Assembly (NCBI RefSeq): GCF_031191185.1
Contig: NZ_CP133465.1
Coordinates: 554,001-618,000 of the forward strand
Length of the DNA stretch: 64,000 nucleotides
Direction: 5' to 3'
From: Prevotella nigrescens
Lineage (GTDB): Bacteria; Bacteroidota; Bacteroidia; Bacteroidales; Bacteroidaceae
Within the stretch, counting starts at the first letter, position 1; each line of letters begins with the position of its first letter. Shown piece after piece: positions 1 through 64,000 of this stretch. Both the position numbers and the translations under genes were made by a program. Under the pieces are notes generated by a model. The model saw only the letters and a list, made by a program, of their open reading frames with translations, made no database searches and was not told where the DNA came from.

Positions 1-178
1 ACACTCCTCTCTTTTATTTATTGCATGTCATATAGTAAGCCAATAGACTGCTTTCCTAACAATTGACGAACGAAATACACGAGAAAGGCATATGAAAGCT
101 TGCATATTCATGAAATTAACGTTATTTTTGCGAAGTCTAATGACACTTAAATCATTTATTCACTAATATCATTGTGTT

Positions 179-2764
179 ATGAAACAAAAACTATTTACCA
201 ACGGAAACTTTAGGGGTTTCATCGCATTAGTATGTATGTTGCTATCGGCATCGGTAGCTTTTGCACAGAAAACGGTGCACGTAGAAGAAGCAGGAACATT
301 GAAAGACAAGCTGACGGAAGAGGAAATGCTTTCTCTTACGGAACTTACGCTGACAGGAAACCTAAACGGCACGGACATTCTCTTTATTCGTGCCATGGGT
401 GGAAGCACCATTGCGGGCGGAAAGACCGACGGAAAACTGCAGGTGCTCGACCTTTCGGGGGCGAACATTGTGGCAGGTGGCGACACTTATTATTATGTCA
501 ATGAAGATTTGGAATACGGCACAAAGGATAACACCCTCTCGATTAATATGTTTTGCAAGTGCGAGCAGTTGCGCAAGATAACGGTGCCCAATAGCGTTAC
601 ATCTATTGAGAAGAACGCTTTCTTGCTATGCGACAATCTTACAGAAATTATTGTAAAGCCTGAAAACAAGAACTTTAAGACGGCAGAGGGTGTGCTTTTC
701 GACAAGGATATGACTACCTTGATGAAGTGCCCCGACGGAAAGACGGGTACGTACACCATTCCTGAAGGCACGGTAAAACTCTTAGGCGACGCTTTCTCGA
801 ACACCGAAAAGCTTGAGAAACTTGTTATTCCTGCATCGCTTGACGATATCGGCAGCAGCGGTTCGGTGCCTTTCTACATCTGCAACGCTATGAAAGCGTT
901 TGAGGTTCATAAGGATAATAAGACCTTTGCGTCTGTAGACGGCGTGCTTTTCGATAAGAACATAGAAACGCTTTTGAAGTATCCGAAGGGCAGAAGCGGC
1001 GAGTATGTGGTGCCCGAAACGGTGAAGAAGATTGACAAATATTCGTTCTATGAGGTTTACGAGCTTACGAAGATAACCTTGCCGAAGTCGCTCACCGAGA
1101 TAGCAAGCTCGGCATTTGCACACATAAAGAAATTAACGACCATTACCTTGCCCGAAAATCTTGAGCAGATTGGCTTTGGCGTGTTTATGAATTGTACGGG
1201 ACTGACCGAAGTTCACGCCCTTGCTGCTGCGCCTCCCTATTGTGGTTCGATGGCGTTCTATAACGTGGACTTCGACCAATGCAAGCTGTTTGTTCCTCAC
1301 GGAAAGCTGAACGTTTACAAAATATCTACGCCTTGGTCGTCGTTCAAGCATATTGAAGAAGCTGCAGAGAAGGCTTATGTAACCTTTACGACCAGCAAGA
1401 ATATTGGCAGCGAGGTTGTTTTCCATATTGTCGGCGAGGATATGACGTTCGACGGAATTAAGTTCTTGAAGACGGAAGATGTATTGGGCGAGAAGTTTGA
1501 CTACTATCAGGTTACGAAGAAAGATGTAAGAATCGAAGGCAGAATTACGGATATGAGTGTCGATAACTTTGAAGTGGAAGCCCTTGATGTAAGCCATTGT
1601 CCTATGCTGAAGGTACTAAGTTGTAAGAACGGCAAGTTGGAGAAGTTGGAATTGTCTAATAACAAAGACCTCGACACTTTGATTTGCAGCTACTGCGGAC
1701 TGAAGGAATTGGATATTACGCAGTGCGGAAAGCTTGTTTTCGTGGATTGCGACGAGAACGAACTTACGAAACTCGATGTCAGCAAGAACCTTCTTCTGAA
1801 CTTCCTTTCAGCAAACAAGAACAAGATTGGCAGCATTGACGTGAGTGCGCAGAAGTATCTTGAAACGCTTTCGCTGAACGGTACAGACATAGAGAAGCTG
1901 AACGTAACGAACAATCCATATTTGCAGAACCTGTTTGCGAACGAGAATAAACTCTCCGAACTCAATCTTACGAAGAATACCAACATACAGGAATTGCAGT
2001 TGGCAAAGAACAATTTCGCGTCGTTCTCGCTCAATTCGCCTACGCTGAAGAAACTTTATATCAACGACAACAAGCTGAAGGCGATGACGCTCGACCTTCC
2101 TGAACTGGAATTGCTCTGTGCTTACAACAACGAGATGGCAGAACTCGACTTGTCGAAGTTGAAGAACGTGAACACGCTTTCGCTTCACCATAACCTGCTG
2201 ACCGATGTAAATATGAAGGCACTCGAAGAGTTGGAGTACATCTGGATAGACAACAACAAGCTGAAAGCGTTGGATTTGTCGCAAAACCAAATGATTTTAA
2301 CCGTAGTATGCTATTCAAATGAGCTTTCTGCCAAGGCTTGCAAGTCGCTTATGGAGGGACTTCCGCAGCGTAACGAGAGCGACATTGCCGAAATAATCAT
2401 CGTCGATACGAAGGGAACAGAGGGCAATGTCTGCACGAAATCGGCTGTGGCGGTTGCAAAGGCAAAGCAGTGGAACGTGATAGACTATGTTGGCGGTACG
2501 GAAGGTTATCCCGGTTTGTCTTACGAGGGCGTTGATGACCCAACGGGTGTGCAGGGCATCGAGGCTGACGGCAGCACAGCAGAGTTTGTCGTTACCGATG
2601 GAAAGATACTGTTCAACGGCAATTGCGGACGGGTTGTGCTCTATAATGCACAAGGCGCAGCGGTGCGTTCGCTCGACAATCCTACAGTGATAGACCTCGG
2701 CGATATGCCGCGCGGTGTCTACATCGTAACCTTCAATGGAGCTTCAACGAAGTTCGTTCATTAA
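179..2764 (+). CDS. BspA-like leucine-rich-repeat surface protein, T9SS-sorted
   Basis: 861-residue exported protein. It starts with a signal peptide (hydrophobic stretch about residues 12-28, ending ASVAFAQ). Residues about 100-370 carry BspA/LRR_5-type repeats with the recurring pattern 'TIPEGTVKLLGDAF' and two 'GVLFDK' segments. Residues about 460-760 carry a second series of short repeats of the type 'LTKLDVSKN', as in internalin-like Bacteroidota proteins. The last 75 residues resemble a type IX secretion sorting domain (a 'VVLYNAQGAAV' strand, then 'GVYIVTFNG'). Family members are surface-exposed and often bind host proteins or other bacteria; the ligand here cannot be read from sequence. 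The gene stands alone, with a strong terminator directly downstream and a convergent gene of the same general class beyond it. Confidence 0.85.
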   Translation: MKQKLFTNGNFRGFIALVCMLLSASVAFAQKTVHVEEAGTLKDKLTEEEMLSLTELTLTGNLNGTDILFIRAMGGSTIAGGKTDGKLQVLDLSGANIVAGGDTYYYVNEDLEYGTKDNTLSINMFCKCEQLRKITVPNSVTSIEKNAFLLCDNLTEIIVKPENKNFKTAEGVLFDKDMTTLMKCPDGKTGTYTIPEGTVKLLGDAFSNTEKLEKLVIPASLDDIGSSGSVPFYICNAMKAFEVHKDNKTFASVDGVLFDKNIETLLKYPKGRSGEYVVPETVKKIDKYSFYEVYELTKITLPKSLTEIASSAFAHIKKLTTITLPENLEQIGFGVFMNCTGLTEVHALAAAPPYCGSMAFYNVDFDQCKLFVPHGKLNVYKISTPWSSFKHIEEAAEKAYVTFTTSKNIGSEVVFHIVGEDMTFDGIKFLKTEDVLGEKFDYYQVTKKDVRIEGRITDMSVDNFEVEALDVSHCPMLKVLSCKNGKLEKLELSNNKDLDTLICSYCGLKELDITQCGKLVFVDCDENELTKLDVSKNLLLNFLSANKNKIGSIDVSAQKYLETLSLNGTDIEKLNVTNNPYLQNLFANENKLSELNLTKNTNIQELQLAKNNFASFSLNSPTLKKLYINDNKLKAMTLDLPELELLCAYNNEMAELDLSKLKNVNTLSLHHNLLTDVNMKALEELEYIWIDNNKLKALDLSQNQMILTVVCYSNELSAKACKSLMEGLPQRNESDIAEIIIVDTKGTEGNVCTKSAVAVAKAKQWNVIDYVGGTEGYPGLSYEGVDDPTGVQGIEADGSTAEFVVTDGKILFNGNCGRVVLYNAQGAAVRSLDNPTVIDLGDMPRGVYIVTFNGASTKFVH

Positions 2765-2788
2765 CATAAGTATCTGTTATTATTTTTG

Positions 2789-2824
2789 ACGGCGGAACAA
2801 CGCGATGTTGTTCCGCCGTTTTTG
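2789..2824 (+). terminator. Rho-independent terminator after the BspA-like gene
   Basis: A perfect stem (ACGGCGGAACAAC, loop GCGAT, then GTTGTTCCGCCGT) followed by a T-run. It lies 25 bp after the stop codon of the upstream gene. Confidence 0.9.
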
Positions 2825-2873
2825 TATACTCACTATGCTGTCAATGAATTATCATACCGTTGTCAATTAAAAA

Positions 2874-2918
2874 AAGTAGGAGATAAAACACCTATTGGTT
2901 GGTATTTACCTCCTACTT
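2874..2918. terminator. Hairpin between convergent genes
   Basis: AAGTAGGAG-A-TAAA pairs with TTTA-C-CTCCTACTT across a loop of about 17 nt. An A-run lies on the left side, so it would serve as a terminator for transcripts coming from the right (the minus-strand gene ending at 3021). Confidence 0.6.
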
Positions 2919-3020
2919 GATTATTTACCTATTCTCCAGCATTTGCCACACGAGCTATTCGGTATATGGGAATAGTTCGTGTTTTCGCATCTTGTAATAT
3001 GCAGCAAATTGTTTTATCCA

Positions 3021-5021
3021 TCAATGCATGCGCTTAAATGTCTTGCCATCTACCTGAATGAATATCACACCCTGGCTATCACCTTTCTGAATAGAAAGAA
3101 GCTGAAGACCACCCTTGCACACATCTTGTTTCAGAATACGTCCGTTGATGTCATACACCCTGATGTCCCTGCCTTGCAAACTTTGAGGCGTATTAATTTG
3201 CAACAATCCATTGCCAATGAAGCATACGTTAATATCTTCTCTGCCCTCCGGCAGGTTTAATCCCGTAGGATTTTCTTTTCCCTCATAGAGGTTTTTACCA
3301 TTGTTTTCTTTGTTCTTATAGTCATAAACCTTCCAATTGCGCTTGTTGGCAACTTCTACGTCTTTCTTTGTACACTGGTTTTCTTCCGTGGGATTCGTGG
3401 TATCGACAACATAAAATTCACCCTTTTTATTATCTTCTCTCACCGGCAACATGTTGCATAGCGATTTCATTTCCTGCCCTTTGATTTGATTACAGAAGCA
3501 ATATACAGCTTCCAGCTGCTTTAGATTTTCATCAAGAGCGATGCTGGAGAGGGCATTGTGCTCACACGAAAGCATTCGTAGACCGTTAAGACCCTTTAAG
3601 TTTAGCTTTGTAAGTTTGTTCTTCTGGGCATAAATACTCTCAATGAGGGCATTCTTGCTTAAATCAACTTCTTGGAGCTGATTATTCTCAAATGCAATTG
3701 TCCGAAGGTTTATGCAGGGTTTTACATTGAGTTCTTTAAGTTCATTGTTCGAAATAAATAATGTAGTCAGTGCATTATTATTGTCAAAGTTTGCTGCCGA
3801 GAGTTTGTTGGTGTTGAGTGATAGCAAAACCAGTTCTTTGTTTTCACTCAGATCTATTTCCGTTAATTCATTTTCATACCCTAACAATTCTTTGAGTTTC
3901 TTGTTGCTGTTAAGTTTCAATGTCTGAAGTTCGTTCTTTGAACAATTAAGAGTCTCCAACTCTGTGCATTCTTCAACATTGAGTGCGGTAAGGTGATTGC
4001 CCATACACACAAGTTTGCTTAGCTTGCCATAAATGTTTATTTTTTCTCCACTGATGGGCAGGCGCACTTGCTGATTAAATACATTTTGTTCCTCACCGTA
4101 GTCATATTCATTGTTGTTATTCAAGTCAATCCAAACGCTATCAACCTCTTGTTCGGGAACACCGATATTGAGTAGCCACTCACCGCTTTGCTTGGAGGTG
4201 GTCAAGATAGCCTTAGGCTTTGACGTAAGATAACGATTGTGGTCTGAACCAGAATAATCAAGTTGCCCTGTGAAGTATTTTACGTCCCATTTCTTGGTCT
4301 TGGCTTGTTCTACCGAAGTTTTCAGAATCTCGTTCTTCTCCTTCTCGTCTATACTGTAAAGTACAAATAACCTGCCTGCTGTATTTTCTTGTGAACGGTC
4401 CGGAAGACTCTCCACTAACTTTTGCATGGCATCGGCTGTAAGCCTATTTTTAAAGCAGTCTATTCTCACCAACTTGCTGCAACCGGACACTTCAAGTTTA
4501 TCAAGTTCATTGTCGTTCACGTCCAGTTCTTCCATCGCAGGACTTTGGACAGGCAGTGCAATACTGTTGAGTTTGCAACCACTAACATTAACCTTCTTAA
4601 GATTGGCATTTCCTGAAAGGTCCAATGAAGTGAGTCCTTTAGAATAAGTGCATTTTAGCTTTTGAAGATTGGGGTTGTTCTTAATATTGATTGCAGCAAT
4701 TGCATTGTCTTTGCTACCACAGTCAATATCAATGACAGGTCCATAAATCCTCAAGGTCTTTGCTGTACGTGGTCTACTGTACCAATACCATTCCCACATA
4801 CCGATGGTTTCGTTCTCGTCTTTTTGTCCGTTGTTATTCAGGTCTACCCATACTTTGGCTTTATCTTCATCGTTAGCCACCGCAAGCGATAGCCCCCACT
4901 TACCAGTTTCTTGTTCTGATGTAAGCTCAATATACGGTTCTCCGGGAGAAGTTTGAGCCATGCAAACATTGCTGGACAGAGCAATTGCTGCAGTCATTAA
5001 TAGAGAATAATTTCTTTGCAT
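3021..5021 (-). CDS. Exported leucine-rich-repeat protein, T9SS-sorted
   Basis: 666 residues from the ATG at 5021, chosen because it places a signal peptide (MQRNYSLLMTAAIALSS, then NVCMAQ) at the N terminus; an upstream in-frame ATG at 5075 would put 18 charged residues before it. Two blocks contain short leucine-rich repeats of the form 'LTALNVEECTELETLNCSKN', each preceded by a strand-rich segment with 'VWIDLNNNG' (residues about 55-65 and again near 285). That segment resembles a small beta-sandwich module. The C-terminal 70 residues look like a type IX secretion sorting domain ('IRVYDINGRIL', then 'GVIFIQVDGKTFK'). It is probably a surface or secreted adhesin-like protein and is related in architecture to the neighbour at 179-2764, though not a close copy. 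Confidence 0.8.
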   Translation of the reverse strand: MQRNYSLLMTAAIALSSNVCMAQTSPGEPYIELTSEQETGKWGLSLAVANDEDKAKVWVDLNNNGQKDENETIGMWEWYWYSRPRTAKTLRIYGPVIDIDCGSKDNAIAAINIKNNPNLQKLKCTYSKGLTSLDLSGNANLKKVNVSGCKLNSIALPVQSPAMEELDVNDNELDKLEVSGCSKLVRIDCFKNRLTADAMQKLVESLPDRSQENTAGRLFVLYSIDEKEKNEILKTSVEQAKTKKWDVKYFTGQLDYSGSDHNRYLTSKPKAILTTSKQSGEWLLNIGVPEQEVDSVWIDLNNNNEYDYGEEQNVFNQQVRLPISGEKINIYGKLSKLVCMGNHLTALNVEECTELETLNCSKNELQTLKLNSNKKLKELLGYENELTEIDLSENKELVLLSLNTNKLSAANFDNNNALTTLFISNNELKELNVKPCINLRTIAFENNQLQEVDLSKNALIESIYAQKNKLTKLNLKGLNGLRMLSCEHNALSSIALDENLKQLEAVYCFCNQIKGQEMKSLCNMLPVREDNKKGEFYVVDTTNPTEENQCTKKDVEVANKRNWKVYDYKNKENNGKNLYEGKENPTGLNLPEGREDINVCFIGNGLLQINTPQSLQGRDIRVYDINGRILKQDVCKGGLQLLSIQKGDSQGVIFIQVDGKTFKRMH

Positions 5022-5134
5022 ACTTTGATTGTTTTTAAAAAATGAATATTCTATTTGCTTCCAAATTAATTTCAAGGAATAAGCCTTATCCTACTCCTCC
5101 ATTTCTGACAAGTTATACATTGGCAATAATTTAG

Positions 5135-5275
5135 TTAAGAGAGTTTTTTGATTAGCTTTCCATCTTGACTTTCATATTTATAAATCGTGCAAGGCTTCTC
5201 TGTGTGGTTTTGTACAATGGCAATATTCCCTATTAACAAGAATATACAAGCCAAAGAAAAGAATGCTTTTTTCAT
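5135..5275 (-). CDS. Small exported peptide, 46 residues, unknown
   Basis: From the ATG at 5275 the peptide begins MKKAFFSLACIFLLIGN, a convincing signal peptide or single membrane anchor, followed by about 25 polar residues ending in GKLIKKLS. An AGGAG-like sequence lies about 10 bp upstream of this ATG; the in-frame ATG at 5323 has weaker support. It lies 114 bp upstream of the leucine-rich-repeat gene on the same strand, so the two may be co-transcribed. No family is recognised. Confidence 0.4.
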   Translation of the reverse strand: MKKAFFSLACIFLLIGNIAIVQNHTEKPCTIYKYESQDGKLIKKLS

Positions 5276-6028
5276 ATTACATAAATCTCCTATATGCAGC
5301 GGATTGTTTAGTTTAATCATCAAAACCTAAAGGAAAAAGCCGATAAGGTTAGATGAATGCGTTTTATCCAGCTTCCTGCTGCATGGAAGAGGATATATAA
5401 TTAAATCCGTACAAATATACTATTATTTTTTAAGAAAAGCAAAATGAGGCTATAATAACATTACATTCTTGCAAAATTATTCCATAATATTCTAATAAAA
5501 TCCGAAGCAATCCTTTCTATTATTACTTGGAAAAACGCTATCAAATTAAAGAAGACAACCTTATTGATTGGTTTAAAACAGTTTACTGTGGATAGTTACG
5601 AAAGACTGCTGCCCTGTAAATACTTTTCAACGGAGCAGGTTCTACAAAGCGACTCACTAACAACATAATGAGAAAGATATTGTTTTGCATTTCAAAAGAG
5701 ACTGTTTTACCGTGCAAAACAGCCTCTTTTACCGTGCAAAAGAATGGGTTTTGTAATGTGTTGATAGATAACAGGTTATGCGATAGGTAAGTTTGTGAAA
5801 AATATTTACGCTCTTATCGTCTTCTGTCTGCTTCTATAATACAGTGTACAGAGGTTGCTATCTGGAAAGATAAAAAGGGCTTTTTACTCGAAGAGTGGTA
5901 AATATGGGCTTGATTTTTCTACATTATCACCTCTCTTAATTATTCGTATTAAACTGTTATACAGTATTAAATATTAAATAATTAACAATTATTGGCACTG
6001 TAAAGTTGCTTTTATTACGAATTAATCG
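5276..6028. other. Intergenic, AT-rich, no gene seen; holds a 22-bp-period repeat
   Basis: About 750 bp between the small exported peptide and the BlaI-type gene promoter. No open frame with coding character is seen. The only structure is the repeat at 5683-5770, reported separately. Confidence 0.6.
5683..5770. repeat. 22-bp-period palindromic repeat cluster
   Basis: TTTTGCA, TTTTACCG, TTTTACCG and TTTTGTAA begin at 5683, 5705, 5727 and 5749, exactly 22 bp apart. The unit CTGTTTT-ACCGTGC-AAAACAG (about 5702-5722) is a perfect inverted repeat, and AAAAGAG/CTCTTTT flanks it (5694-5730). A related cluster with the same period lies at 60159-60260. It could form hairpins or act as a protein-binding array. 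It is not a CRISPR array, because there are no unique spacers. Confidence 0.7.
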
Positions 6029-6036
6029 TAAATTTG
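6006..6036 (+). promoter_or_regulatory. Bacteroidota-type promoter for the BlaI-like gene
   Basis: TTG at 6006-6008, 20 bp, then TAAATTTG at 6029-6036. This matches the primary sigma consensus of the phylum (-33 TTG, -7 TAnnTTTG) and sits about 30 bp before the ATG. Confidence 0.75.
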
Positions 6037-6065
6037 CAACAGAAACAATCAAACCCAATTCGGAT

Positions 6066-6434
6066 ATGGAAAAGCTGACAAAACAAGAAGAAGAAGTTAT
6101 GTTGCAAGTATGGCGACTTGGCAACTGCACAACGAAAGATATATTGCAACAATTGGAGGAACCCAAACCACCCTACACAACCGTGGCTTCGGTGATGAAC
6201 AACCTGAAGCGCAAAGGGTATATAGCGGCAAAACAGCATGGGTTGGTCTATCATTTCACTCCTAAAATAGCCCAGACCGATTACAAGTCAGACTTCATGA
6301 GCAACTTCGTAGGCAACTATTTCAAGAACTCGTTCCGCGAGATGGTATCGTTCTTTGCCAAGGAAGACAAGATTTCACCGGAGGATTTGAAAGACATTAT
6401 CAGCGAGATAGAAAGGGGAAAGGATACAGAATAA
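6066..6434 (+). CDS. BlaI/MecI-family transcriptional repressor
   Basis: 122 residues from the ATG at 6066 (MEKLTKQEEEVMLQVW); the upstream frame is non-coding in character and overlaps the promoter. The BlaI/MecI signature is clear: a winged helix with 'VMLQVWRLGNCTTKDILQQL', then 'PPYTTVASVMNNLKRKGYI', followed by a dimerisation helix. Family members repress a membrane metalloprotease gene and are inactivated through it. The next gene is exactly such an M56 protein, so the two form a BlaI/BlaR1-like sensory pair. In Bacteroidota these pairs often lack a beta-lactamase partner, as here; the signal is unknown. Confidence 0.9.
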   Translation: MEKLTKQEEEVMLQVWRLGNCTTKDILQQLEEPKPPYTTVASVMNNLKRKGYIAAKQHGLVYHFTPKIAQTDYKSDFMSNFVGNYFKNSFREMVSFFAKEDKISPEDLKDIISEIERGKDTE

Positions 6435-6513
6435 GATGCAAATGCTGTAAAGGTGTCTTTCTGAATTACTCCAAGATGTATCTTCAACACGTTAAACTTA
6501 AGATGTAACGGAT

Positions 6514-7956
6514 ATGACGATGTACCTATTGAAACTAAACCTTGCCCTCATCGTGCTCTTTGGTTTTTACAAACTGATGTTTTCGGGCGATACATTCTTC
6601 GCGTTGCGCAGGGCAACGCTTATCGGAATGTACCTTGTTGCGATGTTGGTGCCGGGACTGAACTGCTCTTATTGGATAAACAAGAGCGTGGGAATGGTAT
6701 CGATGGCAAACGAATATGCTGCCATTGTCCTGCCGGCTGTAACCGTAACACCGGGTGGTGGAGGTTCGATAGGCTGGGAAACTACGGCGATGACTATATA
6801 TACTATGGTGGCTTGTCTGTTGTTGCTGCGCTTCTTCTGGCAGTTGGTGTCCATCGTAAGGCTGAGGAATAAATGCAGAACAACCGATATAAATGGAACG
6901 AAAGTGTATCTTTTGGAAAGCGACGAAGGACCTTTCTCGTTCTTCAACTGGATTTTCATCAACCCGACGAAGCACAACAGACAGGAAACAGACGAGATAA
7001 TGACGCACGAACTGGCTCATTGCAGGCAGCTTCACTCCGTAGATATCCTCTTTACAGAACTGTTTGCCATCGTCTTTTGGGCAAATCCGTTCGTGTGGTT
7101 GCTGAAGCGTGAAGTGCGGTTGAACCTCGAATATCTTGCCGACAACAATGTCTTGGCAGGCGGAACGGACAGCAAGAAATACCAATACCATTTGCTTGGA
7201 TTGGCATATAGAAAGAATGTAGCTACTATTTCAAATAATTTTAATGTTTTACCTCTTAAAAAGCGTATCAAAATGATGAACAAAAAACGAACAAAGAGAA
7301 TAGCAAAAGTAAAGTATGCACTTTACATTCCGTTGGCAGCAATGCTGCTTGTTGTGAGCAACATCGAAACAGTTGCACGCGATATAGCCAACGTTGCGAA
7401 GGCAATGCCTATGGCAAAGGCAAGTGTTAAACAGGAAAAGATGGTGGATTTGTCATTTGGCAACAAGGCTACTGTAGCAGTAGAAAGTCGAAAGAATGTG
7501 CAGTCTACGGAAGCAATTGAACGCAAAGACAACAAGATGGAAGTACAAGCGGACAACCGCAACAGTGAAATGTCGGCTCAAAAAGTAGAAGAAACGACAG
7601 AAGTTGCAAACGAAGAGTCTGCAGAGAAGGGACCAAAGAAAAGCCCGAAGAAAGTGTACGAGTACATAGAAAATATGCCTACCTTCAATGGAAACCTTAA
7701 CCAATGGTTACTTCAGAATATGAAATATCCAGTTGAGGCTATGAACAAAAAAGAGCAAGGAAAGGTTATTGTGCAATTCATCGTATCGGAAAATGGTGAA
7801 GTTTCAGAGCCAAAGATTATCCGTTCGGTTTCTCCGGCACTCGATGAGGAGGCTTGCCGCATAGTGTTGGCTATGCCGAAATGGAACCCGGGCAAGCTAA
7901 AAGGGAAACCAGTTGCTGTGCGTTACATGCTGCCTATAACGTTCAGATTGCAATGA
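6514..7956 (+). CDS. M56 BlaR1-like membrane metallopeptidase with C-terminal TonB domain
   Basis: 480 residues. Hydrophobic segments near residues 5-18, 35-52 and 90-112 give the usual M56 membrane topology. The zinc-binding motif HELAH is at residues 165-169, in the context 'MTHELAHCRQLHSVDI', followed by 'FWANPFVWLLKREVRLNLEYLAD'-type residues. Another membrane helix lies near residues 270-288, then a charged linker. The last 80 residues form a TonB C-terminal domain ('GKVIVQFIVSENGEV'). The M56-TonB fusion is typical of Bacteroidota. The gene follows the BlaI-like repressor by 79 bp and probably forms its sensor/protease partner. The TonB tail could couple it to an outer-membrane receptor; that is inference. 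Confidence 0.9.
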   Translation: MTMYLLKLNLALIVLFGFYKLMFSGDTFFALRRATLIGMYLVAMLVPGLNCSYWINKSVGMVSMANEYAAIVLPAVTVTPGGGGSIGWETTAMTIYTMVACLLLLRFFWQLVSIVRLRNKCRTTDINGTKVYLLESDEGPFSFFNWIFINPTKHNRQETDEIMTHELAHCRQLHSVDILFTELFAIVFWANPFVWLLKREVRLNLEYLADNNVLAGGTDSKKYQYHLLGLAYRKNVATISNNFNVLPLKKRIKMMNKKRTKRIAKVKYALYIPLAAMLLVVSNIETVARDIANVAKAMPMAKASVKQEKMVDLSFGNKATVAVESRKNVQSTEAIERKDNKMEVQADNRNSEMSAQKVEETTEVANEESAEKGPKKSPKKVYEYIENMPTFNGNLNQWLLQNMKYPVEAMNKKEQGKVIVQFIVSENGEVSEPKIIRSVSPALDEEACRIVLAMPKWNPGKLKGKPVAVRYMLPITFRLQ

Positions 7957-7986
7957 CAATAGGTAAACATACCATTTTGTAATCGT

Positions 7987-8023
7987 TTCTGTGGGACTGC
8001 AACCGTTTAAAAGTCCCACAGAA
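7987..8023 (+). terminator. Hairpin after the M56 gene
   Basis: TTCTGTGGGACT pairs perfectly with AGTCCCACAGAA over a 13-nt loop. There is no strong T-run after it, so it may be a weak terminator or an mRNA-stabilising stem. Confidence 0.6.
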
Positions 8024-8068
8024 TTCCTTATCTAAACATCTATCGAGCACGTTCTAAACCAATTATCC

Positions 8069-9010
8069 ATGCGGAAGACATTCCTCCTTCTTGTAGTCTT
8101 GTGCAGCTTCAGCCTGCACGCAATGGCGCAAAACCGCCGGCAACTTATTGAAAAAGGCGACAGTTGCATGAAAGCTTACAACTATTTCCACGCCATTTCG
8201 CACTATAAGCAGGCGCAGACACTGGGCGACGACAATGCCATACGCATGAAACTTGCCTCGTGCCACTATCTCCGTACGGCATATAAGCAATGTGCAGATA
8301 TGCTGAAAACCATTCCCGAAGACAGCCTTACCCACGATGCACTGCGCGAAATGTACTATGCGCAGGGAGCAATGCAACAAACAACGTTACAGACTTATTG
8401 GGGAATGACGCTTATAGAGAAGTTTCCGATGGACGGACACATCGTTGCCGACCTTATGAAAGTATTTTTAAACCAAGAAGACAGCAATCCTAACATGGCA
8501 GTTCTGTATGGCGAACGCTATTGTAAAGTCGATTCCGACAATGTGGAAGTGAACCGTACACTGGGCGAAGCCTATTTCTTGAATCGTAAATACGAGCAGT
8601 GCATTGCTATATATAATAAGGTGATGGCAGCAGGCGATACCACTTACAACGCACTTTACTATACGGCAGGCGCATACGAATACTTGGAAAAGTTCGATTC
8701 GGCAGCCCTTTACTTCGCAAAAGCGGTGGAACGAGACCCCAAAATGGCAGTTGGGAACTATCGTTTAGGCGTTGTGGAAAACCAACTCGGTCGCTACGAT
8801 GCAGCCATAGAGCATTTGCGAACCGCTGCAACACTTTACGAACCGAACAAAACCATCATGTTCGAAATATACAAGAATATGGGCGACGCCAAAAACAGCC
8901 TGAAACAATTAAAGGAAGCCTATCTTTATTGGGGCTATGCTCTGGCTTATACCGACGATAAGGAGTTGAAAGAGAAACGTCTGGAACTGAAGAAGCGGCT
9001 CAATCTGTAA
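8069..9010 (+). CDS. Periplasmic tetratricopeptide-repeat protein
   Basis: 313 residues with a signal peptide (MRKTFLLLVVLCSFSLHAMAQ). The rest is helical with recognisable TPR units, for example 'GNYRLGVVENQLGRYDAAIEHL' near residues 227-248 and 'YYTAGAYEYLEKFDSAALYFAKA' just before it. TPRs are protein-binding scaffolds, so the partner cannot be named. It lies 112 bp downstream of the BlaR1-like gene with a hairpin between, so it may be a separate unit or the last gene of that operon. Confidence 0.8.
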   Translation: MRKTFLLLVVLCSFSLHAMAQNRRQLIEKGDSCMKAYNYFHAISHYKQAQTLGDDNAIRMKLASCHYLRTAYKQCADMLKTIPEDSLTHDALREMYYAQGAMQQTTLQTYWGMTLIEKFPMDGHIVADLMKVFLNQEDSNPNMAVLYGERYCKVDSDNVEVNRTLGEAYFLNRKYEQCIAIYNKVMAAGDTTYNALYYTAGAYEYLEKFDSAALYFAKAVERDPKMAVGNYRLGVVENQLGRYDAAIEHLRTAATLYEPNKTIMFEIYKNMGDAKNSLKQLKEAYLYWGYALAYTDDKELKEKRLELKKRLNL

Positions 9011-9844
9011 TCTTGAAAAACATGCTATGGGGCGAAACGAGACTTAGAGTTACTATAAAGATGACACAAAAAGGAATGTGTATGGTCTATCAGCTCCGTT
9101 CATGGAAGATATTTTAACCCAAGTCGTTCATTAGAGCATAAGTAGATTTCGTTTTATTGTTAAGCAGATTGATTGGCTTTATAACGAAGACGTAGCGGGG
9201 TATGCCAAGTTAGAAAGGCAATCAAGATGCCGACAAGAAAATGGAAGATGGCAGGAAGTAAAATTATTAACAAGATATGATGATGTTACGGTTTAATGAA
9301 CCAATTTGGATTAAAATTTTTTCATTTCGTAATAATAACTTTAAATTTTGTAACTACAGATTTTCATTATAAATTTCTGTGCCATTACAACTCGTTTATT
9401 TATAGATATTTGAAGAGGCATTTTTATAATATAATCTACATTTGTTACCACTTGTTTTTATGTCTGCTAATTCAGTACACGTAAATAGAACTCTATAGTA
9501 AAATGGTAAACTTAATTTAAAGTAGCCGAAAAATATAAATACTTTATGCATTTTGGCACAATTTACACCCCACTTTCTTTAAATGTATATGCAGATAGGT
9601 CATAATTTGGTTTTGTATAAATAGTATGTAATATTGTTAATTTAATTCAAAGTATTTAAAAGATATTAAGTTTCTGTGAATTTACTTGTACCTTTACAAA
9701 TAATTCTGAACACTTAATGCTATAAGTGTATGGGCACTTCATCGTATGAATAAGATTACGAGCTAAATTCAAAAAAGTGAACCTAACGGATTGAAGAAAT
9801 TTTAAACAATATAATTTAAAACATTAACTTAAACATCATTCATT
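9011..9844. other. Long AT-rich intergenic region, no gene seen
   Basis: 834 bp without a credible gene; the open stretches present have no coding character or start context. The last 200 bp precede an exported-protein operon and probably hold its promoter, with TACCTTTA near 9689 as a possible -7 element, but no clear -33 TTG was found. Confidence 0.5.
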
Positions 9845-10330
9845 ATGAAAAGAAAATTTTTCTCAGCTGTTATAACAGCCATAATGACAATGAGTTTCTC
9901 GCAAACCTATGCGCAGACGCAGCTTGTGGTTACGCCACATTCGGGCGATGTTGGCAAGTATGCCATTGCAGACATTCAGAAGATAACCTTCGATGCCAGT
10001 GGTATGCATATCGTGGGCAGCAAGTTCTCGGTAGAACCTGTATGGAAACTATCGGTCATTAAGGAAATTAAATTTGTGAAAACTTCCGATGGAATAGACA
10101 AGGTAGGCAATGCAGAAACTGAAGAAATAAAAATTTCTCAGCGTGGCGATATGCTTTATTTCAACGGATTAGGAAGCGAACAAGCAGAAGTGGCAATCTA
10201 CGACTTAAAGGGACAGACAATGTTGCGAACCAGAGTTGCAGATGGCGAAGGCATAGAAGCTTCTAACCTGCACAATGGTGTATTCATTATTAAAATTAAA
10301 AACACAACCTTTAAATTCGTAAAACAATGA
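9845..10330 (+). CDS. Small exported protein with T9SS sorting tail
   Basis: 161 residues with a signal peptide (MKRKFFSAVITAIMTMSF, then SQTYAQ). The N-terminal part has the segment 'YAIADIQKITFDASGMHI', common in Prevotella surface proteins that carry only a short strand module before the sorting domain. The C-terminal part ('AEVAIYDLKGQTMLRTRV', then 'GVFIIKIKN') is a type IX sorting tail. The stop codon overlaps the start of the next gene (ATGA), so translation is coupled. Function is unknown. Confidence 0.75.
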   Translation: MKRKFFSAVITAIMTMSFSQTYAQTQLVVTPHSGDVGKYAIADIQKITFDASGMHIVGSKFSVEPVWKLSVIKEIKFVKTSDGIDKVGNAETEEIKISQRGDMLYFNGLGSEQAEVAIYDLKGQTMLRTRVADGEGIEASNLHNGVFIIKIKNTTFKFVKQ

Positions 10331-11628
10331 AAAAGAAAATATTACTTTGCCTGATGGCAATTTTCAGTCTGGCTACATTTGCACAGACAGAACCTAATCG
10401 TGTAATTGTATTAGAGAAAAACAACTCGCACAAAGCCTTTATGGTAGACCGCATAGACAACATTTTCTTTGCAAATGTGGAAGGAAGAGTTGCCGCAGAC
10501 GTAACTTATAAAGACTATAAGTCTGGATCTACCGGCGATACACTTTGGGTTGCAGTTAAGAAAACTGCTGAATGTAAAGGATATAAAATTACTTGTATTC
10601 CAAAATCGTTGTCGAGCAAAATAACCAGCGATGAAGTTGCAGCTTCTTACTTTGAAAGAATTAATGCAACAATGATGCAAGATGATTTTACAAATGCACA
10701 AATGACTGGTTTTGACCAGGCATTTAAAGACAACACGCCTTACACTATTATTACCCTTGGTTACGATAAATATGGTGTAGCTTGCAGCATGTCGAAAGCT
10801 GAATTTACAACACCTAAGAAACCACTTATTGGAAATCCGCAGATAACTGGCGAAATAGTAAATACAACCGCAACAACCATTAAGGCTAAGTTTACACCAA
10901 ATGCCGATGTTGCCGGTTATGCTGTTTGCATTTTCCCTGAAGGAAAAGCAAAAGAACAGTTCGAACAGTTTGGTCCAATGATGGGTTTAAGTAATATGGG
11001 CGATATGATTAAGCGCTGGGGTGTGCCAAAGACAGGTGAAAGCGAACACGAATGGACTGGAATGGAGCCAAACACCAAATACGAAATATATATACAAGCG
11101 TGGGACGCAGCAGAAACCTACGCAGACATGGTTATAGTTCCTGTTACTACAAAGAAACTTGGCGGAACTGGCACTGCTAAAGTAGCAATCGAAATAAAGG
11201 AATTTGCAAAGAGTGGCGATTCATACTATCAGCGTGTAATTTATACTCCAAATGCAGAATGCTCTGTACACAGAGATATTATTATAGAGAAGCAAGCCTA
11301 TGATAAACCCGATATGGGCGAAACGGGTGTAATAAACTTATTGAAGACAGACAACACGCAAGATCCACATTGGAACCAATACGGTGTAGACAATGCAACG
11401 TGGAATGCAGACCCATCTACAACCTATTATGCTTGTTCGTTGGCTAAAAACATAAACGACGAATGGGGTCCGCTTGTAAAAGTTGAATTCACTACAGGTA
11501 CGGGCGAAGCAAAAAGCAAAGTGTCTGCTCCAATTCGTTTAGAACAAAGCACATCGCACGGTGTTACAATGATACCGATGATGACAGCCCCAAAGGCTCA
11601 AGCTAAGTTCCAGATGATTCAGAAGTAA
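10327..11628 (+). CDS. Exported beta-sandwich (fibronectin III-like) protein
   Basis: 433 residues, signal peptide MKKKILLCLMAIFSLATFAQ, start overlapping the previous stop by 4 bp. Residues 20-50 repeat the 'VDRIDNIFF' strand module seen in the upstream protein. Then come three similar domains of about 110 residues ending in motifs such as 'YTIITLGYDKYGVACS', 'KYEIYIQAWDAAETYAD' and 'TYYACSLAKNINDEWGP'. These look like fibronectin type III-like folds. No sorting tail is obvious, so it may be retained by its partner or be periplasmic. It probably works with the co-translated small protein. Confidence 0.65.
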   Translation: MKKKILLCLMAIFSLATFAQTEPNRVIVLEKNNSHKAFMVDRIDNIFFANVEGRVAADVTYKDYKSGSTGDTLWVAVKKTAECKGYKITCIPKSLSSKITSDEVAASYFERINATMMQDDFTNAQMTGFDQAFKDNTPYTIITLGYDKYGVACSMSKAEFTTPKKPLIGNPQITGEIVNTTATTIKAKFTPNADVAGYAVCIFPEGKAKEQFEQFGPMMGLSNMGDMIKRWGVPKTGESEHEWTGMEPNTKYEIYIQAWDAAETYADMVIVPVTTKKLGGTGTAKVAIEIKEFAKSGDSYYQRVIYTPNAECSVHRDIIIEKQAYDKPDMGETGVINLLKTDNTQDPHWNQYGVDNATWNADPSTTYYACSLAKNINDEWGPLVKVEFTTGTGEAKSKVSAPIRLEQSTSHGVTMIPMMTAPKAQAKFQMIQK

Positions 11629-11645
11629 GATAGTCTTATATATAT

Positions 11646-11697
11646 AAAGTATATGGTGCGGGCTTTGTCAATCAAAGAGCCTAACGCCATATACTTT
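11646..11697 (+). terminator. Long hairpin after the 9.8-11.6 kb operon
   Basis: AAAGTATATGG...GGCTTTG pairs with CAAAG-A-GCC...CCATATACTTT around a short loop. T-rich sequence follows (11698-11710). It separates the two-gene operon from the next exported-protein gene. Confidence 0.75.
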
Positions 11698-11767
11698 ACT
11701 TTCCTTTTTAAACGTTACTTTAAACCACAAGACATTTTAAGAAACAACTTCAAAACAATAATTACTT

Positions 11768-13324
11768 ATGCGAAAAATTTATACTATTCTTTTATCAGTC
11801 TTTTTCTGCGCAGCAACAGCAGTAGCACAAGAAACTATAATTACACAACCCGCAGATGGTGAAACCATAAATCTCTATCGTACCACCACTGGATTTGAAT
11901 CGGTGTATTACTACGGAATACCACACAAAAGTACAGGCGACTGGCAACGACTTGTTTTTGGTAACGATGGTGCAGTATATCTTGAAAATCCGCTCAATTC
12001 ACTTTACACAAAAACGTGGATAAAAGGCAGACGCACCGAGGGAGATACAATAGCTTTTCAGCTTCCACAAGCCATATATTCGGAAGAAGATTTTTCTACG
12101 GGCGAACCAAAATACGGATATCTCTACCGAATACACCCAGAAACAAAAAATGGAAAAGAGACATTTGTGCCCAACGAGGGGAAAGAAAAACAAGTGCTAA
12201 AGTATGTATGGCACGACAATACACTTGAAATGGTGCTCGAGCCGGAAGAAATGATAGGAATGTGCCGTTCTACCGGAGCGTGGACAAGTTATGCAGAAAA
12301 AACTTACAGAGCAACACGCAAAGACGATAATAAGCTAACACCGCCAGCATCGGCTAAATCTTACGACGGATTAATGCTCTATATGGATATGGAAGGAAAG
12401 TCTCAGCTATATCCTGTAAAATATGCTTTCGATGGTAACGATGCCTACTTAGGAGATTTATCGGCAAACGTAAAGGGCTATTGGATAAAAGGTACAAAAA
12501 ACGGTACAACCGTAACTTTCCCACGAACATCGTTTCTCGGAATAGACCACACAACTGCTTGTTATGTATATGCCTCATCGGGCATCATGGGGAAAGGCAA
12601 AAACGAGATGGGCGACGAATTCGACAAAGCGTGCATAGGCAGCGAACCATTAGTATTTACTTACGATGCAACGAAAAACGAACTAAGCACGAAAGGTATA
12701 TTAATGATACACAAAAGCGAAGACGACGACCGCAGCACTTTTATTTTCGATGCTTATCGTTACCCGCTAATTAGCCAATGGAACAAGAAAGCTGCAGCAC
12801 CAATGCCGCCAAAACTTACGGCATATCAGCCCTATGACCCAGAACCATGGGGAGGTCCTGGCGGTTTGCAGTTCACTTTGAGCTATTATTCGCCAGATTT
12901 CAACTATCTCGACCCTACGCATCTTTATTATAATCTCTATATTGATGGTGAACGAGTAACTTTCAAGCCCGACACTTACAAGAACCTGAAAGCTGAAATG
13001 ACCGATGTGCCATACGCTTTTTCAGACCAATACCAATTCTATAAGTACGACGATAACGCACGTGCAATTTACTTCTACAAAGAAGCAAAAATAAAAGTAG
13101 GCATGGAAGCCTTATATATCGACGGTGACACACGTTTAAGTTCCGGGATTACAGAATATCAGATAACGAGCGACGGCATAAATGCTGCAACCATAAAGAA
13201 AATAGATCACGTCAAGTATTACGACCTTTCCGGGCGAATTGTCGAACACCCACAAAATGGTGTTTACATTCAAACCACAACTTACATAGATGGTTCGCAA
13301 ACATCGCAAAAGATAGTGAAGTAA
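11768..13324 (+). CDS. Exported Prevotella-type protein with T9SS-like tail, unknown function
   Basis: 518 residues, signal peptide MRKIYTILLSVFFCAATAVAQ. The body consists of strand-rich segments ('GFESVYYYGIPHKSTGDW', 'SYDGLMLYMDMEGKSQLY') without a catalytic motif I recognise. The C terminus ('KYYDLSGRIVEHPQNGVYI' and 'SQKIVK') has the shape of a type IX sorting tail. The gene has its own leader after a strong terminator and ends in a terminator at 13365. It is likely a surface or vesicle protein; no function is proposed. Confidence 0.7.
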   Translation: MRKIYTILLSVFFCAATAVAQETIITQPADGETINLYRTTTGFESVYYYGIPHKSTGDWQRLVFGNDGAVYLENPLNSLYTKTWIKGRRTEGDTIAFQLPQAIYSEEDFSTGEPKYGYLYRIHPETKNGKETFVPNEGKEKQVLKYVWHDNTLEMVLEPEEMIGMCRSTGAWTSYAEKTYRATRKDDNKLTPPASAKSYDGLMLYMDMEGKSQLYPVKYAFDGNDAYLGDLSANVKGYWIKGTKNGTTVTFPRTSFLGIDHTTACYVYASSGIMGKGKNEMGDEFDKACIGSEPLVFTYDATKNELSTKGILMIHKSEDDDRSTFIFDAYRYPLISQWNKKAAAPMPPKLTAYQPYDPEPWGGPGGLQFTLSYYSPDFNYLDPTHLYYNLYIDGERVTFKPDTYKNLKAEMTDVPYAFSDQYQFYKYDDNARAIYFYKEAKIKVGMEALYIDGDTRLSSGITEYQITSDGINAATIKKIDHVKYYDLSGRIVEHPQNGVYIQTTTYIDGSQTSQKIVK

Positions 13325-13364
13325 CGCAAGATACTTTAATTTAAGAAGTAAGACAACAATCCAC

Positions 13365-13413
13365 AAGCCTGTTTTGAAGATGAATGAATAGTATTCATCT
13401 TCAGAATAGGCTT
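13365..13413 (+). terminator. Terminator upstream of the cas operon
   Basis: AAGCCT...TGAAGATGAAT pairs with ATTCATCTTCA...AGGCTT around a short loop. It isolates the CRISPR-Cas operon from the exported-protein gene. Confidence 0.75.
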
Positions 13414-13473
13414 TATGTTACACACATATTGCCATCTATAAAATCAGTTTCCATAAAAAAATAACAATCGTCA

Positions 13474-14145
13474 ATGACAAAGATAAAAACATTAACCATA
13501 CAGTTTAATACTCCATTGAAAAGGAGAGAACTCCCACTTTTTCGTGGTGCAATTATAGCAGCTATCTCTACAGGCAATATTCTTTTTCATAATCACAACG
13601 AAGGTTCAACCTTACGTTATGCCTATCCCTTAATACAATACAAACGAATAGGTGGCAAGGCTGCCATCGTTTGCATAGAAGAAGGAGTAGAGGCAATAGG
13701 AGAATTATTAGCCAATCAAGATTTATGCGTAAATATTGGAAAAAGAAAGACAGAACTTCGGATAGAACATGTTGAAGCAGAAGAAGTTGAGATAGAAAAT
13801 AGCGAAACTCGCATCGACTATCATTTAAAAGACTGGTTCGCATTGAATGAAATAAACTATGCTTTATTTCTCGAAACAGACGATTTAGTAACACGTATAA
13901 AGATGTTGGAACGTATTCTCGTAGGAAATATATTGTCTTTCTTAAAAGGTATAGGTGTTCGTATCGATTATACTCTGGAACCTATGATAAAAGCATATAA
14001 AATTAATAACGTTACACATTTTAAGCATATAAAATTAACTAGTATGGACATCGACTTTTCTATTAATATAATGTTGCCAAAACAAATGGGAATAGGAAAA
14101 CACTCCAGTATAGGAGCAGGAATATTAACAAGAAAAAATAAATAA
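13474..14145 (+). CDS. cas6: CRISPR-associated Cas6-type endoribonuclease (Cas6b-like)
   Basis: 223 residues. Cas6 cuts the long crRNA precursor inside each repeat. Features that fit: an N-terminal 'LPLFRGAIIAAIS' segment as in the Bacteroidota Cas6b group, a ferredoxin-like pattern, and a C-terminal glycine-rich stretch 'MGIGKHSSIGAGIL' like the Cas6 RNA-binding loop. A catalytic histidine is not certain (His at 12-15 residues into this loop region and the 'HNHNEG' cluster are candidates). It is the first gene of a one-directional operon that ends at the CRISPR array, which supports the role. Other RAMP functions are possible but less likely. Confidence 0.75.
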   Translation: MTKIKTLTIQFNTPLKRRELPLFRGAIIAAISTGNILFHNHNEGSTLRYAYPLIQYKRIGGKAAIVCIEEGVEAIGELLANQDLCVNIGKRKTELRIEHVEAEEVEIENSETRIDYHLKDWFALNEINYALFLETDDLVTRIKMLERILVGNILSFLKGIGVRIDYTLEPMIKAYKINNVTHFKHIKLTSMDIDFSINIMLPKQMGIGKHSSIGAGILTRKNK

Positions 14146-14156
14146 TCAAGAAAAAT

Positions 14157-15722
14157 ATGGAAAAATATTTATACGGGGCAGCCGTACAAGGTATTCAAAA
14201 CTTTATTTTTCAGACGAATGAACTGAAAGATATTGTTGGAGCAAGCGAATTAGTAGAAGATATTTGTACAAATCTATTTCAAGAAGCTGTAGGAAAAAAG
14301 AAATGGAACGAAGAAAACAGACTGATAACTGCAGCAGGAAATGTAAAATATATTTTTAATTCGAAAGAAGAATGTATAGAAGTGGTACGTAATTTCCCCA
14401 GAAGAGCTATGATAAACGCTCCAGGCATAACAATTAGTCAGGCAGTAGTAGCGATAAAAGATGGTGATAAAGGGGATTTAGTAGATGCTATAAATGAATT
14501 GGAAGCTAAATTACGTGTCCAACGAAATAAACCTAATAAGAGTTTGCTAATAGGGAGACTTGGTTTGAAACGTTCTACAAAGACAGGATTTCCAATAACA
14601 CACAAAAAAGGCGAAGAACAGTTAGATGAATCTACTTTTGCTAAGCGAGAAAGTAATAATACAATACAATTATGCAAAAAAAGTTTTGGAGAATCTGCCC
14701 CATCAAACCTAATAAGTTTTATTCCTTTTGATGTGTCGAAAATGACAGATAAGAATGAATGGATTGCAATTATCCATGCAGACGGAAACGGATTAGGACA
14801 AGTGGTACAAAAAATTGCCAAAAAGGTGGACGATTTTAAGGAATTCTCTCACAAATTAGATAAAGCAACCATAAATTCTGCCAATAGTGCTTTCAAAAAA
14901 GTAAGTCCAAAAGATGGTTGGAAAGGTGTAATTCCTATTCGACCAATAGTATTGGGCGGAGATGATATGACAGTTATTATTCGCGGCGATTTAGCTTTTC
15001 AATATGTTACCGAATTTATGGCACAATTTGAAAAAGAAACCATGAACGATGAATTTAAAAATATTTTGCAGCAAGCAGAATTAAATAAACTTACTGTTTG
15101 TGCTGGCGTTGCTTTTATAAAATCGTCTTATCCTTTTTATTATGGTTATGAATTGGCAAAACAACTTTGTGATAAGGCGAAGGATGTGGCAAGGGACCAA
15201 AATAAAATCTTAGCACCATCGTGTCTAATGTTTCATAAAGTGCAAGACTCTTTTATTATGCGATACGATGAAATTGTAAAAAGAGAATTGCAAATTGTCT
15301 ACGAAAAAGATAAAAACGACGATAAGCAAACGAAAGAGAATGATAAGGATATAAAAAAGAATGTATCGTTTTGTTTTGGTCCTTATTTTCTTGATAAAAA
15401 ACAGACTCCCGAAAACTATTATACCATAAACGATTTAGAAAGAATAAGTGAGGAATTAGATAAAGAGAGTGCCGACGGTATTAAAACTGGCGTAAGACAA
15501 TGGTTAACACTTATGCATGAAAATAACGAAAAGGCAATGCAACGTTTAAAACGTATGAAAACTTTAAACGAAACGCAAAGAGAATTGATAGACGATTTAA
15601 CAAAAAGTAGAGATTTAGACGAAAAATGGAATGTTTATCCAGCCTATGATGTGTTAGCTTTCCATACTATTATGAATCAAAAAACAAAAAAGGAGAAAGA
15701 AAATGATGGACATAAAATATAA
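14157..15722 (+). CDS. cas10: HD-less Cas10 (type III effector large subunit, cyclic oligoadenylate synthase)
   Basis: 521 residues, short for Cas10 (usually 700-1000). The N terminus 'YLYGAAVQGIQNFIFQTNEL' and 'DIVGASELVEDI' match the Cmr2/Cas10 start, so no HD nuclease domain is present and ssDNA cleavage is not expected. The catalytic palm looks intact: Asp209 in 'IHADGNGLGQ' and GGDD at 267-270, in 'PIVLGGDDMTVI'. The small helical C-terminal region is charged and repetitive (about residues 380-400, Lys/Asp/Asn rich). Known family role: on target RNA binding, the palm makes cyclic oligoadenylates from ATP. Two CARF effectors downstream (21541 and 22556) are the expected receivers. The stop overlaps the next start. 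Confidence 0.85.
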   Translation: MEKYLYGAAVQGIQNFIFQTNELKDIVGASELVEDICTNLFQEAVGKKKWNEENRLITAAGNVKYIFNSKEECIEVVRNFPRRAMINAPGITISQAVVAIKDGDKGDLVDAINELEAKLRVQRNKPNKSLLIGRLGLKRSTKTGFPITHKKGEEQLDESTFAKRESNNTIQLCKKSFGESAPSNLISFIPFDVSKMTDKNEWIAIIHADGNGLGQVVQKIAKKVDDFKEFSHKLDKATINSANSAFKKVSPKDGWKGVIPIRPIVLGGDDMTVIIRGDLAFQYVTEFMAQFEKETMNDEFKNILQQAELNKLTVCAGVAFIKSSYPFYYGYELAKQLCDKAKDVARDQNKILAPSCLMFHKVQDSFIMRYDEIVKRELQIVYEKDKNDDKQTKENDKDIKKNVSFCFGPYFLDKKQTPENYYTINDLERISEELDKESADGIKTGVRQWLTLMHENNEKAMQRLKRMKTLNETQRELIDDLTKSRDLDEKWNVYPAYDVLAFHTIMNQKTKKEKENDGHKI

Positions 15723-16254
15723 AATAGCGTTTTTTTCAAATTGGCATTGTGGTTCTGGCTTAGCAGCAGGAGCCGATGTCGATGAATTAGTTATTAAAGA
15801 TAGCAATAAATTGCCATACGTTCCCGGACGAACTGTAAAAGGATTACTTAGAGAAGCTGCAAATATGCTTTCACAATTTAAGAAAGTACCACAAGACAGC
15901 CTAAAACGAATATTTGGACTTGGAGGCGATGATGAAAAATTTGGCTCTCAGAGTACAGTTTCGTTTACCGATGCAACACTTTGCGAAGACGAAAAACTTA
16001 CTATTATAAATAATGAACTTACAAACTATTTGTATATGTCTGTAGCTTCTACAGCTATTGATGAAAAAGGAATAGCAAAAGACCTCTCGCTTAGAAAAAT
16101 TGAAACAACAATTCCCTGCAATGTTTATGGCACAATTCTGAATGTAGCCAATGAAGATGTAGAATTGTTGTTAGAAACATTTAAATGGGTAAAGCGTTTG
16201 GGATTAGGTCGTAATAGAGGATATGGAAGATGTGAAATAAGTAAGGAGGATTAG
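15703..16254 (+). CDS. Cas7-type RAMP protein (Csm3/Cmr4-like)
   Basis: 183 residues. The canonical RAMP features are visible: 'HCGSGLAAGADVDELVIKD' (the G-rich strand and substrate loop), 'PYVPGRTVKGLLREA', 'TVSFTDATL' and a C-terminal G-rich loop 'RLGLGRNRGYGRCEI'. Cas7 subunits form the backbone of the type III complex and cut the bound RNA through an acidic loop residue; 'GADVDEL' provides candidate Asp residues. The start (ATG at 15703, with AAAGGAGAAAGA upstream) overlaps the end of cas10 by 20 bp. Confidence 0.85.
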   Translation: MMDIKYKIAFFSNWHCGSGLAAGADVDELVIKDSNKLPYVPGRTVKGLLREAANMLSQFKKVPQDSLKRIFGLGGDDEKFGSQSTVSFTDATLCEDEKLTIINNELTNYLYMSVASTAIDEKGIAKDLSLRKIETTIPCNVYGTILNVANEDVELLLETFKWVKRLGLGRNRGYGRCEISKED

Positions 16255-16258
16255 AAAT

Positions 16259-17692
16259 ATGGAGAAGATACAATTTAAATGTGAGTTGCTTTCGGATATT
16301 GTTCTGAACGATTCGCCTGCAACAGAAGGAAAACGAAAATGTATTGATTTTATTTCTGGAAATAACTTTCTTGGAATTGTTGCATCACAATTATATGGAG
16401 AAACTGATGAAACTTCGTGGCTTATTTTTCATAGTGGAAATGTTCGTTTTGGCGATGCACATCCTTCTTTTAACGGAATAAGAAGTCTGCGAGTTCCTGC
16501 ATCGTTCTACTATCCTAAGTTAAAAAAGATAGACGATGCTTGTTATGTTCATCATTTTGTAAAGCACGACGATGAAATTAAAGGCTTGCAACTAAAGCAA
16601 TGTAGAGGCGATTTTTATGTGTTTAGCGAACAAAACGAGGCTACTAAGGTGAAAGTACTGAAAGATTTCTCTATTAAGTCGGCATACGATAGTGATTTGC
16701 GTAGAGCAAAAGATAGTCAAATGTTTGGTTATGAAGCATTGTGTAAAGGACTTGTTATGTATTTCTCTATTGAAATTGACGAGAATGCCCTACATTGTAA
16801 AGACAGTATTGTAAATGCTATTTGTGGTAAACACCATATTGGGCGTTCACGCTCGGCACAATATGGGTGGGTAGAGATTTCTACAACTTCGTTTAAAGAA
16901 GTTGAAACAACTAAACAACCTATTCTTATAGGCAACGAGCAATATATTGCTGTGTATGCAGATAGTAGACTCATATTTTTCGATGAAAATGGTAATAACA
17001 CCTTTCAACCAAAAACAATAGAGCTTGGAATTGAAGATAAGGATGCTGAAATAGATTGGAACTTGTCGCAAATTCGTACCTTCCAATATGCGCCATGGAA
17101 TTATAAACGACAAGCATTTGATGCTGAACGCTGCGGAATAGAAAAAGGAAGTGTATTTTTGGTAAAAGCAAAAGACATAAATATAAAGTCGAGCACAATT
17201 GGTTTTTATAAAAACGAGGGCTTTGGACACGTTATTTATAATCCAGCTTTCTTGCAAAGTAGAGAGAAAGGACTTTCTATATACAATTTTAGTGAACAAA
17301 AACCAGAAACTGTTTCTATAAAAGCGTACAAAGATATAGATAATGAATTGATAGCTTTTTTAAAAAAGAAGAAAGAACAGGCTGTTAAACAAGGTGTAAT
17401 TATTGAAGCTGTTAATCATTTTGTAGATGAATATGGAAAGCTTTTCCAAAAATCACAGTTTGCTTCACAATGGGGAAGTATAAGAAGTTTTGCAATGGTG
17501 TATTCTGAAGATAAAAAACTTAGAGAAGCGATAGAAGGTTTTCTAACTCATGGGGTAAAATCAGAAGATTGGAAAGAAAGAGGACGCCGCGATAAGCTTA
17601 TAGGTTTCTTGGCAACTACAGAATTTGAGGGACATTTGCAAGAAGCAGTTATCAATTTGGCATCTGAAATGGCAAAAATTTGTAAGTCATAA
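16259..17692 (+). CDS. csx10: Csx10-type RAMP protein (III-D signature)
   Basis: 477 residues. The segment 'SDLRRAKDSQMFGYEAL' near residue 140 and the G-rich loop 'GRSRSAQYG' at 195-203 are typical of the Csx10/cyanobacterial RAMP family, a Cas5-like subunit that defines subtype III-D. It probably caps the 5' handle end of the crRNA. The last ~130 residues are helical and charged, and could form a Cas11-like small-subunit part, which is otherwise missing as a separate gene; that is inference. It starts 4 bp after the upstream RAMP gene. Confidence 0.65.
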   Translation: MEKIQFKCELLSDIVLNDSPATEGKRKCIDFISGNNFLGIVASQLYGETDETSWLIFHSGNVRFGDAHPSFNGIRSLRVPASFYYPKLKKIDDACYVHHFVKHDDEIKGLQLKQCRGDFYVFSEQNEATKVKVLKDFSIKSAYDSDLRRAKDSQMFGYEALCKGLVMYFSIEIDENALHCKDSIVNAICGKHHIGRSRSAQYGWVEISTTSFKEVETTKQPILIGNEQYIAVYADSRLIFFDENGNNTFQPKTIELGIEDKDAEIDWNLSQIRTFQYAPWNYKRQAFDAERCGIEKGSVFLVKAKDINIKSSTIGFYKNEGFGHVIYNPAFLQSREKGLSIYNFSEQKPETVSIKAYKDIDNELIAFLKKKKEQAVKQGVIIEAVNHFVDEYGKLFQKSQFASQWGSIRSFAMVYSEDKKLREAIEGFLTHGVKSEDWKERGRRDKLIGFLATTEFEGHLQEAVINLASEMAKICKS

Positions 17693-17703
17693 AAATAAAA
17701 AAG

Positions 17704-19080
17704 ATGGAAAATACATATAGATATAGACAAATAGCAAGAGTTACATTCGAAATAACTACTCCACTTGCTGTTGGTAGCGGAAATAAAGATATAACAACCG
17801 ACTCAGTTGTTATGAAAGATGTAAACGAACTTCCTTATGTTCCAGGAACAACTTTGGCAGGTCTTATCCGCCATTCGTTGCCAGCCGACAAACAAAATAC
17901 GTGGATGGGGTGGCAAAAAAAGAAAGAAGGACAGGGTTCTCGTTTAATAGTTTCGGAAGCAAAAATACTTTCGGCAGAAGGTAAACCTATTGACGGACTA
18001 AATAGTTGTGAAGACACGGTTACAAAATTGTGTAAAGAATTGCCAATTCGCCAACACGTTCGTATAAATCAACAAGGAACAGCCGTAAAGAATGGTAAGT
18101 TCGACGAAGAAATTGTACCAAAAGGATTGCGGTTTTGCTTTGAAATGGAAATAATGGACGATAAAGATTGTTCAGAAGATATGAATGCCATTTTAGCCAT
18201 AATTCAAACAGACGATTTTCGTATAGGAAGTGGCACCCGAAGTGGTTTTGGACAAATTAAAGTTATCAGCATTTTGAGAAGAAGCTTAGATTTAAATGAC
18301 CCTACCAATTTAGGACTTTATCTTGAAAAATCGTCTTCGTTAGCAAAACAATGGAAAGGTTTTGAATCGTTCCCAGTCGAAAGTCTCACATCTGCTAATT
18401 ACGTTCGTTATGAATTAAGATTACAGCCTACAGATTTTATGTTGTTTGGCTCTGGATTTGGCGATGACCGTTCGGATATGACTTATGTTCGTGAGCCTAT
18501 TATAGAATGGAAAGATGGTAAAGCTGTATGTGCAGAACGCGAAAAAATAATACTTATACCAGCAACTTCAGTAAAAGGTGCATTAGCACATCGTACAGCT
18601 TATCATTACAATAAATTAAACAATCGGTTTGCAGATACTAAAACAGTAGAAGAACTTGAAGAATATATAGGAAAAGGAAATGAAGCTGTAAAGGCTTTGT
18701 TTGGATCGGAAGGAAATAGTAAAGGCGAAGATAAACAACGTGGTGAAATACTTTTTTCTGACGTAATAATAAAGAACGAAGAGACTTTAAAAGGAAAAGT
18801 ACTCAATCATGTAAAAATAGACCGTTTTACTGGCGGTGCTGTTGAAGGTGCATTATTTTCTGAAGAGGTTCTATATGTACCCAACCAAAATATAAATTTA
18901 GAGCTGCGATTCCATAAGTTTGAAACAGAAGATAAAAACATAATTCCAGCTTTCGAATCAGCTTTAAAAGATATATGTAAAGGTTATCTTCCACTTGGTG
19001 GAGGCGTAAACCGTGGAAATGGTACATTTAAAGGAAGTTTAATTAAAGAAGGAGAAACAATTTATGATAACGATAAATGA
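17704..19080 (+). CDS. Double Cas7-type RAMP fusion
   Basis: 458 residues made of two complete RAMP domains in tandem. Domain 1 (about 1-200): 'ITTPLAVGSGNKDITTDSVV', 'PYVPGTTLAGLIRH', 'RIGSGTRSGFGQIKV'. Domain 2 (about 230-450): 'LRLQPTDFMLFGSGFGDDRS', 'IPATSVKGALAHR', 'KIDRFTGGAVEGALFSEE', 'YLPLGGGVNRGNGTFKG'. A fused pair of backbone subunits resembles the organisation of III-D variants, where several Cas7 units are joined. The conserved 'KIDRFTGGA' is the Csm3/Cmr4 acidic-thumb region. It overlaps the next gene by 17 bp. Confidence 0.85.
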   Translation: MENTYRYRQIARVTFEITTPLAVGSGNKDITTDSVVMKDVNELPYVPGTTLAGLIRHSLPADKQNTWMGWQKKKEGQGSRLIVSEAKILSAEGKPIDGLNSCEDTVTKLCKELPIRQHVRINQQGTAVKNGKFDEEIVPKGLRFCFEMEIMDDKDCSEDMNAILAIIQTDDFRIGSGTRSGFGQIKVISILRRSLDLNDPTNLGLYLEKSSSLAKQWKGFESFPVESLTSANYVRYELRLQPTDFMLFGSGFGDDRSDMTYVREPIIEWKDGKAVCAEREKIILIPATSVKGALAHRTAYHYNKLNNRFADTKTVEELEEYIGKGNEAVKALFGSEGNSKGEDKQRGEILFSDVIIKNEETLKGKVLNHVKIDRFTGGAVEGALFSEEVLYVPNQNINLELRFHKFETEDKNIIPAFESALKDICKGYLPLGGGVNRGNGTFKGSLIKEGETIYDNDK

Positions 19081-19483
19081 AATAGATTTCAGCTTACCTT
19101 ACGAAGGATATTTATGGATAAGTAACGAAAATAATCCACATGTTTTCTGTTCAGAAACAAAAATAGATGCACAATTGTTTAAGAAGCTCAATCCTTTCAT
19201 TGCCGAAGGGTATTTATATAATAAGGAGACAAGAAAGTCTATTAGCATAAAATATATAGATGGGCAATATCATATTTATGAAACAGAAGTAAAACCTACC
19301 GATATTAGCAATGAAGATGTAGATAAAATAGAATATCTAACCTTGCGAATGAGTAACCCTCCTACTTTATGGGCTAAATTTCTGCGTTATTGGCATGAGG
19401 TTGAAGATGCTAAATGCCTTGATATGAAAGTTCTTGAAGTAGAAAAAGAAGTATTTGTAGGATTTAGAACAAAGGATATCTGA
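19064..19483 (+). CDS. Small type III CRISPR-associated protein (TIGR04423-like)
   Basis: 139 residues, no RAMP motif. Aromatic-rich N terminus 'LPYEGYLWISNENNP' and a C-terminal 'TLWAKFLRYWHEVEDAKC'. Size, position and the WISN/WAKF pattern fit a small Bacteroidota type III-associated family I associate with TIGR04423, seen beside III-D RAMP genes. A role comparable to Csx19 or a small subunit is possible. The assignment to the family rests on memory of the pattern and should be confirmed by a profile search. Confidence 0.6.
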   Translation: MITINEIDFSLPYEGYLWISNENNPHVFCSETKIDAQLFKKLNPFIAEGYLYNKETRKSISIKYIDGQYHIYETEVKPTDISNEDVDKIEYLTLRMSNPPTLWAKFLRYWHEVEDAKCLDMKVLEVEKEVFVGFRTKDI

Positions 19484-19831
19484 TAAAATGTTCTCTATAA
19501 AATACGATAGGAAAGAATATCTAAAAAGTCTTTTAAATCAATAACATTCAAAATATTCAAAGTAAAATGTACCGTATAGAATTTATAATAAGAAAATGAA
19601 AATTTATAATTATAATTTTTTGATTTTTAATTATAAATCATCTGCATTTTAATTAGAAATAAAACGACAGGAATAATAAAATAGGCGATAACGGTGCAAT
19701 TTGGGAAATCTCCATAACTTTGAAGAGATTAAATAGTGGGATAAGCATATCTATCTTATTAATATTGAGAAGGAAATATCTGCGTATATTAAATATGTAG
19801 AATACCAATAATTTAAAATAAAGAAGATAAA
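19484..19831. other. Gap inside the cas operon, no gene seen
   Basis: 348 bp, extremely AT-rich, the only large gap in an otherwise tightly packed operon. It contains an 11-bp perfect inverted repeat (ATTTATAATTA at 19602 and TAATTATAAAT at 19628). An 18-codon open frame begins at 19488 right after the preceding stop (MFSIKYDRKEY...), which may be coincidental or the start of a decayed gene. It may also hold an internal promoter. Confidence 0.5.
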
Positions 19832-21538
19832 ATGAAGAAATATAAAATTCAACCAACGATAAGAGAACAATTCTATAATCCATATTGTTTTGTTCCATTA
19901 AGTAATAACGTGTTTAATTACACAGAAGAAGAGAAATATAAGTTTATGATAGCAAATGATGTTCCTTTTAAAAAAGGGATATCAGGAAAAATATACGCTA
20001 CATTTATTGCAAAGTCTCCTTTCTGTGTAAAATCAAATGAAAAGGAAAATTGTAATATAAATGGGAAGTATATAATCCCATCTACTTCTATCAAAGGTAT
20101 GATTCGTTCAGTTTTTGATATTATTACTTTATCGAATATAAGTCATTCAGCTGATAATTCGCGTTTTAGTATGAGAAATGTAAGGAGTGATGACTATGAC
20201 TTAAAAAAAGAAGCCCCAAAGAGCGGCTTTTTAATTCTTTTAAGAGGAGATTACTTTATTATTCCTTGTAAAAGTGAAGCCGTTTTGTATGAAACTATAA
20301 ACGAGGAAGAAGGTGTAGATGTTAAACATGGTAAGACAGTTGAAGAAAAATATAAACTAATTAGAAAGAAGTATAAATTTCAAACAGAAGATGATTTTTA
20401 TCATTATTGGTTCTTTTCTGGCTTTATGAATAACAAGAAGCATGAGTATGATTTTAAAGTACCGAAGTCTATTACTCAAAAAGACCTTATACCACTTAAT
20501 GAAAAGGAATTTAAAGAATTCCGTTTTATTTATGAAATAGAAAATAAGAATAAAAGTTGGGCTTTTTGGAAGAAAGAGATGCTTAGTTTCTCTTGTTTAG
20601 AAGAGTTGCAAGAAAAATCTTATAAAGGGCTTGCTCCTTGTTTTTACAGAGAACAAATTGATGAATTTGGAAATAGAAGTGTGAAAGATTTAGGTTTCTC
20701 TTATTTATATAGAATTCCTTATCAGAATACAATACACGATTGTTTGCCCAATTCATATAAACAAAATACTTTTGATATGTCGCAAGCTCTTTTTGGATTT
20801 GTATTGCCTAAATCTAAAAATAGAAAAGAAGAAAGTTTGCGTGGAAGAGTGCGATTTTCGAATGCCTTTATTAAAAATGCAGAACGCGAAGGAGAACATA
20901 CATTTATTTTAGGTTCTCCCAAACCAACTTATTTCCCATTCTATTTACAAAATAATGGAAAATCTTTACAAACATATAAATCTGAAAATCCAATTATATC
21001 TGGTTGGAAGCGTTATTTGCTTCATTCCAAAGTGCAAAAAGGAGAAAAGCAAAATAAAGGTAGTGAGTCTTCATTTGTAGCATTAAAAGCAGGAGCAACT
21101 TTTACTACAGAGATATATGTTCATAATGTTCTACCTTACGAATTGGGAGCTTTGATAGCAGCCTTAACATTCTGTAATAAAAAAGAGTGTTTCCATTCTT
21201 TAGGTTATGCTAAGCCTTTTGGATATGGAAAAATGAAGTTGGAAGATGTAAAGTTAGCACTTACACCAAATAGTTCGGAAATTGAAGAACTTAGTTCTGA
21301 TTTTTTGATGAAAGAATTCGAAAACAAAATACTTAGCAATACCCAAATGACACTTAATCAGTATCATAATTACTTATGGTCTCTATTTAAAATTGCTTCT
21401 GGTGATTATAACGACAAACCTATTCGCTATCCACGTTTAGATAATTACGATAAAATAGCACAAAGGAAAAAAAGTGAATTTGATATTATTAGCAATGAAA
21501 AGAAATCACTAACAGATTTCTCACCAATAACAAAATAA
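19832..21538 (+). CDS. Large RAMP protein (TIGR03986-like)
   Basis: 568 residues. The N terminus 'NPYCFVPLSNNVF' matches the 'NPYNFVPL' opening of the TIGR03986 RAMP family associated with type III-D loci. RAMP motifs follow: 'GKYIIPSTSIKGMIRSVFDII' style strand and helix, 'LRGRVRFSNAFI' and the G-rich segment 'SLGYAKPFGYGKMKL'. It is larger than a single Cas7 and probably occupies a special position in the complex. It ends 2 bp before the Card1-like gene. Confidence 0.8.
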   Translation: MKKYKIQPTIREQFYNPYCFVPLSNNVFNYTEEEKYKFMIANDVPFKKGISGKIYATFIAKSPFCVKSNEKENCNINGKYIIPSTSIKGMIRSVFDIITLSNISHSADNSRFSMRNVRSDDYDLKKEAPKSGFLILLRGDYFIIPCKSEAVLYETINEEEGVDVKHGKTVEEKYKLIRKKYKFQTEDDFYHYWFFSGFMNNKKHEYDFKVPKSITQKDLIPLNEKEFKEFRFIYEIENKNKSWAFWKKEMLSFSCLEELQEKSYKGLAPCFYREQIDEFGNRSVKDLGFSYLYRIPYQNTIHDCLPNSYKQNTFDMSQALFGFVLPKSKNRKEESLRGRVRFSNAFIKNAEREGEHTFILGSPKPTYFPFYLQNNGKSLQTYKSENPIISGWKRYLLHSKVQKGEKQNKGSESSFVALKAGATFTTEIYVHNVLPYELGALIAALTFCNKKECFHSLGYAKPFGYGKMKLEDVKLALTPNSSEIEELSSDFLMKEFENKILSNTQMTLNQYHNYLWSLFKIASGDYNDKPIRYPRLDNYDKIAQRKKSEFDIISNEKKSLTDFSPITK

Positions 21539-21540
21539 AT

Positions 21541-22554
21541 ATGAAGAAAGTATTAGTTTCAATATTAAGTGATCACCTTGTGCCGAATTATCTTTTTATT
21601 AAAGAAATGCGTGGACAGTATAATGAGTTGCTATTTATAGGAACACCTTATACAGAAAGTAAGGCGATAGCAACTCATTTGGAGAATGCTTTAGAAAATA
21701 GAAAGAGTAATATTAAAAAAGTTATATTAGAAAGTGATCAATATCAAGAAGGTGTACAGTCTCTTGAAAATATAAGTCTGCCTAACGATGTACAATATAT
21801 TGTTAATCTTACAGGTGGAACAAAAATTATGTCGTTGATAGTTTACGATTTCTTTAGAAAGCTAAATAGTTCGTTCTATTATATTCCTATAGGTAAAAAC
21901 ACTTATTGCAATATTGAAGAAGAAAATATGCATGCTTTGCAATATCGTATATCGCTTAGAGAATATTTCACACTCTATGGACTCCATTATGAATGCGATA
22001 ATGCATTATTAAAGGATGCGGAGACTACTTTTCAATTTTTCGAGAAGCAAAAGAAACGAAAGTTTTATCTTTCAGATGAAATAAAAAATTCACAAAAGGC
22101 TGAGACAGCAAAAGATAAGAAGTATTATGCAGGAGAATGGTTTGAAGAGTATACTTATTTGCGAATTAAAAAAGAACTGAATTTACGCGAACAAGATATA
22201 GCTATGTCGTTGAAAATATATAGAGAAGATGCTCAAAATAACGACAACGAAATAGATGTTGCCTTTATGTACGAGAATACTCTTTATATTATAGAGTGCA
22301 AAGTCAGTATGAATGGATTTAGTATGTTGGGTTATGGTAAAAAACCACAGCAAACAATAGAAGAGTTTCTTTATAAGTTAGCTGCTATAAGTAAAGATTT
22401 TGGACTTATAGTGCGTCCTTATATATTTACACTCCATAAAATGGAGAAGCTACCTGACGGCTCACTTAAAAGTCTTCAAAAGCGTATGCAAATTCTCGGT
22501 ATTCGCAATATTATAGATGGCAAACAATTATCAAAACAAAAAATAGATTTCTAA
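21541..22554 (+). CDS. Card1/Can2-like CARF nuclease
   Basis: 337 residues. The N-terminal half is a CARF (Rossmann-like) domain with 'LTGGTK' at 90-95 and the start 'KVLVSILSDHLVPNYLFIKEM' expected for DUF1887/Card1. The C-terminal half is a PD-(D/E)xK nuclease: 'GEWFEEYTYLRIKKEL', Asp239 in 'NEIDVAF' and Glu252/Lys254 in 'YIIECKVS'. Known relatives bind cyclic tetra-adenylate and then nick DNA and cut RNA, causing dormancy or abortive defence. Here it would be activated by the Cas10 palm. All catalytic residues are present. Confidence 0.85.
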   Translation: MKKVLVSILSDHLVPNYLFIKEMRGQYNELLFIGTPYTESKAIATHLENALENRKSNIKKVILESDQYQEGVQSLENISLPNDVQYIVNLTGGTKIMSLIVYDFFRKLNSSFYYIPIGKNTYCNIEEENMHALQYRISLREYFTLYGLHYECDNALLKDAETTFQFFEKQKKRKFYLSDEIKNSQKAETAKDKKYYAGEWFEEYTYLRIKKELNLREQDIAMSLKIYREDAQNNDNEIDVAFMYENTLYIIECKVSMNGFSMLGYGKKPQQTIEEFLYKLAAISKDFGLIVRPYIFTLHKMEKLPDGSLKSLQKRMQILGIRNIIDGKQLSKQKIDF

Positions 22555-22555
22555 T

Positions 22556-23875
22556 ATGGCACGAAAAATATTTATATCTGTACTGGGTACTGGGCTTTAT
22601 GAACGTGGAATATATACTCAAGGAGAGTTTAAATCTACTGAAACGAGGTTTATACAACAGGCAACAATAGAATTGCTTGGGTGCAAAGAAACGTGGACTG
22701 AAGATGATAAAATATGTATTCTGCTTACTGAACAAACAAGAAAATTAAATTGGGACGTAACTGTACGTAAAGCTCGTTGTACTGGAGAGGAAATACCTTA
22801 CGAGGGGTTAAAAGATATATTAAAAGAAATGCATTTGAAACCTGCCGTTCTTGATATTCCTATTCTTGATGGAAAGGACGAAAAGGAAATGTGGGATATT
22901 TTTCAGACGGTGTTCAATCTGTTGCAAGAAGACGATGAGCTATATTTCGATTTAACTCATAGTTTTAGATATTTACCTATGCTCATTCTTGTTCTTGGCA
23001 ATTATGCTAAATTTCTAAAAAATGTGCAGATTGCTCATATTTCGTATGGAAATTATGAAGCACGAAACGAAAATAGCTCACCTATAGTAAATCTTCTTCC
23101 ATTAGCAGTTCTTCAAGATTGGACATTTGCTGCTGCAGATTATCTTCATAATGGACAAAGTGAACAGTTGGTACAACTCACCAAAAATGCAATAAACCCA
23201 ATTCTAAAGGCAACACTTGGAAAAGATGAAGACGCAAATAGCTTAAGGGAATTGTTTATTACGTTAGAAACAATAATAAGTAATATGCAAACTTGTAGAG
23301 GTTTGTCCATTACACAGGAAGAAGATGTTTTTAAATTGAAACAATCTATTGAAAGTAGTTCAGCAGATATTATTCCTCCACTTGTTCCTGTGATAAAAGA
23401 AATAGAAAAATCTTTTTCTAATTTTTCGGCTGATGCCAATATAATTAATGGTTTACATGCTGCAAAGTGGTGTTACAAAAACCGAATGTATCAACAGGCA
23501 ATTACAATATTGCAAGAGACGATAGTAACAATGGTTTGCGAAAAAACTAATCTACCTATAGAGAACGATAAAACAAGAGGACTTGTAAATTCAGCTTTCT
23601 ATATTGTTTTTAATAAGAAACAACATGATGAAGATAGTTGGAGTCTTAATTATGAAAGTAGAGATGAGTCTATAAAAATAGTAAGAGAATTAATTCAATT
23701 ACCAATTATCAATGATCTTTCTAAAGTCTTTAGTGATGCAACTGAATTACGCAATGATTTTAATCATGCTGGATTTAGACCAAATCCTTCAAAGATTAAT
23801 AAAATTAGGGATAATATAGGAAAATGTATTAACGAAGTGTTTAATTTATTAATACCCCAAAGCGATGTTCATTAA
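22556..23875 (+). CDS. CARF-HEPN ribonuclease (Csx1/Csx2 group, TIGR02221-like)
   Basis: 439 residues. The CARF domain has 'RKIFISVLGTGLYERG' at the start and 'YFDLTHSFRYLPMLILV' near residues 130-147, typical of the TIGR02221/TM1812 group. The C-terminal helical HEPN domain carries the catalytic R-x4-H motif at Arg399 to His404 ('LRNDFNHAGF'). Known relatives are ssRNA endonucleases switched on by cyclic oligoadenylate. Together with the preceding Card1-like protein this gives the locus two second-messenger effectors. It overlaps the next gene by 11 bp. Confidence 0.85.
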   Translation: MARKIFISVLGTGLYERGIYTQGEFKSTETRFIQQATIELLGCKETWTEDDKICILLTEQTRKLNWDVTVRKARCTGEEIPYEGLKDILKEMHLKPAVLDIPILDGKDEKEMWDIFQTVFNLLQEDDELYFDLTHSFRYLPMLILVLGNYAKFLKNVQIAHISYGNYEARNENSSPIVNLLPLAVLQDWTFAAADYLHNGQSEQLVQLTKNAINPILKATLGKDEDANSLRELFITLETIISNMQTCRGLSITQEEDVFKLKQSIESSSADIIPPLVPVIKEIEKSFSNFSADANIINGLHAAKWCYKNRMYQQAITILQETIVTMVCEKTNLPIENDKTRGLVNSAFYIVFNKKQHDEDSWSLNYESRDESIKIVRELIQLPIINDLSKVFSDATELRNDFNHAGFRPNPSKINKIRDNIGKCINEVFNLLIPQSDVH

Positions 23876-24221
23876 CTTTTCTAACCATTCATTATCTACG
23901 TGGACTGAAAAGCAGATAAAGGCTGCAAAAGAATATGGAGAATTGGAAGAAATTGTTTTTCCAAATATAAATCCACAGTTTACAACTGAGCAAGTTCAGA
24001 TGTTAGCAACAGATTATGTGGCTAAAATACTCACTCATTATTCAACCGAAAATCTCACAGTACACGTTATGGGCGAACTTACTTTTTGTTTTTCTGTTGT
24101 TCAACAACTTAAAGAAAAAGGTGTACGTTGTGTTGCTTCTACTACCGAACGTGTTGTGGAAGAAACGGACGATAACAAGAAAATTTCGAAATTCACCTTT
24201 GTTCAGTTCCGAGAATATTAA
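23865..24221 (+). CDS. Small CRISPR-associated Rossmann-like protein, possible ring nuclease
   Basis: 118 residues. The strand-helix pattern 'FINFSNHSLSTWTEKQIKAA' (start) and 'LTVHVMGELTFCFSVVQQL', then 'VRCVASTTERVVEE', suggests a single small CARF-like fold. It sits directly after two CARF effectors and overlaps the second, the usual place for an off-switch. Small proteins of this size (Csx15, Csx16, Csx20 groups) have been linked to cyclic-oligoadenylate degradation. The match is by size, position and general pattern only, so a ring-nuclease role is inference. Confidence 0.5.
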   Translation: MFINFSNHSLSTWTEKQIKAAKEYGELEEIVFPNINPQFTTEQVQMLATDYVAKILTHYSTENLTVHVMGELTFCFSVVQQLKEKGVRCVASTTERVVEETDDNKKISKFTFVQFREY

Positions 24222-24283
24222 CAATTGCTTGCAGATATTGATTGTAACACTCAATATCTACAACAAATAAACACTATTGCCTA

Positions 24284-25261
24284 ATGGAATTAATTCTAAA
24301 CACTTTTGGAGTTTCACTAAATCGCGATAACGAAGGTTTTGTTATTAATACTTCAGATGGGAAACAACGTATACCAGCTGTTGGAATAGATAGTATTCAA
24401 ATAAGTCGAGGTGCACAAATAACGAGCGATGCTGTAATGTTGGCTATAGAACGCGAAATAGAAGTGTTGTTTATGGATCGTTCTGGAAATCCAATCGGAC
24501 GTATTTGGAGTTCAAAATATGGTAGTATTTCTACTATTAGGAAAGGACAACTTAGTTTTGTTTACTCGCACAATGCCGTAGACTGGATAAAAAATGTGCT
24601 GCTTAAAAAAATAGAAAACCAACAAGCGCTAATGCTTCTTTTCAACAATAATGATAATCCGAACGTGTCTACCGAAAAGAATATTGCTCGGTTGGAAGAT
24701 TATAGAAATAAGATACGTGCATTAGATGGAGATATTGTAAACGATATTGCGCCTATGCTTAGAGGTTGGGAAGGACAAGCCTCACGAATTTATTTTAGTA
24801 CCATAAATTCGTTTCTTCCAGAACAATTCCGTTTTGAAAATAGAACACAACACCCAGCTCTTGATGTTACAAATGCTTTTTTAAATTATGGATATGGCAT
24901 ACTTTATGGGCGTATTGAAGGAACACTTATAAAGGCAGGAATAGATCCATATATTGGTATTTTGCATCGCGACGATTATAATCGTCCTGTCTTGGTTTAC
25001 GACATTATAGAAATGTATCGTATTTGGGTAGATTATGTCGTTTACACGCTTCTTGCCCAGAATGTCATTACAGAAGAGTTTTATTCTGTTCGCGAAGATG
25101 GTTCTTATTGGCTCGAAGCTTTAGGAAGACGTGTACTAATCCAGTCGCTTAACGATTATATGGACGAAATAATAACTATGAAAGGAGTTACACGTTCCCG
25201 GCTCACGCATCTCTCTTTTTATATACAATCTTTGGCTCAAAAATTTAAAAACGAAAAGTAA
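24284..25261 (+). CDS. cas1: CRISPR integrase Cas1
   Basis: 325 residues. Cas1 inserts new spacers together with Cas2. The metal-binding residues are present: Glu163 in 'GWEGQASRIYF', His228 in 'GILHRDDYNRPV' and Asp240 in 'VYDIIEMYR'. The N-terminal strand domain ('LILNTFGVSLNRDNEGFVI') and 'VLFMDRSGNPIGRIW' are typical. It starts the adaptation module of the operon and is followed 3 bp later by the primase-polymerase-like gene. Confidence 0.97.
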   Translation: MELILNTFGVSLNRDNEGFVINTSDGKQRIPAVGIDSIQISRGAQITSDAVMLAIEREIEVLFMDRSGNPIGRIWSSKYGSISTIRKGQLSFVYSHNAVDWIKNVLLKKIENQQALMLLFNNNDNPNVSTEKNIARLEDYRNKIRALDGDIVNDIAPMLRGWEGQASRIYFSTINSFLPEQFRFENRTQHPALDVTNAFLNYGYGILYGRIEGTLIKAGIDPYIGILHRDDYNRPVLVYDIIEMYRIWVDYVVYTLLAQNVITEEFYSVREDGSYWLEALGRRVLIQSLNDYMDEIITMKGVTRSRLTHLSFYIQSLAQKFKNEK

Positions 25262-25264
25262 GTT

Positions 25265-26281
25265 ATGCTATTATTTGGAACTAACATACAATCGGCAGCC
25301 GACGAACTGCGAAAAGTTCAAGAAGAATATCTTTATCATAGTTTGCGAAATCCTAAACCTGCCATTGCTGCTACTATAAAACAGTTGCGTATTATATATG
25401 GTATGGATAAAAATGGCTATAGCCAGCTAAAACGCAAACTTCCTTATTTTGTTTGTGGGCAATTTAATCCGCCGTTTCGGCGTAAAGAGAACTTTGCTTA
25501 TACAGAAAACTTTATTCTCGATTTCGATCATCTTTCTTCAAAACAATTGTCGCTGAAGGGGGTTCGCGAAAAAATTATTCAAGACCAACAGGTATTAATG
25601 TGTTTCGCATCGCCAAGCGAAGATGGAATTAAGGTGATGTTTCGGTTAAAAGAGCGGTGTTACGATGCTGGCATTTATTCTATTTTCTATAAAGCATTTG
25701 CTGCAACCTTTGCAATGCGCCATAATCTTATGCAGGTTTCCGATAGTAAAACGTCAGATGTAGCCCGGGCTTGCTTTGTTAGCATTGATACTGAAGCTTA
25801 TTTCAATCCAAATTGTACACCTGTAGACATTAATGCTTATATAGACGAATCTGATTCTGATGCTATTTTCAAAATGAAATACGAACAAGAACAGCACGAA
25901 AAGGTTGCAAAGAAAAACGAAAACGGACAAACGCCAGAAGCAAAAGACCCTGATAAAAAAATATTAGAATGTATTCGACAGAAACTAAACCCCAAAAGTT
26001 CTCCAAAAACAGAGACAAAGCAGGCTTTTGTTCCCGAACGTCTGAACGAGATTATAGACAACTTAAAACAATTTATAGAAGCAACAGGAGTACAAGTTAC
26101 CGAAATTATAAACATACAATATGCAAAAAAAATAAGAGCACGACTTGGACAGAGAGAAGCCGAAATAAATCTTTTCTACGGAAAAAGTGGATTTAGTGTT
26201 GTTATTTCTCCACGAAGAGGCACTAACGAAGAGTTAAACGATTTACTTGCAGAGATAGTTAATAACTTTTTGCTGCAATAA
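25265..26281 (+). CDS. CRISPR-associated primase-polymerase-like protein (CAPP, AEP superfamily)
   Basis: 338 residues between cas1 and cas2. The archaeo-eukaryotic primase signature is visible: Asp86-x-Asp88-His89 in 'FILDFDHLSSKQL', then 'SEDGIKVMF' at 118-126 (the region that binds the incoming nucleotide), and a third acidic site in 'SDSKTSDVARACFVSID'. This layout fits the VirE_N/BT4734-like AEP branch and the CRISPR-associated primase-polymerases reported in Bacteroidota. Such enzymes make or extend DNA from protospacer material and are thought to help spacer acquisition. The C-terminal 100 residues are an alpha/beta tail after a charged linker (about 200-235) and have no match I can name. 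Confidence 0.75.
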   Translation: MLLFGTNIQSAADELRKVQEEYLYHSLRNPKPAIAATIKQLRIIYGMDKNGYSQLKRKLPYFVCGQFNPPFRRKENFAYTENFILDFDHLSSKQLSLKGVREKIIQDQQVLMCFASPSEDGIKVMFRLKERCYDAGIYSIFYKAFAATFAMRHNLMQVSDSKTSDVARACFVSIDTEAYFNPNCTPVDINAYIDESDSDAIFKMKYEQEQHEKVAKKNENGQTPEAKDPDKKILECIRQKLNPKSSPKTETKQAFVPERLNEIIDNLKQFIEATGVQVTEIINIQYAKKIRARLGQREAEINLFYGKSGFSVVISPRRGTNEELNDLLAEIVNNFLLQ

Positions 26282-26325
26282 AATGGCGAGCCATTGCTAT
26301 AAAAATACTATAAAACTATAGAAAT

Positions 26326-26796
26326 ATGCGTAAACAACTTCCATATATAGAAATTTTGCGTAAACTTAATAGGGCTGGTGTAGAAAAATCGCCAACTATT
26401 AATAGAGAAGTAGGCAATATCGATAATATTCCAACGCTGCACGAACGCATAAATTTTCTTCTTGGAATAGTAAACAAAACATCACGTCCCGCTACAAATA
26501 TGTTATTCTTTGTTATGTATGATATTGCGAGCAATAAAGTTCGCTACCACATTGCGAAATATTTAGAACGAAAGGGGTGCACCCGTATTCAGCGTTCTAT
26601 ATTTCTTGCCGATCTCGACAAGGCAGTTTACGACGAAATAAAAAGTAATCTGGCAGAAGTGCAGGCTCTTTACGATAATAACGATAGCATTATTGTTTGC
26701 CCTGTATCTACCGACCAGCTAAAGGCAATGAAAGTTATTGGCGAAGATATTAATATTGATGTTATACTTCGTTCTAACAATACACTTTTCTTTTAG
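26326..26796 (+). CDS. cas2: Cas2 with N-terminal extension
   Basis: 156 residues, versus about 90-100 for typical Cas2. The Cas2 fold starts near residue 60: 'MLFFVMYDIASNKVRYHIAK' with the active-site Asp in 'YDI', then 'GCTRIQRSIFLADL' and 'IIVCPVSTDQL'. The extra ~55 N-terminal residues ('EILRKLNRAGVEKSPTINRE') are helical and not part of the standard fold. The upstream ATG is kept because the frame is coding throughout and a good start context lies 44 bp after the previous gene. The extension could contact the primase-polymerase-like neighbour; that is inference. Confidence 0.9.
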   Translation: MRKQLPYIEILRKLNRAGVEKSPTINREVGNIDNIPTLHERINFLLGIVNKTSRPATNMLFFVMYDIASNKVRYHIAKYLERKGCTRIQRSIFLADLDKAVYDEIKSNLAEVQALYDNNDSIIVCPVSTDQLKAMKVIGEDINIDVILRSNNTLFF

Positions 26797-27136
26797 GCGT
26801 ATTCAGTAAAATATACATCGAGATTAAGTAGGTGTAACTATATTTTCTCTTTGTGTAGTGTTACTTTTTGAGAGTTCTGTTTTGTTTTTCTGTAGTATAA
26901 CTTGCAATATACTTTCAGGAAAACGAGCTTTTCTCATCTGAAGCGCAAAAAAGTATAATAAAAGTGCTTTTTAAAGCATATCTTAACAAAGATTTTACAG
27001 CGTTCTTTGACATTATGAACAAAAATATGTACTTTTGCACTCGCTTTTGAGATACTTAATTTCTGTTAAATAACAATAGCTGTCATCGAAATTATAAACC
27101 AAAATGCTTTATACAAAGGATATGTAAGTCTTTGCT
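26797..27136 (+). other. CRISPR leader
   Basis: 340 bp of AT-rich sequence with no gene, between cas2 and the first repeat. It contains a strong promoter (27007-27037). New spacers are expected to enter at its right edge, because the degenerate repeats are all at the far right end of the array. Confidence 0.8.
27007..27037 (+). promoter_or_regulatory. Promoter of the CRISPR array inside the leader
   Basis: TTG at 27007-27009, 20 bp, TACTTTTG at 27030-27037: a perfect Bacteroidota -33/-7 pair. The predicted start of the transcript is about 90 bp before the first repeat, so the array would be read left to right. Confidence 0.8.
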
Positions 27137-30100
27137 CTCATTGAGTATATTCCATTACAACAAGGATTAAGACAGGCTGAAAGTACGGTAAATGTTCATT
27201 CTTATAGGTACTCATTGAGTATATTCCATTACAACAAGGATTAAGACTAACACGCAAGTTCATACAGCTATTACACTGGCCTCATTGAGTATATTCCATT
27301 ACAACAAGGATTAAGACTTTAGATTCATCTTCTCCTTTAACTTTGCATTTTCCTCATTGAGTATATTCCATTACAACAAGGATTAAGACCCACCTGCATT
27401 TCAGCAAGCGGGTCCAGCATCATCTCATTGAGTATATTCCATTACAACAAGGATTAAGACTCCACAGGGCAGATTTCAGTAGCAATACACTTGCTCATTG
27501 AGTATATTCCATTACAACAAGGATTAAGACTATTTATCGGGTATTCCTGAGCTTAAACTTTTTCTCATTGAGTATATTCCATTACAACAAGGATTAAGAC
27601 TCTTTACTTCGACAGAGAATGAATTGCCGTCTTCTCATTGAGTATATTCCATTACAACAAGGATTAAGACCATTTACTTTTTTACTCTCTACTTTTACAT
27701 TATTCCTCATTGAGTATATTCCATTACAACAAGGATTAAGACGATTGGTTACGCTTTCTAATTGCACTAAATTATTATCTCATTGAGTATATTCCATTAC
27801 AACAAGGATTAAGACTGCAGGCTCGACCTCTCTGTAGGTACTGTCGTTATGGGGGCTCATTGAGTATATTCCATTACAACAAGGATTAAGACTAAATACT
27901 GGCAAGGCAACTGTAAACTCTTCTGGATACTCATTGAGTATATTCCATTACAACAAGGATTAAGACCTGAAAATCCTGTAGAAAATAAAGTAATAACAAG
28001 CTCATTGAGTATATTCCATTACAACAAGGATTAAGACAGACAAATGTTCTTATGAAGGTTTACTTAGGATAATACTCATTGAGTATATTCCATTACAACA
28101 AGGATTAAGACCCCAAAATGAAAAGATACATACGCATAACACTTCTCATTGAGTATATTCCATTACAACAAGGATTAAGACTTCTTTAAAAAATGCTGCC
28201 ACACGAGCGATATTCTCATTGAGTATATTCCATTACAACAAGGATTAAGACCTTCTACCAGTTTACCTTCTGGTGTTTCTTTTGGCTCATTGAGTATATT
28301 CCATTACAACAAGGATTAAGACTCATATTAATCAATAGTACCCTCTTTATCGAGCTCATTGAGTATATTCCATTACAACAAGGATTAAGACCGGGAGACT
28401 GATAACTTACCTTGTAAGCACCATTCTCATTGAGTATATTCCATTACAACAAGGATTAAGACTAGTAATAATAATTTAAATATTAAAGAAAATGGCTCAT
28501 TGAGTATATTCCATTACAACAAGGATTAAGACTGATTATGATTCTTCTATTCATATAAATTAAGGTTTCTCATTGAGTATATTCCATTACAACAAGGATT
28601 AAGACTTCTTCTATTCATATAAATTAAGGTTTGCTCATTGAGTATATTCCATTACAACAAGGATTAAGACACCTCAGTAACCTCGATTACTTTACCCTCG
28701 ATTGCCTCTCATTGAGTATATTCCATTACAACAAGGATTAAGACGATTCTTCTATTCATATAAATTAAGGTTTGTTTTCTCATTGAGTATATTCCATTAC
28801 AACAAGGATTAAGACAACTACCAATTACTTTTTGTTCTTTTTCTTCGGCTCATTGAGTATATTCCATTACAACAAGGATTAAGACCTTGACGTATCTCTT
28901 GCAAAAGGGAAGAAGCAACATGCTCATTGAGTATATTCCATTACAACAAGGATTAAGACTTTATTTGGATCATACTCTACGTGAATATGGTCTTTCTCAT
29001 TGAGTATATTCCATTACAACAAGGATTAAGACATTTTTTTCATAAGGTTTCGTCAAAAACCTAAAACCTCATTGAGTATATTCCATTACAACAAGGATTA
29101 AGACGTAAAACTTAAATTCGTTTAAGTTCTCATTAACTACTCATTGAGTATATTCCATTACAACAAGGATTAAGACTCTTAATACTTACATTTACATTTG
29201 ACATAATCTCATTGAGTATATTCCATTACAACAAGGATTAAGACATATAAATACCAAACAGCTTAAAATGTATATACTCATTGAGTATATTCCATTACAA
29301 CAAGGATTAAGACAATGAAACATAAACTTCACCCGAAAGATTATCAGCTCATTGAGTATATTCCATTACAACAAGGATTAAGACACAAAATCTTTTTTAC
29401 TAAGTTTTTTTCTGCAACTCATTGAGTATATTCCATTACAACAAGGATTAAGACCGCAATTAGAACGCTTTTACATAAGCCGTTAGACACTCATTGAGTA
29501 TATTCCATTACAACAAGGATTAAGACCGCTTTTGCATTGCCCATTAGACAATTGTTCTATTCCTCATTGAGTATATTCCATTACAACAAGGATTAAGACT
29601 CGCCCAATAAACTCTGGTCTAAATGTATTTTTTATTCTCATTGAGTATATTCCATTACAACAAGGATTAAGACAAAACCAAATCTCTCAAAAGTGAAAGA
29701 GTTAGCCGCTCATTGAGTATATTCCATTACAACAAGGATTAAGACCAGTCAAATGACGTGTACGAATATCAATAGCATACTCATTGAGTATATTCCATTA
29801 CAACAAGGATTAAGACAACTTGCCAAGCATGCTCTTTAACAGCACGCTTTCTCATTGAGTATATTCCATTACAACAAGGATTAAGACAGTAGACGTAATC
29901 ACCATATAAATACCGAATAGCTCTCATTGAGTATATTCCATTACAACAAGGATTAAGACGACATCTTTAGGCTTTTTCTTTTCTCCTTTGTTCTCATTGA
30001 GTATATTCCATTACAACAAGGATTAAGACACTCTAAATTGTTAGTCTTCGTCCTCGTCTTTGTCTCATTGAGTATATTCCATTACAACAAGGATTAAGAC

Positions 30101-33100
30101 CGGTAGCAAGTTTTATCATCGGACTATTCACAAACTCATTGAGTATATTCCATTACAACAAGGATTAAGACGATTGAAAGACTTTTTAATTATTAACTAA
30201 CTTTCTCTCATTGAGTATATTCCATTACAACAAGGATTAAGACTGCAATAGCCTTAATACTTTCTGGATTGTCCATGCTCATTGAGTATATTCCATTACA
30301 ACAAGGATTAAGACACTTGATTACCTTCTTTGTTGGGTTTTTCTTTTTTACTCATTGAGTATATTCCATTACAACAAGGATTAAGACTAGATACAAGGGA
30401 GCTATCACAATTCGCATTAGACTTCTCATTGAGTATATTCCATTACAACAAGGATTAAGACTTGTAACGCTCGATCTTACTTACTTCAAGCAATCTCATT
30501 GAGTATATTCCATTACAACAAGGATTAAGACAGTAACACGAGAAATCCAACAGTAAGAAGTAACGGCTCATTGAGTATATTCCATTACAACAAGGATTAA
30601 GACAACTATATCCAATGTTCTATCAAAATGAAATTTTAACTCATTGAGTATATTCCATTACAACAAGGATTAAGACTTTTACGCAATTTTGGAAAAACAC
30701 AATAGAAGCTCATTGAGTATATTCCATTACAACAAGGATTAAGACCCCATTCTTTTTAAGATAAGAAAAATCAACTATTCCTCATTGAGTATATTCCATT
30801 ACAACAAGGATTAAGACATTTTTTCCATAATCTATTATTTTGTTTATTGTTACTCATTGAGTATATTCCATTACAACAAGGATTAAGACTGAACAAGGAA
30901 GAGGAATTTATAAAATTCAAGTACCTCATTGAGTATATTCCATTACAACAAGGATTAAGACATTGGATTATTTTCCTTTCTCTCTTTTTTATTCCTCATT
31001 GAGTATATTCCATTACAACAAGGATTAAGACTGCTAGAACGTTTATAATCAGTGACGCAAACATCTCTCATTGAGTATATTCCATTACAACAAGGATTAA
31101 GACAAATCAAACTCTCCTATGATTGTTTTAAGTTTACACTCATTGAGTATATTCCATTACAACAAGGATTAAGACCAATGGAATTAAACCAAAAACGTCT
31201 AGTATCCATCTCATTGAGTATATTCCATTACAACAAGGATTAAGACTCTCAGTATACTTCTTTTTTGTAGCTTCAAGGATTTCCTCATTGAGTATATTCC
31301 ATTACAACAAGGATTAAGACTTTCAAAGTGCTAAGTGAATCTTCTACATAAGTTGCACTCATTGAGTATATTCCATTACAACAAGGATTAAGACAAGCTC
31401 AAATTTGATAGTAGTTTAAATCTTTATACTCATTGAGTATATTCCATTACAACAAGGATTAAGACTCCATAAGTTTTTCTTATCTTTAATTAATCTGTCT
31501 CATTGAGTATATTCCATTACAACAAGGATTAAGACTCAGATTAATCGTGAAGTTACAATCAGCCAGCGCTCACTCATTGAGTATATTCCATTACAACAAG
31601 GATTAAGACCCTGATTCGGAGATGGCAACCTTTGGTGCTGACTCATTGAGTATATTCCATTACAACAAGGATTAAGACAAATACCGATTCGTAAAATCTT
31701 GCTTGTGGTATTCTCATTGAGTATATTCCATTACAACAAGGATTAAGACTCATAGATAATTGACTTGTTTTGTGCTTCCCGATCTTCACTCATTGAGTAT
31801 ATTCCATTACAACAAGGATTAAGACATAATTTGGCTTTTTTCAGAATTAATCTACCAAAAATACTCATTGAGTATATTCCATTACAACAAGGATTAAGAC
31901 TTCTGGCGCTCTTCCAAATCGGCATTCTTCAAGGCTCATTGAGTATATTCCATTACAACAAGGATTAAGACCTTATGATAACTTTCTTGTTTATCTTTGC
32001 ACCACCACTCATTGAGTATATTCCATTACAACAAGGATTAAGACAATGCGTCCGTCTGGTTCAATGATTATGATTCTTCTCATTGAGTATATTCCATTAC
32101 AACAAGGATTAAGACCTCGCATAACTATCCTCATGCTTCATAAACCCAGTACTCATTGAGTATATTCCATTACAACAAGGATTAAGACCATAATAAGTAT
32201 TAAACCAAGATACTAAAATTCCTATTCTCATTGAGTATATTCCATTACAACAAGGATTAAGACTATTACCTGTATTTGTAACATTTACAGTTTTAGCCTC
32301 ATTGAGTATATTCCATTACAACAAGGATTAAGACTACTCTAATGTAGTATCACAAAGAACTCTAAGCTCCTCATTGAGTATATTCCATTACAACAAGGAT
32401 TAAGACTCATCACGACTAAGAGGATTAATAACAATAACTACTCATTGAGTATATTCCATTACAACAAGGATTAAGACAGGGCAGTTTTCTGCACAAAGAT
32501 AAAACCGTTTCTCATTGAGTATATTCCATTACAACAAGGATTAAGACGCTTGTGGTATTCTTGAACTCCTTGATTTGAGCACTCATTGAGTATATTCCAT
32601 TACAACAAGGATTAAGACAATTAAATCCTTGTTGATTAGCATATCATTGACTCTCATTGAGTATATTCCATTACAACAAGGATTAAGACGTTCTCTTGAG
32701 GAACAACGTTCACATTCTTCACCTCTCATTGAGTATATTCCATTACAACAAGGATTAAGACACCAATCCAAAAATCGGATTTAGAAATTTTACTTTTCTC
32801 ATTGAGTATATTCCATTACAACAAGGATTAAGACTAGTTAGCGATAAATCGAAAGTCGCAGTGTAGGCGTCTCATTGAGTATATTCCATTACAACAAGGA
32901 TTAAGACAAAGATTATTCTATGGAAACGAAACCGTGGGAAATAACTCATTGAGTATATTCCATTACAACAAGGATTAAGACATTACTATTTTGTGCTGGT
33001 TTACATTTTTTATCTCTCATTGAGTATATTCCATTACAACAAGGATTAAGACTTATGAGGATTATAAGTAGAGTGTTTACTCCACTCATTGAGTATATTC

Positions 33101-33319
33101 CATTACAACAAGGATTAAGACACTAAGACTAACTCTAACATAATTGTCTAAAGTTCATTGAGTATATTCCATTACAACAAGGATTAAGACTTTAAGATTT
33201 ATTACTTTCATAATTGTTATTTATTTCATTGAGTATATTCCATTACAACAAGGATTAAGACTCCTGACCACTTGCGACGTCCTCTTGAAGGATATCATTC
33301 ATTGAGTATATTCCATTAC
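27137..33319 (+). CRISPR. CRISPR array, about 86 full repeats plus a truncated one
   Basis: 37-bp repeat starting CTCATTGAG, with TATTCCATTACAACAA in the middle and ending GGATTAAGAC. I counted 86 full copies by position (first 27137-27173), and a truncated copy at 33298-33319. Spacers are about 28-38 nt. Nearly all copies are identical; the last ones (33154 and 33225) start TTCATTGAG instead of CTCATTGAG and the final one loses its 3' half, marking the leader-distal end on the right. The 3' end of the repeat (ATTAAGAC) would give an 8-nt 5' handle of the kind used by type III crRNAs if read left to right. Overlapping open frames inside the array are artefacts of the repeats. Confidence 0.98.
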
Positions 33320-33425
33320 CGCAAGTTCAACATAGAACTGCAATCCCAAGTGTAGGTTTAGCTTAATAATCTATACCAGAAAACACCGAGGGGTTTGGGG
33401 GCGAGCAGCTCCCATGAGTGGAAAA

Positions 33426-34463
33426 TCAACAAGCAATGCATAAAAATAAAAAAGGGAGACCTCTGTCTCCCAAAGATTAATTAATTTTGCATTGCAATGT
33501 ACAAACAATTAACCTCGGAGCAAAGGTACACAATTTCTGTACTACTCCAAAATAGAACGAAACAAAAAGAGATTGCCAAAGCGATAAATGTAAGTCCAAG
33601 TACAGTGTCTCGTGAAATAAGACGTAATAGTGGAGCCAGAGGACGCTATAATTGGGAAACAGCCCAAGCAAATGCAGTACAAACAAAGCGTAAACAGCCA
33701 GGCAATCATTCAATCAGTAAGGATGTCATGGAAGAGGCAAAGCATCTTCTTGTTACCGAGCAATGGTCTCCGGAACAAATATCCGGTGTATTGGCCAAGG
33801 ACGGCAAGTATATTAGCCATGAAACCATATATCGTATGATACGTAAGGACAAGGCAGAAGGAGGAACATTATATAAACACTGTCGTCACAAGCTGAAGCG
33901 TCGCGCCAGACCTGTTGGTGGCAGGCGCATATCCATACCCAATAGAACAAGCATCAGTGAGAGACCTGCTGAAGTTGACGGAAAACGCTTTGGGGACTTC
34001 GAGATGGACACGATTGTTGGAAGAGGAAATCATGGAGCCATCGTGACACTGATAGAGCGCAGTACAAACATGCTGTTTATGAGAAAACTCAAAAAGGGAA
34101 AAAATGCCAAAGACCTGGCACGTACTGTAATACATTTGCTGTCTCCATTCAAAGAGCATGTCAAGTCTATTACAACTGACAACGGTACTGAATTCGCTTG
34201 TCATGAAATGATAGGCAAAAGCCTTGGTGTCACCATCTGTTTTGCTGACCCATACGCTTCATGGCAGAAAGGGGCCATAGAAAATGCAAACGGACTGATT
34301 AGGCTATACGTGCCAAAAACAGAATCGTTTGAACATGTCAGCCATCAACAAATCACAAAGTATTCAAAGAAAATTAACATCAGACCAAGAAAGAAATTAG
34401 AATTTAAAACACCACAGGAGTGCTTTTACGAACAAATTAAGTAAATTTGCACTTGCTTGTTGA
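33426..34463 (+). mobile_element. IS30-family insertion sequence
   Basis: About 1.04 kb. Imperfect terminal inverted repeats: TCAACAAGCAATGCA from 33426 on the left, and on the right, read inward, TCAACAAGCAAGTGCA ending at 34463. They enclose a complete IS30-type transposase. A small hairpin (GGGAGAC-CTCT-GTCTCCC, 33454-33471) lies between the left end and the gene and may block outside transcription. No clear target duplication is seen. It sits about 110 bp beyond the end of the array. Confidence 0.8.
33497..34444 (+). CDS. IS30-family transposase
   Basis: 315 residues, full length. An N-terminal helix-turn-helix ('KEIAKAINVSPSTVSREIRR') is followed by the DDE integrase core: Asp in 'FGDFEMDTIVGRG', Asp in 'SITTDNGTEF' and Glu in 'KGAIENANGLIRLYVPK'. 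All three acidic residues are present, so the enzyme could be active. Similar elements are common in Bacteroidota (IS4351 relatives). Confidence 0.95.
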   Translation: MYKQLTSEQRYTISVLLQNRTKQKEIAKAINVSPSTVSREIRRNSGARGRYNWETAQANAVQTKRKQPGNHSISKDVMEEAKHLLVTEQWSPEQISGVLAKDGKYISHETIYRMIRKDKAEGGTLYKHCRHKLKRRARPVGGRRISIPNRTSISERPAEVDGKRFGDFEMDTIVGRGNHGAIVTLIERSTNMLFMRKLKKGKNAKDLARTVIHLLSPFKEHVKSITTDNGTEFACHEMIGKSLGVTICFADPYASWQKGAIENANGLIRLYVPKTESFEHVSHQQITKYSKKINIRPRKKLEFKTPQECFYEQIK

Positions 34464-34531
34464 ATTCACGATGTCAAAATAAATACGATATAATTAAAAC
34501 AAATATAATAAGATAATCTAACTTTATTAAT

Positions 34532-36841
34532 ATGAAACGTTTTACCCTTTACGTCCTTACTTTATTAGGGCTTACATGCAACAATCTGTTTGCGCAAGAA
34601 TATTACAAGGGAGTTGTTCTCAATAGTAATGGAAATGGAGTAGAATTTGCAAACGTTGCTTTGCTAAGCTCTAAAGATTCTACTTTAATAATGGGTACAG
34701 TCACCAATTCAAAAGGGCAGTTCGAATTAAACTCTTCTTCAAAAGGATTGCTCAAAATCTCTTGTCTTGGCTATAAAGCTGAGTACGTAAACACAGAGAG
34801 TAACATACCTCTGACCATTACATTGCAAAACAGTTTCACCCTAATGAAAGAAGTTGTGGTCAGCTCAACAAAGCCTTTCACCCATATAGAAGGAGACGCA
34901 CTGGTTACACACATAAAAGGTACGCCGCTCGAACGTTTGGGTACGGCAAACGATGTATTGAGTAGACTTCCTGGTGTGATGAACAATCAAGGAAACATTG
35001 TTGTGTTTGGTAAAGGTGTACCGGCTATTTATATCAACGGACGATTGGTGCAACACAACAACCTGTTAGACCAACTTAAATCGGAAAAGATAAAAAAGGT
35101 AGAGGTAATAACCAACCCTGGAGCACGATACAATGCCACCGTTAAAGCAGTGATACGTATTACTACTGAAAGAGAATATGGCGAAGGACTTGCTTTTGCT
35201 AATACAACAAAGATAGGATATCTCGACTATCTTTATGGAATGGAGACTATAAATATGAATTACCGAAAAGGAAAACTCGACATTTTTACAGACCTTGAAT
35301 ATAATTATCAGAAGACAAAGCAGACTAGCCAAAGTGTTCAGAACACCTATCTAACACATCTATACACACAAAACATAAATTTAAGAGGGAAAAATAAAAA
35401 CCAATTATACGACGGAAGAATTGGTTTTAACTATACTTTCTCCCCTATACATTCGCTGGGGGTGTATTATAAAATAAGCCATAAACCCAGTAAATCGCAA
35501 CTAATATGCAACACAAACTCATGGATTGACGATATTTTTGACGATAATAGCAGCATAACGTCAGCTATAGATGGCAATTCTACTACACACAATATCGACG
35601 GATACTATACTAACAATTTTGGTAAATGGAACATCAATGCTGCATTCGATATCCTATGGAAAACAGCTAATGGATTCAGCCATTACCAAGAAGTAAACCA
35701 AAACACCTCCAACAGAAACATCACATCAAGCATTGATAGAGATGCACGCTTTTTTGCTGGTGAACTACACCTGATGAGACCTTTTTGGAAAGGTATTATA
35801 AAATTAGGTACCGAATATACAAATAGTCGAAGCAAGGAAGATTTTGTGAATACCGGAAACGTACTTACAAATAATTTCCCCTTAATAAAAGAAGGAAACA
35901 CTGCTTTGTATATAGAGTTGATGCAACGCTTTGGGCAAATAGCTTTTCAAGTTGGTTCAAGATACGAACACGTAAATAGTAACTACTATCAGAATGGACA
36001 AAAGATAGAACAGCAATCGCGCCGATACGATAGGCTATTTCCTACAGCACTTATAACCTTCCCCTTATCCAAAACGAATATTCAAATAAGCTACGCAAAG
36101 AAGTATATGCGACCTCTATACTCACAACTTGGAGGAAGCGTAACTTACATAAATCGCTATCTGTTTGAAAGTGGGAACCCTCTTCTTCGCCCAACTTATA
36201 TGGACGAATTTGCATTGAATGTAAACTATAAGTGGGCAATGATGATGCTGAACTACACCCACACAACCAATAAAATTATCACCTCTGCCATCGATTATAA
36301 AACTACAGGAGCTACATTGTTTAAGAAAGAGAACTCTAAATACGACATGAACGAACTGCAAATGCTCTTACACGTGGCTCCAGAGTTCGGAAAATATCGT
36401 CCTGCGCTGATGGTTGGAATAGTTGCACCTTTCTATAAAGAGATTTATCAAGGTAAAACAAAGCACTTTAATCATATCATAACGATTATTCGTTTCAACA
36501 ACATTCTTTTATTAAACCCTACCAGTATGTTCACAGCAGACTTTAGTTGGCGTGGTAAAGGAAATGGGGAAAACACATTTATTAATAAAACATGGCAAAT
36601 AAATCTGGGACTAATAAAGCAATGGGGAAAACATTGGAAGACTAAATTCACAGTAAACGACCTCTTTAATAGTGCTAGAAAACAATCTATAGCAATGTAT
36701 AGTGGTGTGAGAGAAAACTTTATGGAGAATCTATCCAACACACGAAGCGTTGAATGTACCGTAACTTACAGCTTTAACACAACAAGGTCTAAATACAAAG
36801 GTAAAGGCGCTGGTAGTAAAGAAAAAGAAAGATTGCAATAA
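34532..36841 (+). CDS. Outer-membrane beta-barrel protein with carboxypeptidase-regulatory-like domain (copy 1)
   Basis: 769 residues. Signal peptide MKRFTLYVLTLLGLTCNNLFAQ; a CarboxypepD_reg-like domain (residues about 22-110, 'GVVLNSNGNGVEFANVALLS'); a plug-like region ('GTANDVLSRLPGVMNNQGN', 'VEVITNPGARYNATVKAVI'); then a C-terminal barrel. This is the TonB-receptor-like 'outer membrane beta-barrel family' without a clear TonB box. It is one of four such genes here, each placed beside a C39-type peptide transporter or its remnant, which suggests a role in moving an exported peptide across the outer membrane. It starts directly after the IS30 element, so its original promoter may be lost. 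Confidence 0.8.
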   Translation: MKRFTLYVLTLLGLTCNNLFAQEYYKGVVLNSNGNGVEFANVALLSSKDSTLIMGTVTNSKGQFELNSSSKGLLKISCLGYKAEYVNTESNIPLTITLQNSFTLMKEVVVSSTKPFTHIEGDALVTHIKGTPLERLGTANDVLSRLPGVMNNQGNIVVFGKGVPAIYINGRLVQHNNLLDQLKSEKIKKVEVITNPGARYNATVKAVIRITTEREYGEGLAFANTTKIGYLDYLYGMETINMNYRKGKLDIFTDLEYNYQKTKQTSQSVQNTYLTHLYTQNINLRGKNKNQLYDGRIGFNYTFSPIHSLGVYYKISHKPSKSQLICNTNSWIDDIFDDNSSITSAIDGNSTTHNIDGYYTNNFGKWNINAAFDILWKTANGFSHYQEVNQNTSNRNITSSIDRDARFFAGELHLMRPFWKGIIKLGTEYTNSRSKEDFVNTGNVLTNNFPLIKEGNTALYIELMQRFGQIAFQVGSRYEHVNSNYYQNGQKIEQQSRRYDRLFPTALITFPLSKTNIQISYAKKYMRPLYSQLGGSVTYINRYLFESGNPLLRPTYMDEFALNVNYKWAMMMLNYTHTTNKIITSAIDYKTTGATLFKKENSKYDMNELQMLLHVAPEFGKYRPALMVGIVAPFYKEIYQGKTKHFNHIITIIRFNNILLLNPTSMFTADFSWRGKGNGENTFINKTWQINLGLIKQWGKHWKTKFTVNDLFNSARKQSIAMYSGVRENFMENLSNTRSVECTVTYSFNTTRSKYKGKGAGSKEKERLQ

Positions 36842-36855
36842 CTATATTGTGCATT

Positions 36856-37449
36856 ATGAAACATATTATGCAGCATGATGCCATGCAATGCGGAATTGCT
36901 TGCATAGCTATGGTTTGTAAGTATTATGGTAGAATGTGTTCATTCGAAACTCTATCAAATACCTGTACTATAACCAATGAGGGTGTTTCAATGCAGGCTT
37001 TAAAACAATTGGCAGAAGCCTTAGGTTTTGATGTGCTATGTGGAAAAGCAAGCTTATATCAAATAAAAGACATAAATTATCCTTGCTTACTCCATTGGAA
37101 CCAAAATCATTTTGTGGTACTGTACAAGGTCAAGAAGGGAAAGACATTCTACATTGCCGACCCCGCAAAGGGACTTGTTAAATATACTCTCGAGGAATTT
37201 AAAAAGCACTGGGTAAGCACACAATCGGGCGGTGAGGAAAAGGGTATCGCTATGTTCTTGGAACCAACACCTGCGTTTTATGGAAAGAAGATGGACGAAG
37301 AACCTAAAGAGGAACGCTCGTTTAAGTTCCTCTTTGGTTACATTAAGCAATATCGCAAGTACTTCGGTCAGATCGTATTGGGCTGCTCGTGGGAAGTCTT
37401 CTGCAACTCATTCTTTGAGGTAGGCAGAACGACTGAAAGATGGACTTAA
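36856..37449 (+). pseudogene. C39-peptidase ABC transporter, truncated by frameshift and loss of the ABC part
   Basis: Start at the ATG 36856 (the in-frame TTG at 36847 is less likely). The C39 domain is good: Cys in 'HDAMQCGIACIAMVC', His in 'LLHWNQNHFVVLYKV', Asp in 'YIADPAKG'. Residues up to 'KYFGQIVLG' match the intact transporter at 48668, and the DNA from about 37087 is nearly identical. Then one T is missing (GGGC-TGCTCG versus GGC-TTG-CTC in the intact copy), the frame changes, and the sequence diverges near 37425. About 190 of an expected ~730 residues remain, so the membrane and ATPase domains are gone. Confidence 0.85.
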
Positions 37450-37812
37450 ATATATTGATAATTAATTGTGAACACCTACTTAGTGCAAAATAATTGTATT
37501 GATTGTTTATGTACTGACATTATATGAACTGCAAACTCGTATCGTTATGTATGGTGTGACAAAATATGACGTCATATTTGTTCGTTTGAGATATCTCAGA
37601 CGAGAGTTTGTTATATCTCAGGCGAAGGTTTATGATATCTAAAATGCGACCGACAGACAATTGCTTTTCTGAAACCTTATTTTTGTCTCTGTAACTTGTT
37701 GTATTACATAATCTTGTAACATTTCCTTTTCAGCTTATTCTAATTCGCTCTCCGAAGCTGTATAAGGTCTTTATTTCATTAGAAGTATACTCCAAAGTAT
37801 AACCGACATAAA
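37450..37812. other. Intergenic region with short palindrome and 22-bp repeats, no gene
   Basis: 363 bp. It contains the perfect palindrome AAATATGACGTCATATTT (37562-37579) and three units starting ATATCTCA/ATATCTAA at 37591, 37613 and 37635, exactly 22 bp apart. Otherwise AT-rich without coding character. Confidence 0.55.
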
Positions 37813-39411
37813 TTACGTTTTCTTGTTTCTTTTTTTTGTTCTTGAAAGTGCTGTTCTTATAGCACCCTCACTAATTCCTAATATTTTAGCTATCATAGCT
37901 TTAGAGTGCCCTAAATGCTGTAGAATGAAAATGAACTCATTTTTATAAGTAAGACTATTGTATTCTTCTTCGAGTTCATTGAGATAATTGGCATCAATAA
38001 TTTTATAATATTCTATAAAGGCTTGAAAATCATATTTTTTCCAGGTAACAGTTGTCTTTCCGTTTAAAATACTGTCATAACATTGATGCCCAACTGCAAG
38101 GAAACCATTATGCCGTTCTTCAATTTTGGTTACTTCTTGTTCCAGTCTTTCTATCTTAAGTTTCTGTTTATCACGTGAAAATTCTGTATTGGCGAGAGAT
38201 TGTTTTGCTTCAACAATCTGTTTATTTAAAGTAGCAATCTTTAATCTGTCATCTGCAAGAATAGATCTCATTTTCTGTACTCTATATCTTAAATAAATAA
38301 GCAAGATAGCTACACTTAAGATGAGTGCTATGATTGCTAATAGAATATAAGCATATACACGTTGTTGCCTTTGTTCTCTCAATTGTTGTTCAAAGTTGTT
38401 CTGCGCAGTTTCCAAGTCTTTTCTATTATCGGCTTCGGACATACTATCTTCCAAGTGCAATAACTGCATAGATAGTTGATTTGCTGATTTATAATCTTTA
38501 TCTTGTAATTTCATATCACGCTTACCCTCTATGAGTGCATAGCAATGTTTCCCATTACATTGTTTCTCCGCCTTGTCAAGAAGCAGATAGGCTTCTTCTT
38601 TCTTCCCTTGATTATATCTGCGGGCAGCCATATATAAATAAGGTGTTATATTGCTCTGATTGCTCATAGCTTTGTGCATAAGCTGTTCCATCAATTCTGG
38701 ATTTCGCAATTGATAATATTGACCAAGAATGTCTAAGATATCCATTTGTCCTTTCTCGCTCATTTTAGGCAAAAGTTTTAAAAGGCGTTGTATAGTTAGC
38801 TGAGCCTCCTTCGTTTTCCCTAACCCATTAAAACTTAAGGTAAGCAAATAATACTCGTATCCTACCCAGTCAGGTTTATGTAGTTGATTGGCTATTCGTA
38901 ATGCCTTTTGTGCATATTGTATGGCTATTCCCAATGCTTCACTACACATATTTTGAAATGCAATACTTTCATAGATGTGATGCTGAGTAATGAGGTCATC
39001 TTTTGCAACAAGTTGTTCCGACCTTTTGTAAAAAATAATCCCTTTTTCTACTTGTCCTTTATCACACAATAGTTCTCCCTTCATGTAATAGCAGCGAGCC
39101 AAAAGGGCATCATTACCATTTTGCTCTAAATAAGAAATGCTTTTGTCCAAGTCTGTTTCATTCTTTATAGGTTGAGACAGCCTCCATGTTGTCAGAATAG
39201 AAAGCAAATTGTATTTAGCAAGTTCACTTTCACTCATATCTTTTTCGCTTATTTGGCGCAAGGTAAACTCTGCCTCGTTTAAGTTATCAGCAGCCAGAAG
39301 AGTATCAACAGTAGACAATTTCTTCTCTATGGAATAGTTTTTACACCCTAAAAGAATGAAAGAACTCCATAATATAAGGCAGAGATATCGATCTTTGTTT
39401 ATCTTATTCAT
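37813..39411 (-). CDS. Membrane TPR protein with C-terminal helix-turn-helix (regulator)
   Basis: 532 residues from the ATG at 39411, chosen because it gives a lipoprotein-type signal ('CLILWSSFILLGCKN') at the N terminus. The first ~370 residues are helical TPR-like repeats ('LARCYYMKGELLCDKGQVEKG', shown in part). A membrane helix follows ('YAYILLAIIALILSVAILLI'), then a coiled coil (about 405-455), and a C-terminal helix-turn-helix ('LGHSKAMIAKILGISEGAI') with 'RTALSRTKKR'. This architecture is common in Bacteroidota for regulators that sense from the periplasm. It is divergent from the DUF3244-like gene, so it probably controls the peptide-export region; that is inference. Confidence 0.75.
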   Translation of the reverse strand: MNKINKDRYLCLILWSSFILLGCKNYSIEKKLSTVDTLLAADNLNEAEFTLRQISEKDMSESELAKYNLLSILTTWRLSQPIKNETDLDKSISYLEQNGNDALLARCYYMKGELLCDKGQVEKGIIFYKRSEQLVAKDDLITQHHIYESIAFQNMCSEALGIAIQYAQKALRIANQLHKPDWVGYEYYLLTLSFNGLGKTKEAQLTIQRLLKLLPKMSEKGQMDILDILGQYYQLRNPELMEQLMHKAMSNQSNITPYLYMAARRYNQGKKEEAYLLLDKAEKQCNGKHCYALIEGKRDMKLQDKDYKSANQLSMQLLHLEDSMSEADNRKDLETAQNNFEQQLREQRQQRVYAYILLAIIALILSVAILLIYLRYRVQKMRSILADDRLKIATLNKQIVEAKQSLANTEFSRDKQKLKIERLEQEVTKIEERHNGFLAVGHQCYDSILNGKTTVTWKKYDFQAFIEYYKIIDANYLNELEEEYNSLTYKNEFIFILQHLGHSKAMIAKILGISEGAIRTALSRTKKRNKKT

Positions 39412-39563
39412 ACCTGCAAAAATAAGAAAAATAGGCACATCATCAAAGCCTTTGTTACATTTTAAGGGTAAAATCACGAACTAAAAACAGATAAATATTT
39501 ATTAATAAGATAGTTATCTGTTTTTGGAATGTAACACCTCTAAAAAACTTTTTCTCAAAATAT

Positions 39564-39594
39564 TTGATATTGTTTATAGGAACTCCTACTTTTG
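39564..39594 (+). promoter_or_regulatory. Promoter of the DUF3244-like gene
   Basis: TTG at 39564-39566, 20 bp, TACTTTTG at 39587-39594, ending 26 bp before the ATG at 39621. A textbook Bacteroidota promoter. Confidence 0.8.
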
Positions 39595-39620
39595 CAAACA
39601 GAAAAATTAATTCTGATAGT

Positions 39621-40022
39621 ATGGAGAGACAATTAAAACGTAAAGAATTAAAATGTATCCTTATGTTGATATGGATTATGTTGATTGGGAGTGTATTTAA
39701 CATGAATGCTTCGACTTTCAATGTTGATGGAGATGTTGTAATTATACATACAGATAAACCGAAGTCATCAACAACAACTTCTAATTCTAAACCACGACAT
39801 GCCCCGATGCATAGAAAAACTAAAATGGTTCGATTAGAATTTTTGCAAGACATGAACGATGTAATTATTCTGTTAAAAGAGTCTGGGCAGATAACGGAAA
39901 CATATAATATAGGAAAAATTTTGTCTGGTAATGAAATTCCTATTAGTATATCGGCTAATTCTGGCGAAATTTGTATAGAGATCTATTCAGAAGGAGAAAT
40001 CATTAAGTTCTTTTTATTCTAA
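39621..40022 (+). CDS. Small exported DUF3244-like protein
   Basis: 133 residues from the ATG at 39621, which follows the promoter directly. The hydrophobic N terminus 'CILMLIWIMLIGSVFNMNAS' is a signal or anchor. The rest forms a small beta-sandwich ('GEICIEIYSEGEIIKFFLF' at the end), as in the DUF3244 family of Bacteroidota, usually found next to peptide-export or RiPP loci. Its function is not established. It is the first gene of the rightward series that continues with the peptide at 40141. Confidence 0.6.
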   Translation: MERQLKRKELKCILMLIWIMLIGSVFNMNASTFNVDGDVVIIHTDKPKSSTTTSNSKPRHAPMHRKTKMVRLEFLQDMNDVIILLKESGQITETYNIGKILSGNEIPISISANSGEICIEIYSEGEIIKFFLF

Positions 40023-40076
40023 TTAGTCAGCATTATAAAAATAAATCGAAATAAATATATAATCTAGATTATAAAG

Positions 40077-40117
40077 CAGACCAAACTGTTAAAAAGGAGC
40101 AATGCCGGAAGCTAAAA
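40077..40117 (+). promoter_or_regulatory. Conserved element upstream of precursor peptide 1
   Basis: CAGACCAAACTG-TTAAAAAGGAGC followed by GCCGGAAGCTAA. The same series of blocks occurs at 46103-46145 upstream of the second peptide. It starts 64 bp before the ATG, too far to be an RBS. It may be an operator, a promoter or an RNA leader structure. Confidence 0.6.
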
Positions 40118-40140
40118 GAAGGCAATAAAATCATTTTAAT

Positions 40141-40367
40141 ATGAATAATGAAATTTTTAAAGTTCTCCATAAAGGACAGAAATTATAGATGTAAATTCCT
40201 TGGAAATGCTAAAAGGTGGTATGGTTATGGCAGGCTGCCCTAATCTAACATCATGTGGTTGTTATAAAGCTGTAAATAGATCATGTGGTAATAGGAATGA
40301 GAGAAAACCCATTCCTGATCCCAATCCATCGAACGATTCTACTGGTACGACAATTTTAAAGCCTTAA
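40141..40367 (+). pseudogene. Double-glycine leader peptide (RiPP/bacteriocin precursor 1), leader frameshifted
   Basis: An ATG at 40141 reads MNNEIFKVLHK and then stops at 40186-40188. In the other frame the sequence continues TEIIDVNSLEMLKGG, a classic double-glycine leader ending, followed by a core of about 48 residues starting MVMAGCPNLTSCGCYKAV and 'NRSCGNRNERKPIPDPN', to the TAA at 40365-40367. The two halves join if one base is restored between about 40172 and 40188. The core has 4 Cys. Either a 1-nt deletion has killed the gene, or this is a sequencing error. Without the leader, translation could start only at 40200 (TTG) or 40206 (ATG). Confidence 0.65.
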
Positions 40368-40448
40368 AGCGTAGATAAAGTAATTTAACATCGTATAGTG
40401 AGCTTAATAACACAGAATTAAGCTTTAGAGGATAGAGAATAATTTTAA

Positions 40449-40553
40449 AGTATTAAGTTCACTACCTTAAATGAACAACACATATTAGAAGAGTGTCTTT
40501 TAGCCAATGTAGAGAAACCTATAGAGGCTATTCATAAAATAACAGCTATTTAA
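40449..40553 (+). other. Orphan open frame, possible remnant gene end
   Basis: About 34 codons without an ATG, reading '...TLNEQHILEECLLANVEKP' and 'IEAIHKITAI' to TAA 40551-40553, 5 bp before the next barrel gene. The composition looks coding but no family is recognised. It may be the tail of a deleted gene. Confidence 0.35.
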
Positions 40554-40558
40554 TTATT

Positions 40559-42862
40559 ATGAAAAGGTACATTTTATTTTTATCTGCAGCGTTAGTATGC
40601 TCTGTATACTCAAAGGGTCAAAGTATCAGTGGCAGGGTGATGGAGAACGACAGTACTTCAATCTCTTTTGCCACGGTGTCTCTACTTCAAGCGAACGATT
40701 CTACCTATATTTTAGGAGACATGAGCAACGAAGATGGAAGTTTTTCTTTCAATGCCTCTCCTGCGAACAAGCTGGTCAGAATATCCTATATAGGATATAA
40801 GACAATAGTGCTGCCTGCAAAGGAATGTATGACAGTATTGCTGGAACCTTCCGAACAGAGCATGAAGGAAGTAGTTGTAACGGCAACTCGCCCTACTTTC
40901 AAGTTAGATAAAGGAATGTTCGTCTCCAACATTCAGGGAACAGTATACAGCAAGCTTGGCAAAGCTATAGACGTGTTGCAGCAACTGCCAATGATGGGCA
41001 GCAATGGTGTAAGTGTGCTGGGAAGAGGAACCCCACTCGTTTATATCAACAATAAGCTAATGCGTAGTTGGAACGAACTGGAACGTATCCCGAGCAACAT
41101 GATTAAGGAGATTAAGATTGACATGAATCCTGGTTCCAAATATAGTTCCAACGTGCGCGCAGTGCTTTTCATTACAACCTTAAAGCCTGTTGGCGAGGGA
41201 TTGGGAGGAACTTTAACAATGAAAGAAAGTGTATCAAGCTGCTGGGAAACAGATGGCTGGCTCGACCTTAATTACCGCACGAAAGGATTGGACGTCTTTC
41301 TGAGTTCCTCGTTTGGCACTTTTGCAAATTCGCATTACAAGCGTCAGGATACCTATGACTTTCAGCATGCGGGTAAAAACATTAATGCCAGGTATGTAGG
41401 CGATGGATACAACTCTTCGAAGAGTGGCTTTGTAAGCATTGGTTTCAACAACCAGTTCACCAACAATCAATCGCTCGGTGCCACCTATACCTTCAACAGG
41501 TTGTTTGCAAGTAATTCCAACCAGAATTTCCATAATTATATGCAAAAGGACAATGTCCTCACGGAATTTGGAACAAGCGCCCATCAGTTTTTACAAAATG
41601 GAAACCATAATGTAAGCCTCTACTATGAAAATAAATTCAGCAATAGGCTGACGCTCAATATAGATGGTACCTATGCGCACAATAACAGCAATGGGAAGCA
41701 AACAGTTGTAGACGTGCAAAACAGTCACAGCTCTACACTTGTTCCCGTTACAGAAACCAATTCGGATATGGCGGCTCTGAAAACTGTTTTTACATCGTCT
41801 GTTGGCAATGCTAAATTGGAGTATGGCTTTGAAACTACTTATACACACTTCCATCAAAAGTATAATGTGGAGAACAACAACTATACAGGTGTACTGACTG
41901 CAAACGACAATAGTTCGGAACAAAAGGCAGCCAATGTTTTCGCCAATTACAGCAGGAGCTTTGGAAAACTCTACACCCAGTTAGGGGTAAAGTATGAATA
42001 TGCCGATTATGATTACTTTGACAATGGAAAATTGCTAAGCTCAAGCAGCCGCACCTATCATCGCATTTTGCCTTCTGTCTATTTTTCTTATCCCATAAAC
42101 AGACTGTCGTTAATGCTAAGCTACAATATATATGCCCAATGTCCCTCTTACAGTCAATTGGACGAGGGAATGCAATATATCAGCGATTTTCGTTACAATA
42201 AAGGAAATTCATTGCTGCGTCCCACTTACGAACACGAAATATCATTTAATGCATCGTATGGAGATTTCCAATTCATCACCAATTATTCCTACCAGAAAGA
42301 TGCCATCATCACATGGTTCGAGGTAATGCAACAAATTCCAGCCATATTATCTTCAGACGTCAATCATTCTTATTCGTCTCTATACGCCAGCCTTTCGTAT
42401 GCTCCTACATTATTCAGAATATGGAAACCATCGTGGAACATTTGGGGCAACAGACAATGGCTTACCTACGATGGGTTACGCTATAATCGTCCACAGATTG
42501 GTTTGCAATGGAAAAACCTTTTCATACTTCCAAAGAACTGGTTTATTGTGCTAAATACAAATGGAAATCGTAGGGGAAATGTAGATACCTATATGGCACA
42601 GCCAACTATCAGAATGGATTTCGCTATACAGAAGAATATGAAAAATTGGTGGATAAAGCTAAGTGCCTTGAACATATTCAATGCTAAGGAGAAAGGATAC
42701 TCTCGGTACGCAAAGATATATACATCGCACTATGTGGATAATCGCCAACCTACCATTTGTTTGACAGTATCCTATTCATTCAATCCTGCCAAATCGAAAT
42801 ATAAAGGACAGACAGCTGGACAAAGCGAACTAAACCGCTTGTCATCAGGTCCTCGTTATTAA
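40559..42862 (+). CDS. Outer-membrane beta-barrel protein (copy 2)
   Basis: 767 residues with signal peptide (MKRYILFLSAALVCSVYSKG), a carboxypeptidase-regulatory-like domain ('GRVMENDSTSISFATVSLL'), a plug-like region ('KAIDVLQQLPMMGSNGVSVL') and a C-terminal barrel rich in Tyr/Asn strands. Same class as the genes at 34532, 42963 and 46509, but diverged (clearly not a recent duplicate). It follows the broken precursor peptide at 40141, so the pair may be a former export unit. Confidence 0.8.
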   Translation: MKRYILFLSAALVCSVYSKGQSISGRVMENDSTSISFATVSLLQANDSTYILGDMSNEDGSFSFNASPANKLVRISYIGYKTIVLPAKECMTVLLEPSEQSMKEVVVTATRPTFKLDKGMFVSNIQGTVYSKLGKAIDVLQQLPMMGSNGVSVLGRGTPLVYINNKLMRSWNELERIPSNMIKEIKIDMNPGSKYSSNVRAVLFITTLKPVGEGLGGTLTMKESVSSCWETDGWLDLNYRTKGLDVFLSSSFGTFANSHYKRQDTYDFQHAGKNINARYVGDGYNSSKSGFVSIGFNNQFTNNQSLGATYTFNRLFASNSNQNFHNYMQKDNVLTEFGTSAHQFLQNGNHNVSLYYENKFSNRLTLNIDGTYAHNNSNGKQTVVDVQNSHSSTLVPVTETNSDMAALKTVFTSSVGNAKLEYGFETTYTHFHQKYNVENNNYTGVLTANDNSSEQKAANVFANYSRSFGKLYTQLGVKYEYADYDYFDNGKLLSSSSRTYHRILPSVYFSYPINRLSLMLSYNIYAQCPSYSQLDEGMQYISDFRYNKGNSLLRPTYEHEISFNASYGDFQFITNYSYQKDAIITWFEVMQQIPAILSSDVNHSYSSLYASLSYAPTLFRIWKPSWNIWGNRQWLTYDGLRYNRPQIGLQWKNLFILPKNWFIVLNTNGNRRGNVDTYMAQPTIRMDFAIQKNMKNWWIKLSALNIFNAKEKGYSRYAKIYTSHYVDNRQPTICLTVSYSFNPAKSKYKGQTAGQSELNRLSSGPRY

Positions 42863-42966
42863 AAGTAAGAATAAGAAATGATATTCCTTATGAGGTATGT
42901 CAGTATGACGATCAAGGCATGCAAGCTTTTCTCGAAGAATTTACATTAAATAATACAAGGCTATGA
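42862..42966 (+). other. Orphan open frame ending at the next start codon
   Basis: A frame reading '...NDIPYEVCQYDDQGMQAF' and 'LEEFTLNNTRL' stops at TGA 42964-42966, overlapping the ATG of the next barrel gene (ATGA coupling). There is no start codon. It may be the C-terminal tail of a lost gene, with the coupling preserved. Confidence 0.35.
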
Positions 42967-45224
42967 ATAGAATAATCTTTCTTTTAGTACTAAGCTTTTC
43001 ATCACTTCAACTCATTGCGCAAAATATCAAAGGACAAGTGATTGATGAACAGCAACAGCCTTTACTTTGTGCAAATGTATTATTGCTCACTGTAAAAGAT
43101 TCAACATTGATAAAGGGGACTGTTACTAATGAACAAGGGCATTTTGAGCTGGCAGCCCCTGACGTTCCCTATATTATTAAAATATCCTTTATTGGTTATG
43201 AACCTTGCTATTTAAACAATAGGCAAGGAAACATTGGAGCTATACAGCTAAAGACTAATTCTACAGACCTTAATGCGGTTGTTGTAAAGGGAAGACGCCC
43301 GACTGTTAAGGTAGGCTTGAACAAAATAGAGGTAAATGTGTCAAATTCCTATTTAAAATATATGGGAAAGGCTACTACTGTTCTTGGGAAAATACCGGGG
43401 TTGACAAAAGATTTGCAATTGCTTGAAGGAGGAAGTCCAACATTTGTTCTTAATGGCAGACCCGTCGATGTCAAAGAGCTCTCAACAATACCATCTTCTG
43501 AAATTAAGAAAATTATAGTTGATTCAAATCCGAATGTAGAATATAGTGCAACATGTAAAGGTGTTGTATATATAACAACTATCAAGGCATTAGAGAATAC
43601 CTTATCTACAGAAATATCCAATGGCTCATTGTTTGCACGGCATTATATGGATGTTGCAGATTTCACATTAAATGAAAAATTTAAAAATATGAGTAATTTA
43701 CTTTCCATAGGTTTCTCATACCTGAATACAACTCAGATAGACAACACTACTGAGAGCGTGTTTTTACCAACAAGTATCATTTATAGCACCAAAGAACGCC
43801 ACACGCATGGGCAAGGGCGTGCTCTAACCTGGTTCTATGCAATGAATTGGGCACTTTCCAGCAAACAGTCGTGGGGGCTTCAGTATTCTGGCAATATAGG
43901 AAATACTCATACAACAGAACCTACATTACAAAAAATGAATGCACAATCCATGGATTACACTCAAGGTAAACGTGGAGTATCATATATCCACAACATAGGA
44001 ATAAACTATAAATATTCATTTAATAAAATGAGTTCTCTTAGGTTTATTGCAGACTACGCTCATTACAAATCAGAGAATACAGGATTTGCCAATGCGATTC
44101 CTGAGGTAAAGACAAGTAGCTCAGGAATGTACAATATAGCAGGTGCTAAACTAACATACAGCACAAAAGCAAAATGGGGAAATTTCAGTACAGGCGCATT
44201 TACGTCTACTATGAGGAATAATGGAGGGTATTCATACAACAAGGAAGAAGAAAGTTATAAGACACGGGAGACCCTGTATGGTGCTTTTACTTCATACTCC
44301 AAACGTATAAAAAAGTTTCTTGTCCAGGTGGGGTTGCGAGTAGAAGCTGACAAGCGAAGGTTAGAATCACGCGAGAAAGGTATGTTTGTAGATTCTACAG
44401 AATGGAAAGTGTTCCCCAATTTAGTCGTAAATAGAGAATTGACAAAAAAATCATCTATTGGCTTGTCAATTGGTCAAAATATAGGAAGACCTTCATATGG
44501 TAATTTAAATCCATCTATAGACTATTACGATGCCATTTCGTATAAAGTAGGCAACCCACAATTACGACCTTGCATCTCCAACAACATTAAACTAAGTTAC
44601 AATGCTGGCAACTTAATGACATCTGTAGCTTATAACTATAGTAGAAATACAATCATAGAGTTGCCTTCTTGGAAAGACAAAGGTATCGATAATAAAAATA
44701 TTGAATGGCGACCTGTGAATTTTGTCAAATCATCATCTATAGTTGCTACTGCTATTTATTCTTATGGCTTTGGACCAATACAGGGAGATATTAGCTTTTA
44801 TTACTCTAAACCTTTTATGAAAGCTACTTTTTTAGATGAGGAGCGAACATGGAACAAACCCAGCTACAATGTGAATTTGTCAGCCCAATGCCCAATAAGC
44901 AAGACTTCGATTTTAGCTTTCGACGGTTCTTTTGACAGTGCATATTCTGGAATGGTAACCAACCATCGTAGTTCCTGGACATTAAATCTTACCTATATGC
45001 AACAATTGTGGAAGGAAAGGCTGACACTGCTTGTTGTCGCAAATGATATTTTTCATACAGATAGAAGTAATACTTGGGATATGGAATATAATAATATTCG
45101 CACAACGATGGATAGTAATTTCGACACTCAATATCTGATGGTTAAACTAAATTACAACTTTGGGAAATTAAAATTGGATAAAACAAAGAAGTCGGCATCT
45201 AAAGATATTATAGACAGGTTATGA
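42963..45224 (+). CDS. Outer-membrane beta-barrel protein (copy 3)
   Basis: 753 residues; signal peptide MNRIIFLLVLSFSSLQLIAQ; regulatory-like domain ('GQVIDEQQQPLLCANVLLL'); plug-like region ('KATTVLGKIPGLTKDLQLL', 'IIVDSNPNVEYSATCKG'); barrel to the C terminus. It starts within the ATGA overlap of the orphan frame at 42862 and is followed 14 bp later by a truncated C39 transporter. The three barrels upstream of C39 genes suggest paralogous modules with different cargo. Confidence 0.8.
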   Translation: MNRIIFLLVLSFSSLQLIAQNIKGQVIDEQQQPLLCANVLLLTVKDSTLIKGTVTNEQGHFELAAPDVPYIIKISFIGYEPCYLNNRQGNIGAIQLKTNSTDLNAVVVKGRRPTVKVGLNKIEVNVSNSYLKYMGKATTVLGKIPGLTKDLQLLEGGSPTFVLNGRPVDVKELSTIPSSEIKKIIVDSNPNVEYSATCKGVVYITTIKALENTLSTEISNGSLFARHYMDVADFTLNEKFKNMSNLLSIGFSYLNTTQIDNTTESVFLPTSIIYSTKERHTHGQGRALTWFYAMNWALSSKQSWGLQYSGNIGNTHTTEPTLQKMNAQSMDYTQGKRGVSYIHNIGINYKYSFNKMSSLRFIADYAHYKSENTGFANAIPEVKTSSSGMYNIAGAKLTYSTKAKWGNFSTGAFTSTMRNNGGYSYNKEEESYKTRETLYGAFTSYSKRIKKFLVQVGLRVEADKRRLESREKGMFVDSTEWKVFPNLVVNRELTKKSSIGLSIGQNIGRPSYGNLNPSIDYYDAISYKVGNPQLRPCISNNIKLSYNAGNLMTSVAYNYSRNTIIELPSWKDKGIDNKNIEWRPVNFVKSSSIVATAIYSYGFGPIQGDISFYYSKPFMKATFLDEERTWNKPSYNVNLSAQCPISKTSILAFDGSFDSAYSGMVTNHRSSWTLNLTYMQQLWKERLTLLVVANDIFHTDRSNTWDMEYNNIRTTMDSNFDTQYLMVKLNYNFGKLKLDKTKKSASKDIIDRL

Positions 45225-45238
45225 TTATAAAATAAAAA

Positions 45239-45390
45239 ATGAGAAAAAAATTTTCTTTGATTTTACAACGTGACTCTATGCAATGCGGGGCATCATGCTT
45301 GGCAATGATTTGCTCTTACTTTGAAAAGAATGAATGTATAGAGTATCTGTCGGAACAATGCTTTGCGACCACAGAAGGAGTTTCGCTACC
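45239..45390 (+). pseudogene. C39-peptidase ABC transporter, N-terminal fragment
   Basis: The first ~50 residues are C39-like: 'LQRDSMQCGASCLAMICSY' (catalytic Cys) and 'CIEYLSEQCFATTEGVSL', the latter matching the intact gene at 48668. At about 45390 the homology ends abruptly and continues into an unrelated helix-turn-helix fragment. An open frame runs on to 45658 but in the wrong frame of that fragment, so it is meaningless downstream of the junction. His and Asp of the peptidase and all other domains are missing. Confidence 0.75.
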
Positions 45391-45549
45391 CTACTGGGCA
45401 AGGAGGTGTGTGAGCGGCTGCATATCAGCCCCCACACCTTGCAGGACTATCGGGACAAAAGGATTATTCCCTATAAGCAGTTCGCAGGGAAGATACTTTA
45501 TAAGGCTTCAGATTTGGAGAGGCTACTGGAAGAGAGTTATAGCGCATAG
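45391..45549 (+). pseudogene. Fragment of a helix-turn-helix (excisionase-like) gene
   Basis: In the second frame the sequence 'LLGKEVCERLHISPHTLQDY' and then 'RDKRIIPYKQFAGKILYKAS', 'DLERLLEESYSA' to the stop at 45547-45549. This is the C-terminal part of the small MerR/excisionase-like DNA-binding proteins common on Bacteroidota mobile elements. It lacks its own start. It marks a recombination junction with a mobile element inside the transporter gene. Confidence 0.65.
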
Positions 45550-46102
45550 ACAGGAGAAAACTCTTTTATCATATTGGAATTGCCTCCACCATATACTTTA
45601 TACAAAATACATGGTAGAGGCCTTTTATTTTCATATTTTTGCTATGTATGAAACGTAGAAAACCATGCGAAAATTTGTGAAGAAGTACCAACCGTCCAAG
45701 AAATCGTAAGAAAAATTCCGCACAGAAGAGACACAATGGTACACACGTCAAAACACACAAAAGCACAGCCATGAATACGCCCAAAGAACAATTAGTGTGC
45801 ATTTTACGGCAGTTTAATTGTTAATTTTTCGACTTTCATTGAAATTTCCGGACAAATTTCTTGCAATCTAAAGAAAAAAAGACTTTTTTTGCAAAAACAA
45901 CAATAAAATATGCTTATGAAAGTAGTACTGTTCTTACCCCATATATCACCTCCAACATATTGATTAGAGTTCGAGTATGTAACGGAGGGTAAAGCGAAGC
46001 CTAAAAATCCATGCTTCAAACCATGCTTTTTGATTCCAATAGAGATATTAACCCTACAAGTGTGAGATAATATTTAGATAGTAAAGTCGACAATATTATA
46101 TC
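45550..46102. other. Intergenic region, no gene seen
   Basis: About 550 bp after the recombination junction. A long-range inverted repeat (CCTC-C-ACCATAT at 45583 with ATGGTAGAGG near 45620) could act as a terminator. The rest has no coding character and may be mobile-element residue. Confidence 0.5.
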
Positions 46103-46145
46103 CAGACCATACTGGTAAACAGGAGCGGTAGCCGAAAAGCTAATA
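46103..46145 (+). promoter_or_regulatory. Conserved element upstream of precursor peptide 2
   Basis: CAGACCATACTGGTAAACAG followed by GAGC, then TAGCCGAAAAGCTAA. Block-by-block match to 40077-40117, with single-base changes. It starts 73 bp before the ATG at 46176. Confidence 0.6.
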
Positions 46146-46175
46146 GTAACGAGTAGGCATATTTATATAGTCCTT

Positions 46176-46376
46176 ATGAAAGATTTAATTAAAAAGAGTT
46201 TTTTAGAGGAGTCTGAAGTTCTCTTAAAATCAGAAATGGTAACATTGACAGGTGGCGATAACTTATCCGACAAAACTGCAGATCATCCTGTAGTTCCTGG
46301 AATGTGTCCAACTACATGTTCAAACGGCTGCAGTACAAGCTGTAGCTCTGGTTGTTCAAAAACAAGAACAAGTTAA
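46176..46376 (+). CDS. Double-glycine leader, CXXX-repeat peptide (RiPP precursor 2)
   Basis: 66 residues. Leader of 27 residues ending 'KSEMVTLTGG' (double-glycine cleavage site for a C39 peptidase). The 39-residue core has Cys spaced exactly every fourth residue: CPTTCSNGCSTSCSSGC, then SKTRTS. This pattern is that of the 'CXXX repeat' target peptides, known to be paired with radical-SAM maturases in Bacteroidota. A remnant of such an enzyme seems to follow (46378-46512), and an intact C39 ABC transporter lies 2.3 kb downstream. The mature product is unknown. An intact start and leader suggest it may still be made. Confidence 0.75.
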   Translation: MKDLIKKSFLEESEVLLKSEMVTLTGGDNLSDKTADHPVVPGMCPTTCSNGCSTSCSSGCSKTRTS

Positions 46377-46377
46377 T

Positions 46378-46512
46378 GAAAGTCCATGTAAGACCTGTAA
46401 AGACTATGAAGCTTGTAGAATTCCTAAACAAGTATGTTATAGAGATATTGTAAGAAAATATGGCACAAAACATTGGGATTATCCTGACGTAAATTGTCCA
46501 AAGTTCCTATGA
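46378..46512 (+). pseudogene. Possible C-terminal remnant of a radical-SAM/SPASM maturase
   Basis: An open frame with no start codon reads 'NESPCKTCKDYEACRIPKQV', then 'CYRDIVRKYGTKHWDYPDVN', 'CPKFL' and stops at TGA 46510-46512, overlapping the next ATG (ATGA). The C-x2-C-x5-C-x6-C spacing resembles the SPASM iron-sulfur region that ends peptide maturases, and 'KYGTKHWDYPD..CP' looks like a C-terminal tail. The frame can be followed upstream to a stop at 46291. A deletion that joined the precursor gene to the end of the maturase gene would explain it. No SAM-binding CxxxCxxC motif is present. Confidence 0.45.
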
Positions 46513-48668
46513 AAAAGTATTTATACATTCTTTCTTTTTGTTTTTTGCAATGTGTACTAACGGGCTTTGCACAGAACAAACCTACCTCAATGTCAGACAC
46601 AATAAATCTTTCTGAAGTAACTGTATTAGCAGAAAGACCATTTGTTCAATATAAAGCTGACAGAATGATAGTTAGTGTAGAACATAGTAAATTGTTAAAG
46701 GCACGTTCTCTTTCTAATATTTTGAATTTGATTCCGGGTGTAAATTATGATGGAGAAGGTGGTATTACCATTATGGGCAATGGTATCAAAATATATGAAA
46801 ATGGAAAATTGGTAAGGTTAAGCGGGGCGCAGCTCAAAAGATATTTATCATCCTTGCGCGGTAATGATATAAAGAATTTGGAGTTGCTGCCTCAGGCAAC
46901 AGCCGGATATGATGCAGAAGGAGGCACGGGTGTTCTTGTTATTAACCGTCAGAAGAAACATGAGTACGGACTATCAGGCTATGTGGGCAGTGAATACGAA
47001 CGGAAAAGCAAAAATTTATTTTCGGAATTTGCAGGGTTAACCTATTCGTGGGGAAACGTTGCTCTTTATGCTAATATGGCGTTAGGGCAGTCAGCAAGCC
47101 TAAGTAAGATATTCGAAAGCGACTATGGAAAAAACATTACAATCAACAGTATATCTGAAAGTACAGATAAAAGTCTTTATTATATGCCTAAGTTAGGCTT
47201 TGACTTTTATATTTCTCCGAAGCATTATTTAGGCGTAGAATGGTCGGGCAACTATTCAAAGGATTATGCCAATGCCTGTTGGGTTCATTCTACTATTACC
47301 GACAATAGTCCTTATCAAACAAGTATTAGGAGTTATGCACCATATACATTAAAGCCTAATACCAATAATGTTACATTAAATTATGAATGGAAAACAGATA
47401 CACTGGGCAGTAAACTGAACCTTCTTGCTGATTATGTAGGAGAAAGAGAACATGATTTGTACGAGTATGAGAATAAATACACCTTAGGTATAGGTGGGGA
47501 TAGTATTATATCTAAATCGCAACCCTCATTTGAACACATCAACATATATAGTACACAGGTAGATTTTACAAAGTTCTTCAACCGCCATCAGTTTACGCTT
47601 GGTGTCAAGTATGTCAATGCCGGTATCAATTATGATAATAAGCTATATCTCGGAAACACGACATTAGGAGGAGTGTTATCGGAAGATGTTGACCAACGGG
47701 ATAATTTCAGTTATGATGAGCAACGATATGCGATATATGGAATGTACAGGTACTCCTCACGACCTTGGGATTTTCAAGTGGGACTACGTGACGAATATAC
47801 AGAATGGAATACCCAACAAAGAGTTAGAACCCAATTACATAACAACCAAAAAGGCAATAATTTCTTCCCGTCTTTCTTTGTGAGAAAAAACATGGGACAA
47901 GGGAATGCCCTGTCGCTTAGTTATACGCAATCGATAAACCGTCCGTCGTATCAGATGGTAAATCCATTTGTTTTTCATCTGTCCGAAACATCTTATAAGG
48001 AAGGTAATCCTAATCTGAAAGGCGAATTGCTGTACAATGCAGGATTACAATTCGTTTTGAAGTCAAGATATGTTTTCTCGTTATCTGCATTTTTTATTGA
48101 TAGGAAAATCAATGAGGTATACGAACAGATGAACGAACAACAAACGCGCTACACATTAAGAAATGATGGCAATTTAAAGAAATTAGCTTTATACATGGAA
48201 TTTCCTTTCACGTGTGGTATATGGAATAGCAGAAGTAATGTCGAACTAAGTGAGAACTTTTATCGGAACAGTACCAAACGTGTTAATGACTTTGGGCTTG
48301 TCCTGTCAAGTTTTAACCGTTTCAGGTTGTCCAAGCAACTTACTGCAATGGCTAATTTACGCTATATCAGGCATTATAAACAACTTTATCTTATTCAGAA
48401 ATCAGATTACTTTGGAGTAGATATAGAGGGGGATTATAGTTGTTTGAAAGACAAGCTGAATATCAATTTTGGTGTAAAAGACTTGCTGAATAGCAGAGGA
48501 AAGAATCAACAAATATTCAAGAACGGTGACTTTGAGCACCGTACGGACTTTAATTTCATTTCCCGAAAATTCTTTGTCAGCGTAACATTTAGTTTTTCTG
48601 CCGGGTCAAAACATGCAATCCAGCATGATAAGACACACTCTAATGAAGAAGAAAAAGAAAGAATGTGA
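46509..48668 (+). CDS. Outer-membrane beta-barrel protein (copy 4)
   Basis: 719 residues from the ATG at 46509 (an in-frame TTG at 46494 is less likely; the ATG overlaps the previous stop). Signal peptide 'MKKYLYILSFCFLQCVLTGF', then 'AQNKP'. Unlike the other three copies it lacks the carboxypeptidase-regulatory domain and starts almost directly with the plug-like part ('LSEVTVLAERPFVQYKADRM', 'SLSNILNLIPGVNYDGEGG'). It is followed immediately by the intact C39 transporter (TGATG overlap), so they form an operon. Confidence 0.8.
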   Translation: MKKYLYILSFCFLQCVLTGFAQNKPTSMSDTINLSEVTVLAERPFVQYKADRMIVSVEHSKLLKARSLSNILNLIPGVNYDGEGGITIMGNGIKIYENGKLVRLSGAQLKRYLSSLRGNDIKNLELLPQATAGYDAEGGTGVLVINRQKKHEYGLSGYVGSEYERKSKNLFSEFAGLTYSWGNVALYANMALGQSASLSKIFESDYGKNITINSISESTDKSLYYMPKLGFDFYISPKHYLGVEWSGNYSKDYANACWVHSTITDNSPYQTSIRSYAPYTLKPNTNNVTLNYEWKTDTLGSKLNLLADYVGEREHDLYEYENKYTLGIGGDSIISKSQPSFEHINIYSTQVDFTKFFNRHQFTLGVKYVNAGINYDNKLYLGNTTLGGVLSEDVDQRDNFSYDEQRYAIYGMYRYSSRPWDFQVGLRDEYTEWNTQQRVRTQLHNNQKGNNFFPSFFVRKNMGQGNALSLSYTQSINRPSYQMVNPFVFHLSETSYKEGNPNLKGELLYNAGLQFVLKSRYVFSLSAFFIDRKINEVYEQMNEQQTRYTLRNDGNLKKLALYMEFPFTCGIWNSRSNVELSENFYRNSTKRVNDFGLVLSSFNRFRLSKQLTAMANLRYIRHYKQLYLIQKSDYFGVDIEGDYSCLKDKLNINFGVKDLLNSRGKNQQIFKNGDFEHRTDFNFISRKFFVSVTFSFSAGSKHAIQHDKTHSNEEEKERM

Positions 48669-50863
48669 TGAGTAGTTTTCCTTTGATTAGGCAACATGAT
48701 TCGATGGAGTGTGGTATCGCATGCCTTGCGATGGTATGTAAATTTTTTAGAATCGAATATTCAATAGAATATCTTTCTAGAATTTGCTTTGCAACCACAG
48801 AAGGAGTCTCATTACTTGGTATTAATGAAACAGCTTTACAACTTGGATTACGAACTATCAGCGGAAGAATCAGTATTAATAAACTTTGGGAGGCTCATTA
48901 CCCTTGTATTCTTCATTGGAATCAAAACCACTTTGTAGTACTGTACAAGGTTAAGAAGGGAAAGACCTTCTACATCGCCGATCCGGGAAAAGGACTTGTA
49001 AAATACAATCTCGAGGAATTTAAAAAGCACTGGGTAAGCACTCAGTTGGACGGTGAGGAAAAGGGTATCGCTATGTTCTTAGAACCTACTCCTGCGTTTT
49101 ATGAAAAGAAGACAGATGAACAGCCAACAGAGGAACGCTCGTTTAAGTTCCTCTTTGGTTACATTAAGCAATATCGTAAGTATTTCGGTCAAATTGTTTT
49201 AGGCTTGCTCGTTGGCAGCCTGCTGCAGCTTATTCTGCCTTTCCTCACACAATCTATCGTGGATGTGGGCATTAAAAACCAAAATATTGGCTTTATATGG
49301 CTGATACTCCTTGGACAACTGATGCTTACCATTAGCCGAACTGCCATCGATTTTATCCGCCGCTGGCTCTTGCTCCACATCTCGTTGCGCATAAACATTT
49401 CGTTGGTAAGCGATTTCTTCATCAAGCTTTTAAAGTTGCCCATGTCGTTCTTCGACACAAAACTAATGGGCGACCTCATGCAGCGTATGGGCGACCACAA
49501 CCGTGTAAACTCGTTTCTGACACAGCAAACGCTCAGCATCGTGTTCTCGCTCTTTACCTTTGTGGTGTTCAGCATTGTATTGTTATCCTATAACTGGCTT
49601 GTCTTCGCCATTTTCATGCTCGGCAGTCTGCTCTATGGCGGTTGGCTTGCACTATTTCTAAGGCGCAGAAAGGTTCTCGACTACGAACTTTTCGAGCAGC
49701 AAGCCATCAATAACAATAAAACCTACGAATTTATTACCTCCATGCAGGAGATAAAACTGCAAGACTGTGAACAGCGCAGACGCTGGGAATGGGAGGACGT
49801 GCAGGCTGATTTATTCAACGTACAGATGAAATCGCTAAAGCTCCAACAAACGCAGGAGGCTGGCAGCATATTCATCAACGAACTGAAGAATATTGTCATC
49901 ACCGTGGTGGCAGCAACTGCTGTTATTCACGGACAACTAACACTGGGTATGATGCTTGCCGTGCAGTACATTATCGGACAACTCAACTCACCAGTGGAAC
50001 AGCTAATGAGTTTCTTCTATTCTGTGCAGGACGTGAGGATTAGTCTTGAACGTATAAACGAAATACATCGCATGGACGATGAGAACGGAAAACAAGGATT
50101 GGAAACTTCAGTGAAAGAAGAAGATAGTGGTATAGACATGGAAAACATAAACTTTAAATACGACCCACATGCACTGAAAACTATCATAGATAATGTAAGC
50201 CTCACTATTCCCAAAGGCAAGGTAACAGCCATTGTCGGAGCGTCGGGTAGCGGAAAAACCACGCTCATCAAACTCATGCTGGGTTACTATCCCGTGCTGG
50301 GTGGACAAATCAATATTGGTGGAACAGATGTAAACACACTCAATAAAAAGTGGTGGCGCAGACAATGTGGCGTGGTGATGCAGGACGGTGTGATATTCTC
50401 CGAGAGCATTGCAAGGAACATTGCCGTAGATGATGGCGAGATAGATAAGGAACGACTAAGGAAAGCAGCCGAAATAGCCTGTATTCACGATTATGTGATG
50501 GGGCTGCCCTTAAAATACAACACAAAGATAGGGCGCGATGGTGTAGGATTAAGTCAGGGACAAAAACAGCGCATACTGATAGCAAGAGCCGTATATAAGA
50601 ATCCCGACTACATTTTCCTTGACGAAGCTACCAACTCGCTCGATGCCAACAACGAACGCATGATTGTGGAACATCTGGACGAGTTCTATAAAGGCAAGAC
50701 GGTAGTTATAGTGGCTCACCGACTAAGTACGGTGAAGAATGCCGACCAGATAGTGGTACTGGATAAAGGCAAAGTGGTGGAAATCGGCAATCACGAAACA
50801 CTCACGGCAAAGCGTGGCGCATACTATAACCTCGTGAAAAATCAGTTAGAATTGGGCAACTAA
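48668..50863 (+). CDS. Peptidase-containing (C39) ABC transporter, intact
   Basis: 731 residues; the ATG at 48668 overlaps the upstream stop (TGATG), preferred over the GTG at 48665. C39 domain (about 1-140): catalytic Cys15 in 'HDSMECGIACLAMV', His in 'LHWNQNHFVVLYKV', Asp in 'YIADPGKGLV'. Six membrane segments lie between about 165 and 450. ABC domain (about 490-725): Walker A 'GASGSGKTT' from residue 524, signature 'LSQGQKQR', Walker B 'YIFLDEATNSLD' and the His-loop 'VIVAHRLSTV'. It would cleave double-glycine leaders and export the core peptide. The obvious substrate is the CXXX peptide at 46176. Confidence 0.95.
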   Translation: MSSFPLIRQHDSMECGIACLAMVCKFFRIEYSIEYLSRICFATTEGVSLLGINETALQLGLRTISGRISINKLWEAHYPCILHWNQNHFVVLYKVKKGKTFYIADPGKGLVKYNLEEFKKHWVSTQLDGEEKGIAMFLEPTPAFYEKKTDEQPTEERSFKFLFGYIKQYRKYFGQIVLGLLVGSLLQLILPFLTQSIVDVGIKNQNIGFIWLILLGQLMLTISRTAIDFIRRWLLLHISLRINISLVSDFFIKLLKLPMSFFDTKLMGDLMQRMGDHNRVNSFLTQQTLSIVFSLFTFVVFSIVLLSYNWLVFAIFMLGSLLYGGWLALFLRRRKVLDYELFEQQAINNNKTYEFITSMQEIKLQDCEQRRRWEWEDVQADLFNVQMKSLKLQQTQEAGSIFINELKNIVITVVAATAVIHGQLTLGMMLAVQYIIGQLNSPVEQLMSFFYSVQDVRISLERINEIHRMDDENGKQGLETSVKEEDSGIDMENINFKYDPHALKTIIDNVSLTIPKGKVTAIVGASGSGKTTLIKLMLGYYPVLGGQINIGGTDVNTLNKKWWRRQCGVVMQDGVIFSESIARNIAVDDGEIDKERLRKAAEIACIHDYVMGLPLKYNTKIGRDGVGLSQGQKQRILIARAVYKNPDYIFLDEATNSLDANNERMIVEHLDEFYKGKTVVIVAHRLSTVKNADQIVVLDKGKVVEIGNHETLTAKRGAYYNLVKNQLELGN

Positions 50864-50878
50864 TAATAGAGAGACACT

Positions 50879-51358
50879 ATGGCAGACAGCAAGATTGAAC
50901 TCCGCAGCGAGAAGGTAAGACATATCATTGGCGAAATACCATCAGGAATAGTGCGCTATGGCATCACCATAATCACCATTGTAATATTGGGACTGCTGGT
51001 GGGGGCATACTTTATACCTTATCCCGAAACCATCAGTACAAGAATTGAGATAGCTGACAGGCGACAAGGAACAGTAGCCATTCCCTATCAATATGTGAAT
51101 ACTGTAAAAAAAGGAATGAACGTCAGCATTGAGTTGGAAGGATACGATACAGAAATGTATGGCGTAACAAACGGAACCATTACAGCAATATCTTCTACTC
51201 CACAACACACAGCAAATGGAAATATATTCGTTGCAAAAGTAAATGTAAAAAACTGCAAGTATAACATTGAGGGCGGAATGGCGGGCACAGCTTCCATACT
51301 TGTAAGCAACGAAAGCATGCTTCAAAGGATACTTCAGCGAGTAACAAGCTGTATATAA
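50879..51358 (+). CDS. Short HlyD-like periplasmic adaptor
   Basis: 159 residues, against about 400-430 for the usual adaptor of C39 exporters. The N-terminal part is right: a cytoplasmic start 'IRSEK'-like region, then a membrane helix 'YGITIITIVILGLLVGAYFI' and 'YPETISTRIEIADRRQGTVA'. The rest resembles the C-terminal beta-barrel region ('GMNVSIELEGYDTEMYGVTN', 'FVAKVNVKNCKY') ending normally. The lipoyl domain and helical hairpin are absent. It could be an internally deleted gene that still keeps its frame, or a natural short form. It is 15 bp after the transporter gene, clearly co-transcribed. Confidence 0.7.
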   Translation: MADSKIELRSEKVRHIIGEIPSGIVRYGITIITIVILGLLVGAYFIPYPETISTRIEIADRRQGTVAIPYQYVNTVKKGMNVSIELEGYDTEMYGVTNGTITAISSTPQHTANGNIFVAKVNVKNCKYNIEGGMAGTASILVSNESMLQRILQRVTSCI

Positions 51359-51682
51359 CAACAGCAGACATCATAATCATTTTGTTGACATTTTGCATAA
51401 ATCCTTATCCCATTTGCCTATACCTAATATGTTCGTACCTTTATATATAGTATGAGACTGAAGTAATCTTCCCCAAGTTTTGCAGACATGTTCCTTAACC
51501 AAGAAAGGAAAAGTATATGCAGCTTATGGTCGGCAAAACCTATATTTAGATAATTGGTCTTTACTTAAAGAACTTAAAAATAGGCATTAAAATCAATAAT
51601 TTACATAATAAACTATCAAAAGTGAGCAGTATCTAAAGAATTCTACGTAAATTTGCAGACAATATAGTATAATTGCTGTCCA
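51359..51682. other. Intergenic region, no gene seen
   Basis: 324 bp. A possible -7 element TAAATTTG lies at 51648-51655, 27 bp before the next ATG, but no TTG is found at the right distance, so the promoter is uncertain. Nothing else is seen. Confidence 0.5.
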
Positions 51683-53059
51683 ATGAAACATAAGATATAT
51701 CTCCTTGTTGCAATGCTGACAATGGCACTTGCATTAACATCTTGCTTTAAAGATGAAGAAGAAACAAAAAACTATAACTCGCATGCCACTGCGATTATAG
51801 CTTTTTCTTTAAAAGAAATAAAAGCGCCGCGCGATACAACTAATAAGGCTGGTAAAGACACAACCATTATTGCAAAGTACAAACCTGCAGCGTACAAGTT
51901 CTACATCAATCAGAACAATGGGACTATTTTTAACCCGGATTCTTTGCCGTATGGAACGAAAGCAAAGGCTATGCTCGCCAAGATTGTAACCAAGAGTGGT
52001 GGAAAGATATTCATTAAGTCGTTGACCAACGACGAACAAAAAGTATACAACGAGAAGGATTCTATCGATTTCTCCCAACCGCGTACCATCATGGTCTATT
52101 CGCGCAACGGAGAATATCGCAGAACGTATACCATAACCGTAAATGTACACAAACAACGCGGGAACGAATTCAAGTGGAAGGCTCTCAGCGATAACGCCAA
52201 CTTTGCATTGTTCGACGATGCGAAGATGGTAAGCTATAACCAAAAAATATTCATTTTTGGCAAGAAAGGCTCTCAAACTACATGTTACTTCACGTCAGAA
52301 AGCGATGGAAACACATGGACGCAAGTTCCCACAACTTTCAGTGCTACAAGCTATAAAAGCGTCATTGTAGCCGAGGGAAGTATGTATTTGCTTGACAATG
52401 GGCAGATTAAACGTTCTACCGACGGGGCAACATGGGCAACTGTAGGAACTGCAGCTTTACGGCAACTTGTAGGGGCTGGGACAACTGAACTGTATGCACT
52501 GTCGAACAGCAACATGCTTATGGTATCGAAGGATAATGGTGCAAACTGGATCAACGAGGCTTTAGATGCCGATGCTTCCAGACTGCCAGCCGAGAGTGTG
52601 GGCTTTATGTATCAACCATCAGCTACGAACAGTTCAATAAGCAGAAGTACGCTTTTCGGTATAAACACAACCAGCAATTATGCCGTAGCATGGACCAAGC
52701 TCATAGATGGGTCTAACACAACTGCAAGTTACAAATGGTCGTTCGTTGAATCGAACGCAGGCAACGCATTCAAACTTCCCAGATATAAAGACCTTAACGT
52801 GCTTTATTACAACAATAGAGCCATGGCATTCGGAGTAGCAGACGACGGTAAGTTTGCACAAGTTAGAGAAAGTGGCAACAACGGCATTGTCTGGACAGTC
52901 AACAAAGCTTATGTCTATCCTACAGAAACTCCTTCTGGATACTTCGCAATAACTTCCGACACCCAAAAGTATATTTGGATTGTAAGTGGCAACAAGGTAT
53001 GGAAAGGCAGACTGAACAGCATGGGTTGGAGCAAGCAACAAACTGAATTTACGAAATAG
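51683..53059 (+). CDS. DUF6242-like lipoprotein with repeat (BNR/propeller-like) domain
   Basis: 458 residues with a lipoprotein signal (MKHKIYLLVAMLTMALALTS, then Cys). The N-terminal ~150 residues form a strand-rich domain ('YKFYINQNNGTIFNPDSLPY', 'RTIMVYSRNGEYRRTYTITV') as in the DUF6242 family, a surface-exposed Bacteroidota lipoprotein class. The remainder has repeated 'SxDGxTW' motifs ('STDGATWATVG', 'SKDNGANW', 'SESDGNTWTQVP'), suggesting a beta-propeller. Function is unknown. It precedes the envelope operon by 57 bp. Confidence 0.75.
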   Translation: MKHKIYLLVAMLTMALALTSCFKDEEETKNYNSHATAIIAFSLKEIKAPRDTTNKAGKDTTIIAKYKPAAYKFYINQNNGTIFNPDSLPYGTKAKAMLAKIVTKSGGKIFIKSLTNDEQKVYNEKDSIDFSQPRTIMVYSRNGEYRRTYTITVNVHKQRGNEFKWKALSDNANFALFDDAKMVSYNQKIFIFGKKGSQTTCYFTSESDGNTWTQVPTTFSATSYKSVIVAEGSMYLLDNGQIKRSTDGATWATVGTAALRQLVGAGTTELYALSNSNMLMVSKDNGANWINEALDADASRLPAESVGFMYQPSATNSSISRSTLFGINTTSNYAVAWTKLIDGSNTTASYKWSFVESNAGNAFKLPRYKDLNVLYYNNRAMAFGVADDGKFAQVRESGNNGIVWTVNKAYVYPTETPSGYFAITSDTQKYIWIVSGNKVWKGRLNSMGWSKQQTEFTK

Positions 53060-53116
53060 AACATACAGGCTGGCTGCAAGAGACTATCTATCTGTAAGCA
53101 AACTACAAAACAAAAT

Positions 53117-53809
53117 ATGAAGCGTATCCTTTCCTACATATTGTTTCTCATGGCTTCTGTACCCATTCTGGCACAAGATGGTGAAGAATACAGAATGGAA
53201 TTGGGTGCAGGAATAGGACTGATGGGCTACCTTGGCGACTTCAACGGCGCGCTGACAAAAGACCTTCAGCCTATGGGGACTGTGTTGGCACGCTATGCCT
53301 TTAATCCCTATATGGGACTAAAGTTCAATATCTCTTATGGGAAGATGAAAGGTAAATCGAACGATGTTAAAACCTATTACCCTAAATTTACCACAACGCC
53401 CTATGAGTTTAACAACACACTGGTAGATGTCGGGGCAGTTTACGAATACAACTTCTGGCCTTATGGTACAGGCAGGGAATACAGGGGGGCACAACGCCTG
53501 ACGCCTTTTGTTTTCGGAGGAATAGGTGCGACCTATGCACAAATAAAGAATGGAGACAGGAAATCGGCTTTTTCAGCGAATGTCCCGATAGGTTTAGGCA
53601 TCAAATATAAATTAGGAGAACGAACAAACATTGGATTGGAATGGGCAATGCATTTCTGTCTATCCGACGAATTGGACGGGCAAAAGGATCCTTACGACAT
53701 AAAGAGTAGTGGAGCTTTTAAGAATACTGACTGTTATTCTACACTGCAACTCACCATTACCTATAGTTTTATGACTAAATGTCGGACTTGTCATAACGAA
53801 GACGAATAA
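53117..53809 (+). CDS. DUF6089-family outer-membrane beta-barrel protein
   Basis: 230 residues, signal peptide 'MKRILSYILFLMASVPILAQ'. A small barrel with alternating strands ('GLMGYLGDFNGAL', 'YMGLKFNISYGKMKGKS', 'PFVFGGIGATYAQIKNG'). DUF6089 proteins are typically found immediately upstream of uppS and bamA in Bacteroidota, as here. A structural or assembly role in the outer membrane is likely but unproven. The C terminus carries 'KCRTCHNEDE', a CxxC tail of unknown meaning. Confidence 0.8.
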   Translation: MKRILSYILFLMASVPILAQDGEEYRMELGAGIGLMGYLGDFNGALTKDLQPMGTVLARYAFNPYMGLKFNISYGKMKGKSNDVKTYYPKFTTTPYEFNNTLVDVGAVYEYNFWPYGTGREYRGAQRLTPFVFGGIGATYAQIKNGDRKSAFSANVPIGLGIKYKLGERTNIGLEWAMHFCLSDELDGQKDPYDIKSSGAFKNTDCYSTLQLTITYSFMTKCRTCHNEDE

Positions 53810-53868
53810 AAACCGTTTGCTTGTTATCCAACAATTGAATATATAAGACGATACAATCTTCGAAGAAT

Positions 53869-54615
53869 ATGGTAGAAGAATTAGATATGAAACGCATACC
53901 ACGACATATTGCCATTATTATGGATGGCAATGGACGTTGGGCTACGGAACGCAATAAGCCCAGGTCGTTTGGACATCAGGCGGGCGTGGAGACTGTACGC
54001 CGAATAACTTCTGAATGCACAAGGTTAGGCGTGAAATACCTAACACTTTACACATTCTCGACAGAAAATTGGAATCGACCGTCCGATGAAATAGCAGCGC
54101 TTATGGGATTGGTACTGACTTCTCTTGAAGACGAAATATTTATGAAGAATAATGTACGCTTCCAGGTCATCGGAGACATTGGGCGACTTCCATCAGCCGT
54201 GGCAGAAAAACTAAGAGAGACGATTGAGCATACTTCAAAAAATGATGCTATGACAATGGTTGTTGCGCTAAGTTATTCGGCACGCTGGGAACTTACAGAA
54301 GCTACAAAACAAATAGCTGCAAAAGTGCAGAAAGGCGAATTGAAGATAGATGATATTGATGAGAATATCATTAATGGTCATCTTTGTACAAACTTCATGC
54401 CCGACCCCGACCTACTTATAAGAACAGGAGGAGAGTTCCGCATTTCCAACTATCTGCTTTGGCAGGTAGCCTATTCGGAACTATACTTCTGTGACACTTA
54501 TTGGCCAGATTTCAAAGAGTCCGATCTACACAAAGCAATAATTGACTACCAAAGTCGGCAGCGTCGCTTCGGGAAGACAGAGAAACAAATAGAAACAGAA
54601 CTTAAAAATAAATAA
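53869..54615 (+). CDS. uppS: Isoprenyl transferase (undecaprenyl diphosphate synthase)
   Basis: 248 residues. Makes the C55 lipid carrier for cell-wall and surface polysaccharides from farnesyl diphosphate and isopentenyl diphosphate. The catalytic '[12 protein letters not shown]' (Asp in MDGN) is near the start, followed by '[11 protein letters not shown]' and the C-terminal '[20 protein letters not shown]' and 'AYSELYF'. A second in-frame ATG (MKRIPR) 6 codons later could be the real start. It sits in the conserved uppS-bamA order. Confidence 0.97.
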
Positions 54616-54627
54616 GATACGCTATAG

Positions 54628-57246
54628 ATGAGTAATACGAAAAAGGTCTTAATATTCTTGGCTTTTATTTTCAGTATCAGTTTGCAAATAAAAGCACAAC
54701 AGAAGATCGTAAACCCAGTCATTTCATATGCGGCTAACCCACAAACGTATAAGTTAGCTGGCATATCTGTGTCGGGAATAGATGGCTACGAAGATTATGT
54801 CCTGATAGGAATATCTGGATTAACTGTTGGGCAAGATATTGAAATTCCAGGAACTTCCATCACAAACGCAGTAAAGCGATATTGGAAACATGGTCTGTTC
54901 TCGGACGTCTCAATCGCAGTAGATTCCTTGGTAGGAGATAACGCATATCTCCATATCTATCTAAAGGCACGTCCACGTATCTCAACCATTAACTATTATG
55001 GACTGAAGAAAAGTGAGCGCGAAGATATGGACCAGAAATTGGGAATTATGAAAGGAGGACAAATAACCCCCAACATGATAGACCGTGCCCAGATACTTGC
55101 CAAGAAGTATTTTGAAGACAAAGGATATAAGGACGCTACTGTGCAAATTCGACAACGTAACGATGTAACTGCAAAAAATCAGGTTATTCTCGATGTAGAC
55201 GTAGATAAAAAAGAAAAGAAAAAGGTGCGCCACATCATAATTGACGGTAATGCACAACTGCCAAATAAAGAGATAAAAGGTACATTCTTCAAGAAAGGCG
55301 CCTTCACCAAGACAAACGAGGCAGGAAAACTGTCGACTCTTCTTAAAGCGAAAAAGTTTACCCCTGAACGTTGGGAAGAAGACAAGAAACACTTAATAGA
55401 GAAGTATTACGAACACGGTTTCCGTGATGCAACTATTCTGAAAGATAGTATCTGGAATGCAGACGACAAACATGTCAATGTATATGTAAAGGTAGACGAA
55501 GGCAAGAAATATTATATCCGAAACATCACGTGGGTGGGTAATACTGTCTATTCTACAGATTTCCTTAACTCTTTGCTCGATATAAAGAAGGGCGACGTTT
55601 ACAATCAGAAATTCCTTAACAAACGCTTGTCGGAAGACGAATCATCTGTTGGTAACCAATATTGGGACCACGGTTATCTCTTCTATAACCTACAACCTAC
55701 AGAGGTAAATATCGTTGGCGATTCTGTAGATTTGGAAATGCGTATCTACGAAGGACAGCAAGCGCGTATCAAGCGTGTGCGCATTAATGGTAACGACCGT
55801 ATTTACGAGAATGTCGTCCGCCGTGAATTGCGTACAAAGCCAGGCGACCTTTTCTCTAAGGCTGCACTGATGCGTACTGCGCGCGATTTGGCTTCAATGG
55901 GACACTTCGACCCAGAATCCGTAAACCCAGAGCCAAAACCCAATTACGAAGATGGAACAGTAGACATTAACTGGAATTTAAAACAGAAGTCGAACGACCA
56001 AATACAACTATCGTTAGGTTGGGGACAGATGGGTCCACTGCTGCAAATGGGCTTAAAACTGAACAACTTCTCTATTGCAAACTTGCTCAAGAAGAACAAG
56101 GAGCACAGAGGCTTCCTGCCTGTTGGCGACGGTGAAACAATGTCGTTAAACGCTCAGACCAATGGCAAATACTATCAATCGTATGGATTACAGTACGCAA
56201 CGAATTGGTTTGGCGGGAAACGTCCCATTCAGTTTACACTTGGTGCGAACTTCTCCAAATCCACCGGTTTAAATTCCAACTACTACAATCGCAGTTATAT
56301 GGAAAACTACTATAACTATATGTATGGTGTGGGCAATTACAGTTACAATAACTATGAGAATTATCTCGATCCTGACAAATACATTCAAATTTGGGGGTTC
56401 TATGCTGGTTGGGGTAAGCGTTTAAGATGGCCTGATGATTATTTCCAGTTATCTCTGCAATTGTCGTACCAACGTTATATCTTGAAGAATTGGCGCTACT
56501 TCTTTGTAATGTCAAATGGTACAGCCAACAATTTAAGTTTGAACATTACGCTTAACCGAAGCTCTACCGACAACCAACTATTCCCTCGTACCGGTTCAGA
56601 ATTCACAGCTTCACTTTCAATTACTCCACCATGGTCTAAATTCGACAAGAAAGATTATAAACATCTTGCAAACGACCGCTTCTCTGCAACTTACCAGCAA
56701 GAGCAACAAGAAAAGTATCGTTGGGTGGAATATCACAAATGGAAGTTTAAGGCACGTACCTTTACAGCTCTCAGCAATGGCAATAAATGTTTCGTGCTCA
56801 TGACGCGTGTTGAATTTGGTCTGTTAGGAAGCTACAATAAGTACAAGAAGAGTCCGTTTGAAACCTTCTATATGGGGGGCGATGGCATGAGCGGATATTC
56901 TTCAAACTATGCTCAAGAAACGATAGGTCTGCGAGGTTACGATAACGGGCAGCTTACACAACACGGAGAAGGTTATGCTTACGACCGTATGACACTCGAA
57001 CTTCGTTACCCACTTCTTTTAGGCAATACAACTATTTATGGCCTTGGCTTCTTGGAAGCTGGTAATGCATGGACAGAGACTTCCAAGTTTAATCCATTCG
57101 ACATGAAACGTTCTGCCGGAATTGGTGTACGTATCTTCCTTCCAATGGTTGGCATGATGGGTATCGACTGGGCTTACGGCTTCGATAAAGTCTTTGGTAA
57201 AAAAGGAGGAAGTCAGTTCCACTTTATTTTGGGACAAGAATTCTGA
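54628..57246 (+). CDS. bamA: Outer-membrane protein assembly factor BamA
   Basis: 872 residues. Signal peptide (KVLIFLAFIFSISLQIKAQ), five POTRA domains (about 40-440; for example 'QARIKRVRINGNDRIYENVV' and 'RRELRTKPGDLFSKAALMRT'), and a C-terminal 16-stranded barrel with the conserved 'VEFGLLGSYNKY' and 'GGDGMSGYSSNYAQETIGLR' (the latter carries the GLRGY-type loop motif). It inserts beta-barrel proteins into the outer membrane, including the barrels seen elsewhere in this window. It follows uppS by 12 bp. Confidence 0.97.
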   Translation: MSNTKKVLIFLAFIFSISLQIKAQQKIVNPVISYAANPQTYKLAGISVSGIDGYEDYVLIGISGLTVGQDIEIPGTSITNAVKRYWKHGLFSDVSIAVDSLVGDNAYLHIYLKARPRISTINYYGLKKSEREDMDQKLGIMKGGQITPNMIDRAQILAKKYFEDKGYKDATVQIRQRNDVTAKNQVILDVDVDKKEKKKVRHIIIDGNAQLPNKEIKGTFFKKGAFTKTNEAGKLSTLLKAKKFTPERWEEDKKHLIEKYYEHGFRDATILKDSIWNADDKHVNVYVKVDEGKKYYIRNITWVGNTVYSTDFLNSLLDIKKGDVYNQKFLNKRLSEDESSVGNQYWDHGYLFYNLQPTEVNIVGDSVDLEMRIYEGQQARIKRVRINGNDRIYENVVRRELRTKPGDLFSKAALMRTARDLASMGHFDPESVNPEPKPNYEDGTVDINWNLKQKSNDQIQLSLGWGQMGPLLQMGLKLNNFSIANLLKKNKEHRGFLPVGDGETMSLNAQTNGKYYQSYGLQYATNWFGGKRPIQFTLGANFSKSTGLNSNYYNRSYMENYYNYMYGVGNYSYNNYENYLDPDKYIQIWGFYAGWGKRLRWPDDYFQLSLQLSYQRYILKNWRYFFVMSNGTANNLSLNITLNRSSTDNQLFPRTGSEFTASLSITPPWSKFDKKDYKHLANDRFSATYQQEQQEKYRWVEYHKWKFKARTFTALSNGNKCFVLMTRVEFGLLGSYNKYKKSPFETFYMGGDGMSGYSSNYAQETIGLRGYDNGQLTQHGEGYAYDRMTLELRYPLLLGNTTIYGLGFLEAGNAWTETSKFNPFDMKRSAGIGVRIFLPMVGMMGIDWAYGFDKVFGKKGGSQFHFILGQEF

Positions 57247-57310
57247 CAACTTAACAATGCTACTTTCTTATAAGTGGCATACATGAATAACAAGAAAAGA
57301 TATATTGATA

Positions 57311-57829
57311 ATGAAAAAGTTAATTGTATTCTGCTTGGTGGCTGTGTTTGCAATAACAGCTCATGCACAGAAATTTGCACTCCTCGATATGGAGTATGTT
57401 TTAAGCAATGTTCCAGCTTACGAACGTGCCAACGAACAATTGAATCAGGTTAGCAAGAAATGGCAAGCGGAGGTGGAAGCACTCAACACCGAAGCTTCCA
57501 CGATGTATAAGAACTATCAAAACGAGGTTGTTTTCCTCTCACAAGAACAAAAGAAAAAGAAGCAAGAAGCCATTATGGCAAAAGAGAAACAAGCTGCTGA
57601 ATTAAAGCGTAAATACTTTGGTCCGGAAGGTGAACTCTTTAAAAAACGTACAAGTCTTGTCACGCCTATTCAAGACGAGATATATAATGCCGTAAAGGAC
57701 ATTGCCGACCAACGTGGTTATAGCCTTGTAATTGACCGTTCAAGCACCACAGCTGGTATTATTTATGGTTCGCCAAAAATAGATATCAGTAACGAAGTTC
57801 TGGCAAAATTGGGCTATGGCAACCAATAA
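57311..57829 (+). CDS. OmpH/Skp-family periplasmic chaperone (1)
   Basis: 172 residues from the ATG at 57311, as the upstream in-frame codon at 57305 is TTG. Signal peptide MKKLIVFCLVAVFAITAHAQ, then a short head and a long coiled coil rich in Lys/Glu/Gln (about 40-115), then 'RGYSLVIDRSSTTAGIIY'. Skp-like chaperones carry unfolded barrels to BamA, directly upstream here. Confidence 0.93.
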   Translation: MKKLIVFCLVAVFAITAHAQKFALLDMEYVLSNVPAYERANEQLNQVSKKWQAEVEALNTEASTMYKNYQNEVVFLSQEQKKKKQEAIMAKEKQAAELKRKYFGPEGELFKKRTSLVTPIQDEIYNAVKDIADQRGYSLVIDRSSTTAGIIYGSPKIDISNEVLAKLGYGNQ

Positions 57830-57916
57830 ATTGTACGGAGAGACAATAGAAATGCGGAAGAAGAGACAAAGGTAGTATTAATAGACAATTACAAACATTT
57901 AAAACAATAAAAGAAA

Positions 57917-58420
57917 ATGAAAAAGCTTATTTTAATGTTGATGCTCTGTGCTCCTATGAGTTTGTTTGCACAGAAGTTTGGTCATCTCGATTCACAAGCA
58001 CTCTTGCAATCATTGCCAGAAGCTACGAATGTACAAAAAGAACTTGAGGCAAAGGGTAAAGAGTATGAGAAACAACTTACCGACATGCAAGCAGAACTGC
58101 AACGCAAAGCAGAAGAATACGATAAGACAAAGAGTACGATGAATGCCACAAAACAGGCTGAAACCGAAAAATCGCTTCAGGACATGTACACTAAAATCCA
58201 GCAAACTGCTCAAGACAACCAAAAGGCTTTTAACGAACAACAACAACAAAAGCTTGGTCCAGTTCTCGACAAAGTACGTAGAGCCATCGAAGCTGTAGCA
58301 AAAAACGGTGGTTATGTTTATATAATGGAGAAAGGTGCCGGGCAACCATTGTACATAAACGAGGCTGTCAGCAAGGATATTACAGCAGAGGTTAAGGCTC
58401 AGCTTGCCAAAATGAAGTAA
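57917..58420 (+). CDS. OmpH/Skp-family periplasmic chaperone (2)
   Basis: 167 residues, signal peptide MKKLILMLMLCAPMSLFAQ, with a coiled-coil body ('LEAKGKEYEKQLTDMQAELQ' and 'RKAEEYDKTKSTMN'). Paralogue of the preceding gene, 87 bp downstream, as in many Bacteroidota where two Skp-like genes follow bamA. Confidence 0.93.
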   Translation: MKKLILMLMLCAPMSLFAQKFGHLDSQALLQSLPEATNVQKELEAKGKEYEKQLTDMQAELQRKAEEYDKTKSTMNATKQAETEKSLQDMYTKIQQTAQDNQKAFNEQQQQKLGPVLDKVRRAIEAVAKNGGYVYIMEKGAGQPLYINEAVSKDITAEVKAQLAKMK

Positions 58421-58524
58421 GAAAGAGCAAAAGAGTTCTGTAGCTTTTTTGCTAACTCCTATTGTTAAGGCGGGTGTCTTTCCCGTTATTATTTTCCAGA
58501 GTTTTAAAGCTTATCGGAAAAAGT

Positions 58525-58566
58525 AAGACTACCGCAAAAACTTTGTTCTTGCAGTAGTCTTTTTTA
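58525..58566 (+). terminator. Terminator between the second and third ompH-like genes
   Basis: AAGACTAC-C-GCAA pairs with TTGC-A-GTAGTCTT and is followed by a T-run. It suggests that the third copy and murI are at least partly transcribed separately from the bamA operon. Confidence 0.8.
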
Positions 58567-58589
58567 TACAAAGAAAACGATATGCAATT

Positions 58590-59099
58590 ATGATAAAAAA
58601 AATCTTTGCTTGCTTCGTTATCGCCATCTTGGCGATAACAGCAAATGCACAAAGCACACTAAAGTTCGCCTACTTCAACTACGACGAAGTATTAAAGTCG
58701 ATGCCGGAATATGCTGCAGCTACACGCAGCATTAACGACCTTCGTGCTAAATATGATGCAGAGACGACACGTTCCGAGAACGATTTTCATGCAAAATACG
58801 AGGACTTCCTCGACGGACAGCGTAACTTCGCACCATCAATATTAAAGAAACGTCAGGCAGAATTACAAGAACTGTTAGACAAAAATATTGTCTTTAAGAA
58901 GGAAGCCGACCGCCTGATAGAACAAGCCGAGAAGCAGGCTTATGCACCCGTACACGCAAAACTAAGGAAGACAATAGCCAAGATGGCGCAAGAAAGTGGC
59001 TATGCCTTTGTTCTTAATGCCGACAACAATGCATTGCCCTACGTAAACAATATGATTGGTGAAGACATAACGGTTGCCTTAAAAACAGCCTTGCAATAG
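58590..59099 (+). CDS. OmpH/Skp-family periplasmic chaperone (3)
   Basis: 169 residues, signal peptide 'MIKKIFACFVIAILAITANAQ' (shown across the cleavage region), then a coiled-coil body ('EYAAATRSINDLRAKYDAET') and 'ESGYAFVLNADNNALPY' at the end. More diverged than the other two. A third Skp-like copy after bamA is less usual. murI follows 4 bp later. Confidence 0.9.
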   Translation: MIKKIFACFVIAILAITANAQSTLKFAYFNYDEVLKSMPEYAAATRSINDLRAKYDAETTRSENDFHAKYEDFLDGQRNFAPSILKKRQAELQELLDKNIVFKKEADRLIEQAEKQAYAPVHAKLRKTIAKMAQESGYAFVLNADNNALPYVNNMIGEDITVALKTALQ

Positions 59100-59103
59100 A
59101 ATA

Positions 59104-59946
59104 ATGGACAAATTGCTGACACAAACACCAGGACCGATTGGGATATTTGATTCAGGATACGGCGGACTTACCATATTGAAAGCCATACGCGAACTGCTTC
59201 CACAATACGATTATGCCTATCTTGGCGATAATGCCCGTGCACCATACGGTACGCGTTCGTTCGACATTGTGTACCAATTCACCCGCCAGGCAGTATTAAA
59301 ACTGTTTGAAATGGGTTGTCAATTGGTTATTCTTGGTTGCAATACAGCCTCGGCAAAAGCACTTCGCAGCATTCAGCAAAACGATTTGCCCAACATCGAC
59401 CCACTTCGCCGTGTACTTGGAGTTATACGCCCGACAGCCGAAGTAGTAGGAAAACTTACCGAAACCAAGCACGTTGGTATTCTTGCTACACCAGGAACAA
59501 TCAAAAGCGATAGCTACAACATAGAGATAAACAAGCTGTGGCCTGAATTAAGTGTTACGGGAGTAGCGTGTCCGTTATGGGTTCCAATAGTTGAGAACAA
59601 CGAAGCCACCGGTGCAGGTGCCGACTATTTTGTAAAAAAGAGAATCGATCACATCTTATGGTTAGACCCCGACATCGATACGCTCATATTGGGTTGCACA
59701 CACTATCCCATTCTTATGCCGAAAATAAAACAATACGTTCCCGAAGGCGTAAAGATTGTATCGCAAGGTGAATATGTAGCCGAAAGTCTGAAAGACTATC
59801 TTGCCCGCCACACCGATATGGACGCTCGTTGCACCAAAAACGGAACAGTACGTTATTATACCACCGAAAATGCAGATAAATTTAAAGAGGCTGCACGCAT
59901 ATTTATTACCGAAGATATTCAAGTAGAGCATATAGATTTAGAGTGA
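59104..59946 (+). CDS. murI: Glutamate racemase
   Basis: 280 residues. Converts L-glutamate to D-glutamate for peptidoglycan. The active-site motifs are visible: 'GIFDSGYGGLTILKAI' (Asp and Ser), 'VILGCNTASAKAL' (Cys) and 'LILGCTHYPIL' (second Cys, His). Full length. Closes the envelope gene series. Confidence 0.97.
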   Translation: MDKLLTQTPGPIGIFDSGYGGLTILKAIRELLPQYDYAYLGDNARAPYGTRSFDIVYQFTRQAVLKLFEMGCQLVILGCNTASAKALRSIQQNDLPNIDPLRRVLGVIRPTAEVVGKLTETKHVGILATPGTIKSDSYNIEINKLWPELSVTGVACPLWVPIVENNEATGAGADYFVKKRIDHILWLDPDIDTLILGCTHYPILMPKIKQYVPEGVKIVSQGEYVAESLKDYLARHTDMDARCTKNGTVRYYTTENADKFKEAARIFITEDIQVEHIDLE

Positions 59947-59973
59947 TAGCTGCATTTAGCTATCACTTTTTTT
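59942..59973 (+). terminator. Terminator after murI
   Basis: AGTGATAGCT, loop GCATTT, AGCTATCACT, then a long T-run. The stem overlaps the murI stop codon. Confidence 0.9.
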
Positions 59974-60481
59974 ATACCGCTGAAACAGAGAACGACAAAT
60001 TACAGATTCTTCCAACAACATTTTTAAAGAGCTGTTATTGCTGTTCTCCCATACTTAAAACACAGCAATACTTCTTATCGTATAAGCAGGAAAAAGACGG
60101 AAAATGTGTAAAGATTTATTGCAAGCGCAACTATCATGCAACCACCTTGTTATCAACATTTTGCAAAATCTATTGTTTTGCATTCCAAAAGCGGCTGTTT
60201 TGCACGGTAAAAGCGTAGGTTTTGCATCACGAAACAGCTGCTTTTGCAACGCCAGAACGAATTTACTGTTTTCAATAAAATTGTCTTTACAAAATCAAAG
60301 CAATTCCTTTGTAAAACCAACCTATATGCGCTCGAATATGCGGACGTATTGTAAGGGCTTTATTTATCACTTTCCACCTATCCACATTGCAGCTTCTTCG
60401 GTGTCAGGAGCGTAAAAAATAACGTCCCTACCTGCCATTGGTGATTGGAAGAAACACGCTGCACTCACTCCAAAAACTATG
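59974..60481. other. Intergenic region with 22-bp-period repeats, no gene
   Basis: About 500 bp without credible coding frames. The left part holds the repeat cluster reported at 60159-60260. Confidence 0.6.
60159..60260. repeat. 22-bp-period TTTTGCA repeat cluster
   Basis: TTTTGCA occurs at 60159, 60176, 60198, 60220 and 60242; the last four are exactly 22 bp apart. Each unit has the shape TTTTGCA-n5-AAAAGCnGnnG. The unit TTTTGCACGGTAAAAGC is the reverse-complement type of the ACCGTGCAAAA blocks at 5705-5740. Same family as the 5.7-kb cluster. Confidence 0.7.
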
Positions 60482-60958
60482 TTACTTGCGACCGAAGTCG
60501 GCAGGAATTTCTCCCCACTCCTTTGTTTCCCACTTTATAATGGGCGTGGTTACACTGTGGGTGCGCAACCACTGTTCTGCCCGTGCTATGATATTGTGCA
60601 GCCCGGCGGTCGTTTCGTTATGCTCCAAGGTGGTTTTACACTTCTTTTTGTTCACCCACAAGATGGCATTGTACGAGTCGCTGTAGATTACCTTGTCCTT
60701 AATGCCTTGCTTTTCCATCAATGCCAGCGCATGGACAATTGCCAGAAACTCGCCAATGTTGTTCGTTCCCATCGTCGGACCGAAATGAAAGATGCGCTGC
60801 CCCGTAGCAAGGTCGATGCATTGGTACTCCATTGGTCCCGGATTTCCCGAACACGCAGCATCTACCGCCCACGCATTTGCCTTTACACACAAGGGCAGAG
60901 GCAACACGGTGTCGTGTCTGTTCTCGGGTGGGTTTTGTAGTTTCATCGGCTTATACAT
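60482..60958 (-). CDS. Ribonuclease H-family protein
   Basis: 158 residues from the ATG at 60958 (the upstream in-frame codon at 60988 is TTG). RNase H fold: 'AWAVDAACSGNPGPMEYQC' (first Asp), 'GTNNIGEFLAIVHAL' (Glu), 'VIYSDSYNAILWVN' (second Asp) and 'IPADFGRK' (final Asp). It degrades the RNA strand in RNA:DNA hybrids. No clear operon partner. Confidence 0.9.
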   Translation of the reverse strand: MYKPMKLQNPPENRHDTVLPLPLCVKANAWAVDAACSGNPGPMEYQCIDLATGQRIFHFGPTMGTNNIGEFLAIVHALALMEKQGIKDKVIYSDSYNAILWVNKKKCKTTLEHNETTAGLHNIIARAEQWLRTHSVTTPIIKWETKEWGEIPADFGRK

Positions 60959-61026
60959 GATAATGTGTAAAACAAATGGTCGCGGCAACGTTACGTTTTC
61001 ACTCCCGACAGGGGCAGAAGAAGATT

Positions 61027-61605
61027 TTATAAGCCCTTTGTCTCGAATCCCTCAGCTTTCAATTCTTCAACAACGCTTTGGGCTATTGCCATTCCTACTT
61101 GCCGCCCCGCCTGATAAAGGTCGTTCATTAACGAAGGATTTGTTCTTGCTACTTTACGTCCTAAGTTGGTTTCATAAAAGGCAATGTATTCCTTTATATC
61201 TTCTAACGTAAAGTAACGATTGTAAATCGGCGCATAAAATTCTGTCATTCTTTTAAGAAAAATCTCTTGATACTTGGCCTCTATCTTGGCAAACACATCG
61301 TCAGGAATGCCTTTCAGCATTTCTCTAAGATTGCTCATAATAACAGGGAATTGTGCTTTCAATGTAGTTTTGGCACCCGATACCTCCATTAACTTATCCA
61401 CGGCATTGATGTATTCCACATCGATACCTTTTGGCGTATCTATGCTTTTGGGTGCTTCTACTGCTTTTGGAATCTCTACTTTCTTTGATGTTTTTACTTC
61501 TTTCAAAGCCCCAGCCTCTTTCGATGCTTCTGCTTTTTGCGTTTTCAAATTGCAAGAAAAGGCTGCAAAAGAAACGAGAAGAAGGGATAAAAATACTTTT
61601 TTCAT
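61027..61605 (-). CDS. DUF2059 lipoprotein
   Basis: 192 residues. Lipoprotein signal 'MKKVFLSLLLVSFAAFSC'. A charged, Lys/Ala/Pro-rich linker (about 20-65) is followed by the DUF2059 domain ('RMTEFYAPIYNRYFTLEDIK', 'YETNLGRKVARTNPSLMND'). The domain is common in periplasmic proteins of unknown function. Confidence 0.85.
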   Translation of the reverse strand: MKKVFLSLLLVSFAAFSCNLKTQKAEASKEAGALKEVKTSKKVEIPKAVEAPKSIDTPKGIDVEYINAVDKLMEVSGAKTTLKAQFPVIMSNLREMLKGIPDDVFAKIEAKYQEIFLKRMTEFYAPIYNRYFTLEDIKEYIAFYETNLGRKVARTNPSLMNDLYQAGRQVGMAIAQSVVEELKAEGFETKGL

Positions 61606-61712
61606 AACTTTACTATTAATATTTCAATTGTGTAGAATAGGTGTCGAATGCATTAAGACCATACGATAAAAGAATTTTCCTCTCTCTGAAAAGAGAGGGA
61701 AATAAATTGAGT

Positions 61713-63533
61713 TTACATACGTTCTGGCACTTCTATTCCGAGAAGTTCCATACCGTTCTTGATTACTTTCGCTACATTCTGCGCCAAGACAAGGCGTGTG
61801 GTCTTTTCGTCTTCGGTGTCTGCGTTCAGAATACTGTAATCGTGGTAGAACTGGTTGAACTCTTTTGTAAGTTCGTAGCAGTAGTTCGCAATTCCGCTCG
61901 GACTGTAATCGACGCCTGCCTGTGCTACGGCTGCGCCAAAGTCGTTCATCTTCTGAATGAGTGCAATCTCCTTTTCGTTCATCGGAGCATTGTCGGCAAC
62001 TGCCGTTGGAATAGCGATGCCTTGTGCAGCAGCCTTGCGCAGAATGCTGCGAATACGTGCGTAGGTATATTGAATGAACGGGCCCGTGTTGCCGTTGAAG
62101 TCGATTGACTCTTCTGGATTGAAGAGCATATTCTTTCGTGCGTCTACTTTCAGAATGAAATACTTCAGCGCACCCAGACCCACGATGCGTGCAATTTCGT
62201 TCTTTTCCGCTTCGGTAATGTCTTCCAACTTGTTCACCTTGTCCTCGCTAAGCGTACGGGCGTTCTGTACCATCGAAGCTATGAGGTCGTCGGCATCTAC
62301 CACTGTGCCCTCACGGCTCTTCATCTTGCCGTTCGGAAGTTCCACCATACCGTAAGAGAAGTGCACCAAATCCTTGCCCCACTTGAAGCCGAGGCGGTCT
62401 AAAAGAATGGAAAGCACTTGGAAATGGTAGTTCTGCTCGTTGCCTACGACGTAAATCATCTTGTCGATAGGATAGTCCTTGAAGCGCATTTCAGCAGTTC
62501 CGATGTCCTGTGTCATATACACCGACGTGCCGTCGCTTCTCAAAAGTATCTTTTGGTCTAAGCCCTCGTTGGTCAGGTCAGCCCATACAGAGTTGTCGTC
62601 CTTGCGCACGAACAAGCCTTTAGCCAATCCTTCTTCCACCTTTTTCTTTCCTTCGAGGTAGGTGTTGCTTTCGTAATATATCTTGTCGAAGCCCACGCCG
62701 AGTGCCTTATAGGTTTCATCGAAGCCTGCATATACCCAGCTGTTCATCTTCTCCCATAACGCACGCACCTCAGGGTCGTTTGCTTCCCACTTCACCAACA
62801 TTTCGTGAGCTTCTTTCATCAATGGCGATTCTTGTTCGGCCTTTGCCTTTGCAGCCTCATCGTCTAAGCCTTCTTCTCTAAATTTTGCTGTTAGTTCTGC
62901 TACTTCTGCACGATAATGTTTATCGAAGAGGACATAGAAATCGCCGATAAGGTGGTCGCCCTTCTTTCCTGCCTGCTCTGGCGTGATGCCGTTGCCCCAC
63001 TTCTGCCACGCAAGCATCGACTTACAGATGTGAATACCACGGTCGTTCACGATGTTGGTCTTCACCACTTTGTAGCCGTTAGCCTCCATAATCTTCGACA
63101 ACGACCAGCCTAAAAGGTTGTTGCGCACGTGCCCCAAGTGGAGCGGCTTGTTGGTGTTGGGCGACGAATACTCCACCATGGCGAGCGGACTGTCTGCCGT
63201 TACTTGCTGTTCGCCAAACTTCTCGTCGGCGTGAATATCGTTAAGAAGTCCTATCCACGCTGCAGGAGCAATGACAAGGTTCAGGAATCCCTTTACAACA
63301 TTGAAGTCGGCAATCGCCTTGCAGTTTGCTTTTAAATACTCGCCTATTTCTTGTGCTGTAGTTTCGGGGCTTTTTCGAGAAGTCTTCAGCAATGGGAACG
63401 TTACCAACGTAAGGTTGCCTTCAAAGTTTGCCTTTGTCTTTTGCAACTGTATCATCTGTGCTGGAATCTCTGCACCGTACAGTTCTTTTACGGCTGCCAA
63501 TGCCGCAGCGATTATCTGGTCTTCTATCTTCAT
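61713..63533 (-). CDS. argS: Arginyl-tRNA synthetase
   Basis: 606 residues, class I. Charges tRNA-Arg. The HIGH-type motif is in 'SSPNTNKPLHLGHVRNNLLG', and the C-terminal anticodon-binding domain ends 'GMELLGIEVPERM'. The KMSKS-like site is in 'MKSREGTVV'. A promoter-like pair lies upstream on the minus strand (CAAAGGTA, i.e. TACCTTTG, at 63560-63567 and TTG at 63590-63592). Confidence 0.97.
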   Translation of the reverse strand: MKIEDQIIAAALAAVKELYGAEIPAQMIQLQKTKANFEGNLTLVTFPLLKTSRKSPETTAQEIGEYLKANCKAIADFNVVKGFLNLVIAPAAWIGLLNDIHADEKFGEQQVTADSPLAMVEYSSPNTNKPLHLGHVRNNLLGWSLSKIMEANGYKVVKTNIVNDRGIHICKSMLAWQKWGNGITPEQAGKKGDHLIGDFYVLFDKHYRAEVAELTAKFREEGLDDEAAKAKAEQESPLMKEAHEMLVKWEANDPEVRALWEKMNSWVYAGFDETYKALGVGFDKIYYESNTYLEGKKKVEEGLAKGLFVRKDDNSVWADLTNEGLDQKILLRSDGTSVYMTQDIGTAEMRFKDYPIDKMIYVVGNEQNYHFQVLSILLDRLGFKWGKDLVHFSYGMVELPNGKMKSREGTVVDADDLIASMVQNARTLSEDKVNKLEDITEAEKNEIARIVGLGALKYFILKVDARKNMLFNPEESIDFNGNTGPFIQYTYARIRSILRKAAAQGIAIPTAVADNAPMNEKEIALIQKMNDFGAAVAQAGVDYSPSGIANYCYELTKEFNQFYHDYSILNADTEDEKTTRLVLAQNVAKVIKNGMELLGIEVPERM

Positions 63534-63559
63534 ATCGTTTGTTTATTTATATTTGGGTG

Positions 63560-63592
63560 CAAAGGTACTAAAAACTTTGTAACTTTTGGCAA
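63560..63592 (-). promoter_or_regulatory. Probable argS promoter
   Basis: On the minus strand, TTG (63590-63592), 22 bp, TACCTTTG (63560-63567). Spacing is 2 bp above the usual 20. Confidence 0.55.
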
Positions 63593-63662
63593 CCAACACC
63601 TTACATAAAGGTGATGTTTCTGAATGTTTGTGGATTATATCTTTATTTTTTGCTTCGTTTAT

Positions 63663-63693
63663 TTGCACTTTAACTATTAAATGGCTATATTTG
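63663..63693 (+). promoter_or_regulatory. Promoter of the gene at 63740
   Basis: TTG at 63663-63665, 20 bp, TATATTTG at 63686-63693: a consensus Bacteroidota promoter, 46 bp before the ATG. Confidence 0.8.
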
Positions 63694-63739
63694 CAGACGA
63701 AGTTACATTAGCATAAACTATTATTTTTTACAAAACTTT

Positions 63740-64000
63740 ATGAGAAAAAACATTACTATTCTTTGCTTCTCATTGTTGGTAACAATGGGAGTGCAAGCCC
63801 AGAAACAGAATAACTGGGGAAAAGTTCTAAATCAGTCCAATCACATGGTAAAAACTTCTGAGAAAGAAGAGATGATTGTTACGCAGCCCAAAGGGAAAGT
63901 CTATAAGAACCTTTATAGCTATGCCGAAGGTTTCTATTCGATGTGGGGATTGATATTCGACGGCAAGAAAGATGGTGTGGCACGCGACGTTGTGATTGCC
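63740..64000 (+). CDS. Exported protein, cut by the window edge
   Basis: The first 87 codons are present. Signal peptide (MRKNITILCFSLLVTMGVQA, then QKQ), followed by 'VYKNLYSYAEGFYSMWGLIF' and 'DGKKDGVARDVVIA', which looks like the start of a strand-rich extracytoplasmic domain. No family can be named from the fragment. Confidence 0.7.
   Translation, partial: MRKNITILCFSLLVTMGVQAQKQNNWGKVLNQSNHMVKTSEKEEMIVTQPKGKVYKNLYSYAEGFYSMWGLIFDGKKDGVARDVVIA

Follow-up and report, generated by a model that had tools for sequence, protein, structure and literature searches.

The DNA considered here, a stretch of 64,000 nucleotides of Prevotella nigrescens (the window), appears to carry the remnant of a Bacteroidales RiPP cluster: a CXXX-peptide cluster whose maturase has been lost by deletion, and in which the peptide, if made, would be uncrosslinked and is probably a relic. 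A probability of about 0.78 is assigned to this reading. It starts from the peptide gene, a 3' stub of a radical-SAM/SPASM maturase beside it, the absence of SPASM matches in the genome and the homologous clusters in which the maturase is present, all of which are observed directly.

Precursor gene and surrounding features

The features referred to below are as follows (window coordinates, strand, description, basis).

34532–36841, +, barrel gene of the first upstream module (domain match)
36847–37449, +, C39 domain without transporter, 200 aa, first upstream barrel and C39 module (domain match)
40559–42862, +, barrel gene of the second upstream module (domain match)
42963–45224, +, barrel gene of the second upstream module (domain match)
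45239–45390, +, second C39 gene, first ~50 codons only, followed by a fragment of a helix-turn-helix (HTH) gene to 45549 (domain match, comparison with locus L066)
46176–46376, +, precursor peptide gene, 66 aa, GG leader and CXXX core (ORF translation; TIGR04149 score below cut-off)
46176–46256, +, leader of 27 residues ending LTGG (direct reading)
46305–46355, +, CXXX run of five Cys four apart, the last two within the possible deletion-junction stretch
46354–46512, +, 3' stub of the radical-SAM/SPASM maturase, C-terminal Cys motifs only, in a frame different from the peptide's (profile and alignment; true left end ~46336 to 46378)
46509–48668, +, outer-membrane beta-barrel protein OMP_b-brl_3 (Pfam, E 8.5e-72; ATG overlaps the stub stop)
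48668–50863, +, C39 peptidase-ABC transporter, intact (domain matches)
50879–51358, +, short HlyD-like adaptor, 159 aa (TIGR01843 30 bits, below the cut-off of 208.65)

The translation of 46176–46376 has a core of 39 residues with CPTTCSNGCSTSCSSGC after LTGG, in which five Cys stand exactly four apart, just as the preliminary description of this DNA had read it; the barrel and intact C39 transporter that it placed downstream are likewise found, as an OMP_b-brl_3 barrel and an intact C39-ABC gene. Across the six frames of the 64 kb window there is a single instance of (CX3)4C without further Cys, and 50 mononucleotide shuffles gave none. Against TIGR04149 (GG_sam_targ_CFB, a model of GG-leader radical-SAM substrates) the peptide scores 19 bits (E 0.001; 17.6 bits in the whole-genome scan), below the cut-off of 25, and it also falls below the cut-offs of TIGR04117 (14.4 of 50 bits) and TIGR04118 (13.3 of 35 bits). 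It does have the mark of C39/PCAT substrates: its leader ends in GG (GA or GS would also qualify), and a C39-ABC gene stands nearby. No close homologue was found with the peptide as query in 299 genomes of the genus; besides the peptide itself there were two weak matches, both rejected, one of them (L014) overlapping another gene and the other (L015) being unconvincing. Matches to the Bacteroidetes-type promoter consensus number 12 in the window, where 5.1 are expected and 3 of 100 shuffles give 12 or more, and none lies between 45239 and 46176. The window peptide is genuine.

The maturase stub and the proposed deletion junction

Directly 3' of the peptide gene, and overlapping its end, the DNA codes for the C-terminal end of a maturase, ~50 codons in length; the enzyme's radical-SAM half, which would have the CX3CX2C motif, is absent. 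The preliminary description was right that no complete maturase is in view but missed this stub. The stub scores 56.7 bits from 46336 against a profile built from ten full-length maturases (E 5e-19, the search covering six short frames) and still 47.3 bits when cut back to 46378, and it aligns to the C-termini of the full-length enzymes. Its stop overlaps the ATG of the barrel gene (ATGA), the stub ending at 46512 and the barrel starting at 46509.

The profile gain from starting at 46336, that is from the first five residues, is 5.1 bits, and it is equalled by 59 of 2000 codon shuffles. From the sequence, the junction would lie between about 46336 and 46378, an interval rather than a fixed point. 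The terminal SKTRTS of the peptide, possibly together with the final one or two Cys, may derive from maturase DNA translated out of frame. The profile match starts inside the CXXX region. The five-Cys core is not to be taken as ancestral.

With the stub as query, the 299 genus genomes gave 29 rows including the stub itself, and 25 genomes, the stub's own included, were matched at E 0.1 or better. The four strongest non-self matches (E 1e-8 or better) belong to the same maturase family, three of them in frames of 509 to 527 aa and the fourth being a shortened maturase of P. bivia; the family assignment covers these four, the remaining 24 rows being weak (E 0.005 to 0.1). The stub is thus homologous to the C-terminus of a maturase family without a name (alignment A2), of which the P. 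nigrescens genome has no complete enzyme with CX3CX2C.

The full-length maturase family

Full-length relatives of the stub, of ~490 aa, occur in other Bacteroidales, and in both members tested (L046, L060) the Pfam Radical_SAM and SPASM domains are over cut-off. A related-locus search of species genomes, which may leave out the window's own genome, returned 14 loci, including those of Prevotella koreensis and Palleniella muris and of MAGs of Parabacteroides, Bacteroides and Phocaeicola. At E 1e-40 the maturase profile matches 12 of 393 genomes sampled from the window's order, and 12 of its 15 matches span at least 470 of the 489 positions; at E 1e-25 it matches 14 of 398 genomes of the genus, where six matches cover 470 or more positions.

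The order precursor, maturase, barrel, C39-ABC is found in P. koreensis (L046), L051 and L053, and also in L058, where the barrel was recognized by eye. By BLASTP, with the window barrel and transporter as queries, a barrel match is present in 9 of 23 maturase loci and a C39 match in 8 (six downstream, one of these cut, and two upstream), many of the loci breaking off shortly past the maturase. In L047 two further genes, peptidase-like and glycosyltransferase-like by eye, separate maturase and C39, and there is no barrel match; L059 and L060 have the maturase and no C39 match within their 21-kb loci. In L046 (240–4454) the P. koreensis cluster adjoins genes that by eye are integrase-like, excisionase-like HTH and mobilisation-like; such clusters may travel on mobile elements. 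The HTH fragment that ends at 45549 in the window is from a gene of similar kind.

Among the best 25 NCBIfam families for each of three members, only the generic SPASM model TIGR04085 is over cut-off, in two members. The P. koreensis maturase scores 11.4 of the 350 bits of TIGR04115, and no match to this model is listed at the maturases G488:C125 and G445:C112:4938. TIGR04115 is over cut-off in none of four genomes searched, and TIGR04148 in none of six (five with the maturase family), the maturase places not being among its matches. Assignment of the family to TIGR04115 or TIGR04148 is rejected on scores below cut-off or lack of a match.

An AlphaFold model of the P. koreensis maturase (ten sequences; pLDDT 85.1, pTM 0.87) is closest to SuiB, the streptide maturase (E 1.6e-18, TM 0.61 on the query, 482 columns), and to the sactipeptide entry 5why (CteB), SkfB and PqqE. 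The likeness of fold extends over nearly the whole length, the identities being 14 to 17%. The predicted fold supports a peptide maturase; the type of bond is not told by it.

CXXX cores beside the maturase family

The preliminary description had linked a GG-leader CXXX precursor beside a C39 exporter to radical-SAM enzymes, and this link holds, since some relatives with the same type of core adjoin a radical-SAM/SPASM maturase. A CXXX-run core, that is at least three Cys spaced by four, is present in 4 of the 24 loci with a candidate precursor (L060, L085, L086 and L087), and the other 20 have cores without such a run. A CXXX core next to this maturase family recurs, as a minority arrangement.

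Candidate precursors were picked by eye from ORF lists by GG and Cys content (that of L095 has one Cys). The count leaves out loci that lack the 5' end (L054 and L078) or a visible precursor (L076), those superseded by longer versions (L074, L077 and L084, in favour of L085, L086 and L087) and duplicates of the same place (L049, L052, L055 and L056 of L046, L045, L048 and L047; L091–L093 of L046, L048 and L047). Also excluded were L045, in which the maturase is shortened, L061 and L062, which have the tail alone, L096, whose precursor is that of L095, the partial or distant L080 and L081, and the distant L098 to L102. L097, with a maturase shortened to ~300 aa, and L086, with a stop inside the maturase, were retained.

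L085 has three CXXX ORFs 3' of the maturase, with the runs CLLGCKPGCKPGCEPGC, CKNGCKPGCDAGC and CKDGCIGGC, followed by an FGE-type protein, a barrel (Pfam), then a C39-ABC gene (by eye) and a short adaptor without Pfam match. L086 has three CXXX precursors together with a barrel and a C39-ABC gene recognized by eye. In L087 the CXXX precursor is without GG, and neither barrel nor C39 is present in the inspected part of the locus. Between CXXX precursors and barrel, L085 (2415–3155, Pfam) and L086 (7504–8241, by eye) both have a protein of the FGE/sulfatase-modifying-factor type, possibly a second modification enzyme.

Search for another maturase in the genome

The P. nigrescens genome searched is 99.95% complete, in six contigs. 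No SPASM domain was found in it at E 0.1, the positive controls being over cut-off in 8 of 14 genomes. Neither TIGR04148 (GG_samocin_CFB maturase, cut-off 300 bits) nor TIGR04115 (CXXX maturase, cut-off 350 bits) has a match in it; these two models are over cut-off in none of the 14 control genomes, and positive controls thus belong to the SPASM search only. The family of alignment A2 has no match in this genome at 1e-40 or 1e-25. The SPASM model covers little of the stub, and for this reason the SPASM search could not have found it.

Eleven radical-SAM domains of the genome are over cut-off, and three more are below it. Eight of the eleven are named over curated cut-offs and have housekeeping roles (MiaB, HemW, PflA, RimO, MtaB, LplA-LipA, RlmN and MnmL/YtqA). 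The other three of the eleven are L011, which has a Radical_SAM_N domain and is presumably YgiQ; L010, which is short and most like glycyl-radical activases, below cut-off; and L009, of 341 aa, which is without an assigned family. L010 and L009 are both without a SPASM domain. With no SPASM domain in so complete a genome, a maturase elsewhere in it is very unlikely, and the earlier suggestion of a modifying enzyme encoded elsewhere is accordingly not supported.

The barrel, the transporter and repeated loss of the maturase

The barrel has a dN/dS of 0.18 (0.017/0.093) against L066, 0.12 (0.084/0.71) against L062 and 0.12 (0.068/0.59) against L067, and for the C39-ABC gene the pair against L066 is 0.022/0.326. 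On these ratios the barrel has been under purifying selection, some share of which is possibly older than the decay.

The barrel is kept in several loci in which the maturase is shortened or gone. L066 has the same barrel (97% DNA identity over the match) behind a stub shorter than the window's; it shares window 45398–45918 at 84% and is without window 45919–46431, the peptide included. In Hallella colorans (L062) the barrel stands behind a stub that starts at window 46414 and is preceded by an apparent transposase fragment, and the C39 gene is cut to 67 aa. In L067 no stub and no C39 gene accompany the barrel, and in L061, a Prevotellaceae MAG, the last ~108 residues of the maturase are fused to another ORF before a barrel-like gene.

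In the cluster of P. bivia (L045) about 147 aa of the maturase remain, adjoining an incomplete duplicate of the neighbouring ketoacyl-synthase-like gene, and a different peptide and radical-SAM gene lie beside the cluster. The ketoacyl-synthase-III-like gene (Pfam on the L046 copy) occurs twice in L045, at 5658–6797 and 10692–10928; the cut copy precedes the shortened maturase and the whole copy is near the other peptide and radical-SAM pair, which looks like cassette replacement by recombination. Further shortened maturases are seen in L097 (1486–2400, ~300 aa, with a GG peptide before it) and in L080 (a 178-aa frame). Loss of this maturase may be common.

Upstream modules

Cut-off C39 genes lie upstream of a complete C39-ABC cluster in the window (36847 and 45239), L066 (2559–9091), L086 (4402), L089 (2724) and L090 (2698), as if they were older modules pushed aside. 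The 45239 copy in the window is followed by DNA shared with L066 from about 45398; the excisionase-like HTH fragment there corresponds to a whole gene in L066, which matches HTH_17.

Over six initial 40-column blocks, some 80 codons, the four longer upstream copies (window 36847; L066 2559, 5727 and 8606) are 35 to 75% identical to the intact C39 gene of the window; from there to the point where they are cut the identity is 62 to 92%. The 45239 copy is cut before the jump. After the jump, by eye, variants are shared among the L066 copies and among the window copies, suggesting that recombination took place within each genome. The upstream copy of L086 behaves like those of the window and L066 (85 to 92% in five blocks), and those of L089 and L090 have no shared high-identity stretch. 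An exchange of the last module between window and L066 in a single clean step is not borne out, the identity being a mosaic of 71 to 100% per 100 bases.

The identity pattern of the C39 copies, which is suggestive only, is the basis for a tentative and rather doubtful view: Bacteroidales might exchange whole modules, each made up of precursor, maturase, barrel and the C39 half that reads the leader, ahead of a single resident C39-ABC gene, with displaced modules staying upstream as a barrel and a truncated C39. The window would then hold a last module without its maturase, in which the barrel, perhaps an immunity protein or uptake receptor for the modified peptide, is selected alone.

Two other features of this region may be recorded. 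A Cys-rich ORF at 40200–40367 follows a GG (EMLKGG, then GCPNLTSCGC), and its first in-frame start leaves a very short leader; the ATG at 40141 is in another frame, which stops at 40188. The ORF resembles another precursor, one whose leader has been disrupted. Farther upstream, in a CRISPR array (27135–33261), a 37-base unit (CTCATTGAGTATATTCCATTACAACAAGGATTAAGAC) recurs about 86 times at intervals of ~70 bases, and the genes before it (13474–26796) resemble, by eye only, a type III CRISPR-Cas set.

Relation to known systems

The cluster type is a variant of the GG-leader radical-SAM RiPPs, and the copy here is decayed. With the CXXX-repeat radical-SAM systems (TIGR04115; TIGR04117, TIGR04118) it shares a Cys at every fourth core residue and a radical-SAM/SPASM enzyme; it differs in the GG leader and C39 export of the window cluster, in a peptide far below the TIGR04117 and TIGR04118 cut-offs and in maturases that fall short of TIGR04115. 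The GG-Bacteroidales system (TIGR04148/TIGR04149) is alike in its GG leader and radical-SAM maturase and in the partial peptide score. In contrast, its maturase model has no match at the maturase places, and no pseudo-radical-SAM gene was seen by eye beside the maturase in the ORF lists.

A search of one open-licence library on CXXX repeats gave no paper on RiPPs by title. Bacteroidales RiPP clusters mined with BAGEL4 have rSAM, PCAT and OMP genes and precursors with a GG motif (PMC10352776). They are likened here by text, the precursor sequences being in a figure, and the main text of that paper has the words 'cxxx', 'pseudogene' and 'truncated' 0 times. The bacteroidetocins, likened by description only, are Bacteroidales peptides exported unmodified, as the window peptide would now be.

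Proposed history and its alternatives

In the ancestral cluster the GG-leader precursor with its CXXX core would have been bound and modified by the ~490-residue radical-SAM/SPASM maturase encoded just downstream, most likely by Cys thioether crosslinks. Cleavage after GG would have been followed by export through the C39-ABC transporter with the short HlyD-like adaptor, the outer-membrane barrel serving as receptor or as channel of exit. A deletion with one end inside the precursor gene, or shortly beyond it, would then have left only the last ~50 maturase codons. Since no other such enzyme was found in the genome, the peptide, if made today, would have free or disulfide-bonded cysteines. The precursor gene is now probably a relic, and barrel and transporter may serve another use.

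Alternatively, the peptide may work without the maturase, as a linear or disulfide-bonded Cys-rich peptide exported by C39 in the manner of unmodified GG-leader bacteriocins. This is consistent with the intact ORF, LTGG leader and C39-ABC gene, with dN well below dS for both barrel and C39-ABC against L066, and with the bacteroidetocins, which the main text of PMC10352776 describes as unmodified antimicrobial peptides of Bacteroidales. However, L066 keeps barrel and transporter without the peptide gene, so that the conservation of these two is of little weight for the peptide. The 299 genus genomes yielded no further copy with which selection on the peptide could be tested, and its C-terminus may be a fusion product. 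The intact ORF, leader and exporter would be explained by either a young deletion or continuing function. The stub shows that the present state arose by loss of a maturase, and decay is therefore simpler than unmodified export; the export of an unmodified peptide, proposed in the preliminary description, is accordingly retained as an unlikely alternative rather than as the first reading.

An assembly artefact, with a full maturase in the living strain, is very improbable: the junction is known from one genome of the species, but it lies inside a 2.1 Mb contig, and L066 and L062 are also without most of the maturase, with other end points. Modification in trans, by a different maturase that the cell encodes, is a general possibility for which the unassigned L009 might be named, but it is scarcely credible with that protein lacking a SPASM domain and the genome lacking any SPASM, TIGR04148 or TIGR04115 match. 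Equally hard to credit is the view that the ORF is a chance reading of fused DNA and never was a precursor gene. Its 3' end does partly overlap the stub (with the 5.1 bits, matched by some codon shuffles, gained by extending the overlap to 46336), but the leader with LTGG and the CXXX runs beside the maturase family in other loci speak against it.

Implications

On the preferred reading, that of a decayed cluster, a maturase was once present at this locus and has since been lost, and nothing found in the genome can replace it. Repeated loss of the maturase with the barrel kept allows the role of the barrel, as exporter, receptor or immunity protein, to be asked. The radical-SAM/SPASM family to which the stub belongs is without a specific NCBIfam model over cut-off among the best 25 families of three members, and its clusters, some with CXXX precursors, are open to tests for new crosslinks.
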